A DNA stretch of 64,000 nt from Sedimentisphaera salicampi (GCF_002117005.1 NZ_CP021023.1:2466995-2530994); one strand, 5' to 3'. Positions 1 to 64,000 are shown, counted from the first letter of the stretch. Notes: generated by a model not told the origin, from the letters alone. A program made the numbers and translations.

Positions 1-132
1 GCTTGATATGAATCATACCATAATTATCTGCACAATACTAAGGCTTATAAGCTGATTTCTGCCGGAAGAATTTCAAAAAGCTGCGAACTGAGAGGAAAAA
101 TCGGCATAGATAATAGGAATACTTATTATGAG

Positions 133-154
133 TCTGCCGAAGGCAGATTTTTTT
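133..154 (+). terminator. Rho-independent terminator of an unseen upstream transcript
   Basis: A 6-bp stem (TCTGCC at 133-138, GGCAGA at 142-147, loop GAA) is followed by seven T residues at 148-154. It would end a transcript arriving from the left. No start codon supports a gene in bases 1-132; an open frame from 7 to 156 has no ATG and is preceded by a stop, so it may be noise or a decayed gene end. Confidence 0.6.
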
Positions 155-171
155 AAAGTCCAAAAAGCTGA

Positions 172-199
172 TTGTCATAAACAGCTCTATCTGTAGAAT
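172..199 (+). promoter_or_regulatory. Sigma-70-like promoter of the S41 protease gene
   Basis: TTGTCA at 172-177 and TAGAAT at 194-199 are separated by 16 bases, the spacing seen at several other promoters in this window. Transcription would start near 206. That leaves almost no leader for an ATG at 210 but a normal leader for the GTG at 237. Confidence 0.45.
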
Positions 200-209
200 A
201 CTCTGTAAA

Positions 210-2486
210 ATGTTAACATTAATTTCGGGTTTTATCGTGAGAAACAGACTAAGCATAATTGCTGCAAGCATCCTTATTGCCTTTACTGCTGCGATGGCCG
301 GCGAAGACTTAAACTCAGCCTGCATCGCAATTTCAGAAGGAAACTTCAGCAAGGCGGAGAAAATAGCCCAGAACAGCTCTGAAGATGGTATTGCCAAAGT
401 TCAAACGCTCCTGAGCAGCTACGAAGAGTTTTCCGGCAGGCGTGAGAAATTTCGTAAAGATAAGTACGAAGAAAAGCAGAAAGAGCTTCAGGAACTCATT
501 GACGACTGCCTCAAGGGCGAGCTGTCCAATATGCTTAAGCTTGAGGAATTTGCAGAGCAGTACGTTGAGAATAAAGAAAAAGAGCAGGAATCTCAAGAGG
601 AGCAGGATTCTGAGAACCCTGAAAACATAGCGCCTCCCGCAGCGCAGAACAGCACTGATGAAGAGGAAAAAGACAGCGAAACAGAAGCGCTTATCGATTT
701 CTTTGTGGCTGTAAGCAATATCAAAGAATACGCCACAGAAGCCCAGCAGAAAAAGCTGCTAAGCAGTGAGCTGATGGAAAATCTCAAGGAAGCATCAGTT
801 TCAAAGGCTATGGAGCTGGAGGATGAAGGCAAGTGGGCAGAGTCTTACACCGGCTGCTACTACTGGCTGAACACCCTCTACGAAGAAAATGAGGAGTATG
901 AGAATAAGGCAGATAACCTGCTTGAGAAAATGACAGTGAAAAGCAGCTTCATTGATTCCCCCTGCGAGACAGCCGAAAACAGGGCAGAGGGCATTGAGCT
1001 TATTATGCTCAAACGCACGATCAAAGTGCTTACATACACCTACATCACCCCGCTCGATTTCGAAAAAATGCTTCATACAGGGCTGGACAGATGTATCACG
1101 GTTGCAGAGGTGCTTTCTTTCCCCGATGAAGATATTGCTGTGAGTTTTGATAAAAGCGGGATCAATGATTACGTTGCAGGAGTGCGGAAGATAAAGGATA
1201 AGTACACCTCCTCCATACTCGAGAATTATTACCATACGCAGGTTTTTCAGGCATTCAATGAAGTGCTGGCTTTGAACAAGAAAACTCTTAAGCTCCCTTC
1301 TGAAGTTTTGATAATGCAATTCACCGAATCGGTTCTCAGTGAGCTTGACCCATACACAAATATTGTATGGCCTTTCTTCGTGAAGGAGTTCCAGAAATCG
1401 ATCACTCAGGAATTTTCCGGCATCGGCGTGGAGATAAGCAAGGAAGGCGGAAGGCTTATAGTAAACAGCCTGCTTCCAAACACGCCGGCATTCGGTTCCG
1501 GCCTTGATGCAGAAGACGTAATACTTGAGGTGGACGGCGTGTCCACTGAGGGAATGAGCATAAACTGCGCTGTTTCGAAGATAAGCGGCCCCGAAGGCAC
1601 TGCCGTGAGCCTCAAAGTGCGGCACAAGGGTTCGGACAAAACCGAAATCATAGAGATTGAGAGAGGCAGAATTGTTGTTCCAACGGTTAAGGGCTGGAAG
1701 AGACAGAAAGAGGAAGACTGGTCTTACCTGATAGACGAGGAAAATAATATAGGCCTCATCCGCCTTACGAGCTTCTCAGAAGCAACAACCGAGCAGATGA
1801 AAAAGGCTATTAAAAATATGCGGAAAGACGCCCTCAACGGCTTGATATTAGACCTCAGATACAATTCCGGCGGGCTTCTTTCCACAGCGGTTGACATCGT
1901 TGATATGTTCATTGAAAAAGGGCCTGTCGTGAGCACAAAGCCGCGAATGGGGCTTCCCGAGGAGCATTTTGCACAGCACGAGACATTCCTGCCGGACTGC
2001 CCGCTTGTGGTTCTGATTAACGAAGGCTCAGCTTCGGCATCGGAGATTGTATCAGGCGCCCTCAGCGATCCGAAATACGAACGCGCTACGCTGGTTGGCT
2101 CAAGGACATACGGCAAGGGAAGCGTTCAAACCGTTACAGCGGCTCCGGGCAAAGGGGCTCAGCTAAAATATACGATGGCCTTTTATTACCTGCCTTCAGG
2201 GCAGCCTGTTAAAAATCGATATCAGCTTGAGAAGATGGGCAGGAAAGACTGGGGCATCGCTCCGGATGTGAAGCTTGAGATGTACGGAAGCGAATTCGAG
2301 GACTACTTTGATGTGCAGCAGGGCAATGACATATTAGTTCAGGATGGTCATGTCTTCAGTGAAGATGAAGACCGAAAGAAGAAACACAGTGCAGAAGAAA
2401 CAGTGAACTCTGATCCTCAGCTTGAGATGGGACTTATAGTTTTGAAAGCCAAAATGCTTGCTGAGGGTATGGATGTGAATTTTTAA
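210..2486 (+). CDS. S41-family C-terminal processing peptidase (CtpA/Prc type) with PDZ domain
   Basis: This is a periplasmic serine protease that trims or degrades proteins from their C-terminus. An N-terminal signal peptide is visible, with its hydrophobic core ending near AMA. Residues about 30-390 form a charged, helical, family-variable region. A PDZ domain lies at about 400-480 (GIGVEI start). The S41 core carries the GSASASE motif, with Ser611 as the probable nucleophile, and TYGKGSVQ, with Lys636 as the general base; the 25-residue Ser-Lys spacing is that of the family. At 758 residues it is longer than CtpA and nearer Prc/tail-specific protease in size. The ATG at 210 gives the longest frame, but a GTG at 237 fits the upstream promoter and a classic signal peptide (RNRLSII) better. 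The next gene follows 23 bases later and is probably cotranscribed. Confidence 0.93.
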   Translation: MLTLISGFIVRNRLSIIAASILIAFTAAMAGEDLNSACIAISEGNFSKAEKIAQNSSEDGIAKVQTLLSSYEEFSGRREKFRKDKYEEKQKELQELIDDCLKGELSNMLKLEEFAEQYVENKEKEQESQEEQDSENPENIAPPAAQNSTDEEEKDSETEALIDFFVAVSNIKEYATEAQQKKLLSSELMENLKEASVSKAMELEDEGKWAESYTGCYYWLNTLYEENEEYENKADNLLEKMTVKSSFIDSPCETAENRAEGIELIMLKRTIKVLTYTYITPLDFEKMLHTGLDRCITVAEVLSFPDEDIAVSFDKSGINDYVAGVRKIKDKYTSSILENYYHTQVFQAFNEVLALNKKTLKLPSEVLIMQFTESVLSELDPYTNIVWPFFVKEFQKSITQEFSGIGVEISKEGGRLIVNSLLPNTPAFGSGLDAEDVILEVDGVSTEGMSINCAVSKISGPEGTAVSLKVRHKGSDKTEIIEIERGRIVVPTVKGWKRQKEEDWSYLIDEENNIGLIRLTSFSEATTEQMKKAIKNMRKDALNGLILDLRYNSGGLLSTAVDIVDMFIEKGPVVSTKPRMGLPEEHFAQHETFLPDCPLVVLINEGSASASEIVSGALSDPKYERATLVGSRTYGKGSVQTVTAAPGKGAQLKYTMAFYYLPSGQPVKNRYQLEKMGRKDWGIAPDVKLEMYGSEFEDYFDVQQGNDILVQDGHVFSEDEDRKKKHSAEETVNSDPQLEMGLIVLKAKMLAEGMDVNF

Positions 2487-2509
2487 TTCATCGTTTAGGG
2501 AGGCGATCA

Positions 2510-3829
2510 ATGAGCGGCAAAATTGTTCTGGTAGGACTTGACGGAGTACCTGTAAAGGTTATTGAGAAGTACGTTGATATGGGGATTATGCCCAATATGG
2601 CAGAGCTCGTCAGGAAGGGGGCGTTCCGCCAAACATCCTCCGCTATACCTGAAGTCTCGAGCACCGCTTGGTCTTCTATAATAACAGGCAAAAACCCGGG
2701 AGAACACGGGATATACGGGTTTACCGAGCTCAAGCCAAACTCATACCAGCTCACTTTTCCAAATTACAAAAACCTCAAGGCCAGCCCCTTTTGGGATGAA
2801 TGGCCAGGTGAGTCTGTTATAATCAATGTCCCTGCTACTTATCCTGTGAGAAAGATGAACGGGGCACATATCTCGGGCTTCGTGTCTATAGACATCAACA
2901 AAAGCGTTTACCCGCCTACAATCCTCGACGATATAAAAAGCTACGACTATCGCCTTGATGTGGATTCAAGAAAAGCTCACGAATCAATCAACGCTTTTCT
3001 GGATGATGTTGAGGCAACGCTGGATGCAAGAATCTCTGTGTACAGGTATCTCTGGAACGAATACAACAACTGGCAGAACTTTATGCTCGTTTTCACCGGC
3101 ACAGACAGGCTTATGCACTTTTTATTTGATGCTTTTGAAGATGACAATCACCGCTGCAGCAGCGCTTTCACTCTTCATTTCAGCAGAATCGATAAGATTA
3201 TAGGTGAGATTGCTTCGATGATGAGCGAGGATGATCTGCTTGTGCTTATGTCCGACCACGGTTTCGAGAAGCTTGATTACGATGTTTATGTGAACAACTT
3301 CCTTTCCAAAAACGGCTATCTTGAATTCGCAGGCAAGCCCGGCTGGGAAAACATTGCCTACCACAGCAAGGCTTTCGCCCTCGATCCTGCAAGGATATAT
3401 ATAAATCTCAAAGATAAGTACCCGCAGGGCAGCGTTTCCAGATCGGACAGGCCGAAGGTCTCGGAGGAGCTTATGGAGCTGTTTGCGGGCTGGAAAGTTA
3501 ACGGCAAGAAGGTTGTCAAGGATATCTATCGCGGGGAGGATATATATCACGGGCCTGAGGCCAAGCACGGCCCGGACATAGTGCTCGTTGGCAACAGCGG
3601 CTTCAACCTCAAGGCATCTTTCGCAACAAATAAAATCTCATCCAAGGGAATATTCACAGGCAAACACACGCAGGATACCTCTTTCGCCCTGTTCTACGGC
3701 CTCAAGGATGAATCGATATTGCCCGAGAATCTGTCAATAGAGCAGATTATCCCAGCTATTGAGAAGGACAGAGCAATTAATTGCAAAAGCAGCCCGGGGC
3801 GGAGATGGAGCCAGACTTTGACAGAATAA
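2510..3829 (+). CDS. Type I phosphodiesterase/nucleotide pyrophosphatase-like enzyme (alkaline phosphatase superfamily)
   Basis: This is a predicted metal-dependent phospho- or sulfo-ester hydrolase of 439 residues with no obvious signal peptide. Superfamily motifs appear in order: the first metal Asp in VGLDGV near residue 9, a Ser/Thr nucleophile region in SSTAWSSIITG near 45-55, the TGTDRLMH Asp/His pair near 200, SDHGFE near 245, and a late His in TGKHTQD near 385. A good ribosome site (GGGAGGCG) precedes the ATG. The gene lies 23 bases after the protease and its end overlaps the aminotransferase start, so the three probably form one operon. The substrate cannot be read from sequence. It is not a Cys-type sulfatase, because it lacks a CxPxR motif. 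Confidence 0.85.
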   Translation: MSGKIVLVGLDGVPVKVIEKYVDMGIMPNMAELVRKGAFRQTSSAIPEVSSTAWSSIITGKNPGEHGIYGFTELKPNSYQLTFPNYKNLKASPFWDEWPGESVIINVPATYPVRKMNGAHISGFVSIDINKSVYPPTILDDIKSYDYRLDVDSRKAHESINAFLDDVEATLDARISVYRYLWNEYNNWQNFMLVFTGTDRLMHFLFDAFEDDNHRCSSAFTLHFSRIDKIIGEIASMMSEDDLLVLMSDHGFEKLDYDVYVNNFLSKNGYLEFAGKPGWENIAYHSKAFALDPARIYINLKDKYPQGSVSRSDRPKVSEELMELFAGWKVNGKKVVKDIYRGEDIYHGPEAKHGPDIVLVGNSGFNLKASFATNKISSKGIFTGKHTQDTSFALFYGLKDESILPENLSIEQIIPAIEKDRAINCKSSPGRRWSQTLTE

Positions 3830-4941
3830 TCGATAAATCCGGCACTTATGCACTGAAGGAATACAAATACCGCAAAAGTGAGTGTTTGCCGATGTGGGTG
3901 GCGGATATGGATTTTGCCTGCCCGCCGGAGGTGCTTGAAGCTGTAAGGCAGAGGGCAGAGCATCCGATTCTCGGATACACCGTTGCCAAAGAGCTGGACG
4001 AGATCATCGCAGAGAGGATGGCGGAGTTTTACGGCTGGCAGATTGATCCGGATTGGATTGTCTATACGGCAGGCGTTGTATCTGGGCTGAACTGCTCCTG
4101 CAGGGCAGCAGAAAATCGGAGCAGAGCTGCAGTAAACACGCCGATTTATCCGCCGTTTTTGAGCGTTCCGCCTTTTCAGGGTATGAACTTGGAGAAAAGC
4201 AGGCTCACCCTGAACGCAAGCAGATGGGAGATAGACTTTGATAACCTTCGCCAGACACTCTCAGGCGGGGATTCACTGTTTATATTCTGCAATCCGCACA
4301 ACCCTTCAGGCAGATGCTTTAAACGCAGCGAGCTTGAAAGGATTGCCCAGATTTGCCTCGAAACCGGCGCACTGCTCTGCAGCGACGAGATACACTGCGA
4401 CCTTCTCTTGGGCGAAAGCGGGCATACACCAATCGCCTCTATCGGCAGGGAAATAGAGCAGAACTCCATAACGCTTATGTCTCCATCGAAAACCTTTAAC
4501 ATTGCCGGTATGATGACAGGCTTTGCGGTTATACCAAACAGAAAGATAAGGCAGAGGTTCGCCTATGCCAAAGAAAACCTCTCCTCTCATCCGAATGTAT
4601 TCGGAATTAAGGCTGCTAAAGCTGCCTATCAGCATGGCGAAAGCTGGCGGAAAGCCCTGCTTGAATACCTCACGCAAAACCGCAATCTGGTAACCGAAAG
4701 GCTCAGCAAATACGGCATTGTTCCAGCCGAGCCTGAAGCCACATACCTCTACTGGCTGGACTGCACGAAAACCGGCCTCGAAAACCCGCACGCGCATTTC
4801 GAAAGATATGGCGTTGGGCTTTCAGACGGCAAAGATTTTGATGCCCCGGGCTGGGTGAGGCTCAATTTTGCCTCGCCGCGCAGCATTCTGAATCTTGCTC
4901 TTGAGCGCATAGAAAAGGCCCTGAATAATCAGAGCCTTTAA
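3805..4941 (+). CDS. MalY/PatB-type PLP-dependent aminotransferase (probable cystathionine beta-lyase)
   Basis: This is a fold-type I PLP enzyme of about 378 residues. MalY/PatB relatives cleave C-S bonds of cystathionine or cysteine. Family features are the N-terminal MWVADMDF segment, the substrate/PLP loop CNPHNPSGR, the SDEIHCDL Asp that pairs with the PLP ring nitrogen, and SPSKTFN with the Schiff-base Lys229. The ATG at 3805 is preferred because it has a GGGGCGGAG ribosome site; an upstream TTG at 3781 would lengthen the overlap with the preceding gene. It overlaps that gene by 25 bases, which suggests translational coupling. It converges with the sulfatase operon only 27 bases beyond its stop. 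Confidence 0.88.
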   Translation: MEPDFDRIIDKSGTYALKEYKYRKSECLPMWVADMDFACPPEVLEAVRQRAEHPILGYTVAKELDEIIAERMAEFYGWQIDPDWIVYTAGVVSGLNCSCRAAENRSRAAVNTPIYPPFLSVPPFQGMNLEKSRLTLNASRWEIDFDNLRQTLSGGDSLFIFCNPHNPSGRCFKRSELERIAQICLETGALLCSDEIHCDLLLGESGHTPIASIGREIEQNSITLMSPSKTFNIAGMMTGFAVIPNRKIRQRFAYAKENLSSHPNVFGIKAAKAAYQHGESWRKALLEYLTQNRNLVTERLSKYGIVPAEPEATYLYWLDCTKTGLENPHAHFERYGVGLSDGKDFDAPGWVRLNFASPRSILNLALERIEKALNNQSL

Positions 4942-4968
4942 GGTAAAAATTAGAGACGTTAAATTGCT

Positions 4969-6381
4969 TTAGTATATGTGATTAAGATCTCTGGATGCTT
5001 CAAGAGCCTCCATTGTGTCAATAGGTGCGCCCGGGTCGTTTTCATCAGCCATCCACTTATCTAACCTGTCGCTGAGCCTCTGCTTAATCGTTGCGTATTT
5101 CGGGTCTTCGGCGAGGTTGTTTAGCTCGTACGGGTCATCGGTTGTCTTGTAGAGCTGTTCTGCAGGCCTGCGGACGTATCTCTCCACAAGGTCGTACATA
5201 TCTTCATTGTTGAAACAGTTAGACACCCACGAATGCCAGTAGTCCATATTCCCCATCAGGTGTTTCTCGATGTAAATCCTGTCTGGACTGAGGTTGCGGA
5301 TGTATCTGTACTGCCCGTCGAAAACGGTTCTTATAGGATACGGAGGCCCTTCCGGCACGTTGTTGTGAATCCCGAAAACGTAGTCGCGGTGTTTGTTTGT
5401 ATTGCCCTTTATCACCTCGAGGAAGCTGCTTCCGTCAAACTTGAACTGCTTCGGATTTGCTCCGCCAAGATCGAGTATCGTAGGCAGGAAATCGCAGTAC
5501 TGAACTAATGCATCTGTTCGCTGGCCTGCCGGCGTAACTCCCGGCCAGCGGGCTATCAATCCTGTATGCACTCCGGTATCCCAGTTTGTCCATTTGTTCC
5601 CCGGGAACTGTGAGCCCTGCTCTGAAGAGAAAAGCACAAGTGTATTGTCGGCCTTGCCGGTTTCCTCAAGAGCCTGAAGCACATCGCCCACCTGCGAATC
5701 CATATAGGTTATCTCTGCGAGATACTTCCCGAAATTCGTGCGGGTTTTAGGTGTATCTGCAAGGTTTGGCGGGAGCTTTATATCATTATTCGGATACTGG
5801 CTCGCATCCCCCATAACCCACGGGACATGCGGCTCAACAAGGGCCACAGTAAGATAGAACGGAGCAGAATCGTCTTCCATAAAACGCTTTATATATTTGG
5901 TATCGTGAGGCTGGGTGGGATTTCTCACGCAGTTTTGATCGAAGCCGTTGAGGAATTCAAACGGAAAGATAGATTCCGGTCTGATATGCCTCTTGCCTGC
6001 AAGCCCTGCACGGTATCCCAGTTTGTCGAGATAGTGCGGCGCTGTTTTTATGTCCGGCCTGCAAAAAGAATGATTCCAGCTCGCACCATTGCTTACTGGA
6101 TAAAGCCCGCTTTGAAGCTCAGACCGGCACGGCAGGCACATCGCTTCTGAGAGATATGCCTTATTGAATACTAACCCCTCGTTTGCAAGTTTGTTGATGT
6201 TAGGCGTTATCGCATTCTGCCCGCCGTAAATCGGCAGGTCGTTGTAGGTGCAGTCGTCTGCCATTATCAAAAGCACATTAGGGCGAGAATTATCCGCCGA
6301 AGCTGCTTTGCTGAGCGTGCCTCCCGCTGCTGCGGCCACCGCTGAGCTCAGGGCATATTTGAGAAAATTCCTTCGTTTCAT
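4969..6381 (-). CDS. Tat-exported Cys-type sulfatase (last gene of sulfatase operon)
   Basis: This S1-family sulfatase of 470 residues hydrolyses a sulfate ester, probably on a polysaccharide or its fragments, in the periplasm. The N-terminus KRRNFLKYAL followed by an Ala-rich stretch is a twin-arginine signal. The metal-binding MADDC segment follows. The formylglycine motif is CLPCR near residue 83, a CxPxR form in which the Cys must be oxidised by a maturase not found in this window. The usual trailing TG is SG here. A GGAAAGG ribosome site precedes the ATG. It lies 26 bases downstream of the next sulfatase and shares its strand. It is the most divergent of the three smaller enzymes, so its substrate may differ. 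Confidence 0.92.
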   Translation of the reverse strand: MKRRNFLKYALSSAVAAAAGGTLSKAASADNSRPNVLLIMADDCTYNDLPIYGGQNAITPNINKLANEGLVFNKAYLSEAMCLPCRSELQSGLYPVSNGASWNHSFCRPDIKTAPHYLDKLGYRAGLAGKRHIRPESIFPFEFLNGFDQNCVRNPTQPHDTKYIKRFMEDDSAPFYLTVALVEPHVPWVMGDASQYPNNDIKLPPNLADTPKTRTNFGKYLAEITYMDSQVGDVLQALEETGKADNTLVLFSSEQGSQFPGNKWTNWDTGVHTGLIARWPGVTPAGQRTDALVQYCDFLPTILDLGGANPKQFKFDGSSFLEVIKGNTNKHRDYVFGIHNNVPEGPPYPIRTVFDGQYRYIRNLSPDRIYIEKHLMGNMDYWHSWVSNCFNNEDMYDLVERYVRRPAEQLYKTTDDPYELNNLAEDPKYATIKQRLSDRLDKWMADENDPGAPIDTMEALEASRDLNHIY

Positions 6382-6407
6382 TTTTGTTATACCTTTCCAA
6401 TTCTAAG

Positions 6408-7808
6408 CTAATTGTTCTTTTGTTTCCTTACATTCTTCCACTGACGCTTCTTTGCATTGAGCTCGGTTTCTATGCCCTTGTCTCCCTGCTGAGCCATCCA
6501 CTCGTCAAGCCTTGCCTTCAGGCGTTTGAAGGTGTCTTCATAGCCCGGATTGTCTGCGAGATTGTTGATATTTGCGGGATCTGCTTTAACATCATAAAGT
6601 TCAAATTCAGGGCGGTGCTGATATTTATGGGTAAAGTGCTGAGCATGCTTATCGCCCTTCTCAGCGAGCTCCATCATAGACTTAAATTCCGGATACGGCC
6701 TTTCAGTGAGCATATTCTGGAATTCATTATCAGGCATCAGGTTCCAAATCAAACGATAGCGATTATCTCTCACTGAACGGATTGGATAAGGCTCTTTGCT
6801 GTAGTAAATTCCTCTGGTAGTCTGGAGGCCGAATGTATATTCCTTGTGCTTGTCGGTTTTGCCGGTGAGAAGGCCGAGCATACTTTTGCCGTCGAGTATT
6901 TCCGGCATCTTACCTCCCGCTGCTTCAATGAAGGTAGGCGTTACGTCAACATACTCCACAATAGCATCGCTCTCGCTTCCTTGATTCACCTTCCCGGGCC
7001 AGCGGACAATCATAATCGAGCCGAGCCCGTCTTCATAGCAAGTCCATTTAGCAAAGGGGAGGCTGTTGCCCTGCTCTGAAACCACCATCACAATCGTATT
7101 CTTAGAGAGGTTGTGTTTATCCAGCAGCTCGAGGATCTGCCCAACCTGATTGTCGTAATAGGTTATCTCAGCAAGATATTTAACCCATCTTTTACGCATA
7201 ACCGGCGTATCCGGCAGATATGGAGGCAAAACAATCTTGTCAGGATCGTACTGAGAAGGGTTGCCTTTGTTCCATGGCGTATGCGGCTCATTTGAGCACG
7301 CAAACAGGCAGAACGGATCGCCCTTTTCTGTGCACTCAGAGAACATTTTGTCGATAGCGTTCATATCAGGGTTGTGTTTTTTGCCGCTGTATTCAAACGG
7401 GAAAACGCTTTCGGGCTGGATGTGGCGTTTCCCTGATAGGGCAACTCTGTAGCCCAGCGGTTTGAGATAATGAACTATGCTCTTTGTCCCTTCTTTTGCG
7501 CAGGTATGATTGGGATATGCCCCGCTCTTCACCGGATACAGGCCTGTGTAGATGTTGTGCCTTGTGGGCGAGCACATCGGGGCGGCCTGAAAGCAGTTGT
7601 TCATCTTCATTCCCTGCGTTGCGAGTTTGTCTATGTTGGGTGTGTGGGCGTCTCCGCCGTAGCAGCCGATGTCTCGGAATGTGCAGTCGTCGGCCATAAT
7701 GAAAACAAAATTCGGCTTCTCTGAATGTCCTGCCGCCTCAAGCAGACTCCCCGCTCCGAGGCTGAAGGCCGCTGCTGAGGCGTATTTTACAAAATCTCTT
7801 CGTTTCAT
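6408..7808 (-). CDS. Tat-exported Cys-type sulfatase, tandem paralogue B
   Basis: S1-family sulfatase of 466 residues. It has a twin-arginine leader (KRRDFVKYAS), the MADDC metal segment, and a CSPTR formylglycine motif near residue 79 followed by TG. It is a close paralogue of the gene at 7811-9208: the first 97 residues are identical, while the middle (about 145-270) differs at many positions and the C-terminal third is again very similar. Only 2 bases separate the two genes, so they are cotranscribed. Divergence in the middle, where substrate-binding loops lie in this family, suggests related but not identical sulfated substrates. Confidence 0.93.
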   Translation of the reverse strand: MKRRDFVKYASAAAFSLGAGSLLEAAGHSEKPNFVFIMADDCTFRDIGCYGGDAHTPNIDKLATQGMKMNNCFQAAPMCSPTRHNIYTGLYPVKSGAYPNHTCAKEGTKSIVHYLKPLGYRVALSGKRHIQPESVFPFEYSGKKHNPDMNAIDKMFSECTEKGDPFCLFACSNEPHTPWNKGNPSQYDPDKIVLPPYLPDTPVMRKRWVKYLAEITYYDNQVGQILELLDKHNLSKNTIVMVVSEQGNSLPFAKWTCYEDGLGSIMIVRWPGKVNQGSESDAIVEYVDVTPTFIEAAGGKMPEILDGKSMLGLLTGKTDKHKEYTFGLQTTRGIYYSKEPYPIRSVRDNRYRLIWNLMPDNEFQNMLTERPYPEFKSMMELAEKGDKHAQHFTHKYQHRPEFELYDVKADPANINNLADNPGYEDTFKRLKARLDEWMAQQGDKGIETELNAKKRQWKNVRKQKNN

Positions 7809-7810
7809 AT

Positions 7811-9208
7811 TTATTTGTCCCTGTGTTTTTTAACGAACTTCCATTTGCGTTTGTCTGCATTGAGTTCGGTTTCTATGCCCTTATCTCCCTGCTGAGCCAT
7901 CCACTCGTCAAGCCTTGCCTTCAGGCGATTGAAGGTGTCTTCATAGCCCGGATTGTCTGCGAGATTGTTGATATTTGCAGGATCTGCTTTAACATCGTAA
8001 AGCTCAAATTCAGGGCGGTGCTGATATTTATGGGTAAAGTGCTTTGCGTGCCTGTCGCCTTTTTCTGCAAGCTTCAGCATAGACTCAAACTCTTTAGACC
8101 GCTCAGTTGCAGCATTCTCGAATTTGTTATCAGGCATAAGATTCCAGATCAGCCGGTACCGCTCATCCCTAACAGAGCGGATTGGATACGGCTGTTCACT
8201 GAAAAATATCCCATTAGTTGTCTGAATGCCGAAGGTGTATCTTTTATGCTTGTTTGTTTTGCCGGTGAGCAGGCCGAGCATACTTTTGCCGTCGAGGATT
8301 TCCGGGGTCTTGCCGCCTGCCGCCTCAATGAAGGTAGGCGTTACGTCAACATACTCCACGATAGCATCGCTCTGGCTTCCCGGCTTAACCTTTCCGGGCC
8401 AGCGGACAATCATAATCGAGCCGAGGCCGTCTTCATAGCAAGTCCATTTGGCAAACGGAAGGGCGTTGCCCTGCTCTGAAACCACCATAACCATCGTGTT
8501 CTCTGAGAGGTTGTGTTTATCGAGCAGATCGAGAATCTGACCAACCTGCTTGTCGAAGTAGGTTACTTCCGCAAGGTATTTGGTAAGAGATTCACGAACA
8601 ACCGGCGTATCAGGAATATAAGAACGCAGCTTTAAATCTTCAGCATCATACTGAGATGGATCGCCTTTGTTCCATGGCGTATGCGGCTCATTTGAGCATG
8701 CAAACAGGCAGAATGGATTGCCCTTCTCGCTGGAGTCGTGGAAAAGCTCTTCAATCACCTTCATATCAGGGTTGTTGTTTTTCTTGCTGTATTCAAACGG
8801 GAAAACGCTTCTTGGATGTATGTGCCGCTTGCCGGAAAGGGCAACTCTGTAGCCCAGCGGTTTGAGATAATGAACTATGCTCTTTGTCCCTTCTTTGGCG
8901 CAGGTATGGTTTGGATGCGCCCCGCTCTTAACGGGGTACAGGCCTGTGTAGATGTTGTGCCTTGTAGGCGAGCACATCGGGGCAGCCTGAAAGCAGTTGT
9001 TCATCTTCATTCCCTGCGTTGCGAGCTTGTCTATGTTGGGTGTGTGGGCGTCTCCGCCGTAGCAGCCGATGTCTCGAAATGTGCAGTCGTCGGCCATAAT
9101 GAAAACAAAATTCGGTTTCTCTGAATGTCCTGCCGCCTCAAGCAGACTTCCCGCTCCGAGGCTGAAGGCCGCTGCTGAGGCGTATTTTACAAAATCTCTT
9201 CGTTTCAT
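7811..9208 (-). CDS. Tat-exported Cys-type sulfatase, tandem paralogue A
   Basis: S1-family sulfatase of 465 residues with the same twin-arginine leader, MADDC segment and CSPTR maturation motif as its neighbour at 6408-7808. It differs mainly between residues 135 and 260, for example HIHPRSVFPFEY against HIQPESVFPFEY, and in the linker around the DTPV motif. An AAGGGGCG ribosome site precedes the start. It begins 17 bases after the stop of the arylsulfatase at 9226-10845, so it is the second gene of the operon. Expected location is the periplasm after Tat export, with the Cys converted to formylglycine in the cytoplasm. Confidence 0.93.
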   Translation of the reverse strand: MKRRDFVKYASAAAFSLGAGSLLEAAGHSEKPNFVFIMADDCTFRDIGCYGGDAHTPNIDKLATQGMKMNNCFQAAPMCSPTRHNIYTGLYPVKSGAHPNHTCAKEGTKSIVHYLKPLGYRVALSGKRHIHPRSVFPFEYSKKNNNPDMKVIEELFHDSSEKGNPFCLFACSNEPHTPWNKGDPSQYDAEDLKLRSYIPDTPVVRESLTKYLAEVTYFDKQVGQILDLLDKHNLSENTMVMVVSEQGNALPFAKWTCYEDGLGSIMIVRWPGKVKPGSQSDAIVEYVDVTPTFIEAAGGKTPEILDGKSMLGLLTGKTNKHKRYTFGIQTTNGIFFSEQPYPIRSVRDERYRLIWNLMPDNKFENAATERSKEFESMLKLAEKGDRHAKHFTHKYQHRPEFELYDVKADPANINNLADNPGYEDTFNRLKARLDEWMAQQGDKGIETELNADKRKWKFVKKHRDK

Positions 9209-9225
9209 TTTATCGCCCCTTGCCG

Positions 9226-10845
9226 TTAGCGTTTTACTTTTCTGCCGGGTTTAGGTATGCAGTTTACTTTCTCTGCCCACTCATACCACTTCTGCGAGAG
9301 CTCTTTAACGAGTTCAGGCTTCTTTTCTGCAAGGTCGCTGAGCTCTGTTCTGTCGGCCTCCATATCGTAGAGCTCCCATTTGTTTTCATCTTCCCAGAGC
9401 TTGTGGCGAACGGCTTTCCATTTGCCCTTTCTCACTGCTGCGTGATATTCGTGCTCGAAGAACATATACTTATGTCCCTGCCTTTTGCCTGTGGTTATTG
9501 CAGGGACAAGGCTGATTCCGTCGCTCTTCGGGATTTTATGCCCTTTGAATTTTTCAGGGTATTCTGCTCCCGCAAGGTCGGTGCATGTTGCCATAATATC
9601 AATCAGATATCCTGTTTCGTGGGTGATTGTGCCTTTGGTTTTCGCTGTTGCTTTTGGCCAGTGTGCGATAAGCGGCGTTGAAATCCCGCCTTCATGCACA
9701 TAATGCTTGTATCTCCTGAAAGGCGTGTTGGAGGCATTTGCCCATGCCCTGCCGTAGGAGATGCAGCCGTAGTATTTCGGGTTGTTCACTCTATCCAGCG
9801 GAGCTCCTCCGAGCTCGCCGCCTTCTGCGCAGCCTCCGTTATCGCTCATAAACAGAATAAGCGTGTTATCCAGCTTGCCCTGCTTCTTGAGAGACTCAAC
9901 CAGCTTGCCAACATTGTAGTCCATCGAGTGAACCTGAGCGGCATAAACTGCCATTCGGTAGTCCATTTCGTCTTTCTTTTTCTCGCTGAGCGAATCCCAA
10001 GGCCTCGCATCCCTTGGAGCCATTTCCCAGTCTTTCAGAAGCCCCATCTCAATCTGACGCTTGTTTCTTTCCTCTCGAATCTTATCCCAGCCCTTCATAT
10101 ACTTGCCGCGGAATTTCTCCACATCTTCCTTCTTTGCGTGAAGAGGCCAGTGCGGAGCGGTGTAGGCCAGATACAGGAAGAACGGCTCCTGATCTTTCTG
10201 CTCTTTAATGAATTTTATCGCATTATCCGTAAAAGCGTCGGTTGTGTAATAGTTGGGGTCGTTGATTTCAATCTGTTCATTATCCCGTGTAATCCCCCTT
10301 GGAGGTTCGGGGCGGAAAAAGTTTGAAGCTCCCGCTAATATGCCGTAGAATCTGTCGAAACCGCGCTGAAGAGGCCACATATGCCGTTCAGACATACCCA
10401 AATGCCATTTGCCTGCCATATATGTATGATAGCCGGCGGTTTTAAGCACCTCTGCTATGGTAACGCAGTTCTTGTTCATACTTCCGCGATAGCCCTCAAC
10501 GCCTTTATCATGCTTTTTGCTGTTCGGCGGGTTTGTCATATGGCCGATATCGGTTTGGTGGGGGTGGAGGCCGGTCATAAGGCTTGCACGTGTCGGGCAG
10601 CACCTTGCTGTATTGTAGAACTGGCTGAAACGAACTCCGTTCTGGGCGAGGTTGTCCAGATTGGGCGTGTCGATTTCGCCGCCGTAGCAGCCTATATCCG
10701 AATACCCCATATCGTCAACGAGCACAACAACTATATTAGGCCTGTCTGTGGGAGCGGCTAAGCCGTAGCTCCCCGCTGCGGCAGCTATAACGCCCGCTCC
10801 TGTGGCCTTGAGGAAATTTCTTCTGCTGAAAAACTTTTTGTCCAT
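9226..10845 (-). CDS. Arylsulfatase (AtsA-like), Tat-exported, first gene of sulfatase operon
   Basis: S1-family arylsulfatase of 539 residues, longer than its three operon partners. The leader SRRNFLK matches the twin-arginine consensus well. VDDMGYSDIGCYGG gives the first metal ligands and CCPTRASLMTG is the formylglycine motif near residue 80. MAGKWHLG holds the conserved Lys/His pair, and FMSDNGG provides later metal ligands. The C-terminal WKAVRHKLW and WELYDM segments are typical of the AtsA subgroup. A TGGAGCG ribosome site lies upstream. The AT-rich region 10846-10980 must hold the operon promoter. Confidence 0.94.
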   Translation of the reverse strand: MDKKFFSRRNFLKATGAGVIAAAAGSYGLAAPTDRPNIVVVLVDDMGYSDIGCYGGEIDTPNLDNLAQNGVRFSQFYNTARCCPTRASLMTGLHPHQTDIGHMTNPPNSKKHDKGVEGYRGSMNKNCVTIAEVLKTAGYHTYMAGKWHLGMSERHMWPLQRGFDRFYGILAGASNFFRPEPPRGITRDNEQIEINDPNYYTTDAFTDNAIKFIKEQKDQEPFFLYLAYTAPHWPLHAKKEDVEKFRGKYMKGWDKIREERNKRQIEMGLLKDWEMAPRDARPWDSLSEKKKDEMDYRMAVYAAQVHSMDYNVGKLVESLKKQGKLDNTLILFMSDNGGCAEGGELGGAPLDRVNNPKYYGCISYGRAWANASNTPFRRYKHYVHEGGISTPLIAHWPKATAKTKGTITHETGYLIDIMATCTDLAGAEYPEKFKGHKIPKSDGISLVPAITTGKRQGHKYMFFEHEYHAAVRKGKWKAVRHKLWEDENKWELYDMEADRTELSDLAEKKPELVKELSQKWYEWAEKVNCIPKPGRKVKR

Positions 10846-10932
10846 TAAAACGCTCCATTTTGTTATGCATAAGAATAAATTTTACTTCTAAACGGTTAAA
10901 ATTAAAGCTTATAACATTAAATAGCATCTTGC

Positions 10933-10950
10933 TGTAAATTTTTTCAAAAA
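10933..10950 (-). promoter_or_regulatory. AT-rich element shared with the GH43 promoter
   Basis: An 18-base block on the minus strand (TTTTTGAAAAAATTTACA) lies 88 bases upstream of the sulfatase operon and occurs identically at 28966-28983, 60 bases upstream of the GH43 gene. It ends in a -35-like TTTACA and begins with an A/T tract like an UP element. It could be a promoter part or a binding site common to polysaccharide genes; only these two copies were noticed. Confidence 0.35.
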
Positions 10951-11253
10951 AAACATTAAAAAAGTGAATTGGAATTATAAAATGTTGAATTGAAAGGCTT
11001 TGCCTACGCAGAGAGAAATTTTTTGTAGAGATATGAAATATACGAATGTACCTGAGTGTCTGCGTTCACTTGTGTATGTCATTGTCTGCCCGTGAGTGCA
11101 AGTGTTTATCCGATTAAACAGGGGAATAGCGGTTAGTAAATCCTTAGCGAGTCTCAGCATCGCTTCGAAAGGGTTTTCCCGGAGATATTGAGGCACACAT
11201 ATAATTCGCAGATTTTGTAATGCTTGAAGGATAATCGAATTTTGTTAGTATTT

Positions 11254-11346
11254 AAAAAAGAGCAGCCGGGTGTGGTGAACCCGGCTAAATGTAAAAGGTG
11301 TCTGTAATTAGTGTAGTGTTGGCTTTGTGTTTGATATTTTATTATT
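11254..11346 (-). ncRNA. Candidate ~90-nt small RNA divergent from argC
   Basis: On the minus strand a promoter (TTGACC at 11380-11375, 16-base spacer, TATTTT at 11358-11353) is followed about 70 bases later by a perfect 8-bp GC-rich stem (11264-11271 with 11279-11286, 7-base loop) and then GCTCTTTTTT, an intrinsic terminator. No reading frame fills the interval and no minus-strand gene lies to the right that this terminator could serve. The predicted transcript runs from about 11346 to 11254. Function is unknown; it could be a trans-acting RNA or a by-product of a bidirectional argC promoter. Confidence 0.4.
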
Positions 11347-11380
11347 GATATAAAAATATCAAACTTATTCTTAAGGTCAA
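11329..11380. promoter_or_regulatory. argC upstream region with 12-bp perfect inverted repeat and divergent promoter
   Basis: A perfect 12-bp inverted repeat (GTTTGATATTTT at 11329-11340, complement at 11353-11364, 12-base centre) lies 36 bases before argC. It covers the -10 element of the predicted minus-strand small-RNA promoter (11353-11380). Its position suits an operator controlling both directions. It is not a clear ARG box, so ArgR binding is not claimed. Confidence 0.4.
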
Positions 11381-11399
11381 GTAAAATTTAGGAAAAAAT

Positions 11400-12413
11400 A
11401 TGAAAAAAGTTCGTGCGGCAGTGATCGGTGCCACCGGCTATACAGGAAGAGATACAATAGAGATGCTTCTCAGTCATCGTTTTGCTGAGGTTACCTATCT
11501 GACAGCTTCATCGGATGAGTCTGTGCCGGCGAGCGTTATGCACCCCCGGCTTACGGGGCGCTGCGGGCTGGATATAGAGCCGTTAAATTTCGATAAGCTC
11601 GCAGATACAGCGGATGCTGCGCTGTGCTGTCTTCCGCACAAAGTTTCGATGAGTTTTGTGCCCCGGATGCTGGAAAAGGGGCTGAAGGTTGTGGATTTCA
11701 GCGCTGATTATCGGATTAAAGACGTAGAGGTTTATGAGCAGCACTACGCCCCGCATACCGACAGGGAAAATATCTCCAGAGCAGTTTACGGCCTGCCTGA
11801 GCTTTTCCGCAGCGAGCTTGCCTCGGCAGATCTTGCGGCGAACCCGGGCTGCTTCCCTACAGGTGCGATTCTCGGTCTTGCCCCGCTCTTGAAGGCTCAA
11901 GCCGTAGATCCGGAGGATATATGCGTAAACGCTGTAAGCGGTGCGACGGGAGCGGGCAAAAAGCCCTCGCCCGGACTGCATTTCCCGAACCACAACGAAA
12001 ACATCCGCCCATATAAAATCGGCTCGCACAGGCATATGCCCGAGATTGAACAGATTTGCGAAGGAGTTGCGGGAAGCGGGGTAAACGTGCTGTTCCAGCC
12101 GCACATAGGAAGCTTCGACAGAGGCATAATTTCCTCTATTTACACCCGCCCGTCAAAGGATCTATCGCAGGAAGAGCTCAAAAGATTGTTTGAAGATTTC
12201 TACGAAGGCGAACCTTTCGTGCAGGTTTTGGATAGTCCCCCAGAGGTGAAAAACGTTGCCAAGACAAACTACTGCCATATATATCCGGCAGCGGTTAAGG
12301 GCAGAATTGCAGTTTTCGCCGCGATAGACAATCTTGTGAAGGGCGCTTCCGGACAGGCAATCCAGAATATGAACATTATGTTCGGGATTGATGAAAAGGA
12401 AGGCCTGCTTTGA
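11400..12413 (+). CDS. argC: N-acetyl-gamma-glutamyl-phosphate reductase
   Basis: This cytoplasmic enzyme reduces N-acetylglutamyl phosphate to the semialdehyde with NADPH, the third step of arginine synthesis. The N-terminal Rossmann motif GATGYTGRD is at about 10-18. The catalytic Cys is in AANPGCFPTGA near residue 150. The conserved HRHMPEIEQ and FQPHIGSFDRGI segments follow, and the C-terminal GASGQAIQNMN matches the family. Length 337 is typical. The ATG at 11400 follows an AGGAAAAAAT stretch. argH lies about 5 kb downstream on the same strand, separated by tex and a restriction-modification pair, so arginine genes are only loosely clustered here. Confidence 0.96.
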   Translation: MKKVRAAVIGATGYTGRDTIEMLLSHRFAEVTYLTASSDESVPASVMHPRLTGRCGLDIEPLNFDKLADTADAALCCLPHKVSMSFVPRMLEKGLKVVDFSADYRIKDVEVYEQHYAPHTDRENISRAVYGLPELFRSELASADLAANPGCFPTGAILGLAPLLKAQAVDPEDICVNAVSGATGAGKKPSPGLHFPNHNENIRPYKIGSHRHMPEIEQICEGVAGSGVNVLFQPHIGSFDRGIISSIYTRPSKDLSQEELKRLFEDFYEGEPFVQVLDSPPEVKNVAKTNYCHIYPAAVKGRIAVFAAIDNLVKGASGQAIQNMNIMFGIDEKEGLL

Positions 12414-12435
12414 TACCGTTTCCGAAAGGAGCAGT

Positions 12436-13068
12436 ATGAAATTAGTATTACTCTCAGACATCCACTCAAGGTTTCCCAGAAGCGATAAGCTTGAGGCAGA
12501 GCTTGAATCGGCAGATGCAGTTTTGATCTCCGGAGATATAACAGGTTTCGGCTCTTACGACGAGGGCGAAGCGATCATCAGCCATATCCAAAAATTCTGC
12601 AAGAGCGTATTTGCTGTCGGCGGGAATTGCGATACGGGCGAGATTGCCCGCATGATTGAGCATCTCGGTGTCAGCGTGCACGGGCAGGCAGGCTTTGCCG
12701 AAGGCCTTTGCATTACAGGCGTGAGCGGGGTGGAGCGGGGAAGGCTCCCGCTGAACTTCTACGATATCCTCGAAAACTCCATCGCCGAGAAAAACTGCCG
12801 CTCGCTTGCGGTTATATCTCACGAACCTGCCTTCGGAACAGAGCGATGCGGGAGAAGCAGCTCCCGCAAGGGAAACAAGAATATCCGCAAATTCGCTGAA
12901 AACTATAAGCCCGTATTAGCGGTTAGCGGGCATGTGCACGAGGCTTGGGGCAGCCAGAAAATCGGAAGCACCGTATTTATAAATCCTGGTGCTTGGCTGG
13001 AAGGCCGCTTTGCAACGGTTACCCTTGATAATAATCTCGAATTTTCCGGAGCAGAGTTTCATAGCTAA
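12436..13068 (+). CDS. Calcineurin-like metallophosphoesterase (YfcE-like), cytoplasmic
   Basis: This 210-residue protein has the dinuclear-metal phosphoesterase motifs in order: DIHSR near residue 9, SGDITG near 33, GGNCDTG near 60 (GNCD in place of the usual GNHD), SHEP near 130, and SGHVHEAWG near 165. No signal peptide is seen. The start at 12436 is chosen because GAAAGGAG lies just upstream; an upstream in-frame ATG at 12388 would overlap argC by 26 bases. It probably shares the argC transcript, which ends at the hairpin at 13104-13137. The natural substrate is unknown. Confidence 0.8.
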   Translation: MKLVLLSDIHSRFPRSDKLEAELESADAVLISGDITGFGSYDEGEAIISHIQKFCKSVFAVGGNCDTGEIARMIEHLGVSVHGQAGFAEGLCITGVSGVERGRLPLNFYDILENSIAEKNCRSLAVISHEPAFGTERCGRSSSRKGNKNIRKFAENYKPVLAVSGHVHEAWGSQKIGSTVFINPGAWLEGRFATVTLDNNLEFSGAEFHS

Positions 13069-13103
13069 AGTTTTCTAATCCAGCTTACAACTATATTCTT
13101 TCA

Positions 13104-13137
13104 GTGCAGTCCGTATGATGTTCGGCTGCACCTTTTT
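13104..13137 (+). terminator. Rho-independent terminator of the argC-phosphoesterase transcript
   Basis: GTGCAG(T)CCG and CGGCTGCAC form a 9-bp stem with one bulged T, followed by CTTTTT at 13132-13137. It sits 36 bases after the phosphoesterase stop. Two in-frame ATGs at 13115 and 13118 lie inside the hairpin, which argues against their use as the tex start. Confidence 0.7.
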
Positions 13138-13156
13138 ATTAAATATGGGATTTGAA

Positions 13157-15433
13157 ATGAATAAAAACCACGTATCTAAAATCTCTGCCAGCCTGAGCAT
13201 AAGCTCCGGGCAGGTTGAATCAACTGCCAAACTCCTGACCGAAGGATGTACCGTACCGTTTATCGCAAGGTACAGAAAAGAGGCTACAGGCAATCTCGAT
13301 GAAGTAGCGATCACTTCTGTGCGTGATATGCTTGCCCAGCTTGAGGAGCTGGATTCCCGGCGAGAGACTATCCTCAAAACAATAGAGGAGCAGGGCAAGC
13401 TTACAGATAAGCTAAAGGCCGAGATAATGGCCGCCGAAACGCTCTCAAAGCTTGAGGATATATACCTGCCGTACCGGCCGAAGAGAAGAACCAGGGCAAC
13501 CATCGCCAAGGAGAAAGGCCTCGAGCCGCTTGCAGAGTTTCTGCTTAAGCAGGAAGATGAGAGCATTGAAAAAGAGGCAGAGAAATTCATCGATCAAGAG
13601 AAGGAAGTGCCTGACGGGAAGGCAGCTCTTGCCGGGGCGAGGGATATTATCGCAGAAATGATAAACGAGGACGCAGATATACGTGAGAAAATCCGCGAGC
13701 TTTTCCGCAGGGAAGGCCGGTTTATAACGAAGGTTGTAAAGGGCAAAGAAGAGGAGGCGGAAAAATTCAAGGACTATTTCGACTGGTCTGAGCCTGTAAA
13801 AACTGCCCCGTCGCACAGGGTGCTTGCTATGCGCAGAGGCGCTTCTGAGAAACTGCTCACTCTACATATCGAAGCCCCCGCAGATAAGGCGGTTTCGATA
13901 ATCGAAGAAAAATATATTACAGCTGCAAATGAGGCTTCAATGCAGGTGAGGGCTGCAGGCGAGGACGCCTTCAAAAGGCTGCTCAGTATGTCTATGGAAA
14001 CTGAAATCCGCCTCGAAACCAAAAAGCTCGCAGACGAGCAGGCGATCAAGGTTTTCAGCGAGAATCTTCGAGAGCTCCTGCTCTCTCCCGCACTCGGCGA
14101 AAAACGCGTGCTCGCCCTAGACCCCGCCTTCCGTACCGGCTGCAAGCTGGTATGCCTGAGCCGGCAGGGCAGGCTGCTTTATGATGATGTGGTTTACCCG
14201 CATACCGGCGAGGCGAAACGAAAAGAGGCTGAAGAGAAGATCAAGACCCTCTGCGAAAAGTACGACATCGAGACCATTGCCTACGGCAACGGTACAGCGA
14301 GCCGTGAAACGGGCGAATTCCTCAAGGCGATTGATTTCGGCAGGGAGATCCCTGTGGTTATGGTGAATGAATCGGGCGCTTCTGTGTATTCGGCTTCGGA
14401 GGCGGCGAGGGAGGAATTCCCGCAGAAGGATTTAACGGTACGAGGGGCGGTATCCATCGGCCGCCGGCTTATGGACCCTCTCGCAGAGCTCGTGAAGATA
14501 GACCCCAAATCGATAGGCGTAGGGCAGTATCAGCACGATGTTGACCAGAAAAAGCTCAAGGCAGGCCTCGATGATACGGTAATCAGCTGCGTGAACAGTG
14601 TGGGCGTGGATATAAACACGGCAAGCAGGCAGCTGCTCACTTACGTATCAGGCCTCGGGCCTGCAATCGCCGGCAGGATAATCGAATACCGCGATACAAA
14701 CGGGGCGTTCTCCGGCAGAGAAGAGCTCAAGAAGGTTTCGGGAGTGGGAGAGAAATGCTTCCAGCAGTCCGCCGGATTCCTGCGGATTAGAGGCGGGAAC
14801 AACCCGCTCGATGCAAGCGCAGTTCACCCTGAATCTTACTCAATTGTTGAGAATATAGCCTCGGATATCGGAAGCCGAATCAGCGAAATTATCGCAAACA
14901 AAGAGCTGGTTTCTAAGATTGAAATCGATAAATACACAACCGATAAGATTGGCAGGCCAACTCTGCTGGATATAAAATCAGAGCTGCTAAAGCCCGGCAG
15001 AGACCCGCGTAAGCAGTTTGAGATTTTCAGCTTCGCAGAAGGACTCAATGAAATTACAGACTTAAAGCCCGGAATGAAAATTCCCGGCATCGTTACAAAC
15101 GTAACCGCCTTCGGTGCATTTGTGGATGTGGGCGTTCATCAGGACGGGCTCGTCCATATCAGCGAGCTGGCCGATAAATTCATCAAAGACCCGATGGACG
15201 TAGTGAAAGTTCATCAGAAGGTGATGGTTACCGTGATAGACGCAGACCCCGAGCGGAAGAGAATATCGCTGAGTATGCGCGCTGCACCCGGCAAAACCGC
15301 CAAACAAAAACCATCCCCCGCCGGCAAAGAACCCCGCAAAAGCCCCAGAAAGCCGGGAAACAAAAAACCAAAACCAGACAAGAAACCACAACCCAAAAAC
15401 ACCTTCGGCGAAGGCCTCAATATTGAGCTTTGA
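13157..15433 (+). CDS. tex: Tex-family RNA-binding transcription accessory protein
   Basis: Tex is a conserved cytoplasmic nucleic-acid-binding protein involved in transcription and RNA metabolism. This copy of 758 residues has the family layout: helical N-terminus (TVPFIARYRKEATG), a YqgF/RNase H-like domain around ALDPAFRTGCKLV at about 320-450, helix-hairpin-helix segments around LTYVSGLGPAIA and VSGVGEKCFQ, and a C-terminal S1 RNA-binding domain (GMKIPGIVTNVTAFGAFVDVGVHQDGLVHISEL). A short Lys/Pro-rich basic tail follows, ending in FGEGLNIEL. The ATG at 13157 is used because GGGA precedes it and upstream ATGs lie in a terminator hairpin. The promoter of the restriction-modification pair overlaps its stop codon. 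Confidence 0.95.
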   Translation: MNKNHVSKISASLSISSGQVESTAKLLTEGCTVPFIARYRKEATGNLDEVAITSVRDMLAQLEELDSRRETILKTIEEQGKLTDKLKAEIMAAETLSKLEDIYLPYRPKRRTRATIAKEKGLEPLAEFLLKQEDESIEKEAEKFIDQEKEVPDGKAALAGARDIIAEMINEDADIREKIRELFRREGRFITKVVKGKEEEAEKFKDYFDWSEPVKTAPSHRVLAMRRGASEKLLTLHIEAPADKAVSIIEEKYITAANEASMQVRAAGEDAFKRLLSMSMETEIRLETKKLADEQAIKVFSENLRELLLSPALGEKRVLALDPAFRTGCKLVCLSRQGRLLYDDVVYPHTGEAKRKEAEEKIKTLCEKYDIETIAYGNGTASRETGEFLKAIDFGREIPVVMVNESGASVYSASEAAREEFPQKDLTVRGAVSIGRRLMDPLAELVKIDPKSIGVGQYQHDVDQKKLKAGLDDTVISCVNSVGVDINTASRQLLTYVSGLGPAIAGRIIEYRDTNGAFSGREELKKVSGVGEKCFQQSAGFLRIRGGNNPLDASAVHPESYSIVENIASDIGSRISEIIANKELVSKIEIDKYTTDKIGRPTLLDIKSELLKPGRDPRKQFEIFSFAEGLNEITDLKPGMKIPGIVTNVTAFGAFVDVGVHQDGLVHISELADKFIKDPMDVVKVHQKVMVTVIDADPERKRISLSMRAAPGKTAKQKPSPAGKEPRKSPRKPGNKKPKPDKKPQPKNTFGEGLNIEL

Positions 15434-15458
15434 CATTATGCTTCTTAAAGGCGATAAT
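15430..15458 (+). promoter_or_regulatory. Promoter of the restriction-modification pair
   Basis: TTGACA at 15430-15435 and GATAAT at 15453-15458 are 17 bases apart, near-consensus. The -35 element overlaps the tex stop codon. Transcription would start near 15465, and an AGGAG lies at 15483-15487 before the endonuclease ATG. The pair therefore carries its own promoter. Confidence 0.6.
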
Positions 15459-15501
15459 TTATGAAATTGTTTGATTTTCCTTAGGAGTGAAAAAATTAAA
15501 T

Positions 15502-16281
15502 ATGAATAGATACCTTGAACTAAGCATTGAATACGCTAACCAAAGGTCTTACCTTGATGATTTGTATTCTGTTTATCCTACTATTCCTGAAGGTATTAGA
15601 AACATAGACAAGCAGGCTTGGGGCAAGGTAGAAGCCGCATTCAACAAGGGCAATAATTACGAACTAATTAAGCGGCTTCTTGAGTTTGATTTATTCCCAA
15701 TTAAGGACAGTTATGTAGCGTACCTGCGTCGGGATAAAAGCTCGCTGGAGCGAAACCCAAAAACAATTAACAGATTGTCCGGCCGTCTTTATGAGATGGG
15801 GTTGGATTTGATTTATCAGAAATGCAGCGAGGCGAAAGAAACAAACCGTCAGATAGGGCCTATGTTTCGAAAATGGGCGGCAAGCAAATCTTTAGGTCTG
15901 AAGCCCTGCTCTTTGGAGCAATTTGTCTCCAATAATGAAGATGCTGTTCTTGAAGGCAGTGATGTGCAGTTGATGCGTTTCGCAAAAGAACATTTAGGAT
16001 ATAATCACAATAAGGGGCTTGACTTAGTTGCAAGATTTAATGGTAAATATGTAATCGGGGAAGCAAAATTTCTTACAGATTTCGGCGGCCATCAAAATTC
16101 GCAGTTCAGAGATGCTCTGGCAACGCTGGATGCCGAGGTTGATGCGGTTGCTGTTGCGGTATTGGATGGCGTATTGTACATCCGGGGAAAAAACAAAATG
16201 TACACAGAGCTAACTGAAATTTCTGCTGAAAAGAATATAATGAGTGCATTGCTGCTCAGGGAATTCTTATACAGTTTATAA
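15502..16281 (+). CDS. Probable type II restriction endonuclease (PD-(D/E)xK fold)
   Basis: This protein of about 260 residues sits 5 bases before a DNA methyltransferase. Near its C-terminus GLDLVARFNG leads into YVIGEAK, giving Asp174 and Glu187-x-Lys189, the catalytic triad pattern of PD-(D/E)xK nucleases. It is followed by FGGHQNSQFRDAL, as in several type II enzymes. The N-terminal 130 residues are helical with no recognisable motif. ATG 15502 is preferred (AGGAG upstream); a GTG at 15487 is in frame but overlaps the ribosome site. The region reads richer in A+T than argH and tex around it, a sign of acquisition. Recognition sequence cannot be read. It cuts unmethylated foreign DNA if active. 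Confidence 0.72.
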   Translation: MNRYLELSIEYANQRSYLDDLYSVYPTIPEGIRNIDKQAWGKVEAAFNKGNNYELIKRLLEFDLFPIKDSYVAYLRRDKSSLERNPKTINRLSGRLYEMGLDLIYQKCSEAKETNRQIGPMFRKWAASKSLGLKPCSLEQFVSNNEDAVLEGSDVQLMRFAKEHLGYNHNKGLDLVARFNGKYVIGEAKFLTDFGGHQNSQFRDALATLDAEVDAVAVAVLDGVLYIRGKNKMYTELTEISAEKNIMSALLLREFLYSL

Positions 16282-16286
16282 GGTAA

Positions 16287-17345
16287 ATGATGAAAAATCT
16301 TTTAATAAAAGGTGAAAATTTGGAAGCCTTGAAGCTTCTCTTGGAAGAAAGAGGGCTTGAAGGCAGTATAGATTTAGTCTATATAGACCCGCCTTTTGCA
16401 ACTGGAACGGATTTCAAGGTGTCGCTAAACCGCAGCTCCACCGTAAGCTCAGCAAATGGGGGCAGTTTAGCATACTCGGATAAAATAAAGGGCAGCGAGT
16501 TTATAGAGTTCCTCAGGGAAAGGCTTATCCTGCTGAAAAGATTGCTTTCTGAGAGAGGCTCTATTTATCTGCACACTGACTGTAAAATCGGTCATTACGT
16601 TAAGGTAATGATGGATGAGGTTTTTGGGATTGAAAATTTCAGGAATGATATAAGCAGGATAAAATGTAACCCGAAAAATTTCAATCGAACTGGTTTCAGC
16701 AATATAAAAGATATGATTCTTTTCTACTCCAAAGCAAAAAATCCAATCTGGAATGAGCCCAGGCAGGATTACTCAGAGAAGGATAAAGAAAAGCTGTTCC
16801 CAAAAACAGATTCACAGGGCAGGCGATATACCACAGTACCTATCCATGCCCCGGGCGAAACTAAAAACGGAAGGTCTTCTCAAGAATTCAAAGGGATGAA
16901 GCCCCCAGCCGGAAGGCATTGGCGGGTGGATGTTCAAACGCTTGAGAGCTGGGATGAGCAGGGGCTTTTGGAATGGTCTTCCAATGGTAACCCGAGAAAA
17001 ATAATATATGCAGACGAAAAGGATGGCAAGAGGGTGCAGGATATATGGGAATTCAAAGACCCGCAATACCCCACCTACCCCACTGAGAAAAATTCAAAAA
17101 TGCTGGAGATGATAATTAAGACATCTTCGCTGAAAAACAGCACTGTTTTGGATTGTTTCTGCGGCTCCGGAAGCACCTTGAGAGCTGCGGAAAAGCTCGG
17201 CAGAAGTTGGATAGGGATAGACAGTTCGCCGCAGGCAATAGAAACAGCGCAGAAAAATCTGCGTGAAGATTCGTCTTCAACTGCCCTTTTTGATTCTTGC
17301 AGTATGTATGAAATGTTGGATATTTCAGAACAGTCGATGGTTTAA
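16287..17345 (+). CDS. Site-specific DNA methyltransferase of the RM pair (beta class, N6-A or N4-C)
   Basis: This 352-residue SAM-dependent methyltransferase has motif order IV before I, the beta class: DPPF at residues 34-37 (catalytic motif IV), a variable target-recognition stretch at about 130-260, and DCFCGSGST at about 289-297 (SAM-binding motif I) followed by GRSWIGIDSS. Two adjacent ATGs (16287, 16290) follow an AAGGT. It protects host DNA from the endonuclease encoded just upstream. The C-terminal 30 residues have no known motif. The pair lies between tex and argH, two conserved housekeeping genes, so it looks like a cassette insertion without visible mobility genes. Confidence 0.88.
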   Translation: MMKNLLIKGENLEALKLLLEERGLEGSIDLVYIDPPFATGTDFKVSLNRSSTVSSANGGSLAYSDKIKGSEFIEFLRERLILLKRLLSERGSIYLHTDCKIGHYVKVMMDEVFGIENFRNDISRIKCNPKNFNRTGFSNIKDMILFYSKAKNPIWNEPRQDYSEKDKEKLFPKTDSQGRRYTTVPIHAPGETKNGRSSQEFKGMKPPAGRHWRVDVQTLESWDEQGLLEWSSNGNPRKIIYADEKDGKRVQDIWEFKDPQYPTYPTEKNSKMLEMIIKTSSLKNSTVLDCFCGSGSTLRAAEKLGRSWIGIDSSPQAIETAQKNLREDSSSTALFDSCSMYEMLDISEQSMV

Positions 17346-17363
17346 TTTAGAATACAATTAATT

Positions 17364-18773
17364 ATGACAGATAAACAGAAAAGCTGGCAGAACAGGCTGG
17401 AAAATGCTCCCGACGAGCTTTCGATGAATTTCGTTGAGTCTTTATCGTACGACAAAAGGCTCTATAAATACGACATTCAGGGCTCGATTGCCCATTGCGA
17501 GATGCTCGAGCAGCAGGGGCTGATAAGCTCTTCTGAGCGTGAGCAGATAGTTAAGGGGCTGCTGGAGATACAGGCTGAGATCGAGGCGGGCAGCTTCGAG
17601 TTTGATGTGTCTCAGGAAGATATACATATGGCCGTTGAAGCGGCTCTGATTGAGAAAACAGGCGACCCCGGCCGCAAACTCCATACCGGCAGAAGCCGCA
17701 ACGACCAGATCGCAACCGATATGCGGCTCTGGATGAGAGACGAGATAAACCGACTGCTGGAGAAGCTCTGCTGCCTGCAGATGGCCTTCGCTGAGCTCGC
17801 AGAGAAATACACCGAAGACGTTATGCCCTCATATACGCACCTCCAGCGGGCGCAGCCGATTGTGATAGCTGCATACCTTCTCAGCTTCGTGGAGCAGTTC
17901 GAGCGAGATAAAGGCCGGCTTAAAGACCTTGCTGCAAGGGTTAATATATCGCCTCTGGGCAGCGGGGCGGCTGCCGGGTCTACCCTCCCGATAGACCGCA
18001 ATCTCACAGCAGAGAAACTCGGCTTTGCCGGCATAACCCAAAACAGCATAGATGCAGTTTCAGACCGCGACTTCTGCGCAGAATTCACATTCGCCTGCTC
18101 AATGATTATGACCCACCTCTCCAAGCTCGCAGAGGATTTCATAATCTTCAGCTCCACAGAATTCAGCTTCGTGAAGATCAGCGATACATACTGCACATCT
18201 TCAAGTATGATGCCGCAGAAACGCAATCCCGATATGCTCGAGCTCATCCGCGGGAAAACCGGAAACGTGTTCGGCTCGCTCAGCGCACTGATGATGATGC
18301 TCAAGGCTCAGCCCAGCACATACAACCGCGACCTTCAGGAAGAAAAGATCCATATTTTCAATGCAGCGGACTACGCGAATAACTGCCTCGAAATGGCAGC
18401 GGCCATAGTTTCTAACACGCAGTTCCGGACGGATAAAATTGCCTCCGGAATAGATGAAGGCTTTCTCGATGCCACAAGCCTCGCTGAATACCTCGTTAAA
18501 AAGGGCGTTCCGTTCCGTCAGGCGCACGGCATAGTGGGCACTGCAGTAGCCCTTTGCGAGAAAAGAGGGCTCAAGCTAAGCGAGCTGGAGCTGGAAGATT
18601 TCAGAAATCTCTCTGAGGCGGTGGAGGAAGACGTGTATGAAAGCCTCACTGCTGCTAACGTTGCAAGGGCATACACAAGCCCGGGAGCGGCGGGCAAAAC
18701 GCAGTCTGAACAGAGAATTAAATATTGGAAGGAAAAGCTGAACACTTTTTCATCGGTAAAGGGCGAGGAATAG
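17364..18773 (+). CDS. argH: Argininosuccinate lyase
   Basis: This cytoplasmic enzyme splits argininosuccinate into arginine and fumarate, the last step of arginine synthesis. Family marks are HTGRSRNDQIATD near residue 110, THLQRAQP near 155, and the fumarase/aspartase signature SSSMMPQKRNPD near 280, which carries the catalytic Ser loop. SLAEYLVKKGVPFRQAH follows in the C-terminal domain. The length, 469 residues, is standard. It starts 18 bases after the methyltransferase stop, but the first 20 codons already show normal argH sequence. panB begins 3 bases after the stop, so the two are one transcript. Confidence 0.97.
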   Translation: MTDKQKSWQNRLENAPDELSMNFVESLSYDKRLYKYDIQGSIAHCEMLEQQGLISSSEREQIVKGLLEIQAEIEAGSFEFDVSQEDIHMAVEAALIEKTGDPGRKLHTGRSRNDQIATDMRLWMRDEINRLLEKLCCLQMAFAELAEKYTEDVMPSYTHLQRAQPIVIAAYLLSFVEQFERDKGRLKDLAARVNISPLGSGAAAGSTLPIDRNLTAEKLGFAGITQNSIDAVSDRDFCAEFTFACSMIMTHLSKLAEDFIIFSSTEFSFVKISDTYCTSSSMMPQKRNPDMLELIRGKTGNVFGSLSALMMMLKAQPSTYNRDLQEEKIHIFNAADYANNCLEMAAAIVSNTQFRTDKIASGIDEGFLDATSLAEYLVKKGVPFRQAHGIVGTAVALCEKRGLKLSELELEDFRNLSEAVEEDVYESLTAANVARAYTSPGAAGKTQSEQRIKYWKEKLNTFSSVKGEE

Positions 18774-18776
18774 AAA

Positions 18777-19628
18777 ATGAATAAGCAGAAAGTTGCGGAT
18801 TTATACGAAAAGAAAAATAAAGGCGAGCGTTTTTCCCTGCTCACCTGCTACGATTATACAATGGCGAGGATCCTCAGCAAAACGGATGTTGATATGCTGC
18901 TCACGGGCGATTCTGCCTCGCAGATGATTCTCGGCGAGAACAATACCCTCAACATCTCAATGGATATGCTCACAGCCCTAACTAAATCTGTGAAAAGGGG
19001 AGCCCCTGATAAGCTCGTTGCCGCGGATATGCCGTTTATGTCTTACCAGCCTTCCATAGAGCGGGCTCTTATAAACGCAGGCAGATTTGTTGCCGAGGCG
19101 GAAGCAGATGCTGTGAAGATTGAATCGGGCTGGCCGCAGGTGGAAACCGTGCGTGCGGCGGCAGACAGCGGAATCTGCATTATAGCCCATATCGGCCTGA
19201 GGCCGCAGTCTATAGGGCTCAAGGGCAGGCCCAAGGCAGAAGGCACATACGCCGAGGATGCTGTGGACCTTATCAAACTCGCCCTTGCGCTGGAAGAGGC
19301 GGGTGCAGGATTTATCCTTCTCGAGGCCGCTGCAAGGGAAACAGCAGAGCTGATGCAGAGCAGGCTCTCTATCCCGCTTATCGGCTGCGGAGCCGGCCCC
19401 TCATGCGATGGTCAGGTGCTTGTGGTGAATGATGTGATGGGAATGTTCGACGGGCCTGCCCCGAAATTCGCAAGGAAATACGCAGAAATCGGCTCAAGCA
19501 TCGCCGCCGCCGCAAATGCATACCACGAAGATGTGGTTTCCGGCGCATACCCGCAGGACACAGAATCCTACCATATAAAAACGCAGGAAAAACAAAAGCT
19601 CGATGATATGCTCAAGGAGATGTCATAA
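18777..19628 (+). CDS. panB: 3-methyl-2-oxobutanoate hydroxymethyltransferase
   Basis: PanB adds a hydroxymethyl group from methylene-THF to ketoisovalerate, the first committed step of pantothenate synthesis. The TIM-barrel motifs are present: LLTCYDYTMA near residue 22, LLTGDSAS near 42 (family GDS metal ligand, though the usual GDSLG is GDSAS), AADMPFMSY near 80, VKIESGW near 112, HIGLRPQS near 140 (usually HIGLTPQ), and GCGAGPSCDGQVLV near 205. The length of 283 is close to normal. The changed GDSLG and HIGLTPQ motifs mark it as a divergent branch, but the metal and substrate residues remain. It is translationally close-packed with argH (3-base gap). No terminator is obvious after it. Confidence 0.88.
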   Translation: MNKQKVADLYEKKNKGERFSLLTCYDYTMARILSKTDVDMLLTGDSASQMILGENNTLNISMDMLTALTKSVKRGAPDKLVAADMPFMSYQPSIERALINAGRFVAEAEADAVKIESGWPQVETVRAAADSGICIIAHIGLRPQSIGLKGRPKAEGTYAEDAVDLIKLALALEEAGAGFILLEAAARETAELMQSRLSIPLIGCGAGPSCDGQVLVVNDVMGMFDGPAPKFARKYAEIGSSIAAAANAYHEDVVSGAYPQDTESYHIKTQEKQKLDDMLKEMS

Positions 19629-19715
19629 TCAGCATTGAGAACCGTGAAGCGGGGGAATCATAAATCTATCGTTTCATAAAAGCGGGGGCAGGCTTGAGAG
19701 GGGATAAAGAGAAAA

Positions 19716-19789
19716 TACGTCAGGAAGGATTCGAACCCTCAACCTTTGGTTCCGTAGACCAACGCTCTATCCAATTGAGCTACTGACGC
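19716..19789 (-). tRNA. tRNA-Arg(ACG)
   Basis: Read on the minus strand this gives a 74-base cloverleaf: acceptor GCGTCAG pairing with CTGACGT (G-T at pair 1-72), TTGGT/ACCAA anticodon stem, loop CTACGGA with anticodon ACG, and T loop TTCGAAT. CCA is not encoded. The A34 is normally edited to inosine by TadA. Confidence 0.95.
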
Positions 19790-19820
19790 ATCAGTTTCTG
19801 CCGGCTTGCAGGAATGCAGT

Positions 19821-19848
19821 AATTTACAAAAATCTTGGCAGATTTCAA
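19821..19848 (-). promoter_or_regulatory. Promoter of tRNA-Arg
   Basis: On the minus strand, TTGAAA (19848-19843) and TAAATT (19826-19821) are 16 bases apart, about 30 bases before the tRNA 5' end. It is divergent from the tRNA-Ser promoter. Confidence 0.45.
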
Positions 19849-19858
19849 GCGAATTATC

Positions 19859-19886
19859 TTGCATACCGCAATTAAATTTGTATATT
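19859..19886 (+). promoter_or_regulatory. Promoter of tRNA-Ser
   Basis: TTGCAT at 19859-19864 and TATATT at 19881-19886 with a 16-base spacer, about 40 bases before the tRNA-Ser 5' end. Confidence 0.5.
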
Positions 19887-19925
19887 TTTCCTCTCGCCGT
19901 ACAATTGCGTCGGCAAAACTCTTAC

Positions 19926-20016
19926 GGAGAGGTGACCGAGTGGCTGAAGGTAGCGGTTTGCTAAACCGTCGTACGGGGTATCCCCCGTACCGCGGGTTCG
20001 AATCCCGCCCTCTCCG
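19926..20016 (+). tRNA. tRNA-Ser(GCT)
   Basis: A 91-base tRNA with a long variable arm, as expected for serine: acceptor GGAGAGG with CCTCTCC, discriminator G, anticodon loop TTGCTAA giving GCT, and a variable stem around TACGGGG/CCCCGTA. T arm TTCGAAT. A T-rich run follows directly and may end transcription. Confidence 0.96.
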
Positions 20017-20272
20017 TTTTTCTTTAAAGGCTCATCCGAATTATCATTACCTTTGAATATGCCGGTTCAGCAGCCTCACGCTGATATTCTGCATTTCTTC
20101 GGCATCCATACGCTTTTTTACGGGATATCTCTGATTTTAACGTTTGGAATTTTCTTTTGCCCCCTGCAGGGATTTTCATAACTGTTAGACAGGAGATTCT
20201 GCAAATCCTTGCATAGCAATGGCTTAGTAAGTGTCATAGCAATTGCCGCATAGAGCCCGATTCCCGTCAAAA

Positions 20273-20300
20273 TTGACATTTTACATTTACCTGATAATAT
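20273..20300 (+). promoter_or_regulatory. Promoter of the inositol-phosphatase-like gene
   Basis: TTGACA at 20273-20278 and TAATAT at 20295-20300 are 16 bases apart. The predicted start near 20307 gives a 35-base leader with AAAGGAA before the GTG. The rest of the 325-base gap 20017-20341 shows no gene or repeat. Confidence 0.65.
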
Positions 20301-20341
20301 CTTGTTTTGGGGAATTTTTTTGAAACTCTTAAAGGAAATCC

Positions 20342-21136
20342 GTGTATTCTAAAGACGTAAGAATTGCCAAAAAAGCTGCGAGGCTTGCCGGCGAAAAGGC
20401 CTTGAGCGAGCTTGGGAACATCAAAACCAGCTTCAAAAACGGCAACGAAGTGGTAACTCAGGCAGATCCGCTCTGTCAGGAGATTATCATAGACGAGATA
20501 ACCAGACACTGTCCTGAAGACGGCATTATCGCTGAGGAAGGCGAGGACGGAAACGTTCTTGTTTTGCCCCCGAAAGGCTCCCGGAGATGGTGGATCATTG
20601 ATCCTATAGACGGAACGAACAACTACAGCAGAAGGGTTATGCTCTTCAGCGTTTCGATTGCCCTTTTCGATGGTGGACGCCCCGCTGCTGGAGTGGTATA
20701 TAATCCGGCGAGCGAAGAAATGTTTGAGGCAAGCCTGAACGGCGGAATGTTCCTCAACGGAATCAGGAGGTTTTGCAGCGAAGAAGGCGTGGAGCCTCAA
20801 TCAATGATTGCCATCGACAGCTGCTGGCCGGAAGGGATCCCGCAGGGCATTGTAGAGCTGTGCACCAAATGCAAGCTTAGAAACTTCGGCTCAACTGCAC
20901 TGCATCTTGCTTATGTGGCCGCTGGGTCTATGAATGCCTGCATTGTAAACAAGAACAGAATATGGGATTTTGCGGCCGGGGCTATGCTGATTCAGGAAGC
21001 AGGGGGGAGGCTTACTTATCAGGATGGAACTGATATAGTTCCGCTTAATCCAAAGACCGCTTCAGAAAAGAATTTCGAACTTACAGCCTCAAATAAGGTA
21101 ATACATAACAGAGTATTAGGTGCTTTAATAAGCTAA
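20342..21136 (+). CDS. Inositol monophosphatase-family phosphatase
   Basis: This 264-residue Mg-dependent, Li-sensitive-type phosphatase acts on inositol phosphates, histidinol phosphate or similar small phosphate esters. Metal ligands are visible in EEGED near residue 65 and in WIIDPIDGTNN near 85-93, with the last Asp in WDFAAGAML near 217 followed by EAGG. The GTG start at 20342 follows AAAGGAA and the first residues YSKDVRIAKKAARLAG match the family N-terminus. It stands alone behind its own promoter. Which substrate it uses (inositol-P, histidinol-P or other) cannot be decided from these motifs. Confidence 0.88.
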   Translation: MYSKDVRIAKKAARLAGEKALSELGNIKTSFKNGNEVVTQADPLCQEIIIDEITRHCPEDGIIAEEGEDGNVLVLPPKGSRRWWIIDPIDGTNNYSRRVMLFSVSIALFDGGRPAAGVVYNPASEEMFEASLNGGMFLNGIRRFCSEEGVEPQSMIAIDSCWPEGIPQGIVELCTKCKLRNFGSTALHLAYVAAGSMNACIVNKNRIWDFAAGAMLIQEAGGRLTYQDGTDIVPLNPKTASEKNFELTASNKVIHNRVLGALIS

Positions 21137-21363
21137 GCCCTCAGGCAGAGTTCCTTATCGCTTTCCTTGCCCGTAACTTTTTTTATGTTAGAATAAGAGA
21201 TATAAGCAGACAGAGAGTGTTAAGTCTTATTTTGTTAGCTTTTTGTTAGTAAATTGCTGGAAAAACTAATCTCAAGCTAATATACAACTAACTTTTGTCT
21301 GATTAAACGCTTATAAATTTTTGTTTAATAGAGGCTGAAAATTAAATTTTCGAGGGAAAAGAG

Positions 21364-22479
21364 ATGGCCAGAATATTATATGGAGTGGCCGGTGAAGGTT
21401 TCGGCCACAGCAGCAGAGCACATATCACAGGCAAGATGCTCATAGAATCGGGGCATGAGGTTCTGTTTGCAGCGTCCAACAAATCTCTGGAATACCTCAA
21501 CAGGTATTTCCCCGGGAAGGTGTGCAAAATTCACGGGCTCACTTTCCATTACGAAAATTCCACAGTGAATCTTCCAAAAACTTTCTTCTCGAATTTTTCT
21601 CAGCTTCCTGAGATGCTGCAGATCAACAATAAAACGTTTAACGGGGCAGTGAAAGATTTTGCTCCGGATGTAGTGATAACAGATTTCGACCCGTTCACTT
21701 CTCACTGGGCTTGCAAAAACGATGTCCCGTGCATCAGCATAGACCACGAACACCTGATGTGTAAATTTGAATTCGACCGCCCGGAGACAGGCTGGTTCGA
21801 AAGGCTTATGAGTGATACGGTAACAAAGATTTACCTTAAAGATATTTCTGAATATATAGTTTTGAACTTCTTCAATGCCTGCCCGCTAGCAGATAATGCC
21901 CGCCTTTCTCCTCCTGTGATGAGAGACGAGGTAGCAAAGCACACGCCCAGCAGCGAAGGCGACCACGTGATCTGCTATGCTACTACTGAGAGCTGCCTTG
22001 ATGATTTCTACAGGGTTTTCAAGAAGTTCCCGCAGCAGGAATTCCTGCTCTACGGCTTCGGGATTGAAGGTGTAGAGGGCAACTGCGTGTTCAGGCAGCG
22101 GAACACAGAGAATTTCCTCAGAGATCTGGCAAGCTGCAAGGGAGTGATCGCTTCAGGCGGGTTCTCGCTTATAAGCGAATGCCTGCATTTCGGGAAAAGG
22201 ATGCTGGTTAAACCGATTCAAAATCAGGTTGAACAGATGATAAACGCCTACCACCTCGACAGAATGGGTGCTGGGGCGTATGTGGATAAGATTGATGAAA
22301 ATGTACTTGGGAACTACCTTGAATGGCTCAGGGAAACGCCTTCATTCGGGCATAAGGATATGCTTCGCCCGAACAACGACGCATACTTCAGCATTCTGGC
22401 CGGCGTGCTGGCCGATGTTACTGGCGGAAAGGCAAGGTTGCCAAAATACGAAAGAAGTGTTGAGCTTTCAGGCTTATGA
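21364..22479 (+). CDS. GT-B glycosyltransferase of the MJ1255 family
   Basis: This 371-residue protein starts with MARILYGVAGEGFGHSSRAH, the Gly-rich acceptor-side loop of MurG/GT28-like glycosyltransferases; the GEGFGHSSR form is that of the MJ1255 family. The C-terminal nucleotide-sugar half has GVIASGGFSLISE and KPIQNQVEQMINA, where a conserved Glu/Gln contacts the sugar nucleotide. There is no signal or membrane segment, so it is cytoplasmic or membrane-peripheral. It overlaps the downstream phosphoesterase by 4 bases (ATGA), so the two are translationally coupled and probably act in one cell-surface or lipid glycosylation step. Acceptor unknown. Confidence 0.82.
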   Translation: MARILYGVAGEGFGHSSRAHITGKMLIESGHEVLFAASNKSLEYLNRYFPGKVCKIHGLTFHYENSTVNLPKTFFSNFSQLPEMLQINNKTFNGAVKDFAPDVVITDFDPFTSHWACKNDVPCISIDHEHLMCKFEFDRPETGWFERLMSDTVTKIYLKDISEYIVLNFFNACPLADNARLSPPVMRDEVAKHTPSSEGDHVICYATTESCLDDFYRVFKKFPQQEFLLYGFGIEGVEGNCVFRQRNTENFLRDLASCKGVIASGGFSLISECLHFGKRMLVKPIQNQVEQMINAYHLDRMGAGAYVDKIDENVLGNYLEWLRETPSFGHKDMLRPNNDAYFSILAGVLADVTGGKARLPKYERSVELSGL

Positions 22480-23339
22480 AAAAATTTCGAAAAAGAGATG
22501 TACCGCTTTACATAGTCAGTGATCTTCACATCGGCTCGGGCAAGAGCAGGGACAACTTCTCCTGTCCGGACAAGATGGCAGAATTCCATCGTTTTCTCAA
22601 TGAAGTTGACAAGGAAGACGGCCAGATTATCATCCTCGGCGATTTTATGGACTTGTGGAGATTCAGCTTTAAGAGCATACTCAAAAAACACGACGAGCTT
22701 ATCTCCCGTTTGGGTGAGATGGACTGCTACCTTATCCCGGGGAATCACGACCTTTCACTGAACAACCCTGAATTCCACCGCAGCAAATACCCGCTGTTTG
22801 ACAATATTACCTATCCGTTCTCAATGAAGATTGGTGAGAGGGACATAGCTTTCTGGCACGGCCACGAGATGGATATGCTCAACAAATACATCAGGCCGTC
22901 TTTCGGGAAAACGCTCGGGCATTCTGTCCTGCCGGTGGAGCATTTCGCAAGGGGGCAGATATTCAATTCGGATGTGATTGTGGAAGGATTCTTCAGGGTT
23001 GAGTCGTTTCTGCTGGCTATATGGAATACTGTTGTGGATACATTCATTGATGCAGAAACAGGGCTCGAAAAGATATCGCCGGAACTCATCTTCAGCCTGC
23101 TGGCAAGAAAACACAACGCAAAAAGAATCAGGAAATTTGAGCACCAGTCTTCCCAGCAGGGCAAAACTGTGATCTCAGCACATACTCATCAGGCGGGTAT
23201 GTTCGGCAACTGGTATTTCAACAGCGGATCATGGACAACTTCGAAATCTGATTTTCTCAAAATATGGCCGACGGGAAATATCGACGTTCTAAAATGGAAT
23301 AGCGGCTCGCAGGCTGTGAACAACAGAATCCTCGCCTGA
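22476..23339 (+). CDS. LpxH-like metallophosphoesterase (UDP-2,3-diacylglucosamine pyrophosphatase-like)
   Basis: This 287-residue calcineurin-fold enzyme has motifs in order: SDLHIGSG near residue 14, GDFMDLWRF near 52 (family GDxxD/EW), IPGNHDLSL near 88, WHGHEMD near 125, and SAHTHQAG near 235. The spacing and DLWR segment resemble LpxH and related UDP-diacylglucosamine hydrolases. The family is also used for other phospholipid-like pyrophosphates. It begins within the stop codon of the glycosyltransferase. lptB elsewhere in the window indicates an outer membrane, so lipid A synthesis is a reasonable but unproven role. Confidence 0.75.
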   Translation: MKKFRKRDVPLYIVSDLHIGSGKSRDNFSCPDKMAEFHRFLNEVDKEDGQIIILGDFMDLWRFSFKSILKKHDELISRLGEMDCYLIPGNHDLSLNNPEFHRSKYPLFDNITYPFSMKIGERDIAFWHGHEMDMLNKYIRPSFGKTLGHSVLPVEHFARGQIFNSDVIVEGFFRVESFLLAIWNTVVDTFIDAETGLEKISPELIFSLLARKHNAKRIRKFEHQSSQQGKTVISAHTHQAGMFGNWYFNSGSWTTSKSDFLKIWPTGNIDVLKWNSGSQAVNNRILA

Positions 23340-23425
23340 TGACCGAAAGCATTGCCGGTCTTGAAATGCCTGAACTTGCGCACAGGCAGAATTTCGCATT
23401 TTCATCCAAAATTCTGCAAAACAGA

Positions 23426-23453
23426 TTGACATTTGTACCGCTTTCAATATATT
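23426..23453 (+). promoter_or_regulatory. Promoter of tRNA-Gly
   Basis: TTGACA at 23426-23431 and TATATT at 23448-23453 with a 16-base spacer, 17 bases before the tRNA 5' end. Confidence 0.7.
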
Positions 23454-23470
23454 TAGCAGTCCTTCAAAAT

Positions 23471-23541
23471 GCGGGTGTAGCTCAATGGTAGAGCCCCAGC
23501 CTTCCAAGCTGGTCATGTGGGTTCGATTCCCATCACCCGCT
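23471..23541 (+). tRNA. tRNA-Gly(TCC)
   Basis: A 71-base cloverleaf: acceptor GCGGGTG with CACCCGC, discriminator T, anticodon stem CCAGC/GCTGG, loop CTTCCAA with anticodon TCC, and T loop TTCGATT. CCA is not encoded. The following 285 bases to the cstA stop contain no supported gene. Confidence 0.96.
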
Positions 23542-23826
23542 CTTGATTACAAGCCGTTTTTCTGCACAGAAGACGAATTACTCTGTAGTACGCAGAAATT
23601 TCCTCGCAGCTCTAAGCCCGCCCGCTAAGCACCGATTATCGCTAATGTGCAGGCTCACCCCTGCGGCTCAAATTAGGACGTATAGGGCAAACAGCTCAGG
23701 CAGGGCGCAGCGGCAGAGAAACAAAGCTTTCCATAACTAATAAACTTAAATTCCATCGTTATCTTCGCCCGGAAAGCAGTAAAACAAATTAAATCCATGG
23801 ATTATCACTTTGCAGTAACTGTTGGA

Positions 23827-25563
23827 TTATGTCGGTGAAGCGCTGCTTTTTTGCTCTGCGGGTTTTCTGCAGAATACGACAGCTGCCTCTATTGTTACCC
23901 AGAGCGCAAGCACGAAAACCAGCCCGCCTATAATCACCAGCAGGGTGTTTCCGTTATCAGCGAATCTTATCTCATTGAGCACCATCGCCCAGTTTGTGAT
24001 AATGAGCATAAAGATGCATGGAATCAGGGCAAAGATGAATTTCTTTCCACCTTTGGTTCGCAGATAAAGCGTTACAACCAGCAGAGCCAGAGCAGCGAGG
24101 AGCTGATTTGCGCTTCCGAATAGCGGCCAGAGAACCAGAGCCCCTTTTCCGCCTGCGCCGTTTGCAAACGCCAGCCCTGCTGCTGTGAGCACTGCAAGGC
24201 TCGTGGCTGCCCAGCGGTTTTTCAGCCATCCAATTTTGAAATCCTGAGCCAGCTCGCCCACAACATATCTCTGAAGCCTTACGGAAGTGTCCAGCGTGGT
24301 GCTTGCAAAGGAGGCGATAAAGACGCCCATAAGCGTAGTTCCAACGGCAGCGGGGATCCCGATAGAGCCCATCATATTCGCCGCCCCTAATACAACCGGC
24401 CTCAGCTTGCTGTCCAGCCCGTGCGAGCCGATATATGTTGAATACTGCTCGTTCCATGCCGCTGAGCCGGTGAGAATCTGCCCGTCAACCTCCAGGGCCA
24501 TCCCGATTCCCGCTGATACACATACAATCACCAGAAGCGCAAGCACTCCCTCCAACAGCATCGATCCGTATCCAACAAACAGCGAATCGCTTTCCTTCTC
24601 CACCTGCTTTGGGCTTGTCCCCGAGGCTACGAGTGAATGAAACCCGCTGACCGCTCCGCATGCGATGATTACAAACATAAACGGCCAGAGAGCCGGTGTG
24701 GTATCAGGCACGTCCTTGTTGATCATCGGGGCGGAAATGGCAAAATCTGTTGAAAAACCGGAAAAAACCGCTCCTGCAATCAGCAGAGTTAAGGCGATGA
24801 AGAGCTGCCATGCGTTGATATAGTCTCTGGGCTGGAGAAGCGTTGTTACCGGCAGGGTGGAAGCTATCCATGCGTAAATAAGCAGAAGTATCACCCAAAC
24901 CCCTGAGCTGGGTATGCCCATTACAGCCGGAATCTCTATCGGGAAATACGAACCTGCAATTATCATCAAATACATTGCGATAACCGCTGCGGCTGTGCTG
25001 ATATTCACATTCGCTCCCATTTTGTAAACCGCCTTCCCGAGAACCACTGCAATTGGGATCTGCAGCCAAACAGGGATCACAGAGTTTGGGAAGAGGGTGA
25101 ATACGCTCGCAATTACAACCCCGAAAACCGCTATCACAATCAGCAGGGTTAAAAATACAACCGCAAAGAATATAAAACGCACTCGTTTGTTGATGTATTT
25201 TGCTGCGGCCTCCGATACGCTCCTTCCCTCGTTGCGCATTGATACTACAAGCGAGCCGAAATCGTGAACTGCACCCATAAATATCGAGCCGAGCAAGATC
25301 CATAAGACTGCCGGCAGCCAACCCCAGATGATCCCGATAGCAGGCCCGACAATAGGGCCTGTTCCGGCAATTGAGGTATAGTGATGGCCGAAGATTATCC
25401 CCCGCTTGGAGGGAACATAGTCTATTCCGTCGTTTATCTTTCTGCTGGGAACTTCTCTTTTGTTGTCAAGCCGGAAGATCTTGCGGGCAAGGAATCTGCC
25501 GTAGGTGTTGTAGGCAACGATATACCCGGCAAAGCAGACTGCTAATAAAATAAGCGTTTCCAA
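23827..25563 (-). CDS. cstA: Carbon starvation protein CstA family transporter
   Basis: This inner-membrane protein of about 578 residues has around 15-16 hydrophobic segments. CstA relatives import peptides or pyruvate under carbon limitation. The diagnostic block GHHYTSIAGTGPIVGPAIG is near residue 58, followed by GAVHDF and, later, SGTSPKQVEKE and the STTLDTSVRLQRY segment. No ATG opens the frame. TTG at 25563 is preferred because CGGAGAG lies 6-7 bases upstream; a further TTG at 25584 is possible. A TATAAT at 25606-25601 may be the -10 element. It is transcribed away from rsmH. A peptide or pyruvate scavenging role suits a fermentative polysaccharide degrader. Confidence 0.92.
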   Translation of the reverse strand: METLILLAVCFAGYIVAYNTYGRFLARKIFRLDNKREVPSRKINDGIDYVPSKRGIIFGHHYTSIAGTGPIVGPAIGIIWGWLPAVLWILLGSIFMGAVHDFGSLVVSMRNEGRSVSEAAAKYINKRVRFIFFAVVFLTLLIVIAVFGVVIASVFTLFPNSVIPVWLQIPIAVVLGKAVYKMGANVNISTAAAVIAMYLMIIAGSYFPIEIPAVMGIPSSGVWVILLLIYAWIASTLPVTTLLQPRDYINAWQLFIALTLLIAGAVFSGFSTDFAISAPMINKDVPDTTPALWPFMFVIIACGAVSGFHSLVASGTSPKQVEKESDSLFVGYGSMLLEGVLALLVIVCVSAGIGMALEVDGQILTGSAAWNEQYSTYIGSHGLDSKLRPVVLGAANMMGSIGIPAAVGTTLMGVFIASFASTTLDTSVRLQRYVVGELAQDFKIGWLKNRWAATSLAVLTAAGLAFANGAGGKGALVLWPLFGSANQLLAALALLVVTLYLRTKGGKKFIFALIPCIFMLIITNWAMVLNEIRFADNGNTLLVIIGGLVFVLALWVTIEAAVVFCRKPAEQKSSASPT

Positions 25564-25746
25564 AATAAGCTCTCCGAAAAACAATATTTCCTTTCAAAAT
25601 ATTATAATCGTAATGAAATCATATTAAACCAAAAAGGCGGTTTTCAAAAGGAAATTAAGTTTGCCATTTAAGCGAAAAGTGTGGATAATTACGGCTGAAA
25701 GCTGATTATTTAAGGCAGCGGTGTTAAAAGAACAATTCAAGACAGT

Positions 25747-26727
25747 ATGACCGAGAGAAAGAAGAAAATAGCTGCTTCGCCTATGAGAGCAAAGGGAAAA
25801 ACAAAACCCGGAACACACAGGCCTGTGCTCGAGAGGGAGGTTCTCGAAAAGCTCTCCCCTTGCCCGGGCGAAACTGCTGCAGACTGCACGCTCGGTTACG
25901 GCGGGCATGCAAGAAAAATTATGGAAAGGCTCGGCGAAGACGGGCTGCTTTTCGGATTTGATATAGACAGCCAAGAGCTTGAGAAAACCAAAATGAGGCT
26001 CAGCTCGGTGAAGTGCCGGTTCTGGGGGATAAACAGGAATTTCCGGTTCATAAAAGAAACGCTCAGCGAGGCTGAGATCAGCGGGTTTGATTTAATACTT
26101 GCGGATTTAGGCGTTTCGAGTATGCAGGTGGATAATCCCAAGAGGGGAATAAGCTACAAAGCAGACGGGCCTCTGGATATGCGTATGGACACACGCCTTG
26201 AGCTGACAGGTGAGAAGATTCTTCGGGAATATCCCGAGGAAAAGCTCTCAGAAATATTCGATAAGTACTCCGATGAACCAGATCATAAGCAAATTGCCTC
26301 CCTCATTGCAGGCCAGAGGAAGGCCTTCCCGCTTACAAACGTAAACGAACTTATCGATTTAATTCTCAATGCCAAAGGCTATTCGAGAAATACCTGGCAG
26401 AAGCAGAATAAAAAAAATCCATTTGGTTCTTCACATCCGGCAGCAAGGGTGTTTCAGGCTCTAAGGATAGAAGTCAATGATGAGCTGGGAGCCCTCAGCG
26501 ATTTACTTAAAGCCGCACCGGATCTCCTGAATCCGGGCGGACGGATTGGAATAATATCCTTCCATCAGGGAGAAGACCGGCTTGTGAAGCAGGCATTACG
26601 CAAAGGCCTGGATGAGGGAATTTATTCGTCTATTTCAAAAAAAGCCGCCTTACCTGCACCTAAGGAGATTACCCAAAACCCCCGCAGCTCTTCTGCTAAA
26701 TTCAGGTGGGCGGTGAGGAGTAAATAA
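25747..26727 (+). CDS. rsmH: 16S rRNA (cytosine1402-N4)-methyltransferase
   Basis: RsmH methylates C1402 in the decoding site of 16S rRNA using SAM. Family marks are HRPVLEREVLEKL near residue 23, the SAM loop DCTLGYGGHA near 41 (usually DxTxGxGGH), FGFDID near 64, LADLGVSSMQVD near 115, the AARVFQALRIEVNDEL block near 225, and ISFHQGEDRLVK near 265 (usually SFHSLEDR). The length of 326 is normal. The usual division/cell-wall neighbours (mraZ, ftsL, mur genes) are absent. The next gene is an exported phosphoesterase 70 bases on. Confidence 0.93.
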   Translation: MTERKKKIAASPMRAKGKTKPGTHRPVLEREVLEKLSPCPGETAADCTLGYGGHARKIMERLGEDGLLFGFDIDSQELEKTKMRLSSVKCRFWGINRNFRFIKETLSEAEISGFDLILADLGVSSMQVDNPKRGISYKADGPLDMRMDTRLELTGEKILREYPEEKLSEIFDKYSDEPDHKQIASLIAGQRKAFPLTNVNELIDLILNAKGYSRNTWQKQNKKNPFGSSHPAARVFQALRIEVNDELGALSDLLKAAPDLLNPGGRIGIISFHQGEDRLVKQALRKGLDEGIYSSISKKAALPAPKEITQNPRSSSAKFRWAVRSK

Positions 26728-26797
26728 AATGTTAATATTCGAACGTAGAATTTAGCGATGCTGTAATTAAATTTATTTTTTAAGGAAAGGCAAAAAA

Positions 26798-27757
26798 ATG
26801 AGCGGTAAAGAGATTAACAGAAGAAGTTTCCTTGGCGGAGCAGGGGCCTTGGCAGCAGGTATAATGGTGAATTCAGGTGCGGCGGCGAAAGCCGCGCAGA
26901 ACAGCAGTGAAGCCTCCAAGCAAACTTTTAGAATATGCCACCTAACAGATATTCATATCACCCCTCACAGAGATGCCCCCGAGACTTTCGAAAAGGCGAT
27001 CAAGCGAATCAATTCATTAACGCCAAAGCCCAGTCTCATAGTTACCGGCGGAGACAATATTATGGATTCCTTCGCAACCCCTGAGAAGCAGGTGAAAAGG
27101 CAGTATAAGGTGCTTGACAGCCTAATGGCGAAAACGGATATCCCTGTAAAATACTGCCTCGGCAACCACGACCTCTGGGGCTGGAACAAATCCAAGAGCA
27201 AAACCACAGGCGAAGAGGCAAAATGGGGAGCAAAATGGGCGATTGAGCATTACGGCCTCCCGGGCGAATATTATTCGTTCAATCATTCGGGCTGGAAATT
27301 TATTATGCTCAACACAGTTAAGCCGGACCCGAACGATAAGAACGGATACATAGGCGGGATTGGAGAAAAGCAGTTTGCATGGCTTGAGAACGTGCTTGCT
27401 GGGATGCCTTCAGATATGCCTGCGGCGATTATTTCGCATATCCCATTGCTCACAGTAACAAATTTTGAGCTTCTGGATTCAGGGGCGAATCTGCCTAGAA
27501 TAAATCCCGGCTGGATATGCTACGACGGGCCAAAGGCAGCAAAGCTTTTCAAAAGACACAAAAACGTAAAGCTATGCCTGAGCGGACATATGCACCGCAG
27601 AGACAGAATTGACTATATGGGAGTGAGCTATATCTGCGACGGAGCTGTATCCGGCGGCTGGTGGCGCGGCCCGCACAGAGGCTGCGAGGCAGGCTTCGGC
27701 TTGTTAGACTTAAACAGCGAGGGAAGCTTCAATCACGAATATATCGAATACCTGTAA
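26798..27757 (+). CDS. Tat-exported calcineurin-like metallophosphoesterase
   Basis: This 319-residue periplasmic phosphoesterase has a twin-arginine leader (NRRSFLGGAGALAAG). The metal motifs are in order: HLTDIHITP near residue 50, VTGGDNIMD near 85, CLGNHDLWG near 122, ISHIPL near 208, and LSGHMHRRD near 265. CpdA-like enzymes have the same order. AAGGAAAGG precedes the ATG. The natural substrate is unknown; an exported location argues against cyclic-nucleotide turnover. It converges with the GH43 gene, with a 57-base gap and no clear terminator. Confidence 0.85.
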   Translation: MSGKEINRRSFLGGAGALAAGIMVNSGAAAKAAQNSSEASKQTFRICHLTDIHITPHRDAPETFEKAIKRINSLTPKPSLIVTGGDNIMDSFATPEKQVKRQYKVLDSLMAKTDIPVKYCLGNHDLWGWNKSKSKTTGEEAKWGAKWAIEHYGLPGEYYSFNHSGWKFIMLNTVKPDPNDKNGYIGGIGEKQFAWLENVLAGMPSDMPAAIISHIPLLTVTNFELLDSGANLPRINPGWICYDGPKAAKLFKRHKNVKLCLSGHMHRRDRIDYMGVSYICDGAVSGGWWRGPHRGCEAGFGLLDLNSEGSFNHEYIEYL

Positions 27758-27814
27758 ATCCGCTGGTTCTGCACAATTCGAGTATTATATAAGGATTAGT
27801 TTCGCAGGCTTTGG

Positions 27815-28906
27815 TCAGAATTCCTGTGCTTCCTCTTTCCCTGGCTCTGCATAGAGAGGATCCAGCGGCTCAACGTGAATCTCCCCGCTCTCAAGCTGAC
27901 GGATGTCCATGGGCACAATCGTAACGCCTTGTTTGTTCACGGTGTAGGCGGTATCGCTTAGATCCTTGGTTTTCGCTTCTTCTCGGCTGATTACGGGAAC
28001 GTTTGCATTGTAAAACGCAGTGCACCACCATTTCCCGCTTTTATCCTTGAAGAGGGTGCCGTGGCCGAGGAACCTGCCTGCAAATTTCCTTTTCCCGTAT
28101 CCGCTGTTTATCTTATCAGAAACGCAGTAGTAAAGGTTGTATGAGCCCTTGCGCATCTTATCTGTTGACCAGCCCGTTCCAAAGAGCACAAACTTATCAC
28201 CGATTTTCCTTATCATACAGCCCTCATGGCCGATTTTTCTGTTAGAAGGCCAAATGCGAGCCCACTTCCCGGCCACGCCGGAAAAATCTTCCTTGAGCGG
28301 GACAATATTGGCCGCCCCCCAGATAAGCCAAACCCTTCCGCTTTCATCCTGAAAGAGTGTAGGGTCGTGCCTTTTGCGTATATTTTTGCCCATGGGATTC
28401 AGATAAGGCCCTTCAAGCTTTCTGCCCTTTGTTAAGGATAGGTTAGCGCCGTTCACGGGTGCGGGGCTCGTATGAACAATCGCCCAGCGTCCGTCTATAA
28501 AGTGCATTTCCGGCGCCCAGAGCCTCCAGTCGTTTATCTCTCGGTGTTTTTCAGGATAAACCTTCGGCCAGATCCCGTCTGCAAGGGAATAAGGTGCCCC
28601 GATATACTCCCAGTCTATGAGGTTCCTGCTCCTCCAGAGACGCATAATATGTCCCACTCTATTCGGAGAAACGTTCTTGTTGTACTTGTTGCTGAGGTGT
28701 TTAGGGTTTTCCGGGAGTTTTGTAGTGCCGGTAAGGTAATACCAGCCGTCCGGCATAAGGATGATATACGGATCTCTTATCCAGCCGTCTTTGATGTGAA
28801 GGGCTTTGTTTCTCGCCTTGAGTCCTTCCTTTATCTCTTCGGCGGGCAGTGCCGCAAACAGCGAGACGCAAATTAAAACCAACAGGAAAAGAGTTATTTT
28901 TCTCAT
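27815..28906 (-). CDS. Secreted GH43-like glycoside hydrolase
   Basis: This 363-residue five-bladed-propeller enzyme has an N-terminal Sec signal (hydrophobic core LFLLVLICVSLFAALPA). The GH43 catalytic pattern is visible: general base Asp in WIRDPYIILMPDGWYYLTGT near residue 44, the pKa-tuning Asp in KRHDPTLFQDESG near 193, and the proton-donor Glu in LWAPEMHFIDGRW near 142. The family removes arabinose, xylose or galactose residues from plant or algal glycans. AAAGGAACG precedes the start. The upstream gene (TIGR03790) is 100 bases away, and a palindrome plus an AT-rich element between them suggest an independent promoter. Confidence 0.82.
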   Translation of the reverse strand: MRKITLFLLVLICVSLFAALPAEEIKEGLKARNKALHIKDGWIRDPYIILMPDGWYYLTGTTKLPENPKHLSNKYNKNVSPNRVGHIMRLWRSRNLIDWEYIGAPYSLADGIWPKVYPEKHREINDWRLWAPEMHFIDGRWAIVHTSPAPVNGANLSLTKGRKLEGPYLNPMGKNIRKRHDPTLFQDESGRVWLIWGAANIVPLKEDFSGVAGKWARIWPSNRKIGHEGCMIRKIGDKFVLFGTGWSTDKMRKGSYNLYYCVSDKINSGYGKRKFAGRFLGHGTLFKDKSGKWWCTAFYNANVPVISREEAKTKDLSDTAYTVNKQGVTIVPMDIRQLESGEIHVEPLDPLYAEPGKEEAQEF

Positions 28907-28925
28907 AAAGCGTTCCTTTATCTAA

Positions 28926-28983
28926 ATTCTAATGAAGCTGACTGCATTATTAGAATATCTCTGAATGTAAATTTTTTCAAAAA
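28926..28983 (-). promoter_or_regulatory. GH43 promoter region: inverted repeat and shared AT-rich element
   Basis: An 8-bp perfect inverted repeat (ATTCTAAT at 28926-28933, ATTAGAAT at 28949-28956) lies 20-50 bases before the GH43 start. Next to it, 28966-28983 repeats exactly the 18-base AT-rich block found before the sulfatase operon (10933-10950). Together these look like an operator and promoter for polysaccharide genes. Confidence 0.4.
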
Positions 28984-29006
28984 TTGTCCAGATGCAGCCT
29001 GATTTA

Positions 29007-30494
29007 TCAGTAGTTCAGCGTCATCAGCGGATCGCCTATAAGCAGCACCTTCCACGAATTCTGAGGTTTGCTGTAGTAGAAGGCCTCTACAAGGGTTTTT
29101 CCGTCCAGCAGTGCGCCGGCGAAGAGATCCGGCCTCGGCATCGCCGTGAGCACGGGCTCAGCCACTGCTCCGATTACGGCATCCGCTCCGTCTGAAAGCA
29201 GATTTGGACACCACGAACGGCTCTGCTTATCCCTCAGCTCGCTCGCCCCGAAGCTTGTAATATGATATGCAATCGAGCCCGGAATGAATTCAAGCTTGCA
29301 GTTGTATCTGCTGGGGCTGTACCAGCCGATGTAAAACATACACGCCGATTGGGAGTTTGTGAGTTCGGATGTCTCTTCAATCTCTGTTGTGCAGCCTTCT
29401 TTGCTGAAGATATCAGCGGCCTTCTGAATGTAGGAATCGTATCTCACATAAGCATCAGCCAGCCCCTGTTCGGCGGCATTCTGCAGGTCAAAAACGCATT
29501 TTTCCCCCGGGTAGTAGCCCTTTTCTGCTGAATTAGCTATCATCCTCTTAACGATCCCCTCCCCAGGTCCGTCGAGGCGGGAAACCATCAGCGTTTTTGC
29601 GTTTTGATTATCCAGGGCCTGCCCGTTCCGAAAGAATTCGTTCTCGATATATCCGTGGATGCGGTAGTTGGTAAAATCCAGCAATGAAAGTTCGCTGTCC
29701 AGAGCAGCTCCGGTTTTGATGCCCTTAATCTGCTCAATATCATCCCTGCACGCCTTATAGGCCTCGAGCTTGCCGTAAAGCCTCTCGGCGGCCTCGTAAT
29801 ATCCCCGTTTCAGCCTTTGTGAATAGTTGTAATGCTTCTGGCTGAGCTGATCGTAAATATCGCTGTCTGAGAAGGTGGATTTTATCGCAGGGGAGTAGAA
29901 TTTTATTCCGAATTCCTCCCTTGCCATTTTTCTTGATAGCCTGCTGCCGTAGAGAGGGCTCACGGTATCCATAAACTCAATCTGAGCGGCCCTGCCTTGG
30001 TCTGCCGCCTTCTCTAAAGCCTCAAAAAGCAGTGAATTAACAGCCATCAGAAACGGCTTTGAATCGTTGAGCTGCGGATCATTAAGCCTTGATAAAACGC
30101 CTTTTATCTCGTCCTTAAGCCTCTCGCGAATCACGATAAGCTGCCTTAGCTGGCTGCTGTTTTCATCCGAACTGTCCTGCCGCCTTATCTTATAAGGCAC
30201 GCCGTAAACAACTGCCAGACACCTTACCTCGGGCAGATCATCCAAAGCCTTTTTTACGGGAGCGTAAACTTTGCTGCTGTATTTCTCCCTCGAAATGGAA
30301 TCTCCTGCCTGAGCTCCTAAGCGGAGCTGAATTATATGCTGCTCCGGGATTTTGCGTGTTTTGGTGTAAAGATTGGCGATGCTCAGCGATCCGGGGACAT
30401 CAGTATTGCACACAACAGCTACTTCCCCGGGCAAAAGCCGGCAATACGAAATGCTGGCAGCGAATAGTATAAAGATAATTGCGGGTGCTTTCAT
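29007..30494 (-). CDS. TIGR03790-family secreted protein of unknown function
   Basis: This 496-residue protein with a Sec signal (MKAPAIIFILFAASISYC) resembles the TIGR03790 family, best known from planctomycetes and other biofilm or surface-living bacteria. The conserved opening PGEVAVVCNTDVPGSLSIANLYTK and the CLAVVYGVPYKI segment near residue 95 fit it. The C-terminal region has SFGASELRDKQS and GDPLMTLNY, as in cysteine-peptidase-like folds, but no catalytic residue is claimed. The start at 30494 is chosen for its signal peptide and a GAGGCGG upstream; a longer frame to 30626 would overlap the neighbouring gene. It follows the degenerate activator gene by 22 bases, so the two are probably cotranscribed. 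Confidence 0.7.
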   Translation of the reverse strand: MKAPAIIFILFAASISYCRLLPGEVAVVCNTDVPGSLSIANLYTKTRKIPEQHIIQLRLGAQAGDSISREKYSSKVYAPVKKALDDLPEVRCLAVVYGVPYKIRRQDSSDENSSQLRQLIVIRERLKDEIKGVLSRLNDPQLNDSKPFLMAVNSLLFEALEKAADQGRAAQIEFMDTVSPLYGSRLSRKMAREEFGIKFYSPAIKSTFSDSDIYDQLSQKHYNYSQRLKRGYYEAAERLYGKLEAYKACRDDIEQIKGIKTGAALDSELSLLDFTNYRIHGYIENEFFRNGQALDNQNAKTLMVSRLDGPGEGIVKRMIANSAEKGYYPGEKCVFDLQNAAEQGLADAYVRYDSYIQKAADIFSKEGCTTEIEETSELTNSQSACMFYIGWYSPSRYNCKLEFIPGSIAYHITSFGASELRDKQSRSWCPNLLSDGADAVIGAVAEPVLTAMPRPDLFAGALLDGKTLVEAFYYSKPQNSWKVLLIGDPLMTLNY

Positions 30495-30516
30495 ATGTTG
30501 GTTTCCGCCTCGGATC

Positions 30517-31938
30517 TCAGCTTGGCTCATTTCGGGCAGTTTCGTCCATTTCAATGTATTTTTTGGCAGTCCTTCTGTCGAGCCCTGCAGTGCGGGCCGC
30601 CTGCTCGTAAGAGCCGTATTCTTCATAGAGCATTTTGCAGTAGTCCGAGAGAAGTTTTGCTGCTGTGGGGCGGGAGCTTAGGAAATCTTTTCCATGAGAA
30701 TTATCTGATTCGCTGATTAGCTCCTCGCCGCCTGAAAGCAGGAAGGATTTTACAAAGCAGGAAAGTTCCCGCTCGTTCTCAGGCCAGCTGTATTCAAGCC
30801 CGCCCTTTACGATAAGCTGTTCACTGAGCTTTTCTGCTGCTTCAGGATTGCTTATGCCCGTGCACTGCTCAAGGGCTTTTGAAGCAATCAAAGCAAGGTT
30901 GTCTCTGCTCTGGTCTATTCTTTCTCTCAGCGGAGGCACTGTAAGCGTTTTGGCAAAGCACATTTTCAGCCCTGAGCCGAGCTGGCTTGTATCTTCTGTC
31001 AGACCTGCGAAAACTCTTGATTCAAGGGCGTTTCGCTTTGTATCGCCGGCAGGGGAGCAAAAGCCTGTTTCTAAGGCGAGCCTGAGCTTTTCTGCAAGAC
31101 GGGCAGTGAGATTTTCGATGCCGTCTATAAAGGCAATTCCTCCGGCAGAAGGCTTATCCAGCACCCCTTTTGCCGGCGAATCTGCCCAGAGAAATGCACC
31201 TTTGCCCCTTCCGAATATAAAAGATTCTGCCTCATCTTCTCGGCAGCCTGACATATCGGCAGAGGCGTAAAGCTTCTGCATATCTGTTTTGAAGCTTTGT
31301 TTCTTTTCGTTGTATCCGATGAAGCCGCTTAAAGCGGCCGCTTCCGCAGCCCTCGTCCTTTCACAGCCCGGCTGGCTGCAAATAAGTATTGGAAAATGCA
31401 CCGAGCTCTCTGAGAAGAAATTGATGTAATTCTCAAAGCTGGATGAAAACACACAATCCCAAAGCTGCTTTCTGAAATCCTCGGCTACTCTCCCGTGTCC
31501 CGAAATAGAATCCTCTATACAGCCCTTAGCCCTTTCAAGCTGGAAGAAGGATGAGAAAATCCGGTTTGCTTTGCTTTTCTCGAAGCCGTGTTTCTCAAGG
31601 CTTAAAAGCCCCTCGGAGCCGAAATCTATCGACAGGGGGGATTCCGCCTTGAATGCCTCGCAGGCTTTGGAAGAAAGCTTGCAGGCAAATCGCAGATAGG
31701 ATGAGCTGATGAAAAGCTTTTCTGCTATACCCTTCTCTTGAAACGGGAAGTCCTGAACCAGCTCAAGACCGCTCTCCTCCAAACGCTTTATAATCTGGAG
31801 CAGCTTTTCATTAAGCTCCTCTTGCGGGAGGCTGTCTTGGAGCGTATTGTCCCCTTTATCGCTTGCAAATGGATTGGCAAAAACGCTTTCAAAAGCGGAA
31901 GATATGAAACTGAGCTCATTTTTTGTAAGAGTTTCCAT
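30517..31938 (-). CDS. Degenerate sigma-54-activator-like protein with Fis-type HTH
   Basis: This 473-residue protein aligns by eye with bacterial enhancer-binding proteins but has lost key residues. The Walker A site (about 184-195) reads LICSQPGCERT, with Glu where Lys is required. The GAFTGA sigma-54 loop reads GAFLWA at 247-252. Walker B reads AFIDGIENL at 269-277, keeping Asp272 but with Gly instead of the catalytic Glu. The VPPLRERIDQ sensor region (334-343) and YSWPENERELS (383-392, usually WPGNVREL) remain. A C-terminal helix-turn-helix (YEQAARTAGLDRRTAKKYIE) should bind DNA. It is therefore unlikely to hydrolyse ATP or open sigma-54 promoters. It may act as a plain DNA-binding regulator of the linked TIGR03790 gene. 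Confidence 0.65.
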   Translation of the reverse strand: METLTKNELSFISSAFESVFANPFASDKGDNTLQDSLPQEELNEKLLQIIKRLEESGLELVQDFPFQEKGIAEKLFISSSYLRFACKLSSKACEAFKAESPLSIDFGSEGLLSLEKHGFEKSKANRIFSSFFQLERAKGCIEDSISGHGRVAEDFRKQLWDCVFSSSFENYINFFSESSVHFPILICSQPGCERTRAAEAAALSGFIGYNEKKQSFKTDMQKLYASADMSGCREDEAESFIFGRGKGAFLWADSPAKGVLDKPSAGGIAFIDGIENLTARLAEKLRLALETGFCSPAGDTKRNALESRVFAGLTEDTSQLGSGLKMCFAKTLTVPPLRERIDQSRDNLALIASKALEQCTGISNPEAAEKLSEQLIVKGGLEYSWPENERELSCFVKSFLLSGGEELISESDNSHGKDFLSSRPTAAKLLSDYCKMLYEEYGSYEQAARTAGLDRRTAKKYIEMDETARNEPS

Positions 31939-32326
31939 ACATTTATTGTACAGCTTTTGAGGGCAATGTCAAACGGTTGAGCTGTTCGCCTGCTGGCTCT
32001 CTGCTCAGCGAAAGATTCTTCGTACTGCAGCGGAGCGGTGTCCTCCGTAGCGGACTCGCGAAGCATTTACTGCGGCCAGTCTGTGATGAGCACCTGCTGT
32101 CCACTTATTTCGTCCGCCTGCGGCGAACTTCATGCGTGGCTCTGATTGTCGTTAGTATTCCGCAACGATTTTACGAGGCGAACATTTAAACCGAGCCGCA
32201 CGTGGAGGCCCGCCTTAGGCGGAGAGCCTGCCCGCCGCAGGCGGGGAACAAGCGGATAGATTCGTGGCGTGCGGCAAGCAGCCAGCGGCCCGTGGCAAAA
32301 TAATCAGCGAAAATTAGTGCTGATTA
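31939..32326. other. Gene-free stretch with three related GC palindromes
   Basis: No supported gene. Three short hairpins share the form CGCC-NNN-GGCG: 32115-32125, 32210-32222 and 32231-32245 (CCCGCC-GCA-GGCGGG). The last also lies within a GCCTGC/GCAGGC pair. None has a T tract, so they are not terminators. They resemble REP-like palindromes or RHS-island debris and mark the left edge of the accessory island. Confidence 0.4.
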
Positions 32327-32611
32327 GTGGCTGAACAAATCGCCGAGTTGAATTCTCTTGAAAGCGATTCCGAAATCCAGTATGATGATGCCTGCAATAT
32401 GACCTACGACGGCGAGAATAAGTATGAATATTTCGCCGATGGTGCGTTGGCTTCTGTATCTTCTGGAGGACAAATGATCGAATACAAATACGATGCGTTG
32501 GGGCGCAGGGTTGCGGCAAGCTCGGGCGGCGTGGAAACGTACCGCCTGTATGATACGCTCGGCCGCTGCGTGAAGGAGCTCTGCTCAATAGCGGGAAGCC
32601 AACCCGTATGA
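32327..32611 (+). pseudogene. RHS/YD-repeat gene fragment (left)
   Basis: This open stretch of 94 codons encodes YD-repeat sequence, with IQYDDACNMTYDG, YEYFADG, IEYKYDALGRRV and YRLYDTLGRCV. RHS proteins are large secreted toxins with many such repeats. Only about three remain here, with no proper start (GTG in frame) and no toxin core motif, so it is a remnant. After the repeat the frame ends in unrelated residues. A shifted frame (about 32595-32702, reading ANPYEKGNIRD) stays open up to the next gene's ATG and may be the decayed tip. Bases 32448-32581 are nearly identical to 37696-37829. Confidence 0.7.
32448..32581 (+). repeat. 134-bp direct repeat, left copy (RHS sequence)
   Basis: It matches 37696-37829 at 132 of 134 positions (differences at 32548 and 32566), in the same reading frame. 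The copies bracket the 5.1-kb accessory island. Confidence 0.95.
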
Positions 32612-32702
32612 GAAGGGTAATATCCGTGATAATGCTAATGTGATGAAGCTGGTATGTTTGGCAAATTTAGAGAATCTTTTACATAATGACAGAGGAGATT
32701 AA

Positions 32703-33464
32703 ATGTATTTACTGTACTCAGATGAATCTGGGGATCCCGGTAAATCAAACCAAGGCAATTACTTTATACTCTCTTCCTTATTAGTCCATGAGAGCAGGTG
32801 GCATGAGTGTTTTGGTTTGATAAAGCAGCTTAGAGCAAATTTAAAACAGGAATATGGGATCAACCGTAACGACGAGTTGCATGCCAACAAAAATATAGCA
32901 GGACGCGGGGCGCTTTGGGGAACTAGGTATTCTAAAGAAATGAGGGTGAAGCTGTTCAAGGCAGTTTTAGAGGCCATTTCTCAAATGCCCGGAGCGAAAA
33001 CTATGAGTATTTGCATTAACAAAAGCTCTTCTCAACTTGAAAGGAAAAGCGGACGTGATATACACGACACTGCTTGGAGGTTTATGCTGCAAAGGTTTGA
33101 CAATTTTATATCCAGAAAAAGTACGGACAAAGATTATGGGATAGTTTTTCACGACACGGGCCACGATGTAGAAATTAGAAAATTAATGCGAAAGATTAGG
33201 GTTTACAATTATGTCCCCAGTAAATATGGCAAATCCAGAAATCTTCCCCTTACCAGTCTCATAGAAGACCCTGTTCCTAGAGATTCGGCTCATTCTCAAT
33301 TCATCCAGTTGGTAGATTACATTGCTTATTGTTTGTTTCGTAAGATTGAGCCGACCGAGAAATATCCAGAGCTGAAGGAACTATACAATATGCTCGAGCC
33401 CGTGGCCTTGAAAGAAGTGTCAAGCAGTAATGATTTAGGGATAGTGTATTATCCTCTAAATTAG
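32703..33464 (+). CDS. DUF3800 domain protein
   Basis: This 253-residue protein opens with YLLYSDESGDPG (Asp7-Glu8), the hallmark of DUF3800, and ends with the matching FIQLVDYIAYCLFRK segment near residue 205, whose Asp is also conserved. These acidic residues suggest an RNase H-like nuclease fold, but activity is unproven. Family members are common in defence islands and mobile elements. The ATG directly follows a TAA stop of a short upstream frame, with GAGGAG as ribosome site. It follows the RHS remnant, as orphan toxin/immunity cassettes often do. Its A+T content is higher than that of the housekeeping genes. Confidence 0.82.
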   Translation: MYLLYSDESGDPGKSNQGNYFILSSLLVHESRWHECFGLIKQLRANLKQEYGINRNDELHANKNIAGRGALWGTRYSKEMRVKLFKAVLEAISQMPGAKTMSICINKSSSQLERKSGRDIHDTAWRFMLQRFDNFISRKSTDKDYGIVFHDTGHDVEIRKLMRKIRVYNYVPSKYGKSRNLPLTSLIEDPVPRDSAHSQFIQLVDYIAYCLFRKIEPTEKYPELKELYNMLEPVALKEVSSSNDLGIVYYPLN

Positions 33465-33478
33465 AGCGCATAAAAATA

Positions 33479-33530
33479 GCGTGGCCGGCCTGCTGAGCAG
33501 GCCTAGGCGTAAGGCCCAGTTCGGTCACGC
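33479..33530. other. Structured palindromic element after the DUF3800 gene
   Basis: An outer stem (GCGTGGCCG at 33479-33487 with CGGTCACGC, one mismatch) encloses a perfect 7-bp hairpin, GGCCTGC-TGA-GCAGGCC at 33487-33503, and a second small GGC/GCC pairing. No T tract follows on either strand. It could be a folded RNA end, a REP-like element or a recombination footprint. Confidence 0.35.
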
Positions 33531-33623
33531 ACTTATCATTATGGATTTTCTTGCGGATTGTTCAAGAAAAAAGTAAGTAAAAGCTTGCCGTGATGTAATC
33601 GTTTTCTGAAAGATTCAGGCTTT

Positions 33624-34148
33624 ATGAGAAAATACATACTATACATTTTGGGCTTTGCAGTTTTGGTATTTTGGGCGTTTTGGAATCATTTTACGCAGCA
33701 GTCAAGGCCATATACCAAGCCTTCTGAAAATTATTATAAAGGGGTAGCTGAAAATCTGCAGAACTCAATTATGCAGAATCCGCGGGATTGGGAGGGAAAA
33801 GGAGAAAGGATCAGGAAATCTGTAAAAGAGCTGCTTAGAACTCAAGGCAGGGCAAACCCTGTTATAGTTATGTCTTATGTTAAGCAATGTAATCCGGAAT
33901 GTGATTACTGGAGCGTAATCGTTAAATATGTTGATAAGGCGGTGGATGTCTTCAAGATTTCATACGAATTTGGGGATCAAAGGGTGGACCTGCTCACAAA
34001 TGACCGTCTCCGTCCTACATATGAATTTCACAAGGGAATGGCGCATATGGTAATACCTTTCAGACAGTTCGGCATAAAACCGCCGCCATGCGCACATGAA
34101 GAGAATTATTTCGCTGTCTTAGAAAAAATATGTATAAAGCTTTGGTAA
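33624..34148 (+). CDS. Hypothetical membrane-anchored protein
   Basis: I do not recognise this 174-residue protein. It has an N-terminal membrane anchor (YILYILGFAVLVFWAFW, about 4-21) and a soluble remainder with mixed alpha/beta character. Three Cys residues are present after the anchor, two in KQCNPEC. It lies inside the RHS-bounded island between the DUF3800 and AbiE genes, so an immunity or accessory role is possible but is only a guess from context. No clear ribosome site is seen. Confidence 0.5.
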   Translation: MRKYILYILGFAVLVFWAFWNHFTQQSRPYTKPSENYYKGVAENLQNSIMQNPRDWEGKGERIRKSVKELLRTQGRANPVIVMSYVKQCNPECDYWSVIVKYVDKAVDVFKISYEFGDQRVDLLTNDRLRPTYEFHKGMAHMVIPFRQFGIKPPPCAHEENYFAVLEKICIKLW

Positions 34149-34231
34149 ACGAAAGAGGAATTATTGAACTTGAAGATACGGAGGGAAACGTCTTAGATTT
34201 TCTCAATCTGGCTTCACTTACCCCTCGGTAA
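34130..34231 (+). CDS. Possible 33-residue small ORF
   Basis: An ATG at 34130, overlapping the previous stop in another frame, opens 33 codons (MYKALVNERGIIELEDTEG then VLDFLNLASLTPR). Composition looks protein-like, and it could be a small gene or a frameshifted tail of a neighbour. No homology is recognised and there is no strong ribosome site. Confidence 0.2.
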   Translation: MYKALVNERGIIELEDTEGNVLDFLNLASLTPR

Positions 34232-34356
34232 TCTGAAGGCTCACTAATCCGTATATTCGCTGTGAAAGGCAAATTGAATGAAAGCAGGTGGAAATATTAC
34301 TGCTATTTATGTTTATAAAACAATGGGGCGAGATATGAAGCATTGCGCCCCGAATA

Positions 34357-34379
34357 ATTCCGGCGTAACGCTGGCCGGC
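34357..34379 (+). repeat. 23-bp RHS micro-remnant
   Basis: It matches 37840-37862, within the right RHS fragment (coding SGETLAG), at 22 of 23 positions. It lies just before the AbiE promoter and may be the scar of a third RHS copy. Confidence 0.45.
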
Positions 34380-34398
34380 AGGGGAGGTCAAAAGTAAG

Positions 34399-34426
34399 TT
34401 GACTAAGTGTTGATATATGTTAATAT
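34399..34426 (+). promoter_or_regulatory. Promoter of the AbiE operon
   Basis: TTGACT at 34399-34404 and TAATAT at 34421-34426 are separated by 16 bases. Transcription would start near 34433, which favours the ATG at 34458 over upstream starts (GTG 34407, ATG 34425). The local short repeats around TTGATATATGTTAATATG could be an AbiEi autoregulatory site. Confidence 0.5.
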
Positions 34427-34457
34427 GTATGAACAGTTAGTCAACAAGGCAGTACAA

Positions 34458-35066
34458 ATGGGAATAAAGGCTCAAAAACTTATCGAAAATCTTAGGCAGT
34501 ATGGGATGCTCAAAACAGGAGAAATCGTTGAGCTTGGCATCTCGAAGGAGTATCTTCGAAAGCTTACGGTACAAGGAACTGTGGAGAGGGTTTCCCGCGG
34601 CCTCTACACTCTTCCCAACAATGATTACTCGCCAATGCAGAGCATTGCTGAGGTTTCAAAACAGGTGCCCAAAGGTGTAATCTGCCTTCTTTCTGCTCTG
34701 CGTTTTCACGGATTTACAACACAGAATCCATTTGAGGTTTGGATTGCGATAGAAAATCGTTCCCGCAAACCCGAAATTAAAGCTTCTGCTAAGGTGAGGT
34801 ATGTTCGGTTTTCGCAAAGAGCATTTACCGACGGGATACAGGAGAAACGGATAGATCAGCTTAAGGTGCGAGTTTATTCGCCGGCAAAGACGGTGGCGGA
34901 TTGTTTTAAATATCGCAACAAGATAGGGCTGGATACGGCTCTGGAAGCCCTTAGAGAAGGCTGGCGGGAAAAGCGTTTTACAATGGATGAGCTTTGGAAA
35001 TACGCCAAAGTGTGCAGGGTGAGCAATGTGATGCAGCCATATCTTGAAAGCATTACTGCATTATGA
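34458..35066 (+). CDS. abiEi: AbiEi-family antitoxin (type IV toxin-antitoxin)
   Basis: This winged-helix antitoxin and autorepressor protects against the linked nucleotidyltransferase and, as a pair, can give phage abortive infection. The N-terminal wHTH has LRQYGMLKTGEIVELGIS and VSRGLYTLP. The AbiEi C-terminal domain has SALRFHGFTTQNPFEVWIAI and VYSPAKTVADCFKYRNKIG, both diagnostic. ATG 34458 is chosen from the promoter position and an AAGG upstream; ATG 34425 is possible and would add 11 residues. The toxin gene overlaps its stop by 4 bases (ATGA). The pair sits inside the RHS-bounded island. Confidence 0.88.
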   Translation: MGIKAQKLIENLRQYGMLKTGEIVELGISKEYLRKLTVQGTVERVSRGLYTLPNNDYSPMQSIAEVSKQVPKGVICLLSALRFHGFTTQNPFEVWIAIENRSRKPEIKASAKVRYVRFSQRAFTDGIQEKRIDQLKVRVYSPAKTVADCFKYRNKIGLDTALEALREGWREKRFTMDELWKYAKVCRVSNVMQPYLESITAL

Positions 35067-36004
35067 GCAATCGGGAAAAGAAAAACATAGCTGATTCCAT
35101 TTTACAGCGTCTGAAAAATTATTCGCAGATGCAAAGGGAAGATCGCGGCCTTACGCTAACAAATTATGCAATAGAGCGTTTTCTTTATCGATTGAGCAAT
35201 TCTCAATATGCCGGTCAGTTTGTTCTCAAGGGAGCGCAGCTTTTTCGGGTATGGGGGAATAATCCTTACCGGCCAACGAGAGATCTTGATTTGCTTGGGT
35301 TCGGCAATCCTGATGTTTCCCAGCTGGAGGAGGTTTTCAGAAATATTTGCCGGGTCGAAACTGATGTGCAGGACGGCATCATATATAAAGCGGAATCTGT
35401 GAGAGGGCAGGCAATTCGGGAAGATAATATGTATGACGGCGTAAGGATTAAGCTTGAATACAGAATAGGGCGTACGGGAGAATTTATGCAGGTAGATATT
35501 GGGTTTGGAGATGCGGTTGATTCTTCTGCAAAGATGGTTGCTTTCCCCTCAATCCTGAATATGCCTGCCCCCGAGCTCAGGGTGTATCCATATGAACTGG
35601 CAGTGGCGGAAAAGGTTGAAGCAATGGCAGCTCTTGGTTTTGCAAACAGTCGGATGAAAGACTTTTACGATGTGTATCAGCTTGCGGGAGAATTTGAATT
35701 CGACGGCAAACTCTTAGCTCAGGCGATTCAAACTACATTCAAGCGAAGGGGGACAGTGATACCAGAAGGGCTTCCCACTGCGTTTACCAAAGAATTCTGC
35801 GAGGACAAATTGAAACAGAGGCAGTGGGAAGCTTTTATCTCAAAAAATAGCCTAAAAGAGATTTCTTTTCCATCAGCAGCAGACAAAATAAAAGATTTTA
35901 TTCTTCCGGTGCTCAGAGCTTTGGCAGAAAGTAAAAGCTTTGAACTTATTTGGAAACCCGGCAGACAATGGAGTAAAGAAAGAAAAAATTGGAGCAACTG
36001 TTAA
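35063..36004 (+). CDS. abiEii: AbiEii-family nucleotidyltransferase toxin
   Basis: This 313-residue toxin of the type IV AbiE system is a predicted nucleotidyltransferase; characterised relatives add nucleotides to tRNA 3' ends and stop growth. Motif I is FVLKGAQLFRVW (53-64) and the metal motif is TRDLDLLGFG (72-81, Asp74 and Asp76). VAEKVEAMAALGFANSRMKDFYDVYQL near 180-205 carries the conserved Lys and Asp. It overlaps abiEi by 4 bases. The last few codons (KNWSNC) lie inside the first copy of a 70-bp repeat, so the natural C-terminus may have been replaced. Confidence 0.9.
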   Translation: MSNREKKNIADSILQRLKNYSQMQREDRGLTLTNYAIERFLYRLSNSQYAGQFVLKGAQLFRVWGNNPYRPTRDLDLLGFGNPDVSQLEEVFRNICRVETDVQDGIIYKAESVRGQAIREDNMYDGVRIKLEYRIGRTGEFMQVDIGFGDAVDSSAKMVAFPSILNMPAPELRVYPYELAVAEKVEAMAALGFANSRMKDFYDVYQLAGEFEFDGKLLAQAIQTTFKRRGTVIPEGLPTAFTKEFCEDKLKQRQWEAFISKNSLKEISFPSAADKIKDFILPVLRALAESKSFELIWKPGRQWSKERKNWSNC

Positions 36005-36050
36005 TATTCATTATGAAGGTGGAGCTGTTGAAAGATGTATAACAAAGAAC
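35981..36050 (+). repeat. 70-bp leader repeat, copy A
   Basis: It matches 36484-36553 at about 61 of 70 positions. The unit includes a GGAG ribosome site 10 bases before an ATG and the first five codons (MYNKE here). Copy A spans the end of abiEii and the start of the membrane protein gene. Confidence 0.8.
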
Positions 36051-36478
36051 ATTTAATTATCTGCTGCTTTGGGGTATTCATAGCGTTATTTTCCCTGTTT
36101 GCTATGAGGGAAAGAGGCTGGAAATTTGCATTTTACAACCTGCTTGGAGGAATCGTTTTGGCTGTTCCTCTTTATTTCTTGTCCATTTCTGAGGCCGGCT
36201 CTTTTGTCTTGTTCTTATTTGGAACGTCATTGATTGCCGGCTTTGTTATATTTGCGATATGTGAGCCGAGATACTACTTTTGGCCGTTTTTCTATGATAT
36301 TGTAATCTTGCTCTTGCTGTATGTTTTCTGGGCTGCTTATGTGTTAAATGACGGGCTTTTCATTTTTGGTTTGCCGGGCTTCGGCTTATTATCATCATTG
36401 ATTTCACTGCCTTGGGGATTCTACATTCTTTGGATTCGATGTTCCGGCAGGAAAAGCAAAATCGAGGATAAACGCTGA
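36035..36478 (+). CDS. Hypothetical multi-pass membrane protein
   Basis: This 147-residue protein has about five hydrophobic segments (residues 7-22, 30-50, 55-75, 80-105 and 110-135) and a short basic tail (CSGRKSKIEDKR). No family is recognised. GGAG lies 10 bases before the ATG, and both belong to a repeated 70-bp leader that also precedes the next gene. Small membrane proteins in RHS and toxin islands are often immunity proteins, but nothing in the sequence proves this. Confidence 0.55.
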   Translation: MYNKEHLIICCFGVFIALFSLFAMRERGWKFAFYNLLGGIVLAVPLYFLSISEAGSFVLFLFGTSLIAGFVIFAICEPRYYFWPFFYDIVILLLLYVFWAAYVLNDGLFIFGLPGFGLLSSLISLPWGFYILWIRCSGRKSKIEDKR

Positions 36479-36483
36479 CTGAA

Positions 36484-36553
36484 AGAGAAAATTGGAGCAA
36501 GTGTTAATATTCATTTTGAAATTGGAGCTGTTGAGATATGTATAAAAGAGAAC
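36484..36553 (+). repeat. 70-bp leader repeat, copy B
   Basis: Second copy of the unit at 35981-36050. It again supplies the ribosome site, ATG and first codons (MYKRE) of the downstream gene, here the lipoprotein at 36538. Confidence 0.8.
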
Positions 36554-37677
36554 AAAAAATGCGGCAGAGTTTAATCGTTCTAACAATCACTCTTTTGATC
36601 TTCATAACCGGCTGCTCAGAACAAACGCCTCAGGATTATGAGACCAAGCCTTTCACAGCAGAAAGGATCAATTATGATTTTACAAAAGTTTACTCGATAA
36701 ATTCTGAAGGCCTGATTGTTGGTTTGGCTGAACGCGGCGGCGAATCATCTCTCGCTGTTTATGATGTAAACAATGATTCGATTGCCAGAGAAATAAAGCT
36801 GAATCAAAGGATTGAACAGAAGTGTTTCATAACTGATTCAGGGCTTATTGCCGGCGTGCTGCGGGATAAGGATACAGGCAGATTTGTTTTGTTTAAGGCA
36901 GTTCCCGGCAGCACTGAGATTCAAAGAACTTCAATTTCCGGCGCTGATATGTTGCTTGAGAAGAAAAAGTTTCACTTGGTTGGATATTCCGAAAGCTACG
37001 AGGGAACTGTTCGTCCTTTTGTTATCTCAGAAGACGGAAAGATTGAAAAGCCGGCCTTCCACGGCAAGATCAAAGCGTTAGCTGATAACGGCATGTACGC
37101 CGCTGAGCCGCAAAAAGATGCAGGCGATAAAATAATATTCGGCAAACTGGGCACGGAAGAGATCGAGGAAGTTAGCTTTCCGGTTTATCATTTTATATGC
37201 GATATAAACGAAGATGGAGATATTATCGCCTCAGTGTTTAATCAAGGCAGAAAGGGGCTGGCTGCGGTTAGCAAGAGCGGCAAAACTGATTTTATAAATT
37301 CTCCCACGGCTGTGTACGGGCTATTTACAGGCTCGGGCATTGTTTACGACTTCTTTTCCGATAAGACAAACAACTTAACCCTTGCGTGCAGAACTGATGG
37401 AAATACCGTAGAATTAGAGTCTTTGGGCAACCGGAGCGGAAAATATTACTGGAACGAAAACCTTAATGCAGCAATTGCTTCATTCTCAGGGAGCGGGCTC
37501 ATATACTGGAAACCGGAAAACAGCGTTGTTTATCAGTGGCGGCCGGAAGGCTGCAATGATTTCCAAAACATCCTGATCGATGATACTGCACGCAGCGGCA
37601 ACGCCCTTATAACGGTTTATTGTGATGGCAAAGCTCCAGCTTTTTATGCGGCATCAGCTGATGAGATAAGCAAATAA
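36538..37677 (+). CDS. Hypothetical lipoprotein
   Basis: This 379-residue exported protein has a basic N-terminus, a hydrophobic core (LIVLTITLLIFI) and a lipobox ending TGC near residue 26, so it should be a lipid-anchored envelope protein. The body has repeated beta-strand-like units with GLI, GDI and DNG turns about 45 residues apart, as in beta-propellers; this is inference. No family is recognised. The start is taken in the 70-bp leader repeat, which offers GGAG 10 bases upstream; an inner ATG at 36559 would still give a signal peptide. The stop codon overlaps the start of the right RHS fragment. Confidence 0.6.
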   Translation: MYKREQKMRQSLIVLTITLLIFITGCSEQTPQDYETKPFTAERINYDFTKVYSINSEGLIVGLAERGGESSLAVYDVNNDSIAREIKLNQRIEQKCFITDSGLIAGVLRDKDTGRFVLFKAVPGSTEIQRTSISGADMLLEKKKFHLVGYSESYEGTVRPFVISEDGKIEKPAFHGKIKALADNGMYAAEPQKDAGDKIIFGKLGTEEIEEVSFPVYHFICDINEDGDIIASVFNQGRKGLAAVSKSGKTDFINSPTAVYGLFTGSGIVYDFFSDKTNNLTLACRTDGNTVELESLGNRSGKYYWNENLNAAIASFSGSGLIYWKPENSVVYQWRPEGCNDFQNILIDDTARSGNALITVYCDGKAPAFYAASADEISK

Positions 37678-37940
37678 TGTGCAGCATACAATGCCTGGCT
37701 TCTGTATCTTCTGGAGGACAAATGATCGAATACAAATACGATGCGTTGGGGCGCAGGGTTGCGGCAAGCTCGGGCGGCGTGGAAACGTACCGCCTATATG
37801 ATACGCTCGGCCGTTGCGTGAAGGAGCTCACCACTGCCGATTCCGGCGAAACGCTGGCCGGCGAGGATGAATACGTTTACGGCAGCGGGTTTGGCGAGGC
37901 GGTCAGGTTTGATAGCGTCTTTTCTTTGGCAAGGCTTTAG
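37677..37940 (+). pseudogene. RHS/YD-repeat gene fragment (right)
   Basis: This 87-codon open stretch has IEYKYDALGRRV, YRLYDTLGRCVKEL, then AGEDEYVYGSGFGEAV, which is ordinary RHS repeat sequence. It has no start motif, signal, core DPxGL motif or toxin tip. It is cut off shortly before the rmuC stop. It extends beyond the left fragment's homology, so the two are not simple copies of one short gene. Confidence 0.7.
37696..37829 (+). repeat. 134-bp direct repeat, right copy (RHS sequence)
   Basis: Direct repeat of 32448-32581 (offset 5248, two mismatches), right boundary of the island. Confidence 0.95.
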
Positions 37941-37957
37941 CTTTTCTAATTGGAGCA

Positions 37958-39292
37958 TCAATCCTGCTGGTTTTCTTTGAGTGTTCTGGTTCTCTTTTCC
38001 ACCTCAGAGAGCTGTTTTATATCTTTATCGTTTTGCACCATCTGGTTGATTTTTCTCGCCTGCGGCATAAGGCGAGCTTCCAGCGAAGATACAGAGCTGT
38101 TGTAAGACTGCACAGTTTTATCGATATTTTTCCCAATATCTCCAAGGTGTTCAGAGAAAGTGCTGAGGCGTTTGCAAAGCTCGAGCGCCTCGTCGTGAAT
38201 CTTTCGAGCCTGTTCTGCAACCTCCTGCTGTTTCCAGCCGTAAGCCACAGCCTTAAGCAAAGCTATTAGCGTGGTAGGGGTGGCGAGGACCACCTGCTTT
38301 TTGATCCCGCGTTCTATCAAATCGGGCTTTTTCTCCAAAGCCGCGCTGAAGAACATCTCACCCGGGAGGAAAAGCACCACAAATTCAGGGCTCTGTTCAA
38401 ACTGTTTGCCGTATTGTTTGCTCCCGAGCTTATCTATTTGGTCTGCGATATGGCCTGCGTGGCGATCGAGCTGCTTCTCTTTCTCGCTTTCCTGCTCGGC
38501 CTCGAGCGAATCGAGGTATGCCTCAAGCGGCGCCTTGGAATCCACCACAATCTTCTTGCCGTTCGGCAGGTTCACAATCATATCCGGCCTGTCCCTGCTG
38601 CCTTCGGCTGTGGTCTGCTCGGAGAAATCGCAAAACCTGCTCATACCAGCAATCTCCACAACATTCCTTAGCTGTATCTCGCCCCATCTGCCCCGCACCG
38701 CAGGTCTGCGAAGGGCGGTAACGAGCTTGGCAGTTTCTCGCTTGATATCCGCCTCAGACTGCTTCAATGCGTTTATCTGCTCGCCGAGAACCTTGAACGA
38801 GCTGTATCTTGCCTTGTCAGATTCAGCAAGCTTTTTGTCCATATTCCCGAGCGATTCCTTTATAGGCTTCACGAGCTCATCAAACTTATCACGTTTCTTT
38901 TCCAGCTCGCTCTTTGCCTCTGCGTGGTGTTTTGTGAGGCTTTCTTTGGCGAGTTTGAGGAATTCCTCGCTGTTTTTGCTCAGAGCTTCCGAGGATATAG
39001 ACTTGAACGAATCCTCAAGCTGCTTTTTCATTTCCTTGAGCTGTTCAACCTCTCGTTTATGGGCATTCGCTCTCTCTTCGAGCTGGGTTTTGAGTGATGT
39101 TTTTTCTGTTTTGAGCTCGAAATTTTCGTTGCGCAAACTCTCAAGCTCTCCTTCAAGCGAAGAGAGGCTTTCCTGCGCCTCAGCGAGCTTTTGTTCAGCG
39201 GCCTTTCTGGCTGAGAGGCAAAGAAAAAGTTTAACCGCAGCAGCAGCCGCTGCGGCAAAAAGCGATGCTATAATAATCTCTGTGGGTCCCAT
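37958..39292 (-). CDS. rmuC: DNA recombination protein RmuC
   Basis: RmuC is a predicted nuclease-like protein that limits recombination at inverted repeats. This copy has 444 residues: an N-terminal membrane anchor (IIIASLFAAAAAAAVKLFLCL), a long coiled coil at about 25-190, and the conserved core with RGRWGEIQLRNVVEIAGM near 200, GKKIVVDSKAPLEAY near 245, VVLFLPGEMFFSAAL near 305 and ATPTTLIALLKAVAYGWKQ near 340. The VVDSKAPL stretch resembles a restriction-nuclease active site. It has its own promoter and converges with the RHS remnant, so it forms the conserved right flank of the island. Confidence 0.95.
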   Translation of the reverse strand: MGPTEIIIASLFAAAAAAAVKLFLCLSARKAAEQKLAEAQESLSSLEGELESLRNENFELKTEKTSLKTQLEERANAHKREVEQLKEMKKQLEDSFKSISSEALSKNSEEFLKLAKESLTKHHAEAKSELEKKRDKFDELVKPIKESLGNMDKKLAESDKARYSSFKVLGEQINALKQSEADIKRETAKLVTALRRPAVRGRWGEIQLRNVVEIAGMSRFCDFSEQTTAEGSRDRPDMIVNLPNGKKIVVDSKAPLEAYLDSLEAEQESEKEKQLDRHAGHIADQIDKLGSKQYGKQFEQSPEFVVLFLPGEMFFSAALEKKPDLIERGIKKQVVLATPTTLIALLKAVAYGWKQQEVAEQARKIHDEALELCKRLSTFSEHLGDIGKNIDKTVQSYNSSVSSLEARLMPQARKINQMVQNDKDIKQLSEVEKRTRTLKENQQD

Positions 39293-39323
39293 TTATACCT
39301 CAAGAAATAATAACCAAAGGCAA

Positions 39324-39351
39324 ATTGTATCAGAATTTCCTAAGGCGTAAA
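39324..39351 (-). promoter_or_regulatory. Promoter of rmuC
   Basis: On the minus strand TTTACG (39351-39346) and TACAAT (39329-39324) are 16 bases apart, 32 bases before the rmuC ATG. Confidence 0.5.
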
Positions 39352-39486
39352 GCTCGCCTGCATTACAGGCAAGTCAATGGAGCTGAATAGTATGCCAATT
39401 ATAGCAATTGTATTGTAAAATCATTTTATTTTGCAAGTCAGTAAAGTAAAAAATAAAGACAATTAGTAGATAAAATTTCAGAGACC

Positions 39487-40905
39487 TTACTTAGCCCCCC
39501 AAAGCGTATCTCTCGTGTCTATTTTAGACCACTTCTTGATAGAATCAACGACCTGCTGGATCATATCCTGATATGCTGGATTATCCGAGATATTGGTAAT
39601 TTCTAAGGGGTCATTTTGTAAATCATACATATCAACAGAATCCAGCTCCGGCTCATAGATAACCTTGAACCTTCCGTCAAAATGCATAACGGCTTTGCCC
39701 CATCCCCAATACTGCATTTCACTTCTGACAAAAGAACGGTGGCTATTTGATTCTCCTATAAGATAGGGCAGCAAAGACTTGCCCTGAACATTTTCAGGGG
39801 TGTCAAATTTGAGCATATCCATAAAAGTTGGGAATAAATCTATCAGCTCAACAAGCTCTTCGCTTCTTTTGCCCTGCGGAATTAAACCAGGCATACTCAT
39901 AATAATTGGAACTCTGACAGATTCCTCGAAAAAATTCATCTTACCCCACTTGTGATGGCATCCAAGCATTTCGCCGTGGTCTGAGACATACACAATAAGA
40001 GTATCCTCCCTGATTCCGAGACGGTCAACCTCATCAAGGACTTCTTTGAACATATCATCAGAAAACTTCAATCCTGCGTAATATGCCCTCATTCTGTCAT
40101 TTTTTTCATCATCCGGCGGAACTTCGCCTTCTGATGAAAGATACGGATGAGCATCATCAAGGTCGTCAGCAGGATATTGAGGAAGCTGAAAATTCACACC
40201 TTCAAACTCATCCCAGTTTTCTTTAGGCGGCATATACGGGCCGTGAGGTTTCAGAAAGGAGCATTGTATAAACCAGCTTTTATCCATATTATCCCGCATA
40301 AACTGAATTGTCCTTTCCTTCACCTGATATTCGAAATGCGCCTCTTTGGTATATACAGACGGGCTGTTATCTTTAGGGGGATCCGAGGAGATCCTGTAAT
40401 TTTCCAGATCATCCGGTTCTTCGAAGTGCCTCCATAGTGAATATTTCCACAATCCATTTTTTATATCCCAATCTATCTCGTCTCGGCCAAAGATATGGAG
40501 TTTGCCGTATAGAGCTGCTGTCATACCATTCTCTCTCATAATTTGAGTATAGCTTTTCAGATCTGTATGAGAATAGTTAGAGTTTGCCCATACCCCTGTA
40601 GTATGAGACGGGCATCCCTGCATCATTGCATTTCTGCTCGGCACACAAAGCGGACACTGACAGTATGCCCTGTTAAAATATATTCCAGCAGAGGCAAGTT
40701 GATCTAAAGCGGGAGTTCTGGCGTAGGGGTCGCTATTGATTCCCATTGCCTGCGGCCTGTGCTGGTCTGTCATTAAAAACAATACGCGTTTAGGCCTCTT
40801 AAATTTTTTAAAGCTTATAAATGCCTTCGAGCTTTCGTTCAAGGCAGCTATCGAAGCTGCCGTGGCGGCAGAAATTCTCAAAAATTCTCTTCTTGTAACA
40901 CTCAT
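39487..40905 (-). CDS. Tat-exported Cys-type sulfatase of the ECF-sigma operon
   Basis: This 472-residue S1 sulfatase has the twin-arginine leader TRREFLRISAATAAS and a MTDQHRP metal segment, as in choline-sulfatase-like and heparan-type enzymes. The formylglycine motif is CVPSRNAMMQG near residue 85, i.e. CxPSR with QG for the usual TG. Later metal ligands are in YVSDHGEMLG near 300. It is the last gene of the run sigma-FecR-LamG-LamG-sulfatase and starts 32 bases after the second LamG gene, so it is expected to respond to the same ECF sigma factor. It differs clearly from the four sulfatases at 4969-10845. Confidence 0.92.
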   Translation of the reverse strand: MSVTRREFLRISAATAASIAALNESSKAFISFKKFKRPKRVLFLMTDQHRPQAMGINSDPYARTPALDQLASAGIYFNRAYCQCPLCVPSRNAMMQGCPSHTTGVWANSNYSHTDLKSYTQIMRENGMTAALYGKLHIFGRDEIDWDIKNGLWKYSLWRHFEEPDDLENYRISSDPPKDNSPSVYTKEAHFEYQVKERTIQFMRDNMDKSWFIQCSFLKPHGPYMPPKENWDEFEGVNFQLPQYPADDLDDAHPYLSSEGEVPPDDEKNDRMRAYYAGLKFSDDMFKEVLDEVDRLGIREDTLIVYVSDHGEMLGCHHKWGKMNFFEESVRVPIIMSMPGLIPQGKRSEELVELIDLFPTFMDMLKFDTPENVQGKSLLPYLIGESNSHRSFVRSEMQYWGWGKAVMHFDGRFKVIYEPELDSVDMYDLQNDPLEITNISDNPAYQDMIQQVVDSIKKWSKIDTRDTLWGAK

Positions 40906-40937
40906 ATAATTATCCTTTTTTTTAATTTCATCAGTTC

Positions 40938-43241
40938 TTAAGGCCAGGTCAAATCACTTTCGAGCCAAATTGCTGCCAAGCCCAAGAGATCATGATAATC
41001 GCAAACACCATCTCCATTTATATCTCCTTCAGGCGGTTGGAGAGCTGAATTTGTTCCTGTCCAAGATGTCAAAGAGAGTATTTGCTGATGAGTTAAAGCA
41101 GTTGAATAGATTCTCAGTTCATCAATCTTTCCCTTGTAAAACCCAAGATCAGGATCCTTGCCCAATTTAAAACCCCGCCACAGATTAAAGCCAGAAGGGA
41201 TTTTTTCTTTTTGCTGTGCAACTTTCAAAACACCGTCAAGGAAAATATTTAATGTTTTTTCTGACTTTTCAAAGACAAAGGCCAGATGATGCCATCTTTC
41301 CGACCAGTCCTGCGGGGCAGCCTTTAAGCAGGCCTTGCCGAAAGCAATATTTCCTTCATTACCGGGAAACATAATTCTTTCCAGTTTGTCCTGTTTGTAG
41401 GCCCCATTTGAAACACACATTTTTTCGAGAAAATCTCTTTCACCCTTAAACCAAAAGGCGACTGTGAATCCTGAGGCCCCTCCGGTAATAGAGCCGGCTT
41501 GATCACCGCCCCAATCAAAGAAAGATATGCTGTAAGTTCCGTCGAGATAAACGCAGCCGACATTTTCATCCGATTTAGCCCAGCTGTCATTATAATCTCT
41601 TACTATTTCCTGACAGATAACATCCCTGCCATTTCCAGAGCTGTCCTGAACTAATTGCCCCTGCCCATCAAATTTGTAGTGTATTTCTAAAGTGCCTGAT
41701 GATTCCGGCGGAGGCGAAGAATACACCCAATGCCCCCCTGTATCGTAATCAAACACCATTTTCGCAAAATCTTTGAGATCAATCCTCCTGTCTAAGTTCA
41801 AGTCTTGCGGGAACTTTTCCTCAATATACACAGAGGGCATCAGATAGAAATCATCCAGCCACAAACTGCCTGAAGAATTGGCTGGAGAATTTGCAATATT
41901 TTCTAAATAAAAAGCAAATGAAACAATGCTCGAAACATCTATATCTTCCGAAAGGCTGCTTAAAACAATGCGTTGTGGGCTCCACCGCCAATGCGGGAGC
42001 TGAGAAACATCATTCAAAAGCAAAATCTCTTCGCTTTCATTGTTTGAATCAGTAAAAACTGCTTTCAGTTTTGCAGGCTCGCTCTCTTCGGCGCAAAGGA
42101 TTTCAAAATTAAAAACAGAGCTTTGGAAAATCCCCAGATTGACCGGTTTATCAAATGTATATTCCATAAAACCACCAAACTCAGCGGAGTCCAGCTGATA
42201 ATCAATTTTCAAAGAAGACTCCCCGCCTTCTGGATTATGCCATATATCAGAATCATTGCTCAAAGAGATGCTGCTGCTTGTAAACATATCTGCTGCAGGG
42301 CACTGCTCAATCTCAATCTCTTCACTCAATGAAAAACTCCAAACATCGCCCTTAATAATATTCTGTTTATCAGTTTCTGTATCTACGCGCCAGAAATACT
42401 GTTTCCCTGAACAAAGAAGTTCGCTTATGTCAAAATCCTTAACCAAGGGGCCAAGATTAAATGCTTGAACATCTTCAGAGCTGTTAACCGCCTGCTCTAC
42501 GCTCTCCTGAGATTCTCCAATATATAATATCTGACCTGCCGAATTGATTCCCGGAATCCACGAAAGGGAATCTTCCTCACAGGAAGACAAAAATCCTCCA
42601 TCTCGGGGAAAGGGGGCTCTGGAGGCTGATAAATGCTGTTCGCTAATAAGGGCATAACCCATAAGATAAAACGGTTTGCCGGACTTTTCGCTTACAGCAG
42701 AGATTTCAGCATTCGGAGAGTCTGGAACCCACGAGTATTCAGCGGTAATGATTGAATTGCTGTTATCCCCATCACTCCATTTTATATTGTTCTTTTCCCC
42801 TTCAGCCCCTGTTACCGAGAATTTGCACCAGTTCCAAGGCCAAGCAAGGAAAATACGCACTTTCAACTCAAAACCAACAGGGAGATTGGAGAAATTAATC
42901 TTCATATCCTGATAATCATGGCCAATTGCGTAGGTATTAAGAAGGTTGAATAAATCCTGATTATCACCGGTATAATAAACTCCTCCCTCTGAATATTTAT
43001 CCCCATAATTATCCATACCGCTCAAACCTGCATTCGAATTATCGTAGCTAAAGCCTTGAACTTCCACATCAACCGCATCAGGCGGACTGTTTCCAGGGTT
43101 CCCCACATTTACTGCTGTTATTTCGTATCCGCTCAAAACAGCAGCATCTTCCGGATTCGTAAAATTCTTATTTATTTGCCAAGAGCCTGCTGCGGCAAAC
43201 TGCTGAAAAACAAGAACAATTATAACAGTATGTATCTTCAT
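40938..43241 (-). CDS. Secreted multidomain LamG/dockerin-like protein (downstream paralogue)
   Basis: This 767-residue protein has a Sec signal (IIVLVFQQFAAAG). Domains, by eye: an N-terminal beta domain at about 25-200 containing WSDGDN and MGYALI; a fibronectin-like segment ending YFWRVDTETD near 285; a carbohydrate-binding-like region to about 480; a dockerin-type calcium loop DLNLDRRIDLKDF near 490; a LamG domain at about 520-720 (FWFKGERDF, RWHHLAFVFE, IDELRIYSTAL); and a C-terminal second calcium loop DINGDGVCDYHDL. It shares this order with the paralogue at 43315-45639. It is probably a surface glycan-binding or scaffold protein; no catalytic site is seen. A hairpin terminator precedes it. 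Confidence 0.78.
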   Translation of the reverse strand: MKIHTVIIVLVFQQFAAAGSWQINKNFTNPEDAAVLSGYEITAVNVGNPGNSPPDAVDVEVQGFSYDNSNAGLSGMDNYGDKYSEGGVYYTGDNQDLFNLLNTYAIGHDYQDMKINFSNLPVGFELKVRIFLAWPWNWCKFSVTGAEGEKNNIKWSDGDNSNSIITAEYSWVPDSPNAEISAVSEKSGKPFYLMGYALISEQHLSASRAPFPRDGGFLSSCEEDSLSWIPGINSAGQILYIGESQESVEQAVNSSEDVQAFNLGPLVKDFDISELLCSGKQYFWRVDTETDKQNIIKGDVWSFSLSEEIEIEQCPAADMFTSSSISLSNDSDIWHNPEGGESSLKIDYQLDSAEFGGFMEYTFDKPVNLGIFQSSVFNFEILCAEESEPAKLKAVFTDSNNESEEILLLNDVSQLPHWRWSPQRIVLSSLSEDIDVSSIVSFAFYLENIANSPANSSGSLWLDDFYLMPSVYIEEKFPQDLNLDRRIDLKDFAKMVFDYDTGGHWVYSSPPPESSGTLEIHYKFDGQGQLVQDSSGNGRDVICQEIVRDYNDSWAKSDENVGCVYLDGTYSISFFDWGGDQAGSITGGASGFTVAFWFKGERDFLEKMCVSNGAYKQDKLERIMFPGNEGNIAFGKACLKAAPQDWSERWHHLAFVFEKSEKTLNIFLDGVLKVAQQKEKIPSGFNLWRGFKLGKDPDLGFYKGKIDELRIYSTALTHQQILSLTSWTGTNSALQPPEGDINGDGVCDYHDLLGLAAIWLESDLTWP

Positions 43242-43252
43242 TCTTTTCCCCT

Positions 43253-43286
43253 AAAAAAGGCCTGCCTGAAAAACAGAGCAGGCCTT
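43253..43286 (-). terminator. Intrinsic terminator/attenuator between the two LamG genes
   Basis: On the minus strand a perfect 9-bp stem (AAGGCCTGC, 12-base loop, GCAGGCCTT) runs into six T residues in all, ending at 43253, just 11 bases before the next ATG. It lies after the first LamG gene and inside the operon, so it should reduce transcription of the second LamG gene and the sulfatase. Confidence 0.75.
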
Positions 43287-43314
43287 TGTTCGTTTTGTTT
43301 AAAATAAGCGGAAT

Positions 43315-45639
43315 TTATTTAGATACCGGCCAGAGAAGCTCTCCTGGCCAAAGCTCTGAAAGATTGATTAAATCGTCGGAATCTACATCACCATCCTGAT
43401 CGAAATCGCAGGATTTAGGCATATCGTACGGCTGGACAACGCTGCCAGTTTCGCCTTTTGCAAGATAAACAATTTCTTCCTGAGTTAATGCGTAGGAATA
43501 AACCCTGAATTCGTCCATCTTTCCTGTAAAATAATCAGACCAGCTGTTTGCCCCTACAAGAGCTATATTTGAATCGGCAAGAAGTGTAGGTTCATCGGCA
43601 CCGCGTTTCTCAGCGGTGAGAACACCGTCAACATATATCTTCATTGTTCCCTCAACGGCATCCTGAACAAAGGCATAGTGATGCCACTGGCCAACCGCAT
43701 CAACCGGGTCAAAGCTGTGTGAGGCAAGATATCCGTTAGTGCCGGTATTCATAACCAAGCTTCCGCCAAAATTAGGTACTGAAGCCCTAAGTACGTTATC
43801 ACCGGTACTATTTACGTACAATCTGAAAACTCCTGCATTTGCTGGAGCCTGCTGCTGAGATTTAACCCACATTGAAACGGTTGCTTCTTCTGGTTCAGCC
43901 AGTTCGCCAAATGTAAGCCCCCATACATAAAGCAGATAACTCCCGTCAAATACTATGCTCGAATTACCTTCTACAGATTCATCAAAGCTGTCCTCGGTGT
44001 CCCAAATAATATTTTCGTTATTACAGTCAGCTGAATTCCCTGAATGATCTACCACTTGTTCACCGCTGGCAGAATCAAATTTATACCAGCACCTCAAATA
44101 GTTGGGATCTTCGGAAGGTTTTACCGCATTTACTGTCTCATCTGCGGCAAAATAATTATCCGCAAACCATGAGAAATCCGCAAAGGTAAGAAGTTCATCC
44201 TGATTCAAATCTTCGGGAAAATTCTCAGCTGCATAGAACGGCGGCATAACCCTGAAATCGTCCACATAAAGTGTACCGCTCAAACCAGACTCGGGATTCT
44301 CGCTGCTGCCTATTTGGATAGATATGCTGATAATATCGGTTACATCAACGCCGAGCGAAGTCAGCTCATTATTTAAAAATCTTGCTTCAGCCCATTTCAG
44401 GTATGAAGGGAAATCCACTTCCATCACAGCAGATTCGGATGAACCGTCTTCGAACTCAACATATACAGGAGCCTCGTCTGAGCCGCTGCCTGATAGGAAA
44501 AACATTGAATTGTAAGCAAAAGTAAACTCTGTCATATCAAGCGGCTCTGCAAAAGACCTTGTAACCAGTGCATATCCCGGAGACATTGAGGTGTCGTAAT
44601 TTACTGCAAGTGCTCCGTATTCCATCTCGTTTTGATCCCAGTGAATGAAATTTGGGTCATTCTCCATTGAAGCCGCTGAATTGGCAGTCCAATTGACCGC
44701 CAGCGGATCTTGGATGTAGCTGTTTACTTCAGAAGAAGAAAAAGTCCAGACAATACCCTTTGAAACTGAAGAGTCTGAGTTTACCTCATCAATTCTCCAG
44801 TAATAAGTGGTATCGGGCTCAATAGCCGCCTCTAAACTCTCATTGCCTAACGTAAAATTGCCCACATACTCTGGACTTGATGTGTCTGCTGAATCAACAT
44901 CTTCGAAAGACTCGCCAAAAAATACATCATGGCTCACAGCATCATTTCCAGCGATCCAGCTTAGCTGAATTTCCTTGTAACTATCCACACGCTCAACAAC
45001 TTCACCTTCTTCGTCCAGAGGAGTATCAGCCGGCTCTGGAGCACGAGCCTGATTAGGATTCAGCGGCGAATAAAGTGCATATCCAAAAGCGTGAACTGGT
45101 TTATTGTTCTTCTTGCTGTATATGAAAAACTCCGCATTTTCCGAATCAGCCACCCATTCATAAGTGCCAATATTTAGAGCATTTGCATTATCTCCAGATC
45201 CGAAATTAAATACCAAACTTTCACCCTGGGGGGCATCAATTGCGTATTTAAGCCATCCCCATGGCCATGCAGTTACAATCTGAAAACGGTATTCAACTCC
45301 CGGTATCAGGTCGCTGAATGAGATTGTCATACCGTATTCTTTGAAAACAGAAGCACGGTTCAGAAATCTGTCATAATTTTCATCGGCCCCTGAATAATAG
45401 CCTAAGCCGTCCGAATACCAATTGCTGCCTGATATGTTGCTGTAATCAGTATCAAAATTAACACCGGCTATTTCTGCTTCATTAGGCTCGTTTGCCAGAT
45501 TACTGGCTTTGATCTGATAGCCGCTTGAATCCAGATAGACACCCAGATCAGTGGGATCTACATTGCGATCCTCCTCCCATGTCCCAGAAAAACAGGAAAC
45601 TGCCATAACTGCAACCAAAAAAAACGTTACTCTCTTCAT
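43315..45639 (-). CDS. Secreted multidomain LamG/dockerin-like protein (upstream paralogue)
   Basis: This 774-residue protein has a Sec signal (FFLVAVMAVSCFSG). The architecture matches its neighbour: N-terminal beta domain at about 20-190 with FNFGSGDN and AFGYALY; fibronectin-like part ending TYYWRIDEVNSDSS near 285; carbohydrate-binding-like part with LYVDDFRVMPPFYAAENFPEDL near 460; calcium loop DLNQDELLTFADF; LamG domain at about 530-730 (SMWVKSQQQ, WHHYAFVQD, MDEFRVYSYALT); and C-terminal loop DFDQDGDVDSDDL. Overall sequence identity is modest, so the duplication is old. It lies 56 bases downstream of fecR with GAGGTG as ribosome site. Likely role: outer-surface glycan binding or cell-surface display. 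Confidence 0.78.
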   Translation of the reverse strand: MKRVTFFLVAVMAVSCFSGTWEEDRNVDPTDLGVYLDSSGYQIKASNLANEPNEAEIAGVNFDTDYSNISGSNWYSDGLGYYSGADENYDRFLNRASVFKEYGMTISFSDLIPGVEYRFQIVTAWPWGWLKYAIDAPQGESLVFNFGSGDNANALNIGTYEWVADSENAEFFIYSKKNNKPVHAFGYALYSPLNPNQARAPEPADTPLDEEGEVVERVDSYKEIQLSWIAGNDAVSHDVFFGESFEDVDSADTSSPEYVGNFTLGNESLEAAIEPDTTYYWRIDEVNSDSSVSKGIVWTFSSSEVNSYIQDPLAVNWTANSAASMENDPNFIHWDQNEMEYGALAVNYDTSMSPGYALVTRSFAEPLDMTEFTFAYNSMFFLSGSGSDEAPVYVEFEDGSSESAVMEVDFPSYLKWAEARFLNNELTSLGVDVTDIISISIQIGSSENPESGLSGTLYVDDFRVMPPFYAAENFPEDLNQDELLTFADFSWFADNYFAADETVNAVKPSEDPNYLRCWYKFDSASGEQVVDHSGNSADCNNENIIWDTEDSFDESVEGNSSIVFDGSYLLYVWGLTFGELAEPEEATVSMWVKSQQQAPANAGVFRLYVNSTGDNVLRASVPNFGGSLVMNTGTNGYLASHSFDPVDAVGQWHHYAFVQDAVEGTMKIYVDGVLTAEKRGADEPTLLADSNIALVGANSWSDYFTGKMDEFRVYSYALTQEEIVYLAKGETGSVVQPYDMPKSCDFDQDGDVDSDDLINLSELWPGELLWPVSK

Positions 45640-45695
45640 AATTCACCTCATTAAAAAATTAAAAAAACTGTTAAAAACCAAATACTTTTGCAATG

Positions 45696-47246
45696 TTATT
45701 CGCCTTCAGTGGCTTCAATTTCTTCCAAGAAATAGCCGAACAATCTGGATTTCGTGTACTTATCCTTTGATGCTAAAATCATTATCTCTGCATCTTCTCT
45801 GTGAGCTTTCCACTCGAAGCTTGCTACACCGTAATTATTTGGATCACTGGAAAACCACCACATATACTCTCTATTGACACCATAAAAATTGATCCCGCTC
45901 CACTTGTCTTCTAAACCTACTATGAGAGATATTTTGTAGCGTTTTTCTGGAACAAGATTGTTGATTTTTATCATCACTCTTCTTCCTGAAGCCGCTTTAA
46001 TATCCAGATATGAATAAAAGAGATTATTAGAAAATTCATTGCTGCCGGCAGGAATCTCTTGTGTCTGGGAAATTCTTGTTGCTTTGTTGGAGTAAAAACT
46101 GCGGTCAGCAACAAAACTTAAGCCCTTTGTATTAACTGAAACTGCATCCTTCCCAAAATTCTCTGCCTTTATAATTTTCCCTTCAACATTAAAGCCATCT
46201 TCAAGAGATTTGAGCGTTCTTCTTTGCCATTTTCCAACTTCAATAACTTTGTTTCCTCTGTAAATTACGCCTTTATCAGAAGAAAAATCTTCAGTAAAAA
46301 AATTCTTTTTTAGGTCAATCCACTGTGTCCACATATCAGCTACCTGCGTACAGGCATCTCCCTCTTTCACTTCCAAAACTGAAGAATACTCCTCATTTTC
46401 ATTTTTAGGGTAGAAGTTGGTTCTTCCCTTTTTAACGTGCAGCTCAGTAGAATCGTCGTCGTCATCCACAAAAATTCCAAATTCGGTTCCTAAATCTACA
46501 ATCTTAGAATTAGGAGTAAAAACCTGAAACCCTATTGCTCTTTCTGGAACTTTTGCGTAGAAGCTGCCCCTTTTCAGTTCAATATTCCCTTCCTTCAAAA
46601 GCTTGAAATTCGCAGGAGACTCTATAACAGCTTGTGTGCCTTTATCAAATGAAAGCTTGATAATTCCTGACTGAATTTTGAATAAGCCGTCAGAGGGGAA
46701 TATCTTTTTACCTTTTTCTAATTCATTTTCAGAGTTAGGGCCAAAATTGATTACATCTTTTACAACAGCAGAATCTTGAAAGTTTCTGATTTGCCCTGAA
46801 TTTCCGCTCGTTCTTACATAGTTCTCTACGGCAATCATGGAGACTAAAAATAACAAACCAGCAACCGCTAACCAGAAGATCCGTTTTCCCCTGCCTTCAA
46901 TCTTTCTTGGTGCAGCAGGAATTTTGCAAGCTGTTTTCTTTATTTCCTGAGTTTCATCTCTAACTCCCCGTCTTAAACACGGGGCTTTTTTTTCCCATGA
47001 TGCAAGCTCAAGCCACAGATTAATATCCTGTTCAATATCTGAAGAATTATCAGCCTCATATTTTAGAAGAGCATCCCCATTTTTAAGCTTAGTAAAAACA
47101 GTGAGATAATCGTAATAATACTTTCTTGCTTCGGAGCTATTTTCCAACAGTTTAAACATAGATTCCATCTGCTCTGGGCTGGCCTTGCCCTCAAGACTGC
47201 TTAGAATCAATCTGCTTAGCGAACCTTTGTTTATCTTCTTTGCCAT
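45696..47246 (-). CDS. FecR-domain anti-sigma-type protein with LamG-protein-like outer domain
   Basis: This 516-residue single-pass membrane regulator has a cytosolic N-terminus (about 1-120) that should bind the ECF sigma factor, a membrane helix at about 123-143 (IFWLAVAGLLFLVSMIAV), and a FecR domain at about 190-300 with IESPANFKLLKEGNIELKRG and VVDLGTEFGIFV-like sequence (IVDLGTEFGIF). The C-terminal domain at about 330-513 resembles the N-terminal domain of the two LamG proteins downstream: INNLVPEKRYKISLIV and a late LFGYFLEEIE correspond to FSNLPVGFELKVRI and LMGYALI. The start codon overlaps the sigma stop by one base (TAATG). It transmits an outside signal to the sigma factor. Confidence 0.85.
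   Translation of the reverse strand: MAKKINKGSLSRLILSSLEGKASPEQMESMFKLLENSSEARKYYYDYLTVFTKLKNGDALLKYEADNSSDIEQDINLWLELASWEKKAPCLRRGVRDETQEIKKTACKIPAAPRKIEGRGKRIFWLAVAGLLFLVSMIAVENYVRTSGNSGQIRNFQDSAVVKDVINFGPNSENELEKGKKIFPSDGLFKIQSGIIKLSFDKGTQAVIESPANFKLLKEGNIELKRGSFYAKVPERAIGFQVFTPNSKIVDLGTEFGIFVDDDDDSTELHVKKGRTNFYPKNENEEYSSVLEVKEGDACTQVADMWTQWIDLKKNFFTEDFSSDKGVIYRGNKVIEVGKWQRRTLKSLEDGFNVEGKIIKAENFGKDAVSVNTKGLSFVADRSFYSNKATRISQTQEIPAGSNEFSNNLFYSYLDIKAASGRRVMIKINNLVPEKRYKISLIVGLEDKWSGINFYGVNREYMWWFSSDPNNYGVASFEWKAHREDAEIMILASKDKYTKSRLFGYFLEEIEATEGE
46966..46993 (+). terminator. Antisense intrinsic-terminator-like hairpin inside fecR
   Basis: On the plus strand CCCCGT and ACGGGG (7-base loop) are followed by C and eight T residues, a textbook terminator, but it lies within fecR, which is read from the other strand. 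In protein it encodes the odd stretch KKAPCLRRGVRD at about 86-97. It could end an antisense transcript, or be a palindromic insertion that stayed in frame. Confidence 0.45.
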
Positions 47247-47749
47247 TAGTTTTCAGAGATTTTTCTGCCTATGCATCTTGCTAGTGTATCGTGAATCCTA
47301 GCCAGCTTTCGGAATGTCATATTAATAGACATACCAAGATTGCAGGCTATTTCCTTTAATGTACTACCTTTTTCATACCTCATAAAGAGCATCTTTCTCT
47401 CGTTTTTGGATATAAGCTGGATGCATTCCTGGAGAAGTTTCTCCTGCTGGGTTTCATTATTGCCTCCAGAAAAAGACTCTTCCTCTATCAGTTTCACCAG
47501 ATCATCTCCAAGATAGTTCATTCTTCTTTTTTTTCGCCAGAAATTTCTGATGCAATTCCTCGCTATGCCTCTTCCCCATCCTACAAAACTGCTATTGTCG
47601 TCATAAGTATCGAGTTTTCTCCACATTATGAGAGTGGTTTCTTGAAGAATGTCCTCTGCATCTGAGGCATTGGGAACTAAAAATATAATATATTGATAGA
47701 TGAACTTGCTTTCAGTCAGAATTTTTTGGGTGAACTGTTCTGAATTCAT
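47246..47749 (-). CDS. ECF-type RNA polymerase sigma factor
   Basis: This 167-residue sigma-70-family factor has region 2 (about 15-80) with DAEDILQETTLIMWRKLDTYD and SFVGWGRGIARN, and region 4 (about 110-165) with LLQECIQLISKNERKMLFMRYEKGSTLKEIACNLGMS, the -35-binding helix-turn-helix. It is of the short planctomycete/verrucomicrobial type. It heads a five-gene run (sigma, FecR, two LamG proteins, sulfatase) and is coupled to fecR by a TAATG overlap, so it probably drives its own operon under FecR control. No ordinary TTGACA/TATAAT promoter is visible in the AT-rich gap 47750-47904, which fits autoregulation through an ECF promoter. Confidence 0.9.
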   Translation of the reverse strand: MNSEQFTQKILTESKFIYQYIIFLVPNASDAEDILQETTLIMWRKLDTYDDNSSFVGWGRGIARNCIRNFWRKKRRMNYLGDDLVKLIEEESFSGGNNETQQEKLLQECIQLISKNERKMLFMRYEKGSTLKEIACNLGMSINMTFRKLARIHDTLARCIGRKISEN

Positions 47750-47904
47750 AAAATTATCCTAAGCCTTGAATCTGCTATCCTACAAAGTATTCGCATACGA
47801 AATGAGTTTTTTCTAAAAAAATTATTATTATTTGAAAAAATTCATAAAAAGTTTATTCAGGCTTTGAATAATAGTTTATGTGGGATTTGTTATGTAGAGG
47901 CTTT

Positions 47905-48780
47905 TCAGCCTAAGGGTTTGTACCAGAGGTTCATTGATTCGATTCGTCCGGAGATGTTTGTGTTGTTGATGAGTGTTCCGCCGTATTTGTAGCCGGCGCG
48001 GGCGAAGGTGAAATTCATACCGTGCGAAACGGCTCTTGCAATTGTGTAGGCGGTTTTAATGCCTTTAGCAGCTTCGCATTTCTCCATTTCTGCAAGCAGG
48101 ATGCCGGCAAGCCCCATACCTCTGCTCTGGGGCAGGGCTGCGAAATCTGTCATCTCGGCATTATTCTTTTCGAGGTCTTTCTCCGCAGAGCTCAGGGCGA
48201 TAATCTCGCCATTTTCATTGCGGACGCAGTAATAACTCACGTTGTCGTGCATAGTTTCCAGCAGGTAATCGGGGTCGTGAATAGGAAAAGGGTAGGTCTC
48301 GAATACCTTGCGATAAACCTCGGCCATATTTTCACAGTCTTCCCTGAGGCATTCCTGCAGAGCAAAGCCTTCAGGAAGCTTTTTCAGCGACTGTTTCATG
48401 GCCGCACCTTTGGACACGATCTCGTTTATCAAGTCCAGCTCGTCGCTGCGGGCTCTTTCCGGCTTGAGAAATTTGCTCATAAACACTCCGTGTTCTTTCC
48501 CGCTGTAGAATTTTGGGATAAGGCCTTCCGTTCTGAAGCCCTGCCTGCGGAAATGTGAGCTTTTGGAAAGAGGCGTCTTGGCAAAAATCTTGCCAAGACC
48601 TTCACCTCTTGCAAATTCCTCTATGTTAATCAGGAAATCAGGGAAAGCGGCGTTTCCGGTGTCCATGATATACACCCTGTCGCTCAAGACGCCGTACTGC
48701 ACCTGAGCGCCTTCGAAATCGATAACCCTGTCCTGATATTCGCTGTTGTTTTGATTATTGATAAGAATCTCTCCGCTCAT
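47905..48780 (-). CDS. ablB: Beta-lysine N6-acetyltransferase
   Basis: AblB acetylates beta-lysine to Nε-acetyl-β-lysine, a compatible solute made under salt stress. The protein of 291 residues has a family-specific N-terminal domain with [22 protein letters not shown] and [17 protein letters not shown], and a GNAT acyl-CoA-binding core with [18 protein letters not shown] near 225-242. Start ATG 48780 gives MSGEILINN and a 26-base overlap with ablA; an upstream in-frame ATG at 48819 lies deeper in ablA and is less likely. The gene pair and order match ablA-ablB operons. A small hairpin (AGGCT/AGCCT) spans its stop codon without a T tract. Confidence 0.9.
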
Positions 48781-50068
48781 GTCGCGAGTTGTTCTCCGGC
48801 ACAAGTGAGATGGTCTCATCGTAATCGCCGAGCAGCTTGCTTATGCCGAGGCTCTTATATTCATCGGCATCATCAAGGGACAGCTGGAGATTACACTTCT
48901 CGCATTTCCTGTCGCAAAATGACGGCTCGTATGAATTCGGCTCGTTGTATGTTGTAATAACGCCTTCATAATTCCTCAGCACCACCTTGTTGGTGGACCA
49001 TGAGATGAGATAATTCGGCATAACAGGAATCTTTCCGCCTCCGCCCGGGGCATCTATAACGTACGTAGGCACGCAGAAGCCGCTGGTATGGCCGATAAGG
49101 CTCTCGATAATCTCGATTCCCTTACCTATTGGTGTGCGGAAATGGCTCAGCCCTTCGGAAAGGTCGCACTGATACAGGTAATACGGCCGAACCCTGTTGT
49201 ATGCAAGCTTATGCACAAGAGCACGCATAATACGAGGGCAGTCGTTCACGCCTGCAAGCAGAACAGACTGATTCCCGAGAGGGAGGCCGCCGTCTGCCAT
49301 AAGGCGCAATGCCCTTCTGGATGAGGAGGTGATTTCCCTCGGGTGGTTGAAGTGTGTATTAACCCAAACAGGCTGATGCTTTTTGAGTATTTCAACCAGC
49401 TCTGGGGTAATCCTCTGGGGGAGAACTACTGGAGTTCTCGTGCCGATCCTGATGATCTCAACGCTCTCAATAGCGCGCAGCTCGGTGAGCAGCCAGTCTA
49501 TCATATTATCGGAGAGCAGGAACGGATCCCCGCCGCTGAGAAGCACGTCGCGTATCTGCGGGTGGTTCTTTATATATTCGATTCCCGCAAGAAGCTCCTT
49601 TTTGTTGGGTATGCTGTCTTTATCGCCCACTCTCCTCTTGCGGGTACAGTGCCTGCAGTACATCGAGCACGTATTGGACACCATAAAGAGAACCCTGTCC
49701 GGGTAGCGGTGGGTGATGCACTCCATGGGGCTGTCGTTGTCTTCGTGGAGGGGGTCTTCCATGTCGTATTCATCAATATCCAGCTCCTTGCCGGAGGGGA
49801 AACCCTGCATAAATATCGGGTCGTTCAAAATATCATCGGTGTTTATCAGAGAGAGATAGTAAGGGGTGATAGACATCGGAAACTTCTTTACAGTTTTCTT
49901 AAACTGCTCGTGAACTTCCTCCGGAAGCTTAACTTCCAGAAGTTCTTCAAAAGTTTTAAGGTCGTGTACGCAGTGTTTTATCTGCCATTTCCAGTCCTGC
50001 CACTTAGAAAGAGCGGCATCGCTGTCTATATTGTCGAAAATTTGTCTTTGATTCGAAGTAAGTTTCAA
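48755..50068 (-). CDS. ablA: Lysine 2,3-aminomutase
   Basis: This radical-SAM, PLP enzyme converts L-lysine to beta-lysine. Its 437 residues carry the [4Fe-4S] motif CSMYCRHC (Cys134, 138, 141), [10 protein letters not shown] for SAM binding, the PLP-lysine segment [14 protein letters not shown] near 340, and C-terminal CDRKCEKC Cys residues. Iron-sulphur radical chemistry suits an anaerobe. It lies between marR (27-base gap) and ablB (overlap), so the operon makes Nε-acetyl-β-lysine. Lysine fermentation is an alternative role for aminomutases, but no kamD/kamE or kce genes are present and the AblB partner favours osmoprotection. Confidence 0.94.
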
Positions 50069-50095
50069 AAAATTCCTTTCAATTTAACCACAAAT

Positions 50096-50569
50096 TTATC
50101 CCGGAAGCAAATTAGGCGAGGCATCTATATCCTCAGCTTCCATAAGCAGTACCATCCTCTCCATGGAAAGGGCAATTGCTGCCTGTTCAAGCTCAGGGAG
50201 CTTTCTAAGCTGCTTTTCCACCGTTTCCTGAAGGAGAGGAGGAGCTTTTTTGATTATTTCTTTTCCATGATCTGTGAGTTCCAGATAAACCTTCCTTCTG
50301 TCCTTTTTGGATCTTTGCCGCCGAACCAAGCTCTTGGCCTCCAGCCTGTCGGCTATTCCGTTTACAGTACTTGCGCCGAGATTAACATCTCTGGACAGCT
50401 CAGACATCGTCTTTTCAGGTCTCCTCGCCAGGGAATAAAGACACAACATCTGTGGAACTGTAACATTAAATTTTGAATTGATCCTGCGGGAATGAATATC
50501 AACCGCTCTGATGATTCTTCTAACAGAGCGAAGTATTCTAACTTCGTAATCAGTCTCGCTGATTTCCAT
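50096..50569 (-). CDS. MarR-family transcriptional regulator of the abl operon
   Basis: This 157-residue winged-helix dimer-type regulator has the recognition helix in LSRDVNLGASTVNGIADRLEAKSLV at about 58-82 and the wing RRQRSKKDRRKVYLELTDHGKEI at 83-105, both classic MarR. The N- and C-terminal helices would form the dimer. It is the first gene of marR-ablA-ablB behind a consensus promoter, so it probably controls its own operon. The signal could be osmotic or ionic, but this is inference. Confidence 0.9.
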   Translation of the reverse strand: MEISETDYEVRILRSVRRIIRAVDIHSRRINSKFNVTVPQMLCLYSLARRPEKTMSELSRDVNLGASTVNGIADRLEAKSLVRRQRSKKDRRKVYLELTDHGKEIIKKAPPLLQETVEKQLRKLPELEQAAIALSMERMVLLMEAEDIDASPNLLPG

Positions 50570-50617
50570 AATTGCTTTCTATCCAGAAAGGTTTTTGCCA
50601 AAACTATTTCTACACAA

Positions 50618-50645
50618 ATTATATCACATCAAAGCACAATGTCAA
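50618..50645 (-). promoter_or_regulatory. Consensus promoter of marR-ablA-ablB
   Basis: On the minus strand TTGACA (50645-50640) and TATAAT (50623-50618) with a 16-base spacer match consensus at all 12 positions. Such a strong promoter next to a MarR gene suggests repression by MarR as the control. Confidence 0.8.
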
Positions 50646-50924
50646 GCCAAAATATAAGGGGGAATACAAAACCAGCGAACTCAAGAAACTTAAATCCCTG
50701 TTTATAGCCTGCTCCTGTGCTGCAAAAAATGATAATTACTTTAGCGTAGTCCGCAAGGGCGAACCCGTTAAACATTCGCACAGAGAACACATGCTGCTTA
50801 CCGCCGGCTTTTCACGTTTCGCAATCTTACAGCTGGGAGCCTTCGCTCCGACGCTGTTTTCCGCGGGCATTTTCCGCTTCGATAAGACTTCACGGGAGCA
50901 GATTGCTGCAGCTTCCAAACAAAT
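50646..50924. other. Gap without a supported gene
   Basis: Between the marR promoter and the valS stop. A plus-strand frame (50572-51030) is open across it but has no ribosome site, crosses the promoter and runs antisense into valS. No terminator for valS was found. Confidence 0.4.
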
Positions 50925-53795
50925 TCAGAGTTCTGCAATGAGCTTTTCAACTGCCTCAATCTGCTCGCTAAGCTCTGCGAGTTTATTTCTCGAATCCTGC
51001 ACGATAGCAGGAGGGGCATTTTTTACGTAATTTTCATTGGAGAGCCTTCCCTCTACAGCCTTAGCGGCCTTGAGCAGGTCTTGCTTCTGTTTTTCGAGGC
51101 GGTTCTTCTCGGCCTCCGGGTCTATCACGCCGTGTACAAAAACTTCAATCTCGCCGATAACGTTTGTGGCGGTTGTTCCCTCCCGCTGTATGTTTTCGGC
51201 TACTTCGAGGCTCTCGAGCCCAGCAAGATTCATAATAAGCCCGCGGCAGCTCTCATAAAGCTTATGATAGCTCTCAGGGGCTGAGATTCCGGCCTTTATC
51301 TTCTGCTTCGGGGCGATATTGTACTGACTTCTCACCTCACGAATGCTCTTTATTATCGTCTGCACTTCGCTTATCTGCTGCTCAACATCGGGATTGCGGA
51401 ACTGCTTGAGATCACTGTCCGGCCAATTTGCCTCGATCAGCAGATTTTCAGTGTCTATATCTGTTAGCCCTTTCAACCCTCTTCCATTGGTGTATTCTGA
51501 GAGCGTCTGGAATATGCCTTCAGTAATGAAAGGCATAAACGGATGCATAATCCTCAGCGTATTATCGAGGACAAACGCAAGCACGTTCTGGAATATCGGC
51601 TTTTGGCTTTCGTCTTTCATCCGCGGCTTGCCCCATTCGAGGTACCAGTCGCAAAGGTCGTTCCAGAAGAAGCGGTAAATCGCTCCTGCCGGCTCGCTGA
51701 ACTTATACTCGCCCAGCATGTCGGTTACATAACACACCGTATCTTCAAGGCGGGATAGAATCCAGCGGTCTGTAATATCCATCTTATCAGGATCGAACTG
51801 ATCATGGCTCATATTCTCGAGGTTCATCATTGCAAAGCGAGATGCGTTCCAGAGCTTGTTGCAGAAATTCCTGCCTATGTCAAACTTGCTGCTGATATTC
51901 CTGCCCTGGTCATCCTGCTTCACAGGCATACGCATATCCTGATTCTCGGTGGTCATATTGGCGAGGCTGAAACGCATCGCATCTGCACCGTAATGATCGA
52001 TAATTGCAAGGGGGTCTATGCCGTTGCCCTTGCTTTTGCTCATTGTTTCGCCGTTGCCGTCGAGAATTTTGCCGTGTATGAAAACATCGCTGAAAGGCAC
52101 ATCTTTCATATTGTACAGCCCCATCATCACCATTCTGGACACCCAGAGCGTGATGATATCGCGTGAGGTGATCAGCAGGTCTGTTGGGTAGTAGAATTTG
52201 AGCTCTTCTGTCTCTTCCGGCCAGCCGAGAGTGCTGAAGGGCCAAAGCGCAGAGCTGAACCACGTATCGAGTACGTCCGGGTCTCTCTGGAAGCCGTGCT
52301 TCTCGAGCAGGGATTCTGCTGTGCTGTCCTGTTCTGATATACATATATCAATGCGCACCTTTGTGGGCTCTTCTTCATCAGGGAACATCTGCACGGAAAA
52401 TTCGCCGAGGTCTTCGGTAAATTCGAGCCAGCTTACGCCGGTTTTGTTGCTCAGGGCGGTTTTGATTTCGTCCGGTATCGGGTCTTCGTTTGCGTGCTCC
52501 ACAGGCCTGTCAACCTCCAGCTCAACGCTCCATATCGGGATCCTGTGCCCCCACCAGAGCTGCCTGCTTATGCACCAGTCTCTTATTCCCTCAAGCCAGT
52601 CGATATATGCGCTTTCGTAGCGTTTCGGGTGGAACTTCAGCCGGCCTTCCTTGAGCACTTCAATCGCAGGCTCAGCGAGCGGTGCAACCTTCACGAACCA
52701 TTGATCTGAGAGATAAGGCTCGATAATAACGCCGCTGCGGTCGCTATGGCCAACTTCCTGTTCCCGAGGTTCAATTTTCACTAATAACCCCTGCTCCTCA
52801 AGCTTTTCCACTACTCGCTTGCGAGCCTCGAATCTCTCGAGCCCTTGGAAATCACCTCCGTTTTCGTTTATGTATCCCTCCGGCGTGAGGATGTTGATTC
52901 TCTCGAGATCGTGTCGCAGGCCGATTTCATAATCGTTTGGGTCGTGGGCAGGGGTTACTTTCAGAAAGCCCGTTCCCTCGCCTCGCTTTACATAATCATC
53001 AGCTATTATCGGTATTTTTCTCCCCGTTAGCGGGAGGTCTATCATCTTGCCCACCAGCTCCTCTGCGCGCTCATCCTTGGGGTTTACCGCAACTGCGGTA
53101 TCCCCGAGCATTGTTTCAGGTCTTGTGGTTGCGATCATAACTTCTTCGCTTCCATCTGAGAGCGGATATTTCATATAGTAGAAATTCCCCTGCACTGTTT
53201 TATGCACAACCTCATCATCAGCCACTGCCGTTTGGAGGTGCGGATCCCAGTTTACAAGCCTTTTGCCCTTGTATATGAGCCTGTCGCTGAATAGCTTGTA
53301 GAACGTTCTGCGAACTGCCCTTGCGCACATATCATCAAGGGTGAAGCGTGTGCGCTGCCAGTCGCAGCTTGCGCCGATTCCCTTGAGCTGCTCGAGGATT
53401 GTGTCTCCATACTGCTGCTTCCAGTCCCATATCATCTGGACAAGACCCTCGCGCCCCACATCGTGGCGGGTTTTGCCCTGCTCAGAATGGAGTTTTTTCT
53501 CCACTACGCTCTGAGTGGCAATGCCGGCGTGGTCTGTCCCGGGCATCCAGAGGGTGTTATAGCCCTGCATACGCTTGAAGCGGATAATCACATCCTGCAG
53601 CGTATTGTTCAGGGCGTGTCCCATGTGCAGCATTCCCGTTACGTTCGGAGGCGGGATTACGATTGTGTATGCCTTGCTGTTTTTACCGCCCTTTGAAGGC
53701 GGTTCTGTATGGAAGCTGCCGGCATCAAGCCAAAGCTTTTCTGCAAACTGCTCTATTTCTCGAGGGTTATAAACTTTCGATAGTTCTTTTGCCAT
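50925..53795 (-). CDS. valS: Valyl-tRNA synthetase
   Basis: This class I synthetase charges tRNA-Val. It has 956 residues: HMGH (57-60, the HIGH motif) within PPPNVTGMLHMGH, an editing CP1 domain including TTRPETMLGDTAVAV near 230, TMSKSKG near 584-590 (the KMSKS motif), DVLDTWFSSALWP near 515, an anticodon-binding domain, and a C-terminal coiled-coil arm (EKNRLEKQKQDLLKAAKAVEGRL) typical of ValRS. MAKELSKVYNPREIEQ is taken as the start at 53795; an upstream ATG at 53816 adds seven unlikely residues. It stands alone on the minus strand. Confidence 0.97.
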   Translation of the reverse strand: MAKELSKVYNPREIEQFAEKLWLDAGSFHTEPPSKGGKNSKAYTIVIPPPNVTGMLHMGHALNNTLQDVIIRFKRMQGYNTLWMPGTDHAGIATQSVVEKKLHSEQGKTRHDVGREGLVQMIWDWKQQYGDTILEQLKGIGASCDWQRTRFTLDDMCARAVRRTFYKLFSDRLIYKGKRLVNWDPHLQTAVADDEVVHKTVQGNFYYMKYPLSDGSEEVMIATTRPETMLGDTAVAVNPKDERAEELVGKMIDLPLTGRKIPIIADDYVKRGEGTGFLKVTPAHDPNDYEIGLRHDLERINILTPEGYINENGGDFQGLERFEARKRVVEKLEEQGLLVKIEPREQEVGHSDRSGVIIEPYLSDQWFVKVAPLAEPAIEVLKEGRLKFHPKRYESAYIDWLEGIRDWCISRQLWWGHRIPIWSVELEVDRPVEHANEDPIPDEIKTALSNKTGVSWLEFTEDLGEFSVQMFPDEEEPTKVRIDICISEQDSTAESLLEKHGFQRDPDVLDTWFSSALWPFSTLGWPEETEELKFYYPTDLLITSRDIITLWVSRMVMMGLYNMKDVPFSDVFIHGKILDGNGETMSKSKGNGIDPLAIIDHYGADAMRFSLANMTTENQDMRMPVKQDDQGRNISSKFDIGRNFCNKLWNASRFAMMNLENMSHDQFDPDKMDITDRWILSRLEDTVCYVTDMLGEYKFSEPAGAIYRFFWNDLCDWYLEWGKPRMKDESQKPIFQNVLAFVLDNTLRIMHPFMPFITEGIFQTLSEYTNGRGLKGLTDIDTENLLIEANWPDSDLKQFRNPDVEQQISEVQTIIKSIREVRSQYNIAPKQKIKAGISAPESYHKLYESCRGLIMNLAGLESLEVAENIQREGTTATNVIGEIEVFVHGVIDPEAEKNRLEKQKQDLLKAAKAVEGRLSNENYVKNAPPAIVQDSRNKLAELSEQIEAVEKLIAEL

Positions 53796-54049
53796 AATTA
53801 ACCTGTACCAATTCAAGCTGATAATTTTCAGCGTAATGGTATCAAATTACCCGTTTGTGTAAAGCAATAACCGAAGCAATTGGACGCCGGCGTGCATAAG
53901 AGATTACTGAATGCTGTAAGGAATCTTCAAAGCAAAAACTGACAAATCACAATTGTATAAAGCGAAGGCCTTGCGCAGCTGCAATGCAGATTTTAGTTCA
54001 GGACGCAGAGAACAGGGCGGAGGCGGCGAGTATGCCAAAACGAGAAAGC

Positions 54050-54077
54050 TTGCGATAAAAGCACAAAGGAATATAAT
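54050..54077 (+). promoter_or_regulatory. Promoter of tRNA-Thr
   Basis: TTGCGA at 54050-54055 and a perfect TATAAT at 54072-54077 with a 16-base spacer, 10 bases before the tRNA 5' end. Confidence 0.65.
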
Positions 54078-54087
54078 TTTCCCAATC

Positions 54088-54160
54088 GCCAATGTAGCTC
54101 AGTTGGCAGAGCACTGCTTTCGTAAAGCAGGGGCCGTGAGTTCGAGTCTCACCATTGGCA
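54088..54160 (+). tRNA. tRNA-Thr(CGT)
   Basis: A 73-base cloverleaf: acceptor GCCAATG with CATTGGC, discriminator A, anticodon stem CTGCT/AGCAG, loop TTCGTAA with anticodon CGT, and T loop TTCGAGT. CCA is not encoded. A defence-like gene pair starts 125 bases downstream, so its 3' end is a candidate integration point, but no repeat of the tRNA end was found downstream. Confidence 0.96.
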
Positions 54161-54211
54161 TTTTCATCCCTCTTCAGCGTGCAAGGCGGATTTTTTAATT
54201 TAACACTAATA

Positions 54212-54240
54212 TTGCATTTTTTTCGCTGTTGGTTTATATT
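54212..54240 (+). promoter_or_regulatory. Promoter of the AAA15/TOPRIM pair
   Basis: TTGCAT at 54212-54217 and TATATT at 54235-54240 with a 17-base spacer. Transcription from near 54247 gives a 39-base leader with GGGAAGGGAA before the ATG. Confidence 0.5.
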
Positions 54241-54285
54241 TAGCTTGCCGCTGTAAAACCGGATTGTCTCTGGGAAGGGAATATT

Positions 54286-55437
54286 ATGCAGATAAAGAGT
54301 TTTTCATATTCAGATACCATAAACAAGTGGGAACTTGCTGAGTCGAATTTCAACGATCTGAACCTGCTTGTAGGTATCTCAGGCGTTGGGAAAACGCAGA
54401 TCCTCAATTCGCTTCGTGTGGTATCGCAGATAGCTGGCGGTGAGACATACAACGGCATAAGCTTTTCGCTGGTATTCCAAACATCCGGTAAAGATGAATA
54501 CCGCTGGGAGGCAGGCTTTGAAACCCTCGAGCACATCGCAGAACAGAGTATATCTCTGCCCGATTTTGTGAGCCATGGGGCGGAAAAGCCCAAAATCGAG
54601 CGTGAATTTCTCAGCCTCAACGGCAAAACCATTCTGGAAAGAGATGCCGAATCAATAGTCCTTAACGGCCGGAAAACGCCAAAGCTCGATTCGAGCCAGA
54701 GCGCCTTAAATCTTCTTAAATTCGAGGATCTCATAGCCCCGGCCAGCAAGGAGATGAACAAGATTGTCAGCAGCTCCATGGCCTACAACGAGGCTCCGGA
54801 GATGTCTATGCTGAACCTGAACGAATTTGAGCTTGCAGTTTCCAAGCTTGATACGCTCAAGAAAATCCGGGAAAGTGAGCTTTCGATCGGGATTAAGCTC
54901 AGCCTTATATTCTCCAACTGCTTCGATACGTTCGAGGAAATACGCGATGAGTTTATCGATGTGTTTCAGCAGGTGGAGGATGTTGTGGTAAACAGCAACG
55001 AGCAATTCATCAACGGGCGGTTTGTGGTATGCCCAACGGTGCTTGTGAAGGAGAAGGGAGTTCCGGGCTGGGTAAACCAGAAGCGGCTCTCAGCAGGTAT
55101 GCACAAAACATTCTACCAGATCACTCAGTCTCACCTGTGGCCGGAGGGCTCGGTAATTCTAATCGACGAATTCGAGAACAGCCTCGGGATCAACTGCATC
55201 AACATCCTTACGGATATAATCCTCGGCCAGTCCCGCAGGCTTCAGTTTATCATAACCAGCCATCACCCCTACATAATAAACAATATCGACCAGCGTTTCT
55301 GGCGGGTTGTAGTTCGCAATAAGGGGATGGTGCGTATAAAAGATGCTGAGAGCCTCGGGCTCGGCAAATCGAATCACGAGGCGTTTATACAGCTAATCAA
55401 CACTCAGGACTACATCGACGGAATCAGCTTGCAATGA
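54286..55437 (+). CDS. AAA15-type ATPase of a two-gene TOPRIM module
   Basis: This 383-residue SMC/OLD-like ATPase has Walker A GISGVGKT at 30-37, an ABC-type signature RLSAGMHK at 268-275, Walker B VILIDEFEN at 290-298 and an H-loop TSHHP at 324-328, so it should dimerise around ATP. Unlike classic OLD nucleases it lacks a C-terminal TOPRIM domain; instead a separate TOPRIM-like protein is encoded next, overlapping by 4 bases. This split layout is that of PARIS (AriA/AriB) and RloA/RloB-type systems. Role, by analogy: phage sensing and activation of its partner. It has its own promoter beside tRNA-Thr, a typical site for defence genes. Confidence 0.78.
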   Translation: MQIKSFSYSDTINKWELAESNFNDLNLLVGISGVGKTQILNSLRVVSQIAGGETYNGISFSLVFQTSGKDEYRWEAGFETLEHIAEQSISLPDFVSHGAEKPKIEREFLSLNGKTILERDAESIVLNGRKTPKLDSSQSALNLLKFEDLIAPASKEMNKIVSSSMAYNEAPEMSMLNLNEFELAVSKLDTLKKIRESELSIGIKLSLIFSNCFDTFEEIRDEFIDVFQQVEDVVVNSNEQFINGRFVVCPTVLVKEKGVPGWVNQKRLSAGMHKTFYQITQSHLWPEGSVILIDEFENSLGINCINILTDIILGQSRRLQFIITSHHPYIINNIDQRFWRVVVRNKGMVRIKDAESLGLGKSNHEAFIQLINTQDYIDGISLQ

Positions 55438-56147
55438 ATCTTTATATCTTAGTAGAAGGCAAATGTACTGAGTTTAAGCTCTATCCGGCATGGCTTTCAG
55501 TGCTTCTGCCGAAATTCGAGAGGGTGTACAGCTTCGATCAAGTAGAGCAGAACAATTACTACATTGTCAGCGGCTACGGAATCCCCTCGCTGATAAAGAA
55601 TCACCTGCCGAACGCTATCCTTGATGTGGCCAGATTGAAAGAGAAATACGATTATCTGGTAGTAGTGGTTGACGCCGAGGAGCTGAGCGTAGAGCAGAGA
55701 AAGAGCGAGGTTGCAGAGGTGCAGCGTCGATATAAGCGGGAACTTGGTAATGTGAAGGTGCAGGTGGTAGTGCAGAACAGGTGCATCGAAACATGGCTTT
55801 TGGGCAATCGGGAGATGATTCCGCCCTCGCCGAAGCGGGAGAAGCTCAAAAGATACATAGACTACTACGACATCAATTTCAACAACCCCGAAAATATGCC
55901 AAATTACGTTGACGATACCGATGCCCGAGAGGAAGGCCCGCATTTTTCCACTACTGCAAGATTTCATACCGACTACCTTCAGGAGGTATTCAAGGAGCAG
56001 AATATGGTTTACACCAAACGAAATCCGAGATACGCATCCAATGAGCAGTTTTTGAAAGGTCTTATGCGGAGGGTAATGTACGACCCTTCCGATTTGGTAA
56101 GCTTTCAGGAGTTTCTGAACTTCTGCGAAACCGTGTCAAAAAAATGA
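55434..56147 (+). CDS. TOPRIM/RloB-like effector partner of the AAA15 ATPase
   Basis: This 237-residue protein begins LYILVEGKCTEF, with Glu9 as the TOPRIM catalytic acid, and has YLVVVVDAEEL with Asp80 and Glu82 as the metal-binding pair (DxE rather than the commoner DxD). A conserved NRCIETWLLGN block follows near 115, as in DUF4276 and RloB relatives. Such proteins act as nucleases or tRNA-targeting effectors released by an OLD-like ATPase. The ATGA overlap with the ATPase gene shows translational coupling. It is shorter than AriB of PARIS and its C-terminal half is unrecognised, so it may be a distinct subtype. Confidence 0.7.
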   Translation: MNLYILVEGKCTEFKLYPAWLSVLLPKFERVYSFDQVEQNNYYIVSGYGIPSLIKNHLPNAILDVARLKEKYDYLVVVVDAEELSVEQRKSEVAEVQRRYKRELGNVKVQVVVQNRCIETWLLGNREMIPPSPKREKLKRYIDYYDINFNNPENMPNYVDDTDAREEGPHFSTTARFHTDYLQEVFKEQNMVYTKRNPRYASNEQFLKGLMRRVMYDPSDLVSFQEFLNFCETVSKK

Positions 56148-56211
56148 CTTGAGCTCGGACAGGCTTAGTTTGGTTTTTCGATATTAAAATCCTTCAGAGC
56201 AGTTGCCGTTC

Positions 56212-56239
56212 TTGCTAAAACTGTTTCATTAAATATAAT
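56212..56239 (+). promoter_or_regulatory. Promoter of lptB-groES
   Basis: TTGCTA at 56212-56217 and a perfect TATAAT at 56234-56239 with a 16-base spacer, 31 bases before the lptB GTG. Confidence 0.6.
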
Positions 56240-56270
56240 CCCTTAAACTATTTGCTAACAGGGAACAAAC

Positions 56271-57011
56271 GTGTCAGATAAACTGCTTGAAACAAGAGGA
56301 CTGGTGAAGAAATTCTCCGGCAGAGCCGTGGTAAACCATGTCTCGCTTTCTGTGAGGAAGAAAGAGATTGTGGGTCTGCTGGGCAGAAACGGTGCAGGGA
56401 AAACCACATCATTCAGGATGTGCATCGGAATGATCATCCCCGACGAGGGACAGGTGTATTTTGACGGCCATCAGGTAGGCCGGATGCCGATGTATAAGCG
56501 TGCGCGAAAGGGGATGGGGTATTTATCTCAGGAGCCCAGCGTATTCCAGAGGCTCTCTGTGCGTGATAATCTGCTCGCTATACTCGAGACCCTGAAAATG
56601 ACAAAGGCGCAGCGCATTCTCAAGGCCGAAGAACTCTGCGAAACCTTCGGGCTCACTGAGGTTTACCGCTCGCAGGCGAGGCTCCTCTCCGGCGGAGAAA
56701 GGCGCAAGCTCGAAATCGCAAGGGCAATGGCAACAAACCCCTCGCTGATATTTCTCGATGAGCCTTTCAGCGGGGTAGATCCGATAGCGGTTGAAGAGCT
56801 GCAAAAAGAAATTGAAAACCTCCACAGCTCCGGCGTGAGCATACTCATAACAGACCATAATGTGGAGAGGACACTGGAAATCGTGGATAAGGCATATATT
56901 ATGGATCACGGCAGTGTGATTGCCTCAGGCCGGCCAGCTGAGATTATTAAGGATGAGCTGGTGCGAAAGAGCTATCTGGGCAAGACATTCAAAGGTGATG
57001 AGTTTGATTAG
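56271..57011 (+). CDS. lptB: LPS export ABC transporter ATPase
   Basis: LptB powers extraction of lipopolysaccharide from the inner membrane as part of LptB2FGC. The 246-residue ABC ATPase has Walker A GRNGAGKTT near 40, the Q-loop in GYLSQEPSVFQRL near 85, signature LSGGERRK near 140, Walker B LIFLDEPFSGVDP near 160 and the H-loop TDHNV near 197. The FSGVDPIAV sequence is diagnostic of LptB. It starts with GTG after CAGGGAAC. The usual lptA/lptC neighbours are missing. It supports a diderm envelope. groES follows after 23 bases. Confidence 0.94.
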   Translation: MSDKLLETRGLVKKFSGRAVVNHVSLSVRKKEIVGLLGRNGAGKTTSFRMCIGMIIPDEGQVYFDGHQVGRMPMYKRARKGMGYLSQEPSVFQRLSVRDNLLAILETLKMTKAQRILKAEELCETFGLTEVYRSQARLLSGGERRKLEIARAMATNPSLIFLDEPFSGVDPIAVEELQKEIENLHSSGVSILITDHNVERTLEIVDKAYIMDHGSVIASGRPAEIIKDELVRKSYLGKTFKGDEFD

Positions 57012-57034
57012 TCCCTTAACTTGGGAATTACTGT

Positions 57035-57334
57035 ATGACAGAAAAATTTGAGACCGTTGAACCGATCGGCAAGAGAGTGCTGATCAGGAAAGATGAAGAT
57101 AAGAAACAGACAAAAGGCGGAATCCAGCTTCCTGACAATATGGAGATCCCCAACATAACCGGAAGGATTGTGGAGGTCTCTGCTGAGGTAGCAAATCTCC
57201 CGGAAGTGCCGCTGAGCCAGTATGATAAGGTCCTCTTTAATCCGAAAGGCGCTATACCCGTCGATTTTGAAGGGGATAACAGGCTTTTTGTGGTGGATGT
57301 GGAAAACATCGTAGCTGTATTCAGGAAGTCCTGA
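57035..57334 (+). CDS. groES: Orphan GroES-type co-chaperonin
   Basis: This 99-residue Cpn10 protein caps the GroEL folding chamber. The N-terminus VEPIGKRVLIRKDE, the mobile loop TKGGIQLPDNME near 30-41, and YDKVLFNPKGAIPVDFEGDNRLFVVDVENIVAVF match the family fold. The mobile loop is atypical: the hydrophobic GroEL-contact tripeptide reads IQL. No groEL lies nearby. A weak GGGAA ribosome site precedes the ATG. It is probably cotranscribed with lptB, an unusual pairing. It may be a second, specialised GroES in a genome with more than one chaperonin set. Confidence 0.85.
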   Translation: MTEKFETVEPIGKRVLIRKDEDKKQTKGGIQLPDNMEIPNITGRIVEVSAEVANLPEVPLSQYDKVLFNPKGAIPVDFEGDNRLFVVDVENIVAVFRKS

Positions 57335-57439
57335 GCATTAGTTGGCCATTTTCAAGGCCGGTTTTTCAGGGTGAAAGCTAATTTTACAGTATTACAGCCT
57401 CAAAATATGAGTTGAGCGAGCTTCATACTTGTTTTTTTG

Positions 57440-57468
57440 TTGACGTAAAGGTGATTTTATAAGATACT
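57440..57468 (+). promoter_or_regulatory. Promoter of the coiled-coil membrane protein gene
   Basis: TTGACG at 57440-57445 and GATACT at 57463-57468, 17-base spacer; AAGGAG lies just before the ATG at 57533. Confidence 0.5.
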
Positions 57469-57532
57469 CTTAGGCTGTATTTTCAGTTTATAATATATTG
57501 AAACATAATGCGGATATTCAAGGAGAATTGGT

Positions 57533-58951
57533 ATGCCGGCAGGTAAACAGAGTCAGGGAAGTGCCACAACCATAGCTTTGGTAGTATTTGTGGTCCTTTT
57601 TCTGCTCTCAACAGTTGCAGCAGTGTTTTTCTATGTCAAATGGGACGAAAAAACAACTATAGCTGAGCGTGAGATTGCAAACCGAAGAGAAGCTGCTACC
57701 GACCAGCAGGTCAGCGAGTTTGAATCGCTGGTAGGGGAGAAAACAGCAGAGAGCTACTTGGGCACTGTAATTGAAAGATTTGATGAGGTTTATCAAGAGG
57801 TAACAGGAAGCTCAAGAGCAGATAAAAACATTCAAGCAGCAGCAGAAAGCATCTCGCTGGATGTTAAAGCTGTACGAAGCAGATTCCCTAATATGTTTTC
57901 TCAGAATTCAGGACTTCTTCCTATAGCCAATACGCTTGCAGGTGAGTATGTCCGTTCAGCGCAGACAGTCAGCTCGCTGCAGGAAAAAATCGCTCAGATG
58001 GAAGAAGATTGGCAGAGAGATGTAGAAGGGTTCAAGGTTGCCGAGGAAAAGCTTATCGAGCAGAAACAAAAGCTTATCGAACAGGCAGACCAGATTCAGG
58101 CCAAGTTTGACCAGATGAAATCTCAGGCCGAGCAGAACGCTCAGGAAAATATCAATGCCCTTGAAGAAAAGCTTGCTGAGAAAAACAGTGAACTTGAAGG
58201 GGTAAAAAATGAGCTTGCTGACCTTCAGGCATCATTCAAAGAGCAGAAGCAGTATCGAGAGAAGCTCGAAAAGCAGCTTGAAGAGATCAAGCCGAGCCCG
58301 GATATGGATGTAGCAGCGTACAAGCCCGACGGCAGGATAGTTTCAGTGAATGCTCAGCAGGATATTGTTTATCTCGACCTCGGAAGCGATGCTCATATCT
58401 ACCGCGGCCTTACTTTCGCAGTTTACGACAGGGCAAACCCAGTGCCTAAAGACGGCAAGGGCAAGGCGGAGATCAAGATTTATGATGTTCGGTCTAAGGT
58501 TTCTGTTGCCAAGATAATTTCTCAGGAAGAAAACAACCCTGTTCTGCCGGAGGATATAATCGTTAATCTTATATGGGATCAGGAAAAGCCGAATACATTC
58601 TATGTGGCCGGTAATTTCGACCTCGACGGCAACGGCACAATCGATGAGTACGGAGGCGATAAGGTTCGCCATCTGATCAAGCAGTGGGGCGGAATTGTGG
58701 CTGACAAGATAGACATCAACACTGATTTTGTGGTAGCAGGGCAGCCTCCGGAGGTTTACCAGCAGCCGCAGGAAGATGAGCTCGATTCAGCACTGGCAGA
58801 GCAGAAGTATCAGGAATCGCTGGATGAATACGAGACTTACAACTCTGCCATCGAAAGGGCACAGTCGCTTTCGATACCGGTATTCAATACCGAACGCTTC
58901 AAGAGCCTTATCGGCTATAATCAGGAAATAAAAAACAATCAGACTAAATAG
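57533..58951 (+). CDS. Membrane-anchored coiled-coil protein with BRCT-like C-terminal segment
   Basis: This 472-residue protein has one N-terminal membrane helix (about 13-36, IALVVFVVLFLLSTVAAVFFYV) and a long coiled coil at about 140-255 rich in Glu, Gln and Lys. It then has a beta-rich domain at about 265-350 (GRIVSVNAQQDIVYLDLGSD). A segment at about 355-410 reads YVAGNFDLDGNGTIDEYGG then VRHLIKQWGGIVADKI and TDFVVAGQPP, which by pattern resembles a BRCT domain with an inserted calcium-type loop DLDGNGTID. The C-terminus is a second short helix. No family is recognised. AAGGAG precedes the ATG. A terminator lies 24 bases after the stop, so it is monocistronic. Confidence 0.72.
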   Translation: MPAGKQSQGSATTIALVVFVVLFLLSTVAAVFFYVKWDEKTTIAEREIANRREAATDQQVSEFESLVGEKTAESYLGTVIERFDEVYQEVTGSSRADKNIQAAAESISLDVKAVRSRFPNMFSQNSGLLPIANTLAGEYVRSAQTVSSLQEKIAQMEEDWQRDVEGFKVAEEKLIEQKQKLIEQADQIQAKFDQMKSQAEQNAQENINALEEKLAEKNSELEGVKNELADLQASFKEQKQYREKLEKQLEEIKPSPDMDVAAYKPDGRIVSVNAQQDIVYLDLGSDAHIYRGLTFAVYDRANPVPKDGKGKAEIKIYDVRSKVSVAKIISQEENNPVLPEDIIVNLIWDQEKPNTFYVAGNFDLDGNGTIDEYGGDKVRHLIKQWGGIVADKIDINTDFVVAGQPPEVYQQPQEDELDSALAEQKYQESLDEYETYNSAIERAQSLSIPVFNTERFKSLIGYNQEIKNNQTK

Positions 58952-58974
58952 TTTGCTCTGATAATGAATCTTCA

Positions 58975-59007
58975 GGCCGGTTGTTATTCTGCTTCCGGCC
59001 TTTTTTT
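58975..59007 (+). terminator. Rho-independent terminator before recG
   Basis: A perfect 6-bp stem (GGCCGG at 58975-58980, CCGGCC at 58995-59000) is followed by seven T residues. It ends the coiled-coil protein transcript and shows that the in-frame ATG at 58964 cannot be the recG start. Confidence 0.85.
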
Positions 59008-59035
59008 ATTCAGCTCTCAGCGTTTTGCGGAAATT

Positions 59036-61108
59036 ATGGGAATCAACCTCAATACTGAAATCCAGATGCTCAAGGGAGTTGGGCCGGGCAAGGCGCCAGC
59101 ACTTCAGGAATTAGGAGTGTGTAACGGCGCTGACCTGCTGGAATATTTTCCCAGAGACTGGGAGTTCCTCCCGGAAACTGCGCAGATATCCGAGCTTACG
59201 GCAAATGCCAACGTTTGTGTATGCGGTGTGATTGAGAGCACAGATTACCATAAGTTTAAGCGAAAACCCATATTCGAGATCTATCTGATTGATAAGACCG
59301 GCGCGTTGAGGATAATCTGGTTCAACGGCGGCTACCTCGCAAACCAGCTCCATCCCGGGATGAGGCTCGCTGCATACGGGAAGGTTACAAAATACAAGCA
59401 CCAGCTCCAGATGACAAACCCGCGGTTCAAGATTTTGCGAGAAGACATCCCCGAGCAGGATCCCAAGCAGCTTGGAGGAGCGGTTTATCCGGCAACCGCT
59501 TCAATGTCAAGCGGGATGCTCAAATATATAGTTCGAAAGAATATAGATGAGCTTTCCGCCTGCGTGAAGGAGTATTTCACTGAATCTTTCAGGGAAGAGA
59601 AGAACCTGCTTCCCAGAAAAGAGGCCTTCAGGCTGATTCATCTCCCGCAGGAAGAAAGCCATCTTTCAGCAGCGAAAAGAACGCTCAAATACGAAGAGCT
59701 CTTTCTTATGCAGCTCGGGCTTGCTGTTCGCAGATACCGAATGCGGAATTTCGCCCCTTCGATAGCTATGAAATTCTCTTCCCAGCTCGACCGAAGGATA
59801 AGAAAGCGTTTCCCGTTTTTCCTCACGGAAGATCAGGACAAAGCGATAGAGGAAATAGTTTCCGATATGAGCGAGCCCAAGCCGATGAATCGGCTCCTTC
59901 AGGGCGATGTGGGCTCTGGGAAAACGGTTGTGGCGGTTTATGCGGCTCTTATGGCTATTGCAAACAAGGCGCAGGTGGGGATTATGGCGCCTACGGAGAT
60001 CCTTTCACGTCAGCATTACCAGAGCATCTCCCGATTCCTCGAAGGCAGCAGGGTTCGAACGGAGCTCGTTACCGGCAAAATGCCCGCTTCAGAGAGAAAG
60101 CAGCTCACGGAACAAATCAGCAAAGGCGAGGTTGATATTGTAATCGGGACAACCGCCCTTATTCAGGGCGGCATAGATTTTCACAATCTCGGCCTTGCGG
60201 TGATAGATGAGCAGCATAAATTCGGCGTTGAGCAGCGGGCAAAGCTCCGCAAAGATAAAGCCCCTCACTGCCTCGTTATGACGGCCACCCCAATCCCCCG
60301 CACAATGACGATGACTGTCTTCGGCGATCTGGATGTTTCTGTGATAAAGACAGCCCCGCCCGGGAGAGGCAAGGTTACTACAAAGCTCGTTTCCCCTGAG
60401 AACAGAAAGAAGGCAATGGAATATATCAGGGGGCTTGTGAAGGCGGGCAGGCAGGCGTTTTTTGTGTATCCGAGGATTGAATCGGGCGAATCAGACCGCA
60501 ACCTCAAAAGCGCTGAAGAAGAATTCGAACTGCTGAAAACCTGCGTATATCCCGAATTCAGCGTGGAACTGCTCCATGGCCAGATGCCTCAGGAGCAGAA
60601 GAAAAACGTTATGGAGCGGTTCAGGAAGGGCGAGGTGAATATCCTCGTGTCAACTGTGGTGATAGAGGTGGGGGTGGATGTGCCGAATGCCACGGTTATG
60701 GTTATAGAAAACGCAAACAATTTCGGCCTTGCCCAGCTCCACCAGCTCAGGGGAAGAATCGGCAGAGGGGCGAGCGATTCTTTCTGTTTCCTCTTTTCTG
60801 AATCTGATAATGAAACCGCAATAAAGCGGCTGGAGGTGATGCAGAAAAGCACCGACGGGTTCTACATAGCAGAAAAAGACCTCGAAATTCGAGGCCCGGG
60901 CGAGCTTTTCAGCACAAGGCAGCACGGCCTTCCCGACCTGAAGCTTGCAAATATTGTAGAAGATTTTGAGATGCTCAGGATGGCCAAAAAAGACGCCGAA
61001 GAAACGCTGAAAGAAGACCCGTTCCTCCAATCGCAGGAAAATCAGAACATCAAGAAAGCGATTATCAAGAAATTCGGCGCCCGCCTGGGGCTCACGGACA
61101 TAGCTTAA
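59036..61108 (+). CDS. recG: ATP-dependent DNA helicase RecG
   Basis: RecG remodels stalled replication forks and branch-migrates Holliday junctions. The 690-residue protein has the wedge/OB domain (LKGVGPGKAPALQELGV at the start, VCVCGVIES near 60), Walker A GDVGSGKT at 290-297, DEQH near 390 (the RecG form of DEAH), TATPIPRTM near 420, and helicase C motifs VVIEVGVDVPNATVMVIE near 545 and QLHQLRGRIGRG near 565. ATG 59036 is chosen because the earlier ATG lies before a terminator. Length is normal. The region after the stop converges with the original end of the GH105 gene. Confidence 0.96.
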   Translation: MGINLNTEIQMLKGVGPGKAPALQELGVCNGADLLEYFPRDWEFLPETAQISELTANANVCVCGVIESTDYHKFKRKPIFEIYLIDKTGALRIIWFNGGYLANQLHPGMRLAAYGKVTKYKHQLQMTNPRFKILREDIPEQDPKQLGGAVYPATASMSSGMLKYIVRKNIDELSACVKEYFTESFREEKNLLPRKEAFRLIHLPQEESHLSAAKRTLKYEELFLMQLGLAVRRYRMRNFAPSIAMKFSSQLDRRIRKRFPFFLTEDQDKAIEEIVSDMSEPKPMNRLLQGDVGSGKTVVAVYAALMAIANKAQVGIMAPTEILSRQHYQSISRFLEGSRVRTELVTGKMPASERKQLTEQISKGEVDIVIGTTALIQGGIDFHNLGLAVIDEQHKFGVEQRAKLRKDKAPHCLVMTATPIPRTMTMTVFGDLDVSVIKTAPPGRGKVTTKLVSPENRKKAMEYIRGLVKAGRQAFFVYPRIESGESDRNLKSAEEEFELLKTCVYPEFSVELLHGQMPQEQKKNVMERFRKGEVNILVSTVVIEVGVDVPNATVMVIENANNFGLAQLHQLRGRIGRGASDSFCFLFSESDNETAIKRLEVMQKSTDGFYIAEKDLEIRGPGELFSTRQHGLPDLKLANIVEDFEMLRMAKKDAEETLKEDPFLQSQENQNIKKAIIKKFGARLGLTDIA

Positions 61109-61217
61109 TCTCTACCAAAAGAGCAAACTCTTAAGGCGTAAAATAAGCTCTTAAAGCATACCGTTTGCCCTCAGAGACGCCGAAAAATACTGTTTCAACA
61201 AGAGGCCGCTGTCTTTT

Positions 61218-61329
61218 TTACTCAGCAAGTCTATAAATCTCGCTGCCTGCAAGGAGGAATGCCCCGAGGGCATAATCCTCAAAATTCGGCTTTTTATCAA
61301 AGCCTACAGGCTGCCCGTCTGAGGGTTGT
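61218..61329 (-). pseudogene. Displaced 3' end of the GH105 gene
   Basis: Read on the minus strand, this piece repeats GH105 codons (PNFEDYALGAFLLAGSEIY) and continues RLAE followed by TAA at 61220-61218, the expected natural end of such enzymes. An IS now separates it from the rest of the gene at 63153-64000. Bases 61233-61329 are the left copy of the IS target duplication. Confidence 0.85.
61233..61329. repeat. 97-bp target-site duplication, left copy
   Basis: Identical over 97 bases to 63204-63300 (offset 1971) and directly adjacent to the IS left end at 61330. Confidence 0.92.
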
Positions 61330-63203
61330 CCTGACTTCGGCGGTAAATTTTCATAAGTGCTTGTCAATAAAGGACTCGATTTTTTGCGCAGGCACTACAA
61401 CCCTGTTTTTTTTGAGTTTTTTTCAGGGTTTGCGTTACATTTTATAGGGTGTGGTATTGGTGCTCAGATTAACTGTTTTGTAGAGTTTCCTTGCGTCCTC
61501 GTTAATCTTTGATGGCAGCACATATTTGCATTCGCTTTTCTTATCCCAGAGGATGCTAAGCTGCACGTGGTTTAGCGCATTTACCATCCTCGCCACAGAC
61601 ATCGCCTCGAATCTTAGCCTAACCCTGTATGCCAGATTCCTCGCGCAGGTTAGAGCGATAAAGCATATCAGTATATGGGCTTTGATTCGTTTCGGCGTCC
61701 AGTGATATATCGGCCGTATCTTCAGGTCGTGCTTGCTGATCCTGAAGCACTCCTCAATTAGCCAGAGCTGCTTGTAATGCTCTACTACTGCCGAATCATC
61801 CATATCCTTAACATTCGTTATAACGCCGTGAAGGCCATCAAATTTCGCTGCCTGAGCATATTTCTCTTCATTTATCTCGCAGTTTACATCGCCGGTAACT
61901 CGCATAAATTTCTTGTAGCCGTAGTTGCTTATAAGGGATTTGGGGTTACTGCTCTTTTCAAGCTTCTCACGAAGTTTTCTTATAGCTTCGTCCCTGTCGT
62001 GTTTATTCTTTTTGGCGAGCTTGTCGCTGTAGGTAACAATTAGCCTTCTGTTCTTGCCGTAATCAAAGCTTCTCAGCGGAGCAGCGGATTCTGTAATCTT
62101 TGATTTCCATTGGTCAGTGAGGCTTTTAAGCCTCGCTGCTACGATATACTCAACTTCCTGCTCTTGAAGGTAGTCAAGATTAGGCTTGCTAAGCATCGCG
62201 CTGTCTGCGGTGAAGATAACGCGTTTGAGGTTGTATTTCTCTTTGATCTTAGGGATAACAGTATGCAGAGTATGCCCTTCATACTGATTGCCGGGGAACA
62301 CCTCATAACCAACTGGAAGCCCCTCTGAGGTTGAGAGAAGGCCAAGCACAACCTGCGGCTGATTGAACTTCATATCCTTGCTGTAGCCGTTCTTTTTGAG
62401 CTCATCTTCAGTAAATGATTCAAAATACAGGGTGGTGCAGTCGTAAAACAGAAGGCTAATCTCATCTCCAAGAAGACCTTTAGCAGCCTTGTGAGCGTGG
62501 TTTTGAGCCTTGTTGATAATATCGTCTGTTATTCCGTCCATCATCCTGTAAACACTGTCAAGAGAGAGGCTGATGCCGAAGTCTTTGGAGAGATCCTGAA
62601 CACTGTTGCGCTTGCTGACCGGATTTGCAAGCCTTGCCATGGTAATGTGGCGAAGGTTTCTGCGAGCAGCCTCTTTGCGTTTATCAAAAAGATTGTTAAA
62701 TCCGAGCTCGTCATAGATGCTTCCGAACACCTCATGGATGCCGGTGGTGATGCGTGCCTGCTCCTTAATATCCTTCAGATTTACGTTTATAGGCTCATCA
62801 TCGATCTTTTTGCGGGCTTCTATAGCAGCCTCTGCAAGCTGCTCAGGCTTGAAAAGTGCCGGCGTTATCTCCGCCTCAAGTTTAGCCTTCTCGAATTCGG
62901 CGAGATCTTTGAGACGGGTAACATCCTCTTCTGTGAAGGCAGTGCCCATATGACGTACTATACGCTGGCGAGGCTGATTCTTCTCGTTGCGATAGCTCGC
63001 AACAATCTGAACAGATCTCTTTGGGCTGTTTTTTGATTTTTTTACTCGTATAAACATAAACACAGATTATACGAAATAAAAATATTATGTCAATATAAAA
63101 ATAAAATTAGGCACTACAAGGAAGCCAGCCCAAAACACCACCCGTAACAGCCTCAAAACGCACTTTTCGATGAGTTTTCCGCAATACAACCGCCGAAGTC
63201 AGG
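61330..63203 (-). mobile_element. IS1634-family insertion sequence, complete, 1874 bp
   Basis: Both ends carry the same perfect 15-bp inverted repeat, CCTGACTTCGGCGGT: left end at 61330-61344, complement at the right end 63189-63203. Inside is one intact transposase gene on the minus strand. The element lies between two identical 97-bp direct repeats of host sequence. IS1634-family elements are known for long, variable target duplications. It is inserted near the 3' end of a GH105 gene, in the same orientation as that gene. It appears intact and recently inserted, since both terminal repeats and both host copies match exactly. Confidence 0.9.
61435..63063 (-). CDS. IS1634-family transposase
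   Basis: This 542-residue DDE transposase of the IS4 superclass has the opening FIRVKKSKNSPKRSVQIVASYRN common to IS1634 relatives. The first Asp is in LLFYDCTTLYFE near 205, the second in VIFTADSAMLSKPN near 285, and the Glu region is LWLIEECFRISKHDLKIRPIYHW near 435, the YREK-type block. Near the C-terminus RIKAHILICFIALTCARNL is a typical segment. No frameshift or internal stop is seen, so it should be active. Downstream of its stop an AACCCTG/CAGGGTT hairpin (61399-61430) lacks a T tract. Left and right non-coding margins are about 105 and 140 bases. Confidence 0.93.
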   Translation of the reverse strand: MFMFIRVKKSKNSPKRSVQIVASYRNEKNQPRQRIVRHMGTAFTEEDVTRLKDLAEFEKAKLEAEITPALFKPEQLAEAAIEARKKIDDEPINVNLKDIKEQARITTGIHEVFGSIYDELGFNNLFDKRKEAARRNLRHITMARLANPVSKRNSVQDLSKDFGISLSLDSVYRMMDGITDDIINKAQNHAHKAAKGLLGDEISLLFYDCTTLYFESFTEDELKKNGYSKDMKFNQPQVVLGLLSTSEGLPVGYEVFPGNQYEGHTLHTVIPKIKEKYNLKRVIFTADSAMLSKPNLDYLQEQEVEYIVAARLKSLTDQWKSKITESAAPLRSFDYGKNRRLIVTYSDKLAKKNKHDRDEAIRKLREKLEKSSNPKSLISNYGYKKFMRVTGDVNCEINEEKYAQAAKFDGLHGVITNVKDMDDSAVVEHYKQLWLIEECFRISKHDLKIRPIYHWTPKRIKAHILICFIALTCARNLAYRVRLRFEAMSVARMVNALNHVQLSILWDKKSECKYVLPSKINEDARKLYKTVNLSTNTTPYKM

Positions 63204-64000
63204 ATAAATCTCGCTGCCTGCAAGGAGGAATGCCCCGAGGGCATAATCCTCAAAATTCGGCTTTTTATCAAAGCCTACAGGCTGCCCGTCTGAGGGTTGT
63301 TTGCCTGTGCTCTGAACGTATCCGAGAAAGCCGTTTTCATGCAGGGCGTTTTCTATCATTCCAGTCCAGCCTTTGCCGGCTGAGGACATATAATCAGAGG
63401 GGTCGAGCACGCTGTTATTTATCCCCCAAGCCATTCCGTAAACAAAGAAAGCGGTTCCGCTTAGCTCTCTGCCGCCGAAATGCTGGGGGTCGTGGAGGCT
63501 TACGTTCCAGAACCCGTCTCCCCGCTGAGCCTCCTTAATCGCCTTAGACATATCTTTGAAATCCTTGATGTATTCGTTCCTGTGCGGTGCGTCTTCCGGA
63601 AGCACATCCAGCACTCTTGCAAGCGCAGCATACACCCAGCCGTTTCCGCGGGACCAGTAGCAGTTTTTCCCGTTCGGGGTAGTGTAAGGCGGGTCGAAAT
63701 CCTTATCTCTCCACCACAATCCGTGTTCGGGGTTGTAGAGCCCGTTATCGCCGTGTTTGTTTCTGGTATAAGAATACATCTCATACATCCTCTCGAAATA
63801 CTTATCATCCCCGCATACCACCCCGAGCTTTGCAAAAACGGGCATCGCCATTTGAATCGCATCGATCCAGTTCCAGTCGTCAATTTTTTCGCTGCTCACC
63901 ATACGATCAATGCTTTTTTTGATTTTGGCAATCCTTTCGGGCTTTGGCTCAATCTGATAGAGCTCGATATATGTTTGTCCGCAGCATTGATTGTCTGCGT
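63153..64000 (-). CDS. GH105-type unsaturated glycuronyl hydrolase, 5' end outside window, 3' end altered by the IS
   Basis: This alpha/alpha-barrel enzyme removes the unsaturated uronic acid left on oligosaccharides by polysaccharide lyases. About 282 residues are visible; coding continues past base 64000 (reading DNQCCGQTYIELYQI upstream of MVSSEKIDD). The catalytic Asp is probably in WIDAIQMAMPVFAKLG, with WSRGNGWVYAALARVL and GTAFFVYGMAWGINN as barrel landmarks. The final natural residues RLAE are replaced by PDFGGCIAENSSKSAF, because the frame runs through the IS end to a stop at 63153. The lost part is so short that activity may remain. Confidence 0.88.
   Translation of the reverse strand, partial: ADNQCCGQTYIELYQIEPKPERIAKIKKSIDRMVSSEKIDDWNWIDAIQMAMPVFAKLGVVCGDDKYFERMYEMYSYTRNKHGDNGLYNPEHGLWWRDKDFDPPYTTPNGKNCYWSRGNGWVYAALARVLDVLPEDAPHRNEYIKDFKDMSKAIKEAQRGDGFWNVSLHDPQHFGGRELSGTAFFVYGMAWGINNSVLDPSDYMSSAGKGWTGMIENALHENGFLGYVQSTGKQPSDGQPVGFDKKPNFEDYALGAFLLAGSEIYPDFGGCIAENSSKSAF
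63204..63300. repeat. 97-bp target-site duplication, right copy
   Basis: Identical to 61233-61329. It is part of the GH105 coding region and directly adjoins the IS right end at 63203. Confidence 0.92.

Follow-up and report, generated by a model that had tools for sequence, protein, structure and literature searches.

A predicted sugar-binding domain common to a FecR-type anti-sigma protein and the secreted LamG proteins of its operon in Sedimentisphaera salicampi

Planctomycetes possess many sulfatases and many FecR-type regulators. In the FecI/FecR/FecA system, an ECF sigma factor and a FecR-domain anti-sigma protein are encoded by an overlapping gene pair. The SigI/RsgI system of Clostridium (Acetivibrio) thermocellum uses membrane anti-sigma proteins that carry a carbohydrate-binding module at their outer C-terminal end; these exist as many paralogs with interchangeable modules, and their outputs are cellulosomal genes scattered across the genome. 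At least one such module is common to an anti-sigma protein and an output: the GH10 module of RsgI6 is 57% identical to Xyn10D, whose promoter is recognised by the sigma factor of RsgI6 (PMC4711584). The Dma anti-sigma factors of Bacteroides have domains outside the inner membrane and affect glycan loci (PMC13088901).

The operon described here lies in a 64,000-nucleotide stretch of S. salicampi DNA, referred to below as the window. Like FecI/FecR/FecA, it comprises an ECF sigma factor and a FecR-domain anti-sigma protein, but it lacks a TonB receptor, and its FecR bears an extra C-terminal sugar-binding-like domain. Several features recall SigI/RsgI: an outer C-terminal module (here a predicted fold only), interchangeable modules among sibling FecRs, and a module, hereafter domain X, common to the anti-sigma protein and its outputs. 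In contrast, SigI is not an ECF sigma factor, the N-terminal and periplasmic domains of RsgI differ from those of FecR, and the outputs of the window pair belong to one operon. Membership in SigI/RsgI was rejected, as the sigma is of ECF type and the FecR matches only PF04773 in Pfam; the cassette may nonetheless work by analogy with SigI/RsgI, with different sigma and anti-sigma families. The resemblance to Dma, drawn from its description, lies in anti-sigma domains beyond the inner membrane; Dma, in contrast, extends as far as the outer membrane, and its partner is ECF21.

Gene content and genomic setting of the operon

Five genes follow each other on the minus strand in the order sigma, FecR, LamG-1, LamG-2 and sulfatase, with the Pfam domains expected for each. 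The sequence-only reading had proposed this run, and every gene is present at its place. The features are the following:

39363..47901, no strand assigned: low-GC segment of 8.5 kb holding the whole operon (blastn to the sister species, GC)
47246..47749, minus strand: ECF sigma factor, probably of the Rhodopirellula/Verrucomicrobium (gvs1) type, 167 aa (Pfam, NCBIfam)
45696..47246, minus strand: FecR-type anti-sigma protein, 516 aa (PF04773)
46815..46889, minus strand: predicted membrane helix, FecR residues 120-144 (hydropathy 2.3)
45708..46238, minus strand: malectin-like domain that FecR shares with the LamG proteins, FecR residues 337-513 (sequence comparison, predicted fold)
43315..45639, minus strand: LamG-1, secreted, 774 aa (PF13385 4e-24, residues 583-723)
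45058..45588, minus strand: shared domain in LamG-1, residues 18-194 (profile comparison, predicted fold)
40938..43241, minus strand: LamG-2, secreted, 767 aa (PF13385 9e-14)
42636..43190, minus strand: shared domain in LamG-2, residues 18-202 (BLASTP, profile comparison)
39487..40905, minus strand: sulfatase with a twin-arginine-like signal (PF00884 3e-46)

The sigma and FecR genes overlap by 1 base, and the gaps downstream of the FecR gene measure, in order, 56, 73 and 32 bases, consistent with a single transcription unit. The sigma factor exhibits Pfam domains Sigma70_r2 (1e-13) and r4_2 (1e-7) and matches NCBIfam TIGR02989 over its full length (E 1e-35) with 122.9 bits, the curated cut-off being 124.55. 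The FecR protein assembles a cytoplasmic N-terminus, one membrane helix, the FecR domain and a C-terminal shared domain that Pfam leaves unannotated. Its sole Pfam match is PF04773 (28.7 bits, gathering cut-off 24), its residues 1-337 match 12 paralogs, the protein matches the sibling-FecR HMM with E 2e-73, and the gene of its cognate sigma (47246-47749) overlaps its start. These sequence features place it among the FecR-domain anti-sigma proteins, and inhibition of the sigma factor is predicted. LamG-1 is composed of the shared domain, an Ig-like repeat, LamG and a dockerin-like end, its signal-like N-terminus and dockerin-like repeats being read by eye; LamG-2 is 29% identical to it (BLASTP 2e-91). 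The sulfatase motif C-x-P-x-R is present as CVPSR at residue 87.

The segment holding the operon has a GC content of 37-45%, versus about 48-50% in its flanks, and is bordered by rmuC and a GNAT acetyltransferase gene. It is absent from the sister species (G001, L141): the blastn alignment stops at 39362 and restarts at 47902, the segment being replaced there by 46 unaligned bases, and about 1 kb separates rmuC (86% identical) from lysine aminomutase (98%) in that species. The operon was either gained as a unit or lost in the sister species, gain being favoured by the low GC. Inspection by eye revealed neither an integrase gene nor a terminal repeat at the segment. Elsewhere, the window contains an AbiEi/AbiEii type IV toxin-antitoxin pair (34407-36004; PF13338, PF08843), a Tsp45I-type restriction enzyme with an adjoining N6/N4 DNA methylase (15487-17345), and four consecutive sulfatases (4969-10845), the middle two of which (6408-7808 and 7811-9208) have a near-identical N-terminal third.

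Domain X and its predicted fold

The sequence-only reading had matched residue ranges in FecR and in both LamG proteins, with the motifs NLVP/DLIP, EW......AE and GYFLE/GYALY. Ranges and motifs are real and the shared domain exists, but its claimed extent of about 90 residues does not hold, the true span being about 180. X forms the N-terminal domain of both LamG proteins. BLASTP aligns FecR 337-507 with LamG-2 18-198 (E 9e-4), and plain pairwise BLAST of FecR with LamG-1 is not significant. Profile-profile comparison of two FecR copies with seven output copies, both profiles having been assembled in this analysis, yields a probability of 99.6% and an E-value of 1.3e-24 over 172 columns. A non-circular test used a profile built solely from the two FecR domains: across the whole genome (3.19 Mb) it returned four non-self matches, two of them being LamG-1 (5e-10) and LamG-2 (8e-10), an outcome for which we estimate odds of about 1e-5 if four matches were placed at random. 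As judged by these comparisons, FecR, LamG-1 and LamG-2 carry a homologous domain.

No model in Pfam or NCBIfam covers X, and none of its 23 members matches malectin in Pfam at E<=1. Searching solved-structure sequences with the X profile returned short fibronectin-like matches of 22-65 positions, which were judged to be loop similarity and were not used; the best whole-sequence E-value (3e-6) arose from repeated weak pieces, no single stretch passing. Most of the subfamily to which the window FecR belongs has a W-x-W motif. The first Trp of this motif is lost in the window FecR, which could have altered specificity.

AlphaFold2 predictions of FecR 316-516 (pLDDT 73, pTM 0.75) and of the LamG-1 N-terminus (pLDDT 84.5, pTM 0.86) exhibit a common fold with identical strand order, although both derive from one six-sequence alignment and are not independent. 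For FecR, one of five models is good, of middling confidence, the remaining four having a pLDDT of 56-60. With VIA-align, the FecR model resembles ANX2 (Z 11.4) and malectin (Z 10.4), and the LamG-1 model scores Z 12.3 against the C-terminal module from a Bacteroides beta-glucuronidase and Z 11.2 against malectin; CBM22, CBM35 and CBM61-type modules rank below these malectin-like top matches. Both models thus align over 140-150 residues with malectin-like beta-sandwiches at Z 10.4-12.3, and X is predicted to fold as a sugar-binding beta-sandwich of malectin/CBM57 type. It resembles malectin/CBM57 domains by this predicted fold (Z 10-12) and differs from them in having no Pfam match, the structural alignments showing 7-14% identity. 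Foldseek ranked binding modules from binary toxins and Cry proteins highest for the FecR model, with low TM; these were taken for generic sugar-binding-type sandwiches, and a toxin relationship was rejected.

Sibling FecRs, relatives and the origin of the sharing

FecRs of the window type number 13 in this genome. The other 12 possess an NPCBM-type C-terminus at the position occupied by X (8 of the 12 above the Pfam cut-off). The window FecR is not of this NPCBM type (PF08305), as it scores below 0 with the HMM of sibling C-termini and reaches an hhalign probability of 0.6%; sequence comparison detected no homology of X to the NPCBM domain. The 12 sibling operons resemble that of the window in their sigma type, in the N-terminal half of FecR and, often, in secreted LamG or sulfatase neighbours. 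In contrast, their NPCBM-type domain is absent from the neighbours: the HMM of the 12 C-termini found no copy in the genes adjoining those FecRs. NPCBM-type FecRs can also precede outputs with X (L053 and its ortholog L103, L095, L096), so domain matching is not needed for control. Together with the 12 unmatched siblings, this makes matching one particular form of a broader scheme, with an exchangeable module of sugar-binding type as the FecR C-terminus. A planctomycete plasmid (Singulisphaera) and a gammaproteobacterial one (Catenovulum) each hold a sigma gene beside a FecR relative annotated as LamG-like, with a GH16 gene alongside in the latter.

The Catenovulum pair, on a plasmid of Catenovulum adriaticum (L143 6880-9206), is of planctomycete type and adjoins genes for GH16, a further glycoside hydrolase and a dockerin-domain protein. 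The closest paralog of the window sigma (L057 9000-9704; G000:C1, near 367160; phmmer 2e-43) is followed only by an open stub of 86 aa that matches FecR residues 5-65, so that this pair is decayed or reduced. At another locus (L046 2454-5265), sigma, FecR and sigma genes lie on the same strand. A promoter motif common to the 13 sigma genes was not found upstream of them, AT-rich words alone emerging, barely above shuffled sequence.

FecRs with X occur in three of the genomes sampled, each from a different family, and every time the adjoining genes for secreted proteins encode X as well. The arrangement of sigma, FecR and X output thus recurs in relatives of S. salicampi. In a second family, which belongs to the same taxonomic order (G013; contig CALMLO010000012.1, 'uncultured Phycisphaerales bacterium'), sigma is followed by an X-bearing FecR, a prepilin-like gene, a PEP-CTERM-like X protein of 225 aa and an X-Ig-LamG protein of 667 aa, then GH16, LamG-GH128, GH128 and, further on, a sulfatase. 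The FecR frame at this locus (L058 801-2747) continues for about 135 Arg/Pro-rich residues past X, perhaps by a sequencing error near the true stop. The locus of the third family (G213) reads sigma, a FecR bearing a distant X copy, and a 227-aa X protein. A broad-profile scan of 397 genomes of the class, in which at most eight candidates were scored per genome so that counts are lower bounds, revealed no FecR with X beyond the three known, nor did all fetched loci. A single-protein FecR query against 84,980 genome species gave nothing confirmed, and one further alignment scan found only the known G013 contig.

In a tree of 23 X copies, the X domain of the G213 FecR is sister to that of its own neighbour (99/97), while those of the window and G013 FecRs form a group (90/93) on the opposite side of the tree. 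A single origin of X on FecR is rejected (AU p 4.9e-5 for a three-FecR clade); the tree therefore indicates that FecR acquired X at least twice, each time beside X-carrying outputs, two of the three loci probably sharing one origin. The X of the window FecR is a long branch of unsure exact position, and its grouping with the X domains of its own two LamG proteins was neither recovered in the tree nor rejected (AU p 0.15).

On one rival reading the sharing has no function: the FecR C-terminus would have copied a neighbouring domain by local duplication, sensing being left to the FecR domain proper or to an unlinked partner. The sister relationship in G213 and the 12 siblings that do without matching fit this scenario, but siblings and relatives have sugar-binding-type modules (NPCBM, LamG) in this C-terminal slot, the form of X is kept between the window and G013 FecRs at 25% identity, and a single gene is available as an unlinked TonB partner. 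We consider functionless sharing rather unlikely.

The same mutual closeness in G213, with the presence of X on both FecR and outputs in all three loci, would also fit a FecR that senses the amount of product, its X binding that of the outputs or competing with it for ligand. Most X outputs, however, follow FecRs that lack X or have no FecR nearby, and the matched folds are sugar-binding; product feedback thus appears quite improbable. It is very doubtful, likewise, that FecR recognises the X of its own products such that the cell gauges how much of its extracellular machinery is present, or how far it is assembled, instead of a nutrient.

Probable glycan sensing by the cassette

No TonB receptor is encoded in the operon, as the sequence-only reading had noted. 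FecA-type activation is unlikely, since the genome possesses one Plug (PF07715) gene, about 320 kb from the operon, against 13 FecRs. The operon is rather probably a self-contained polysaccharide-response cassette, a one-component glycan sensor built on an ECF/FecR pair. FecR would span the inner membrane once, its N-terminal part holding the ECF sigma and its outer end being the predicted malectin-like domain. Once this domain had bound a glycan outside the inner membrane, probably fragments of a sulfated polysaccharide, the sigma factor would be freed, most simply through FecR proteolysis. Cleavage is a natural guess, given that E. coli FecR is stated to be cut by RseP (PMC8144685) and that RsgI proteins signal via proteolysis (PMC12203970). 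The freed sigma would then transcribe the operon, its presumed regulon, and the exported LamG-1 and LamG-2, carrying the same X, would bind the sensed glycan, and the sulfatase, likewise exported, would desulfate it. Domain sharing would let sensor and products read one ligand. A literature search returned no link between FecR and NPCBM in planctomycetes or between FecR and malectin, an earlier mention of FecR with a C-terminal lectin being possible.

The gene neighbourhoods suggest that the ligand is a sulfated polysaccharide, in view of the window sulfatase, of the sulfatase, GH16 and GH128 genes of G013, and of the sulfatases together with GH128-type genes in another genome (G144). X is also fused to GH128-type catalytic domains (Glyco_hydro_cc) in S. 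salicampi (L056) and in G144 (L094). On a different reading, X would dock FecR or the outputs to a surface structure such as the outer membrane or pili, and the cassette would serve surface assembly. Prepilin-like genes and PEP-CTERM outputs in relatives, and the LamG, Ig-like and dockerin-like modules of the outputs, are in keeping with docking; the fusions to catalytic domains, the operon sulfatase and the enzyme genes of the relatives' clusters are not, and a structural role is accordingly given little credence. The sulfatase, GH16 and GH128 genes nearby in relatives speak for the use of polysaccharides over assembly. The sequence-only reading had offered two options, recognition of the same glycan by sensor and products or binding of the output proteins themselves; the former has indirect support and is preferred, while binding of the outputs and feedback control of surface assembly are not supported.

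Glycan sensing by FecR would provide a handle on how planctomycetes, here with almost no TonB receptors, select polysaccharide genes for activation. If the X of the sensor matches that of the products, the ligand of the regulator could be found by testing the products, which are easily purified. Recruitment of an output domain onto a regulator was earlier known in the unrelated SigI/RsgI system of Clostridium; its independent occurrence here suggests a general route by which bacteria may acquire new nutrient sensors.
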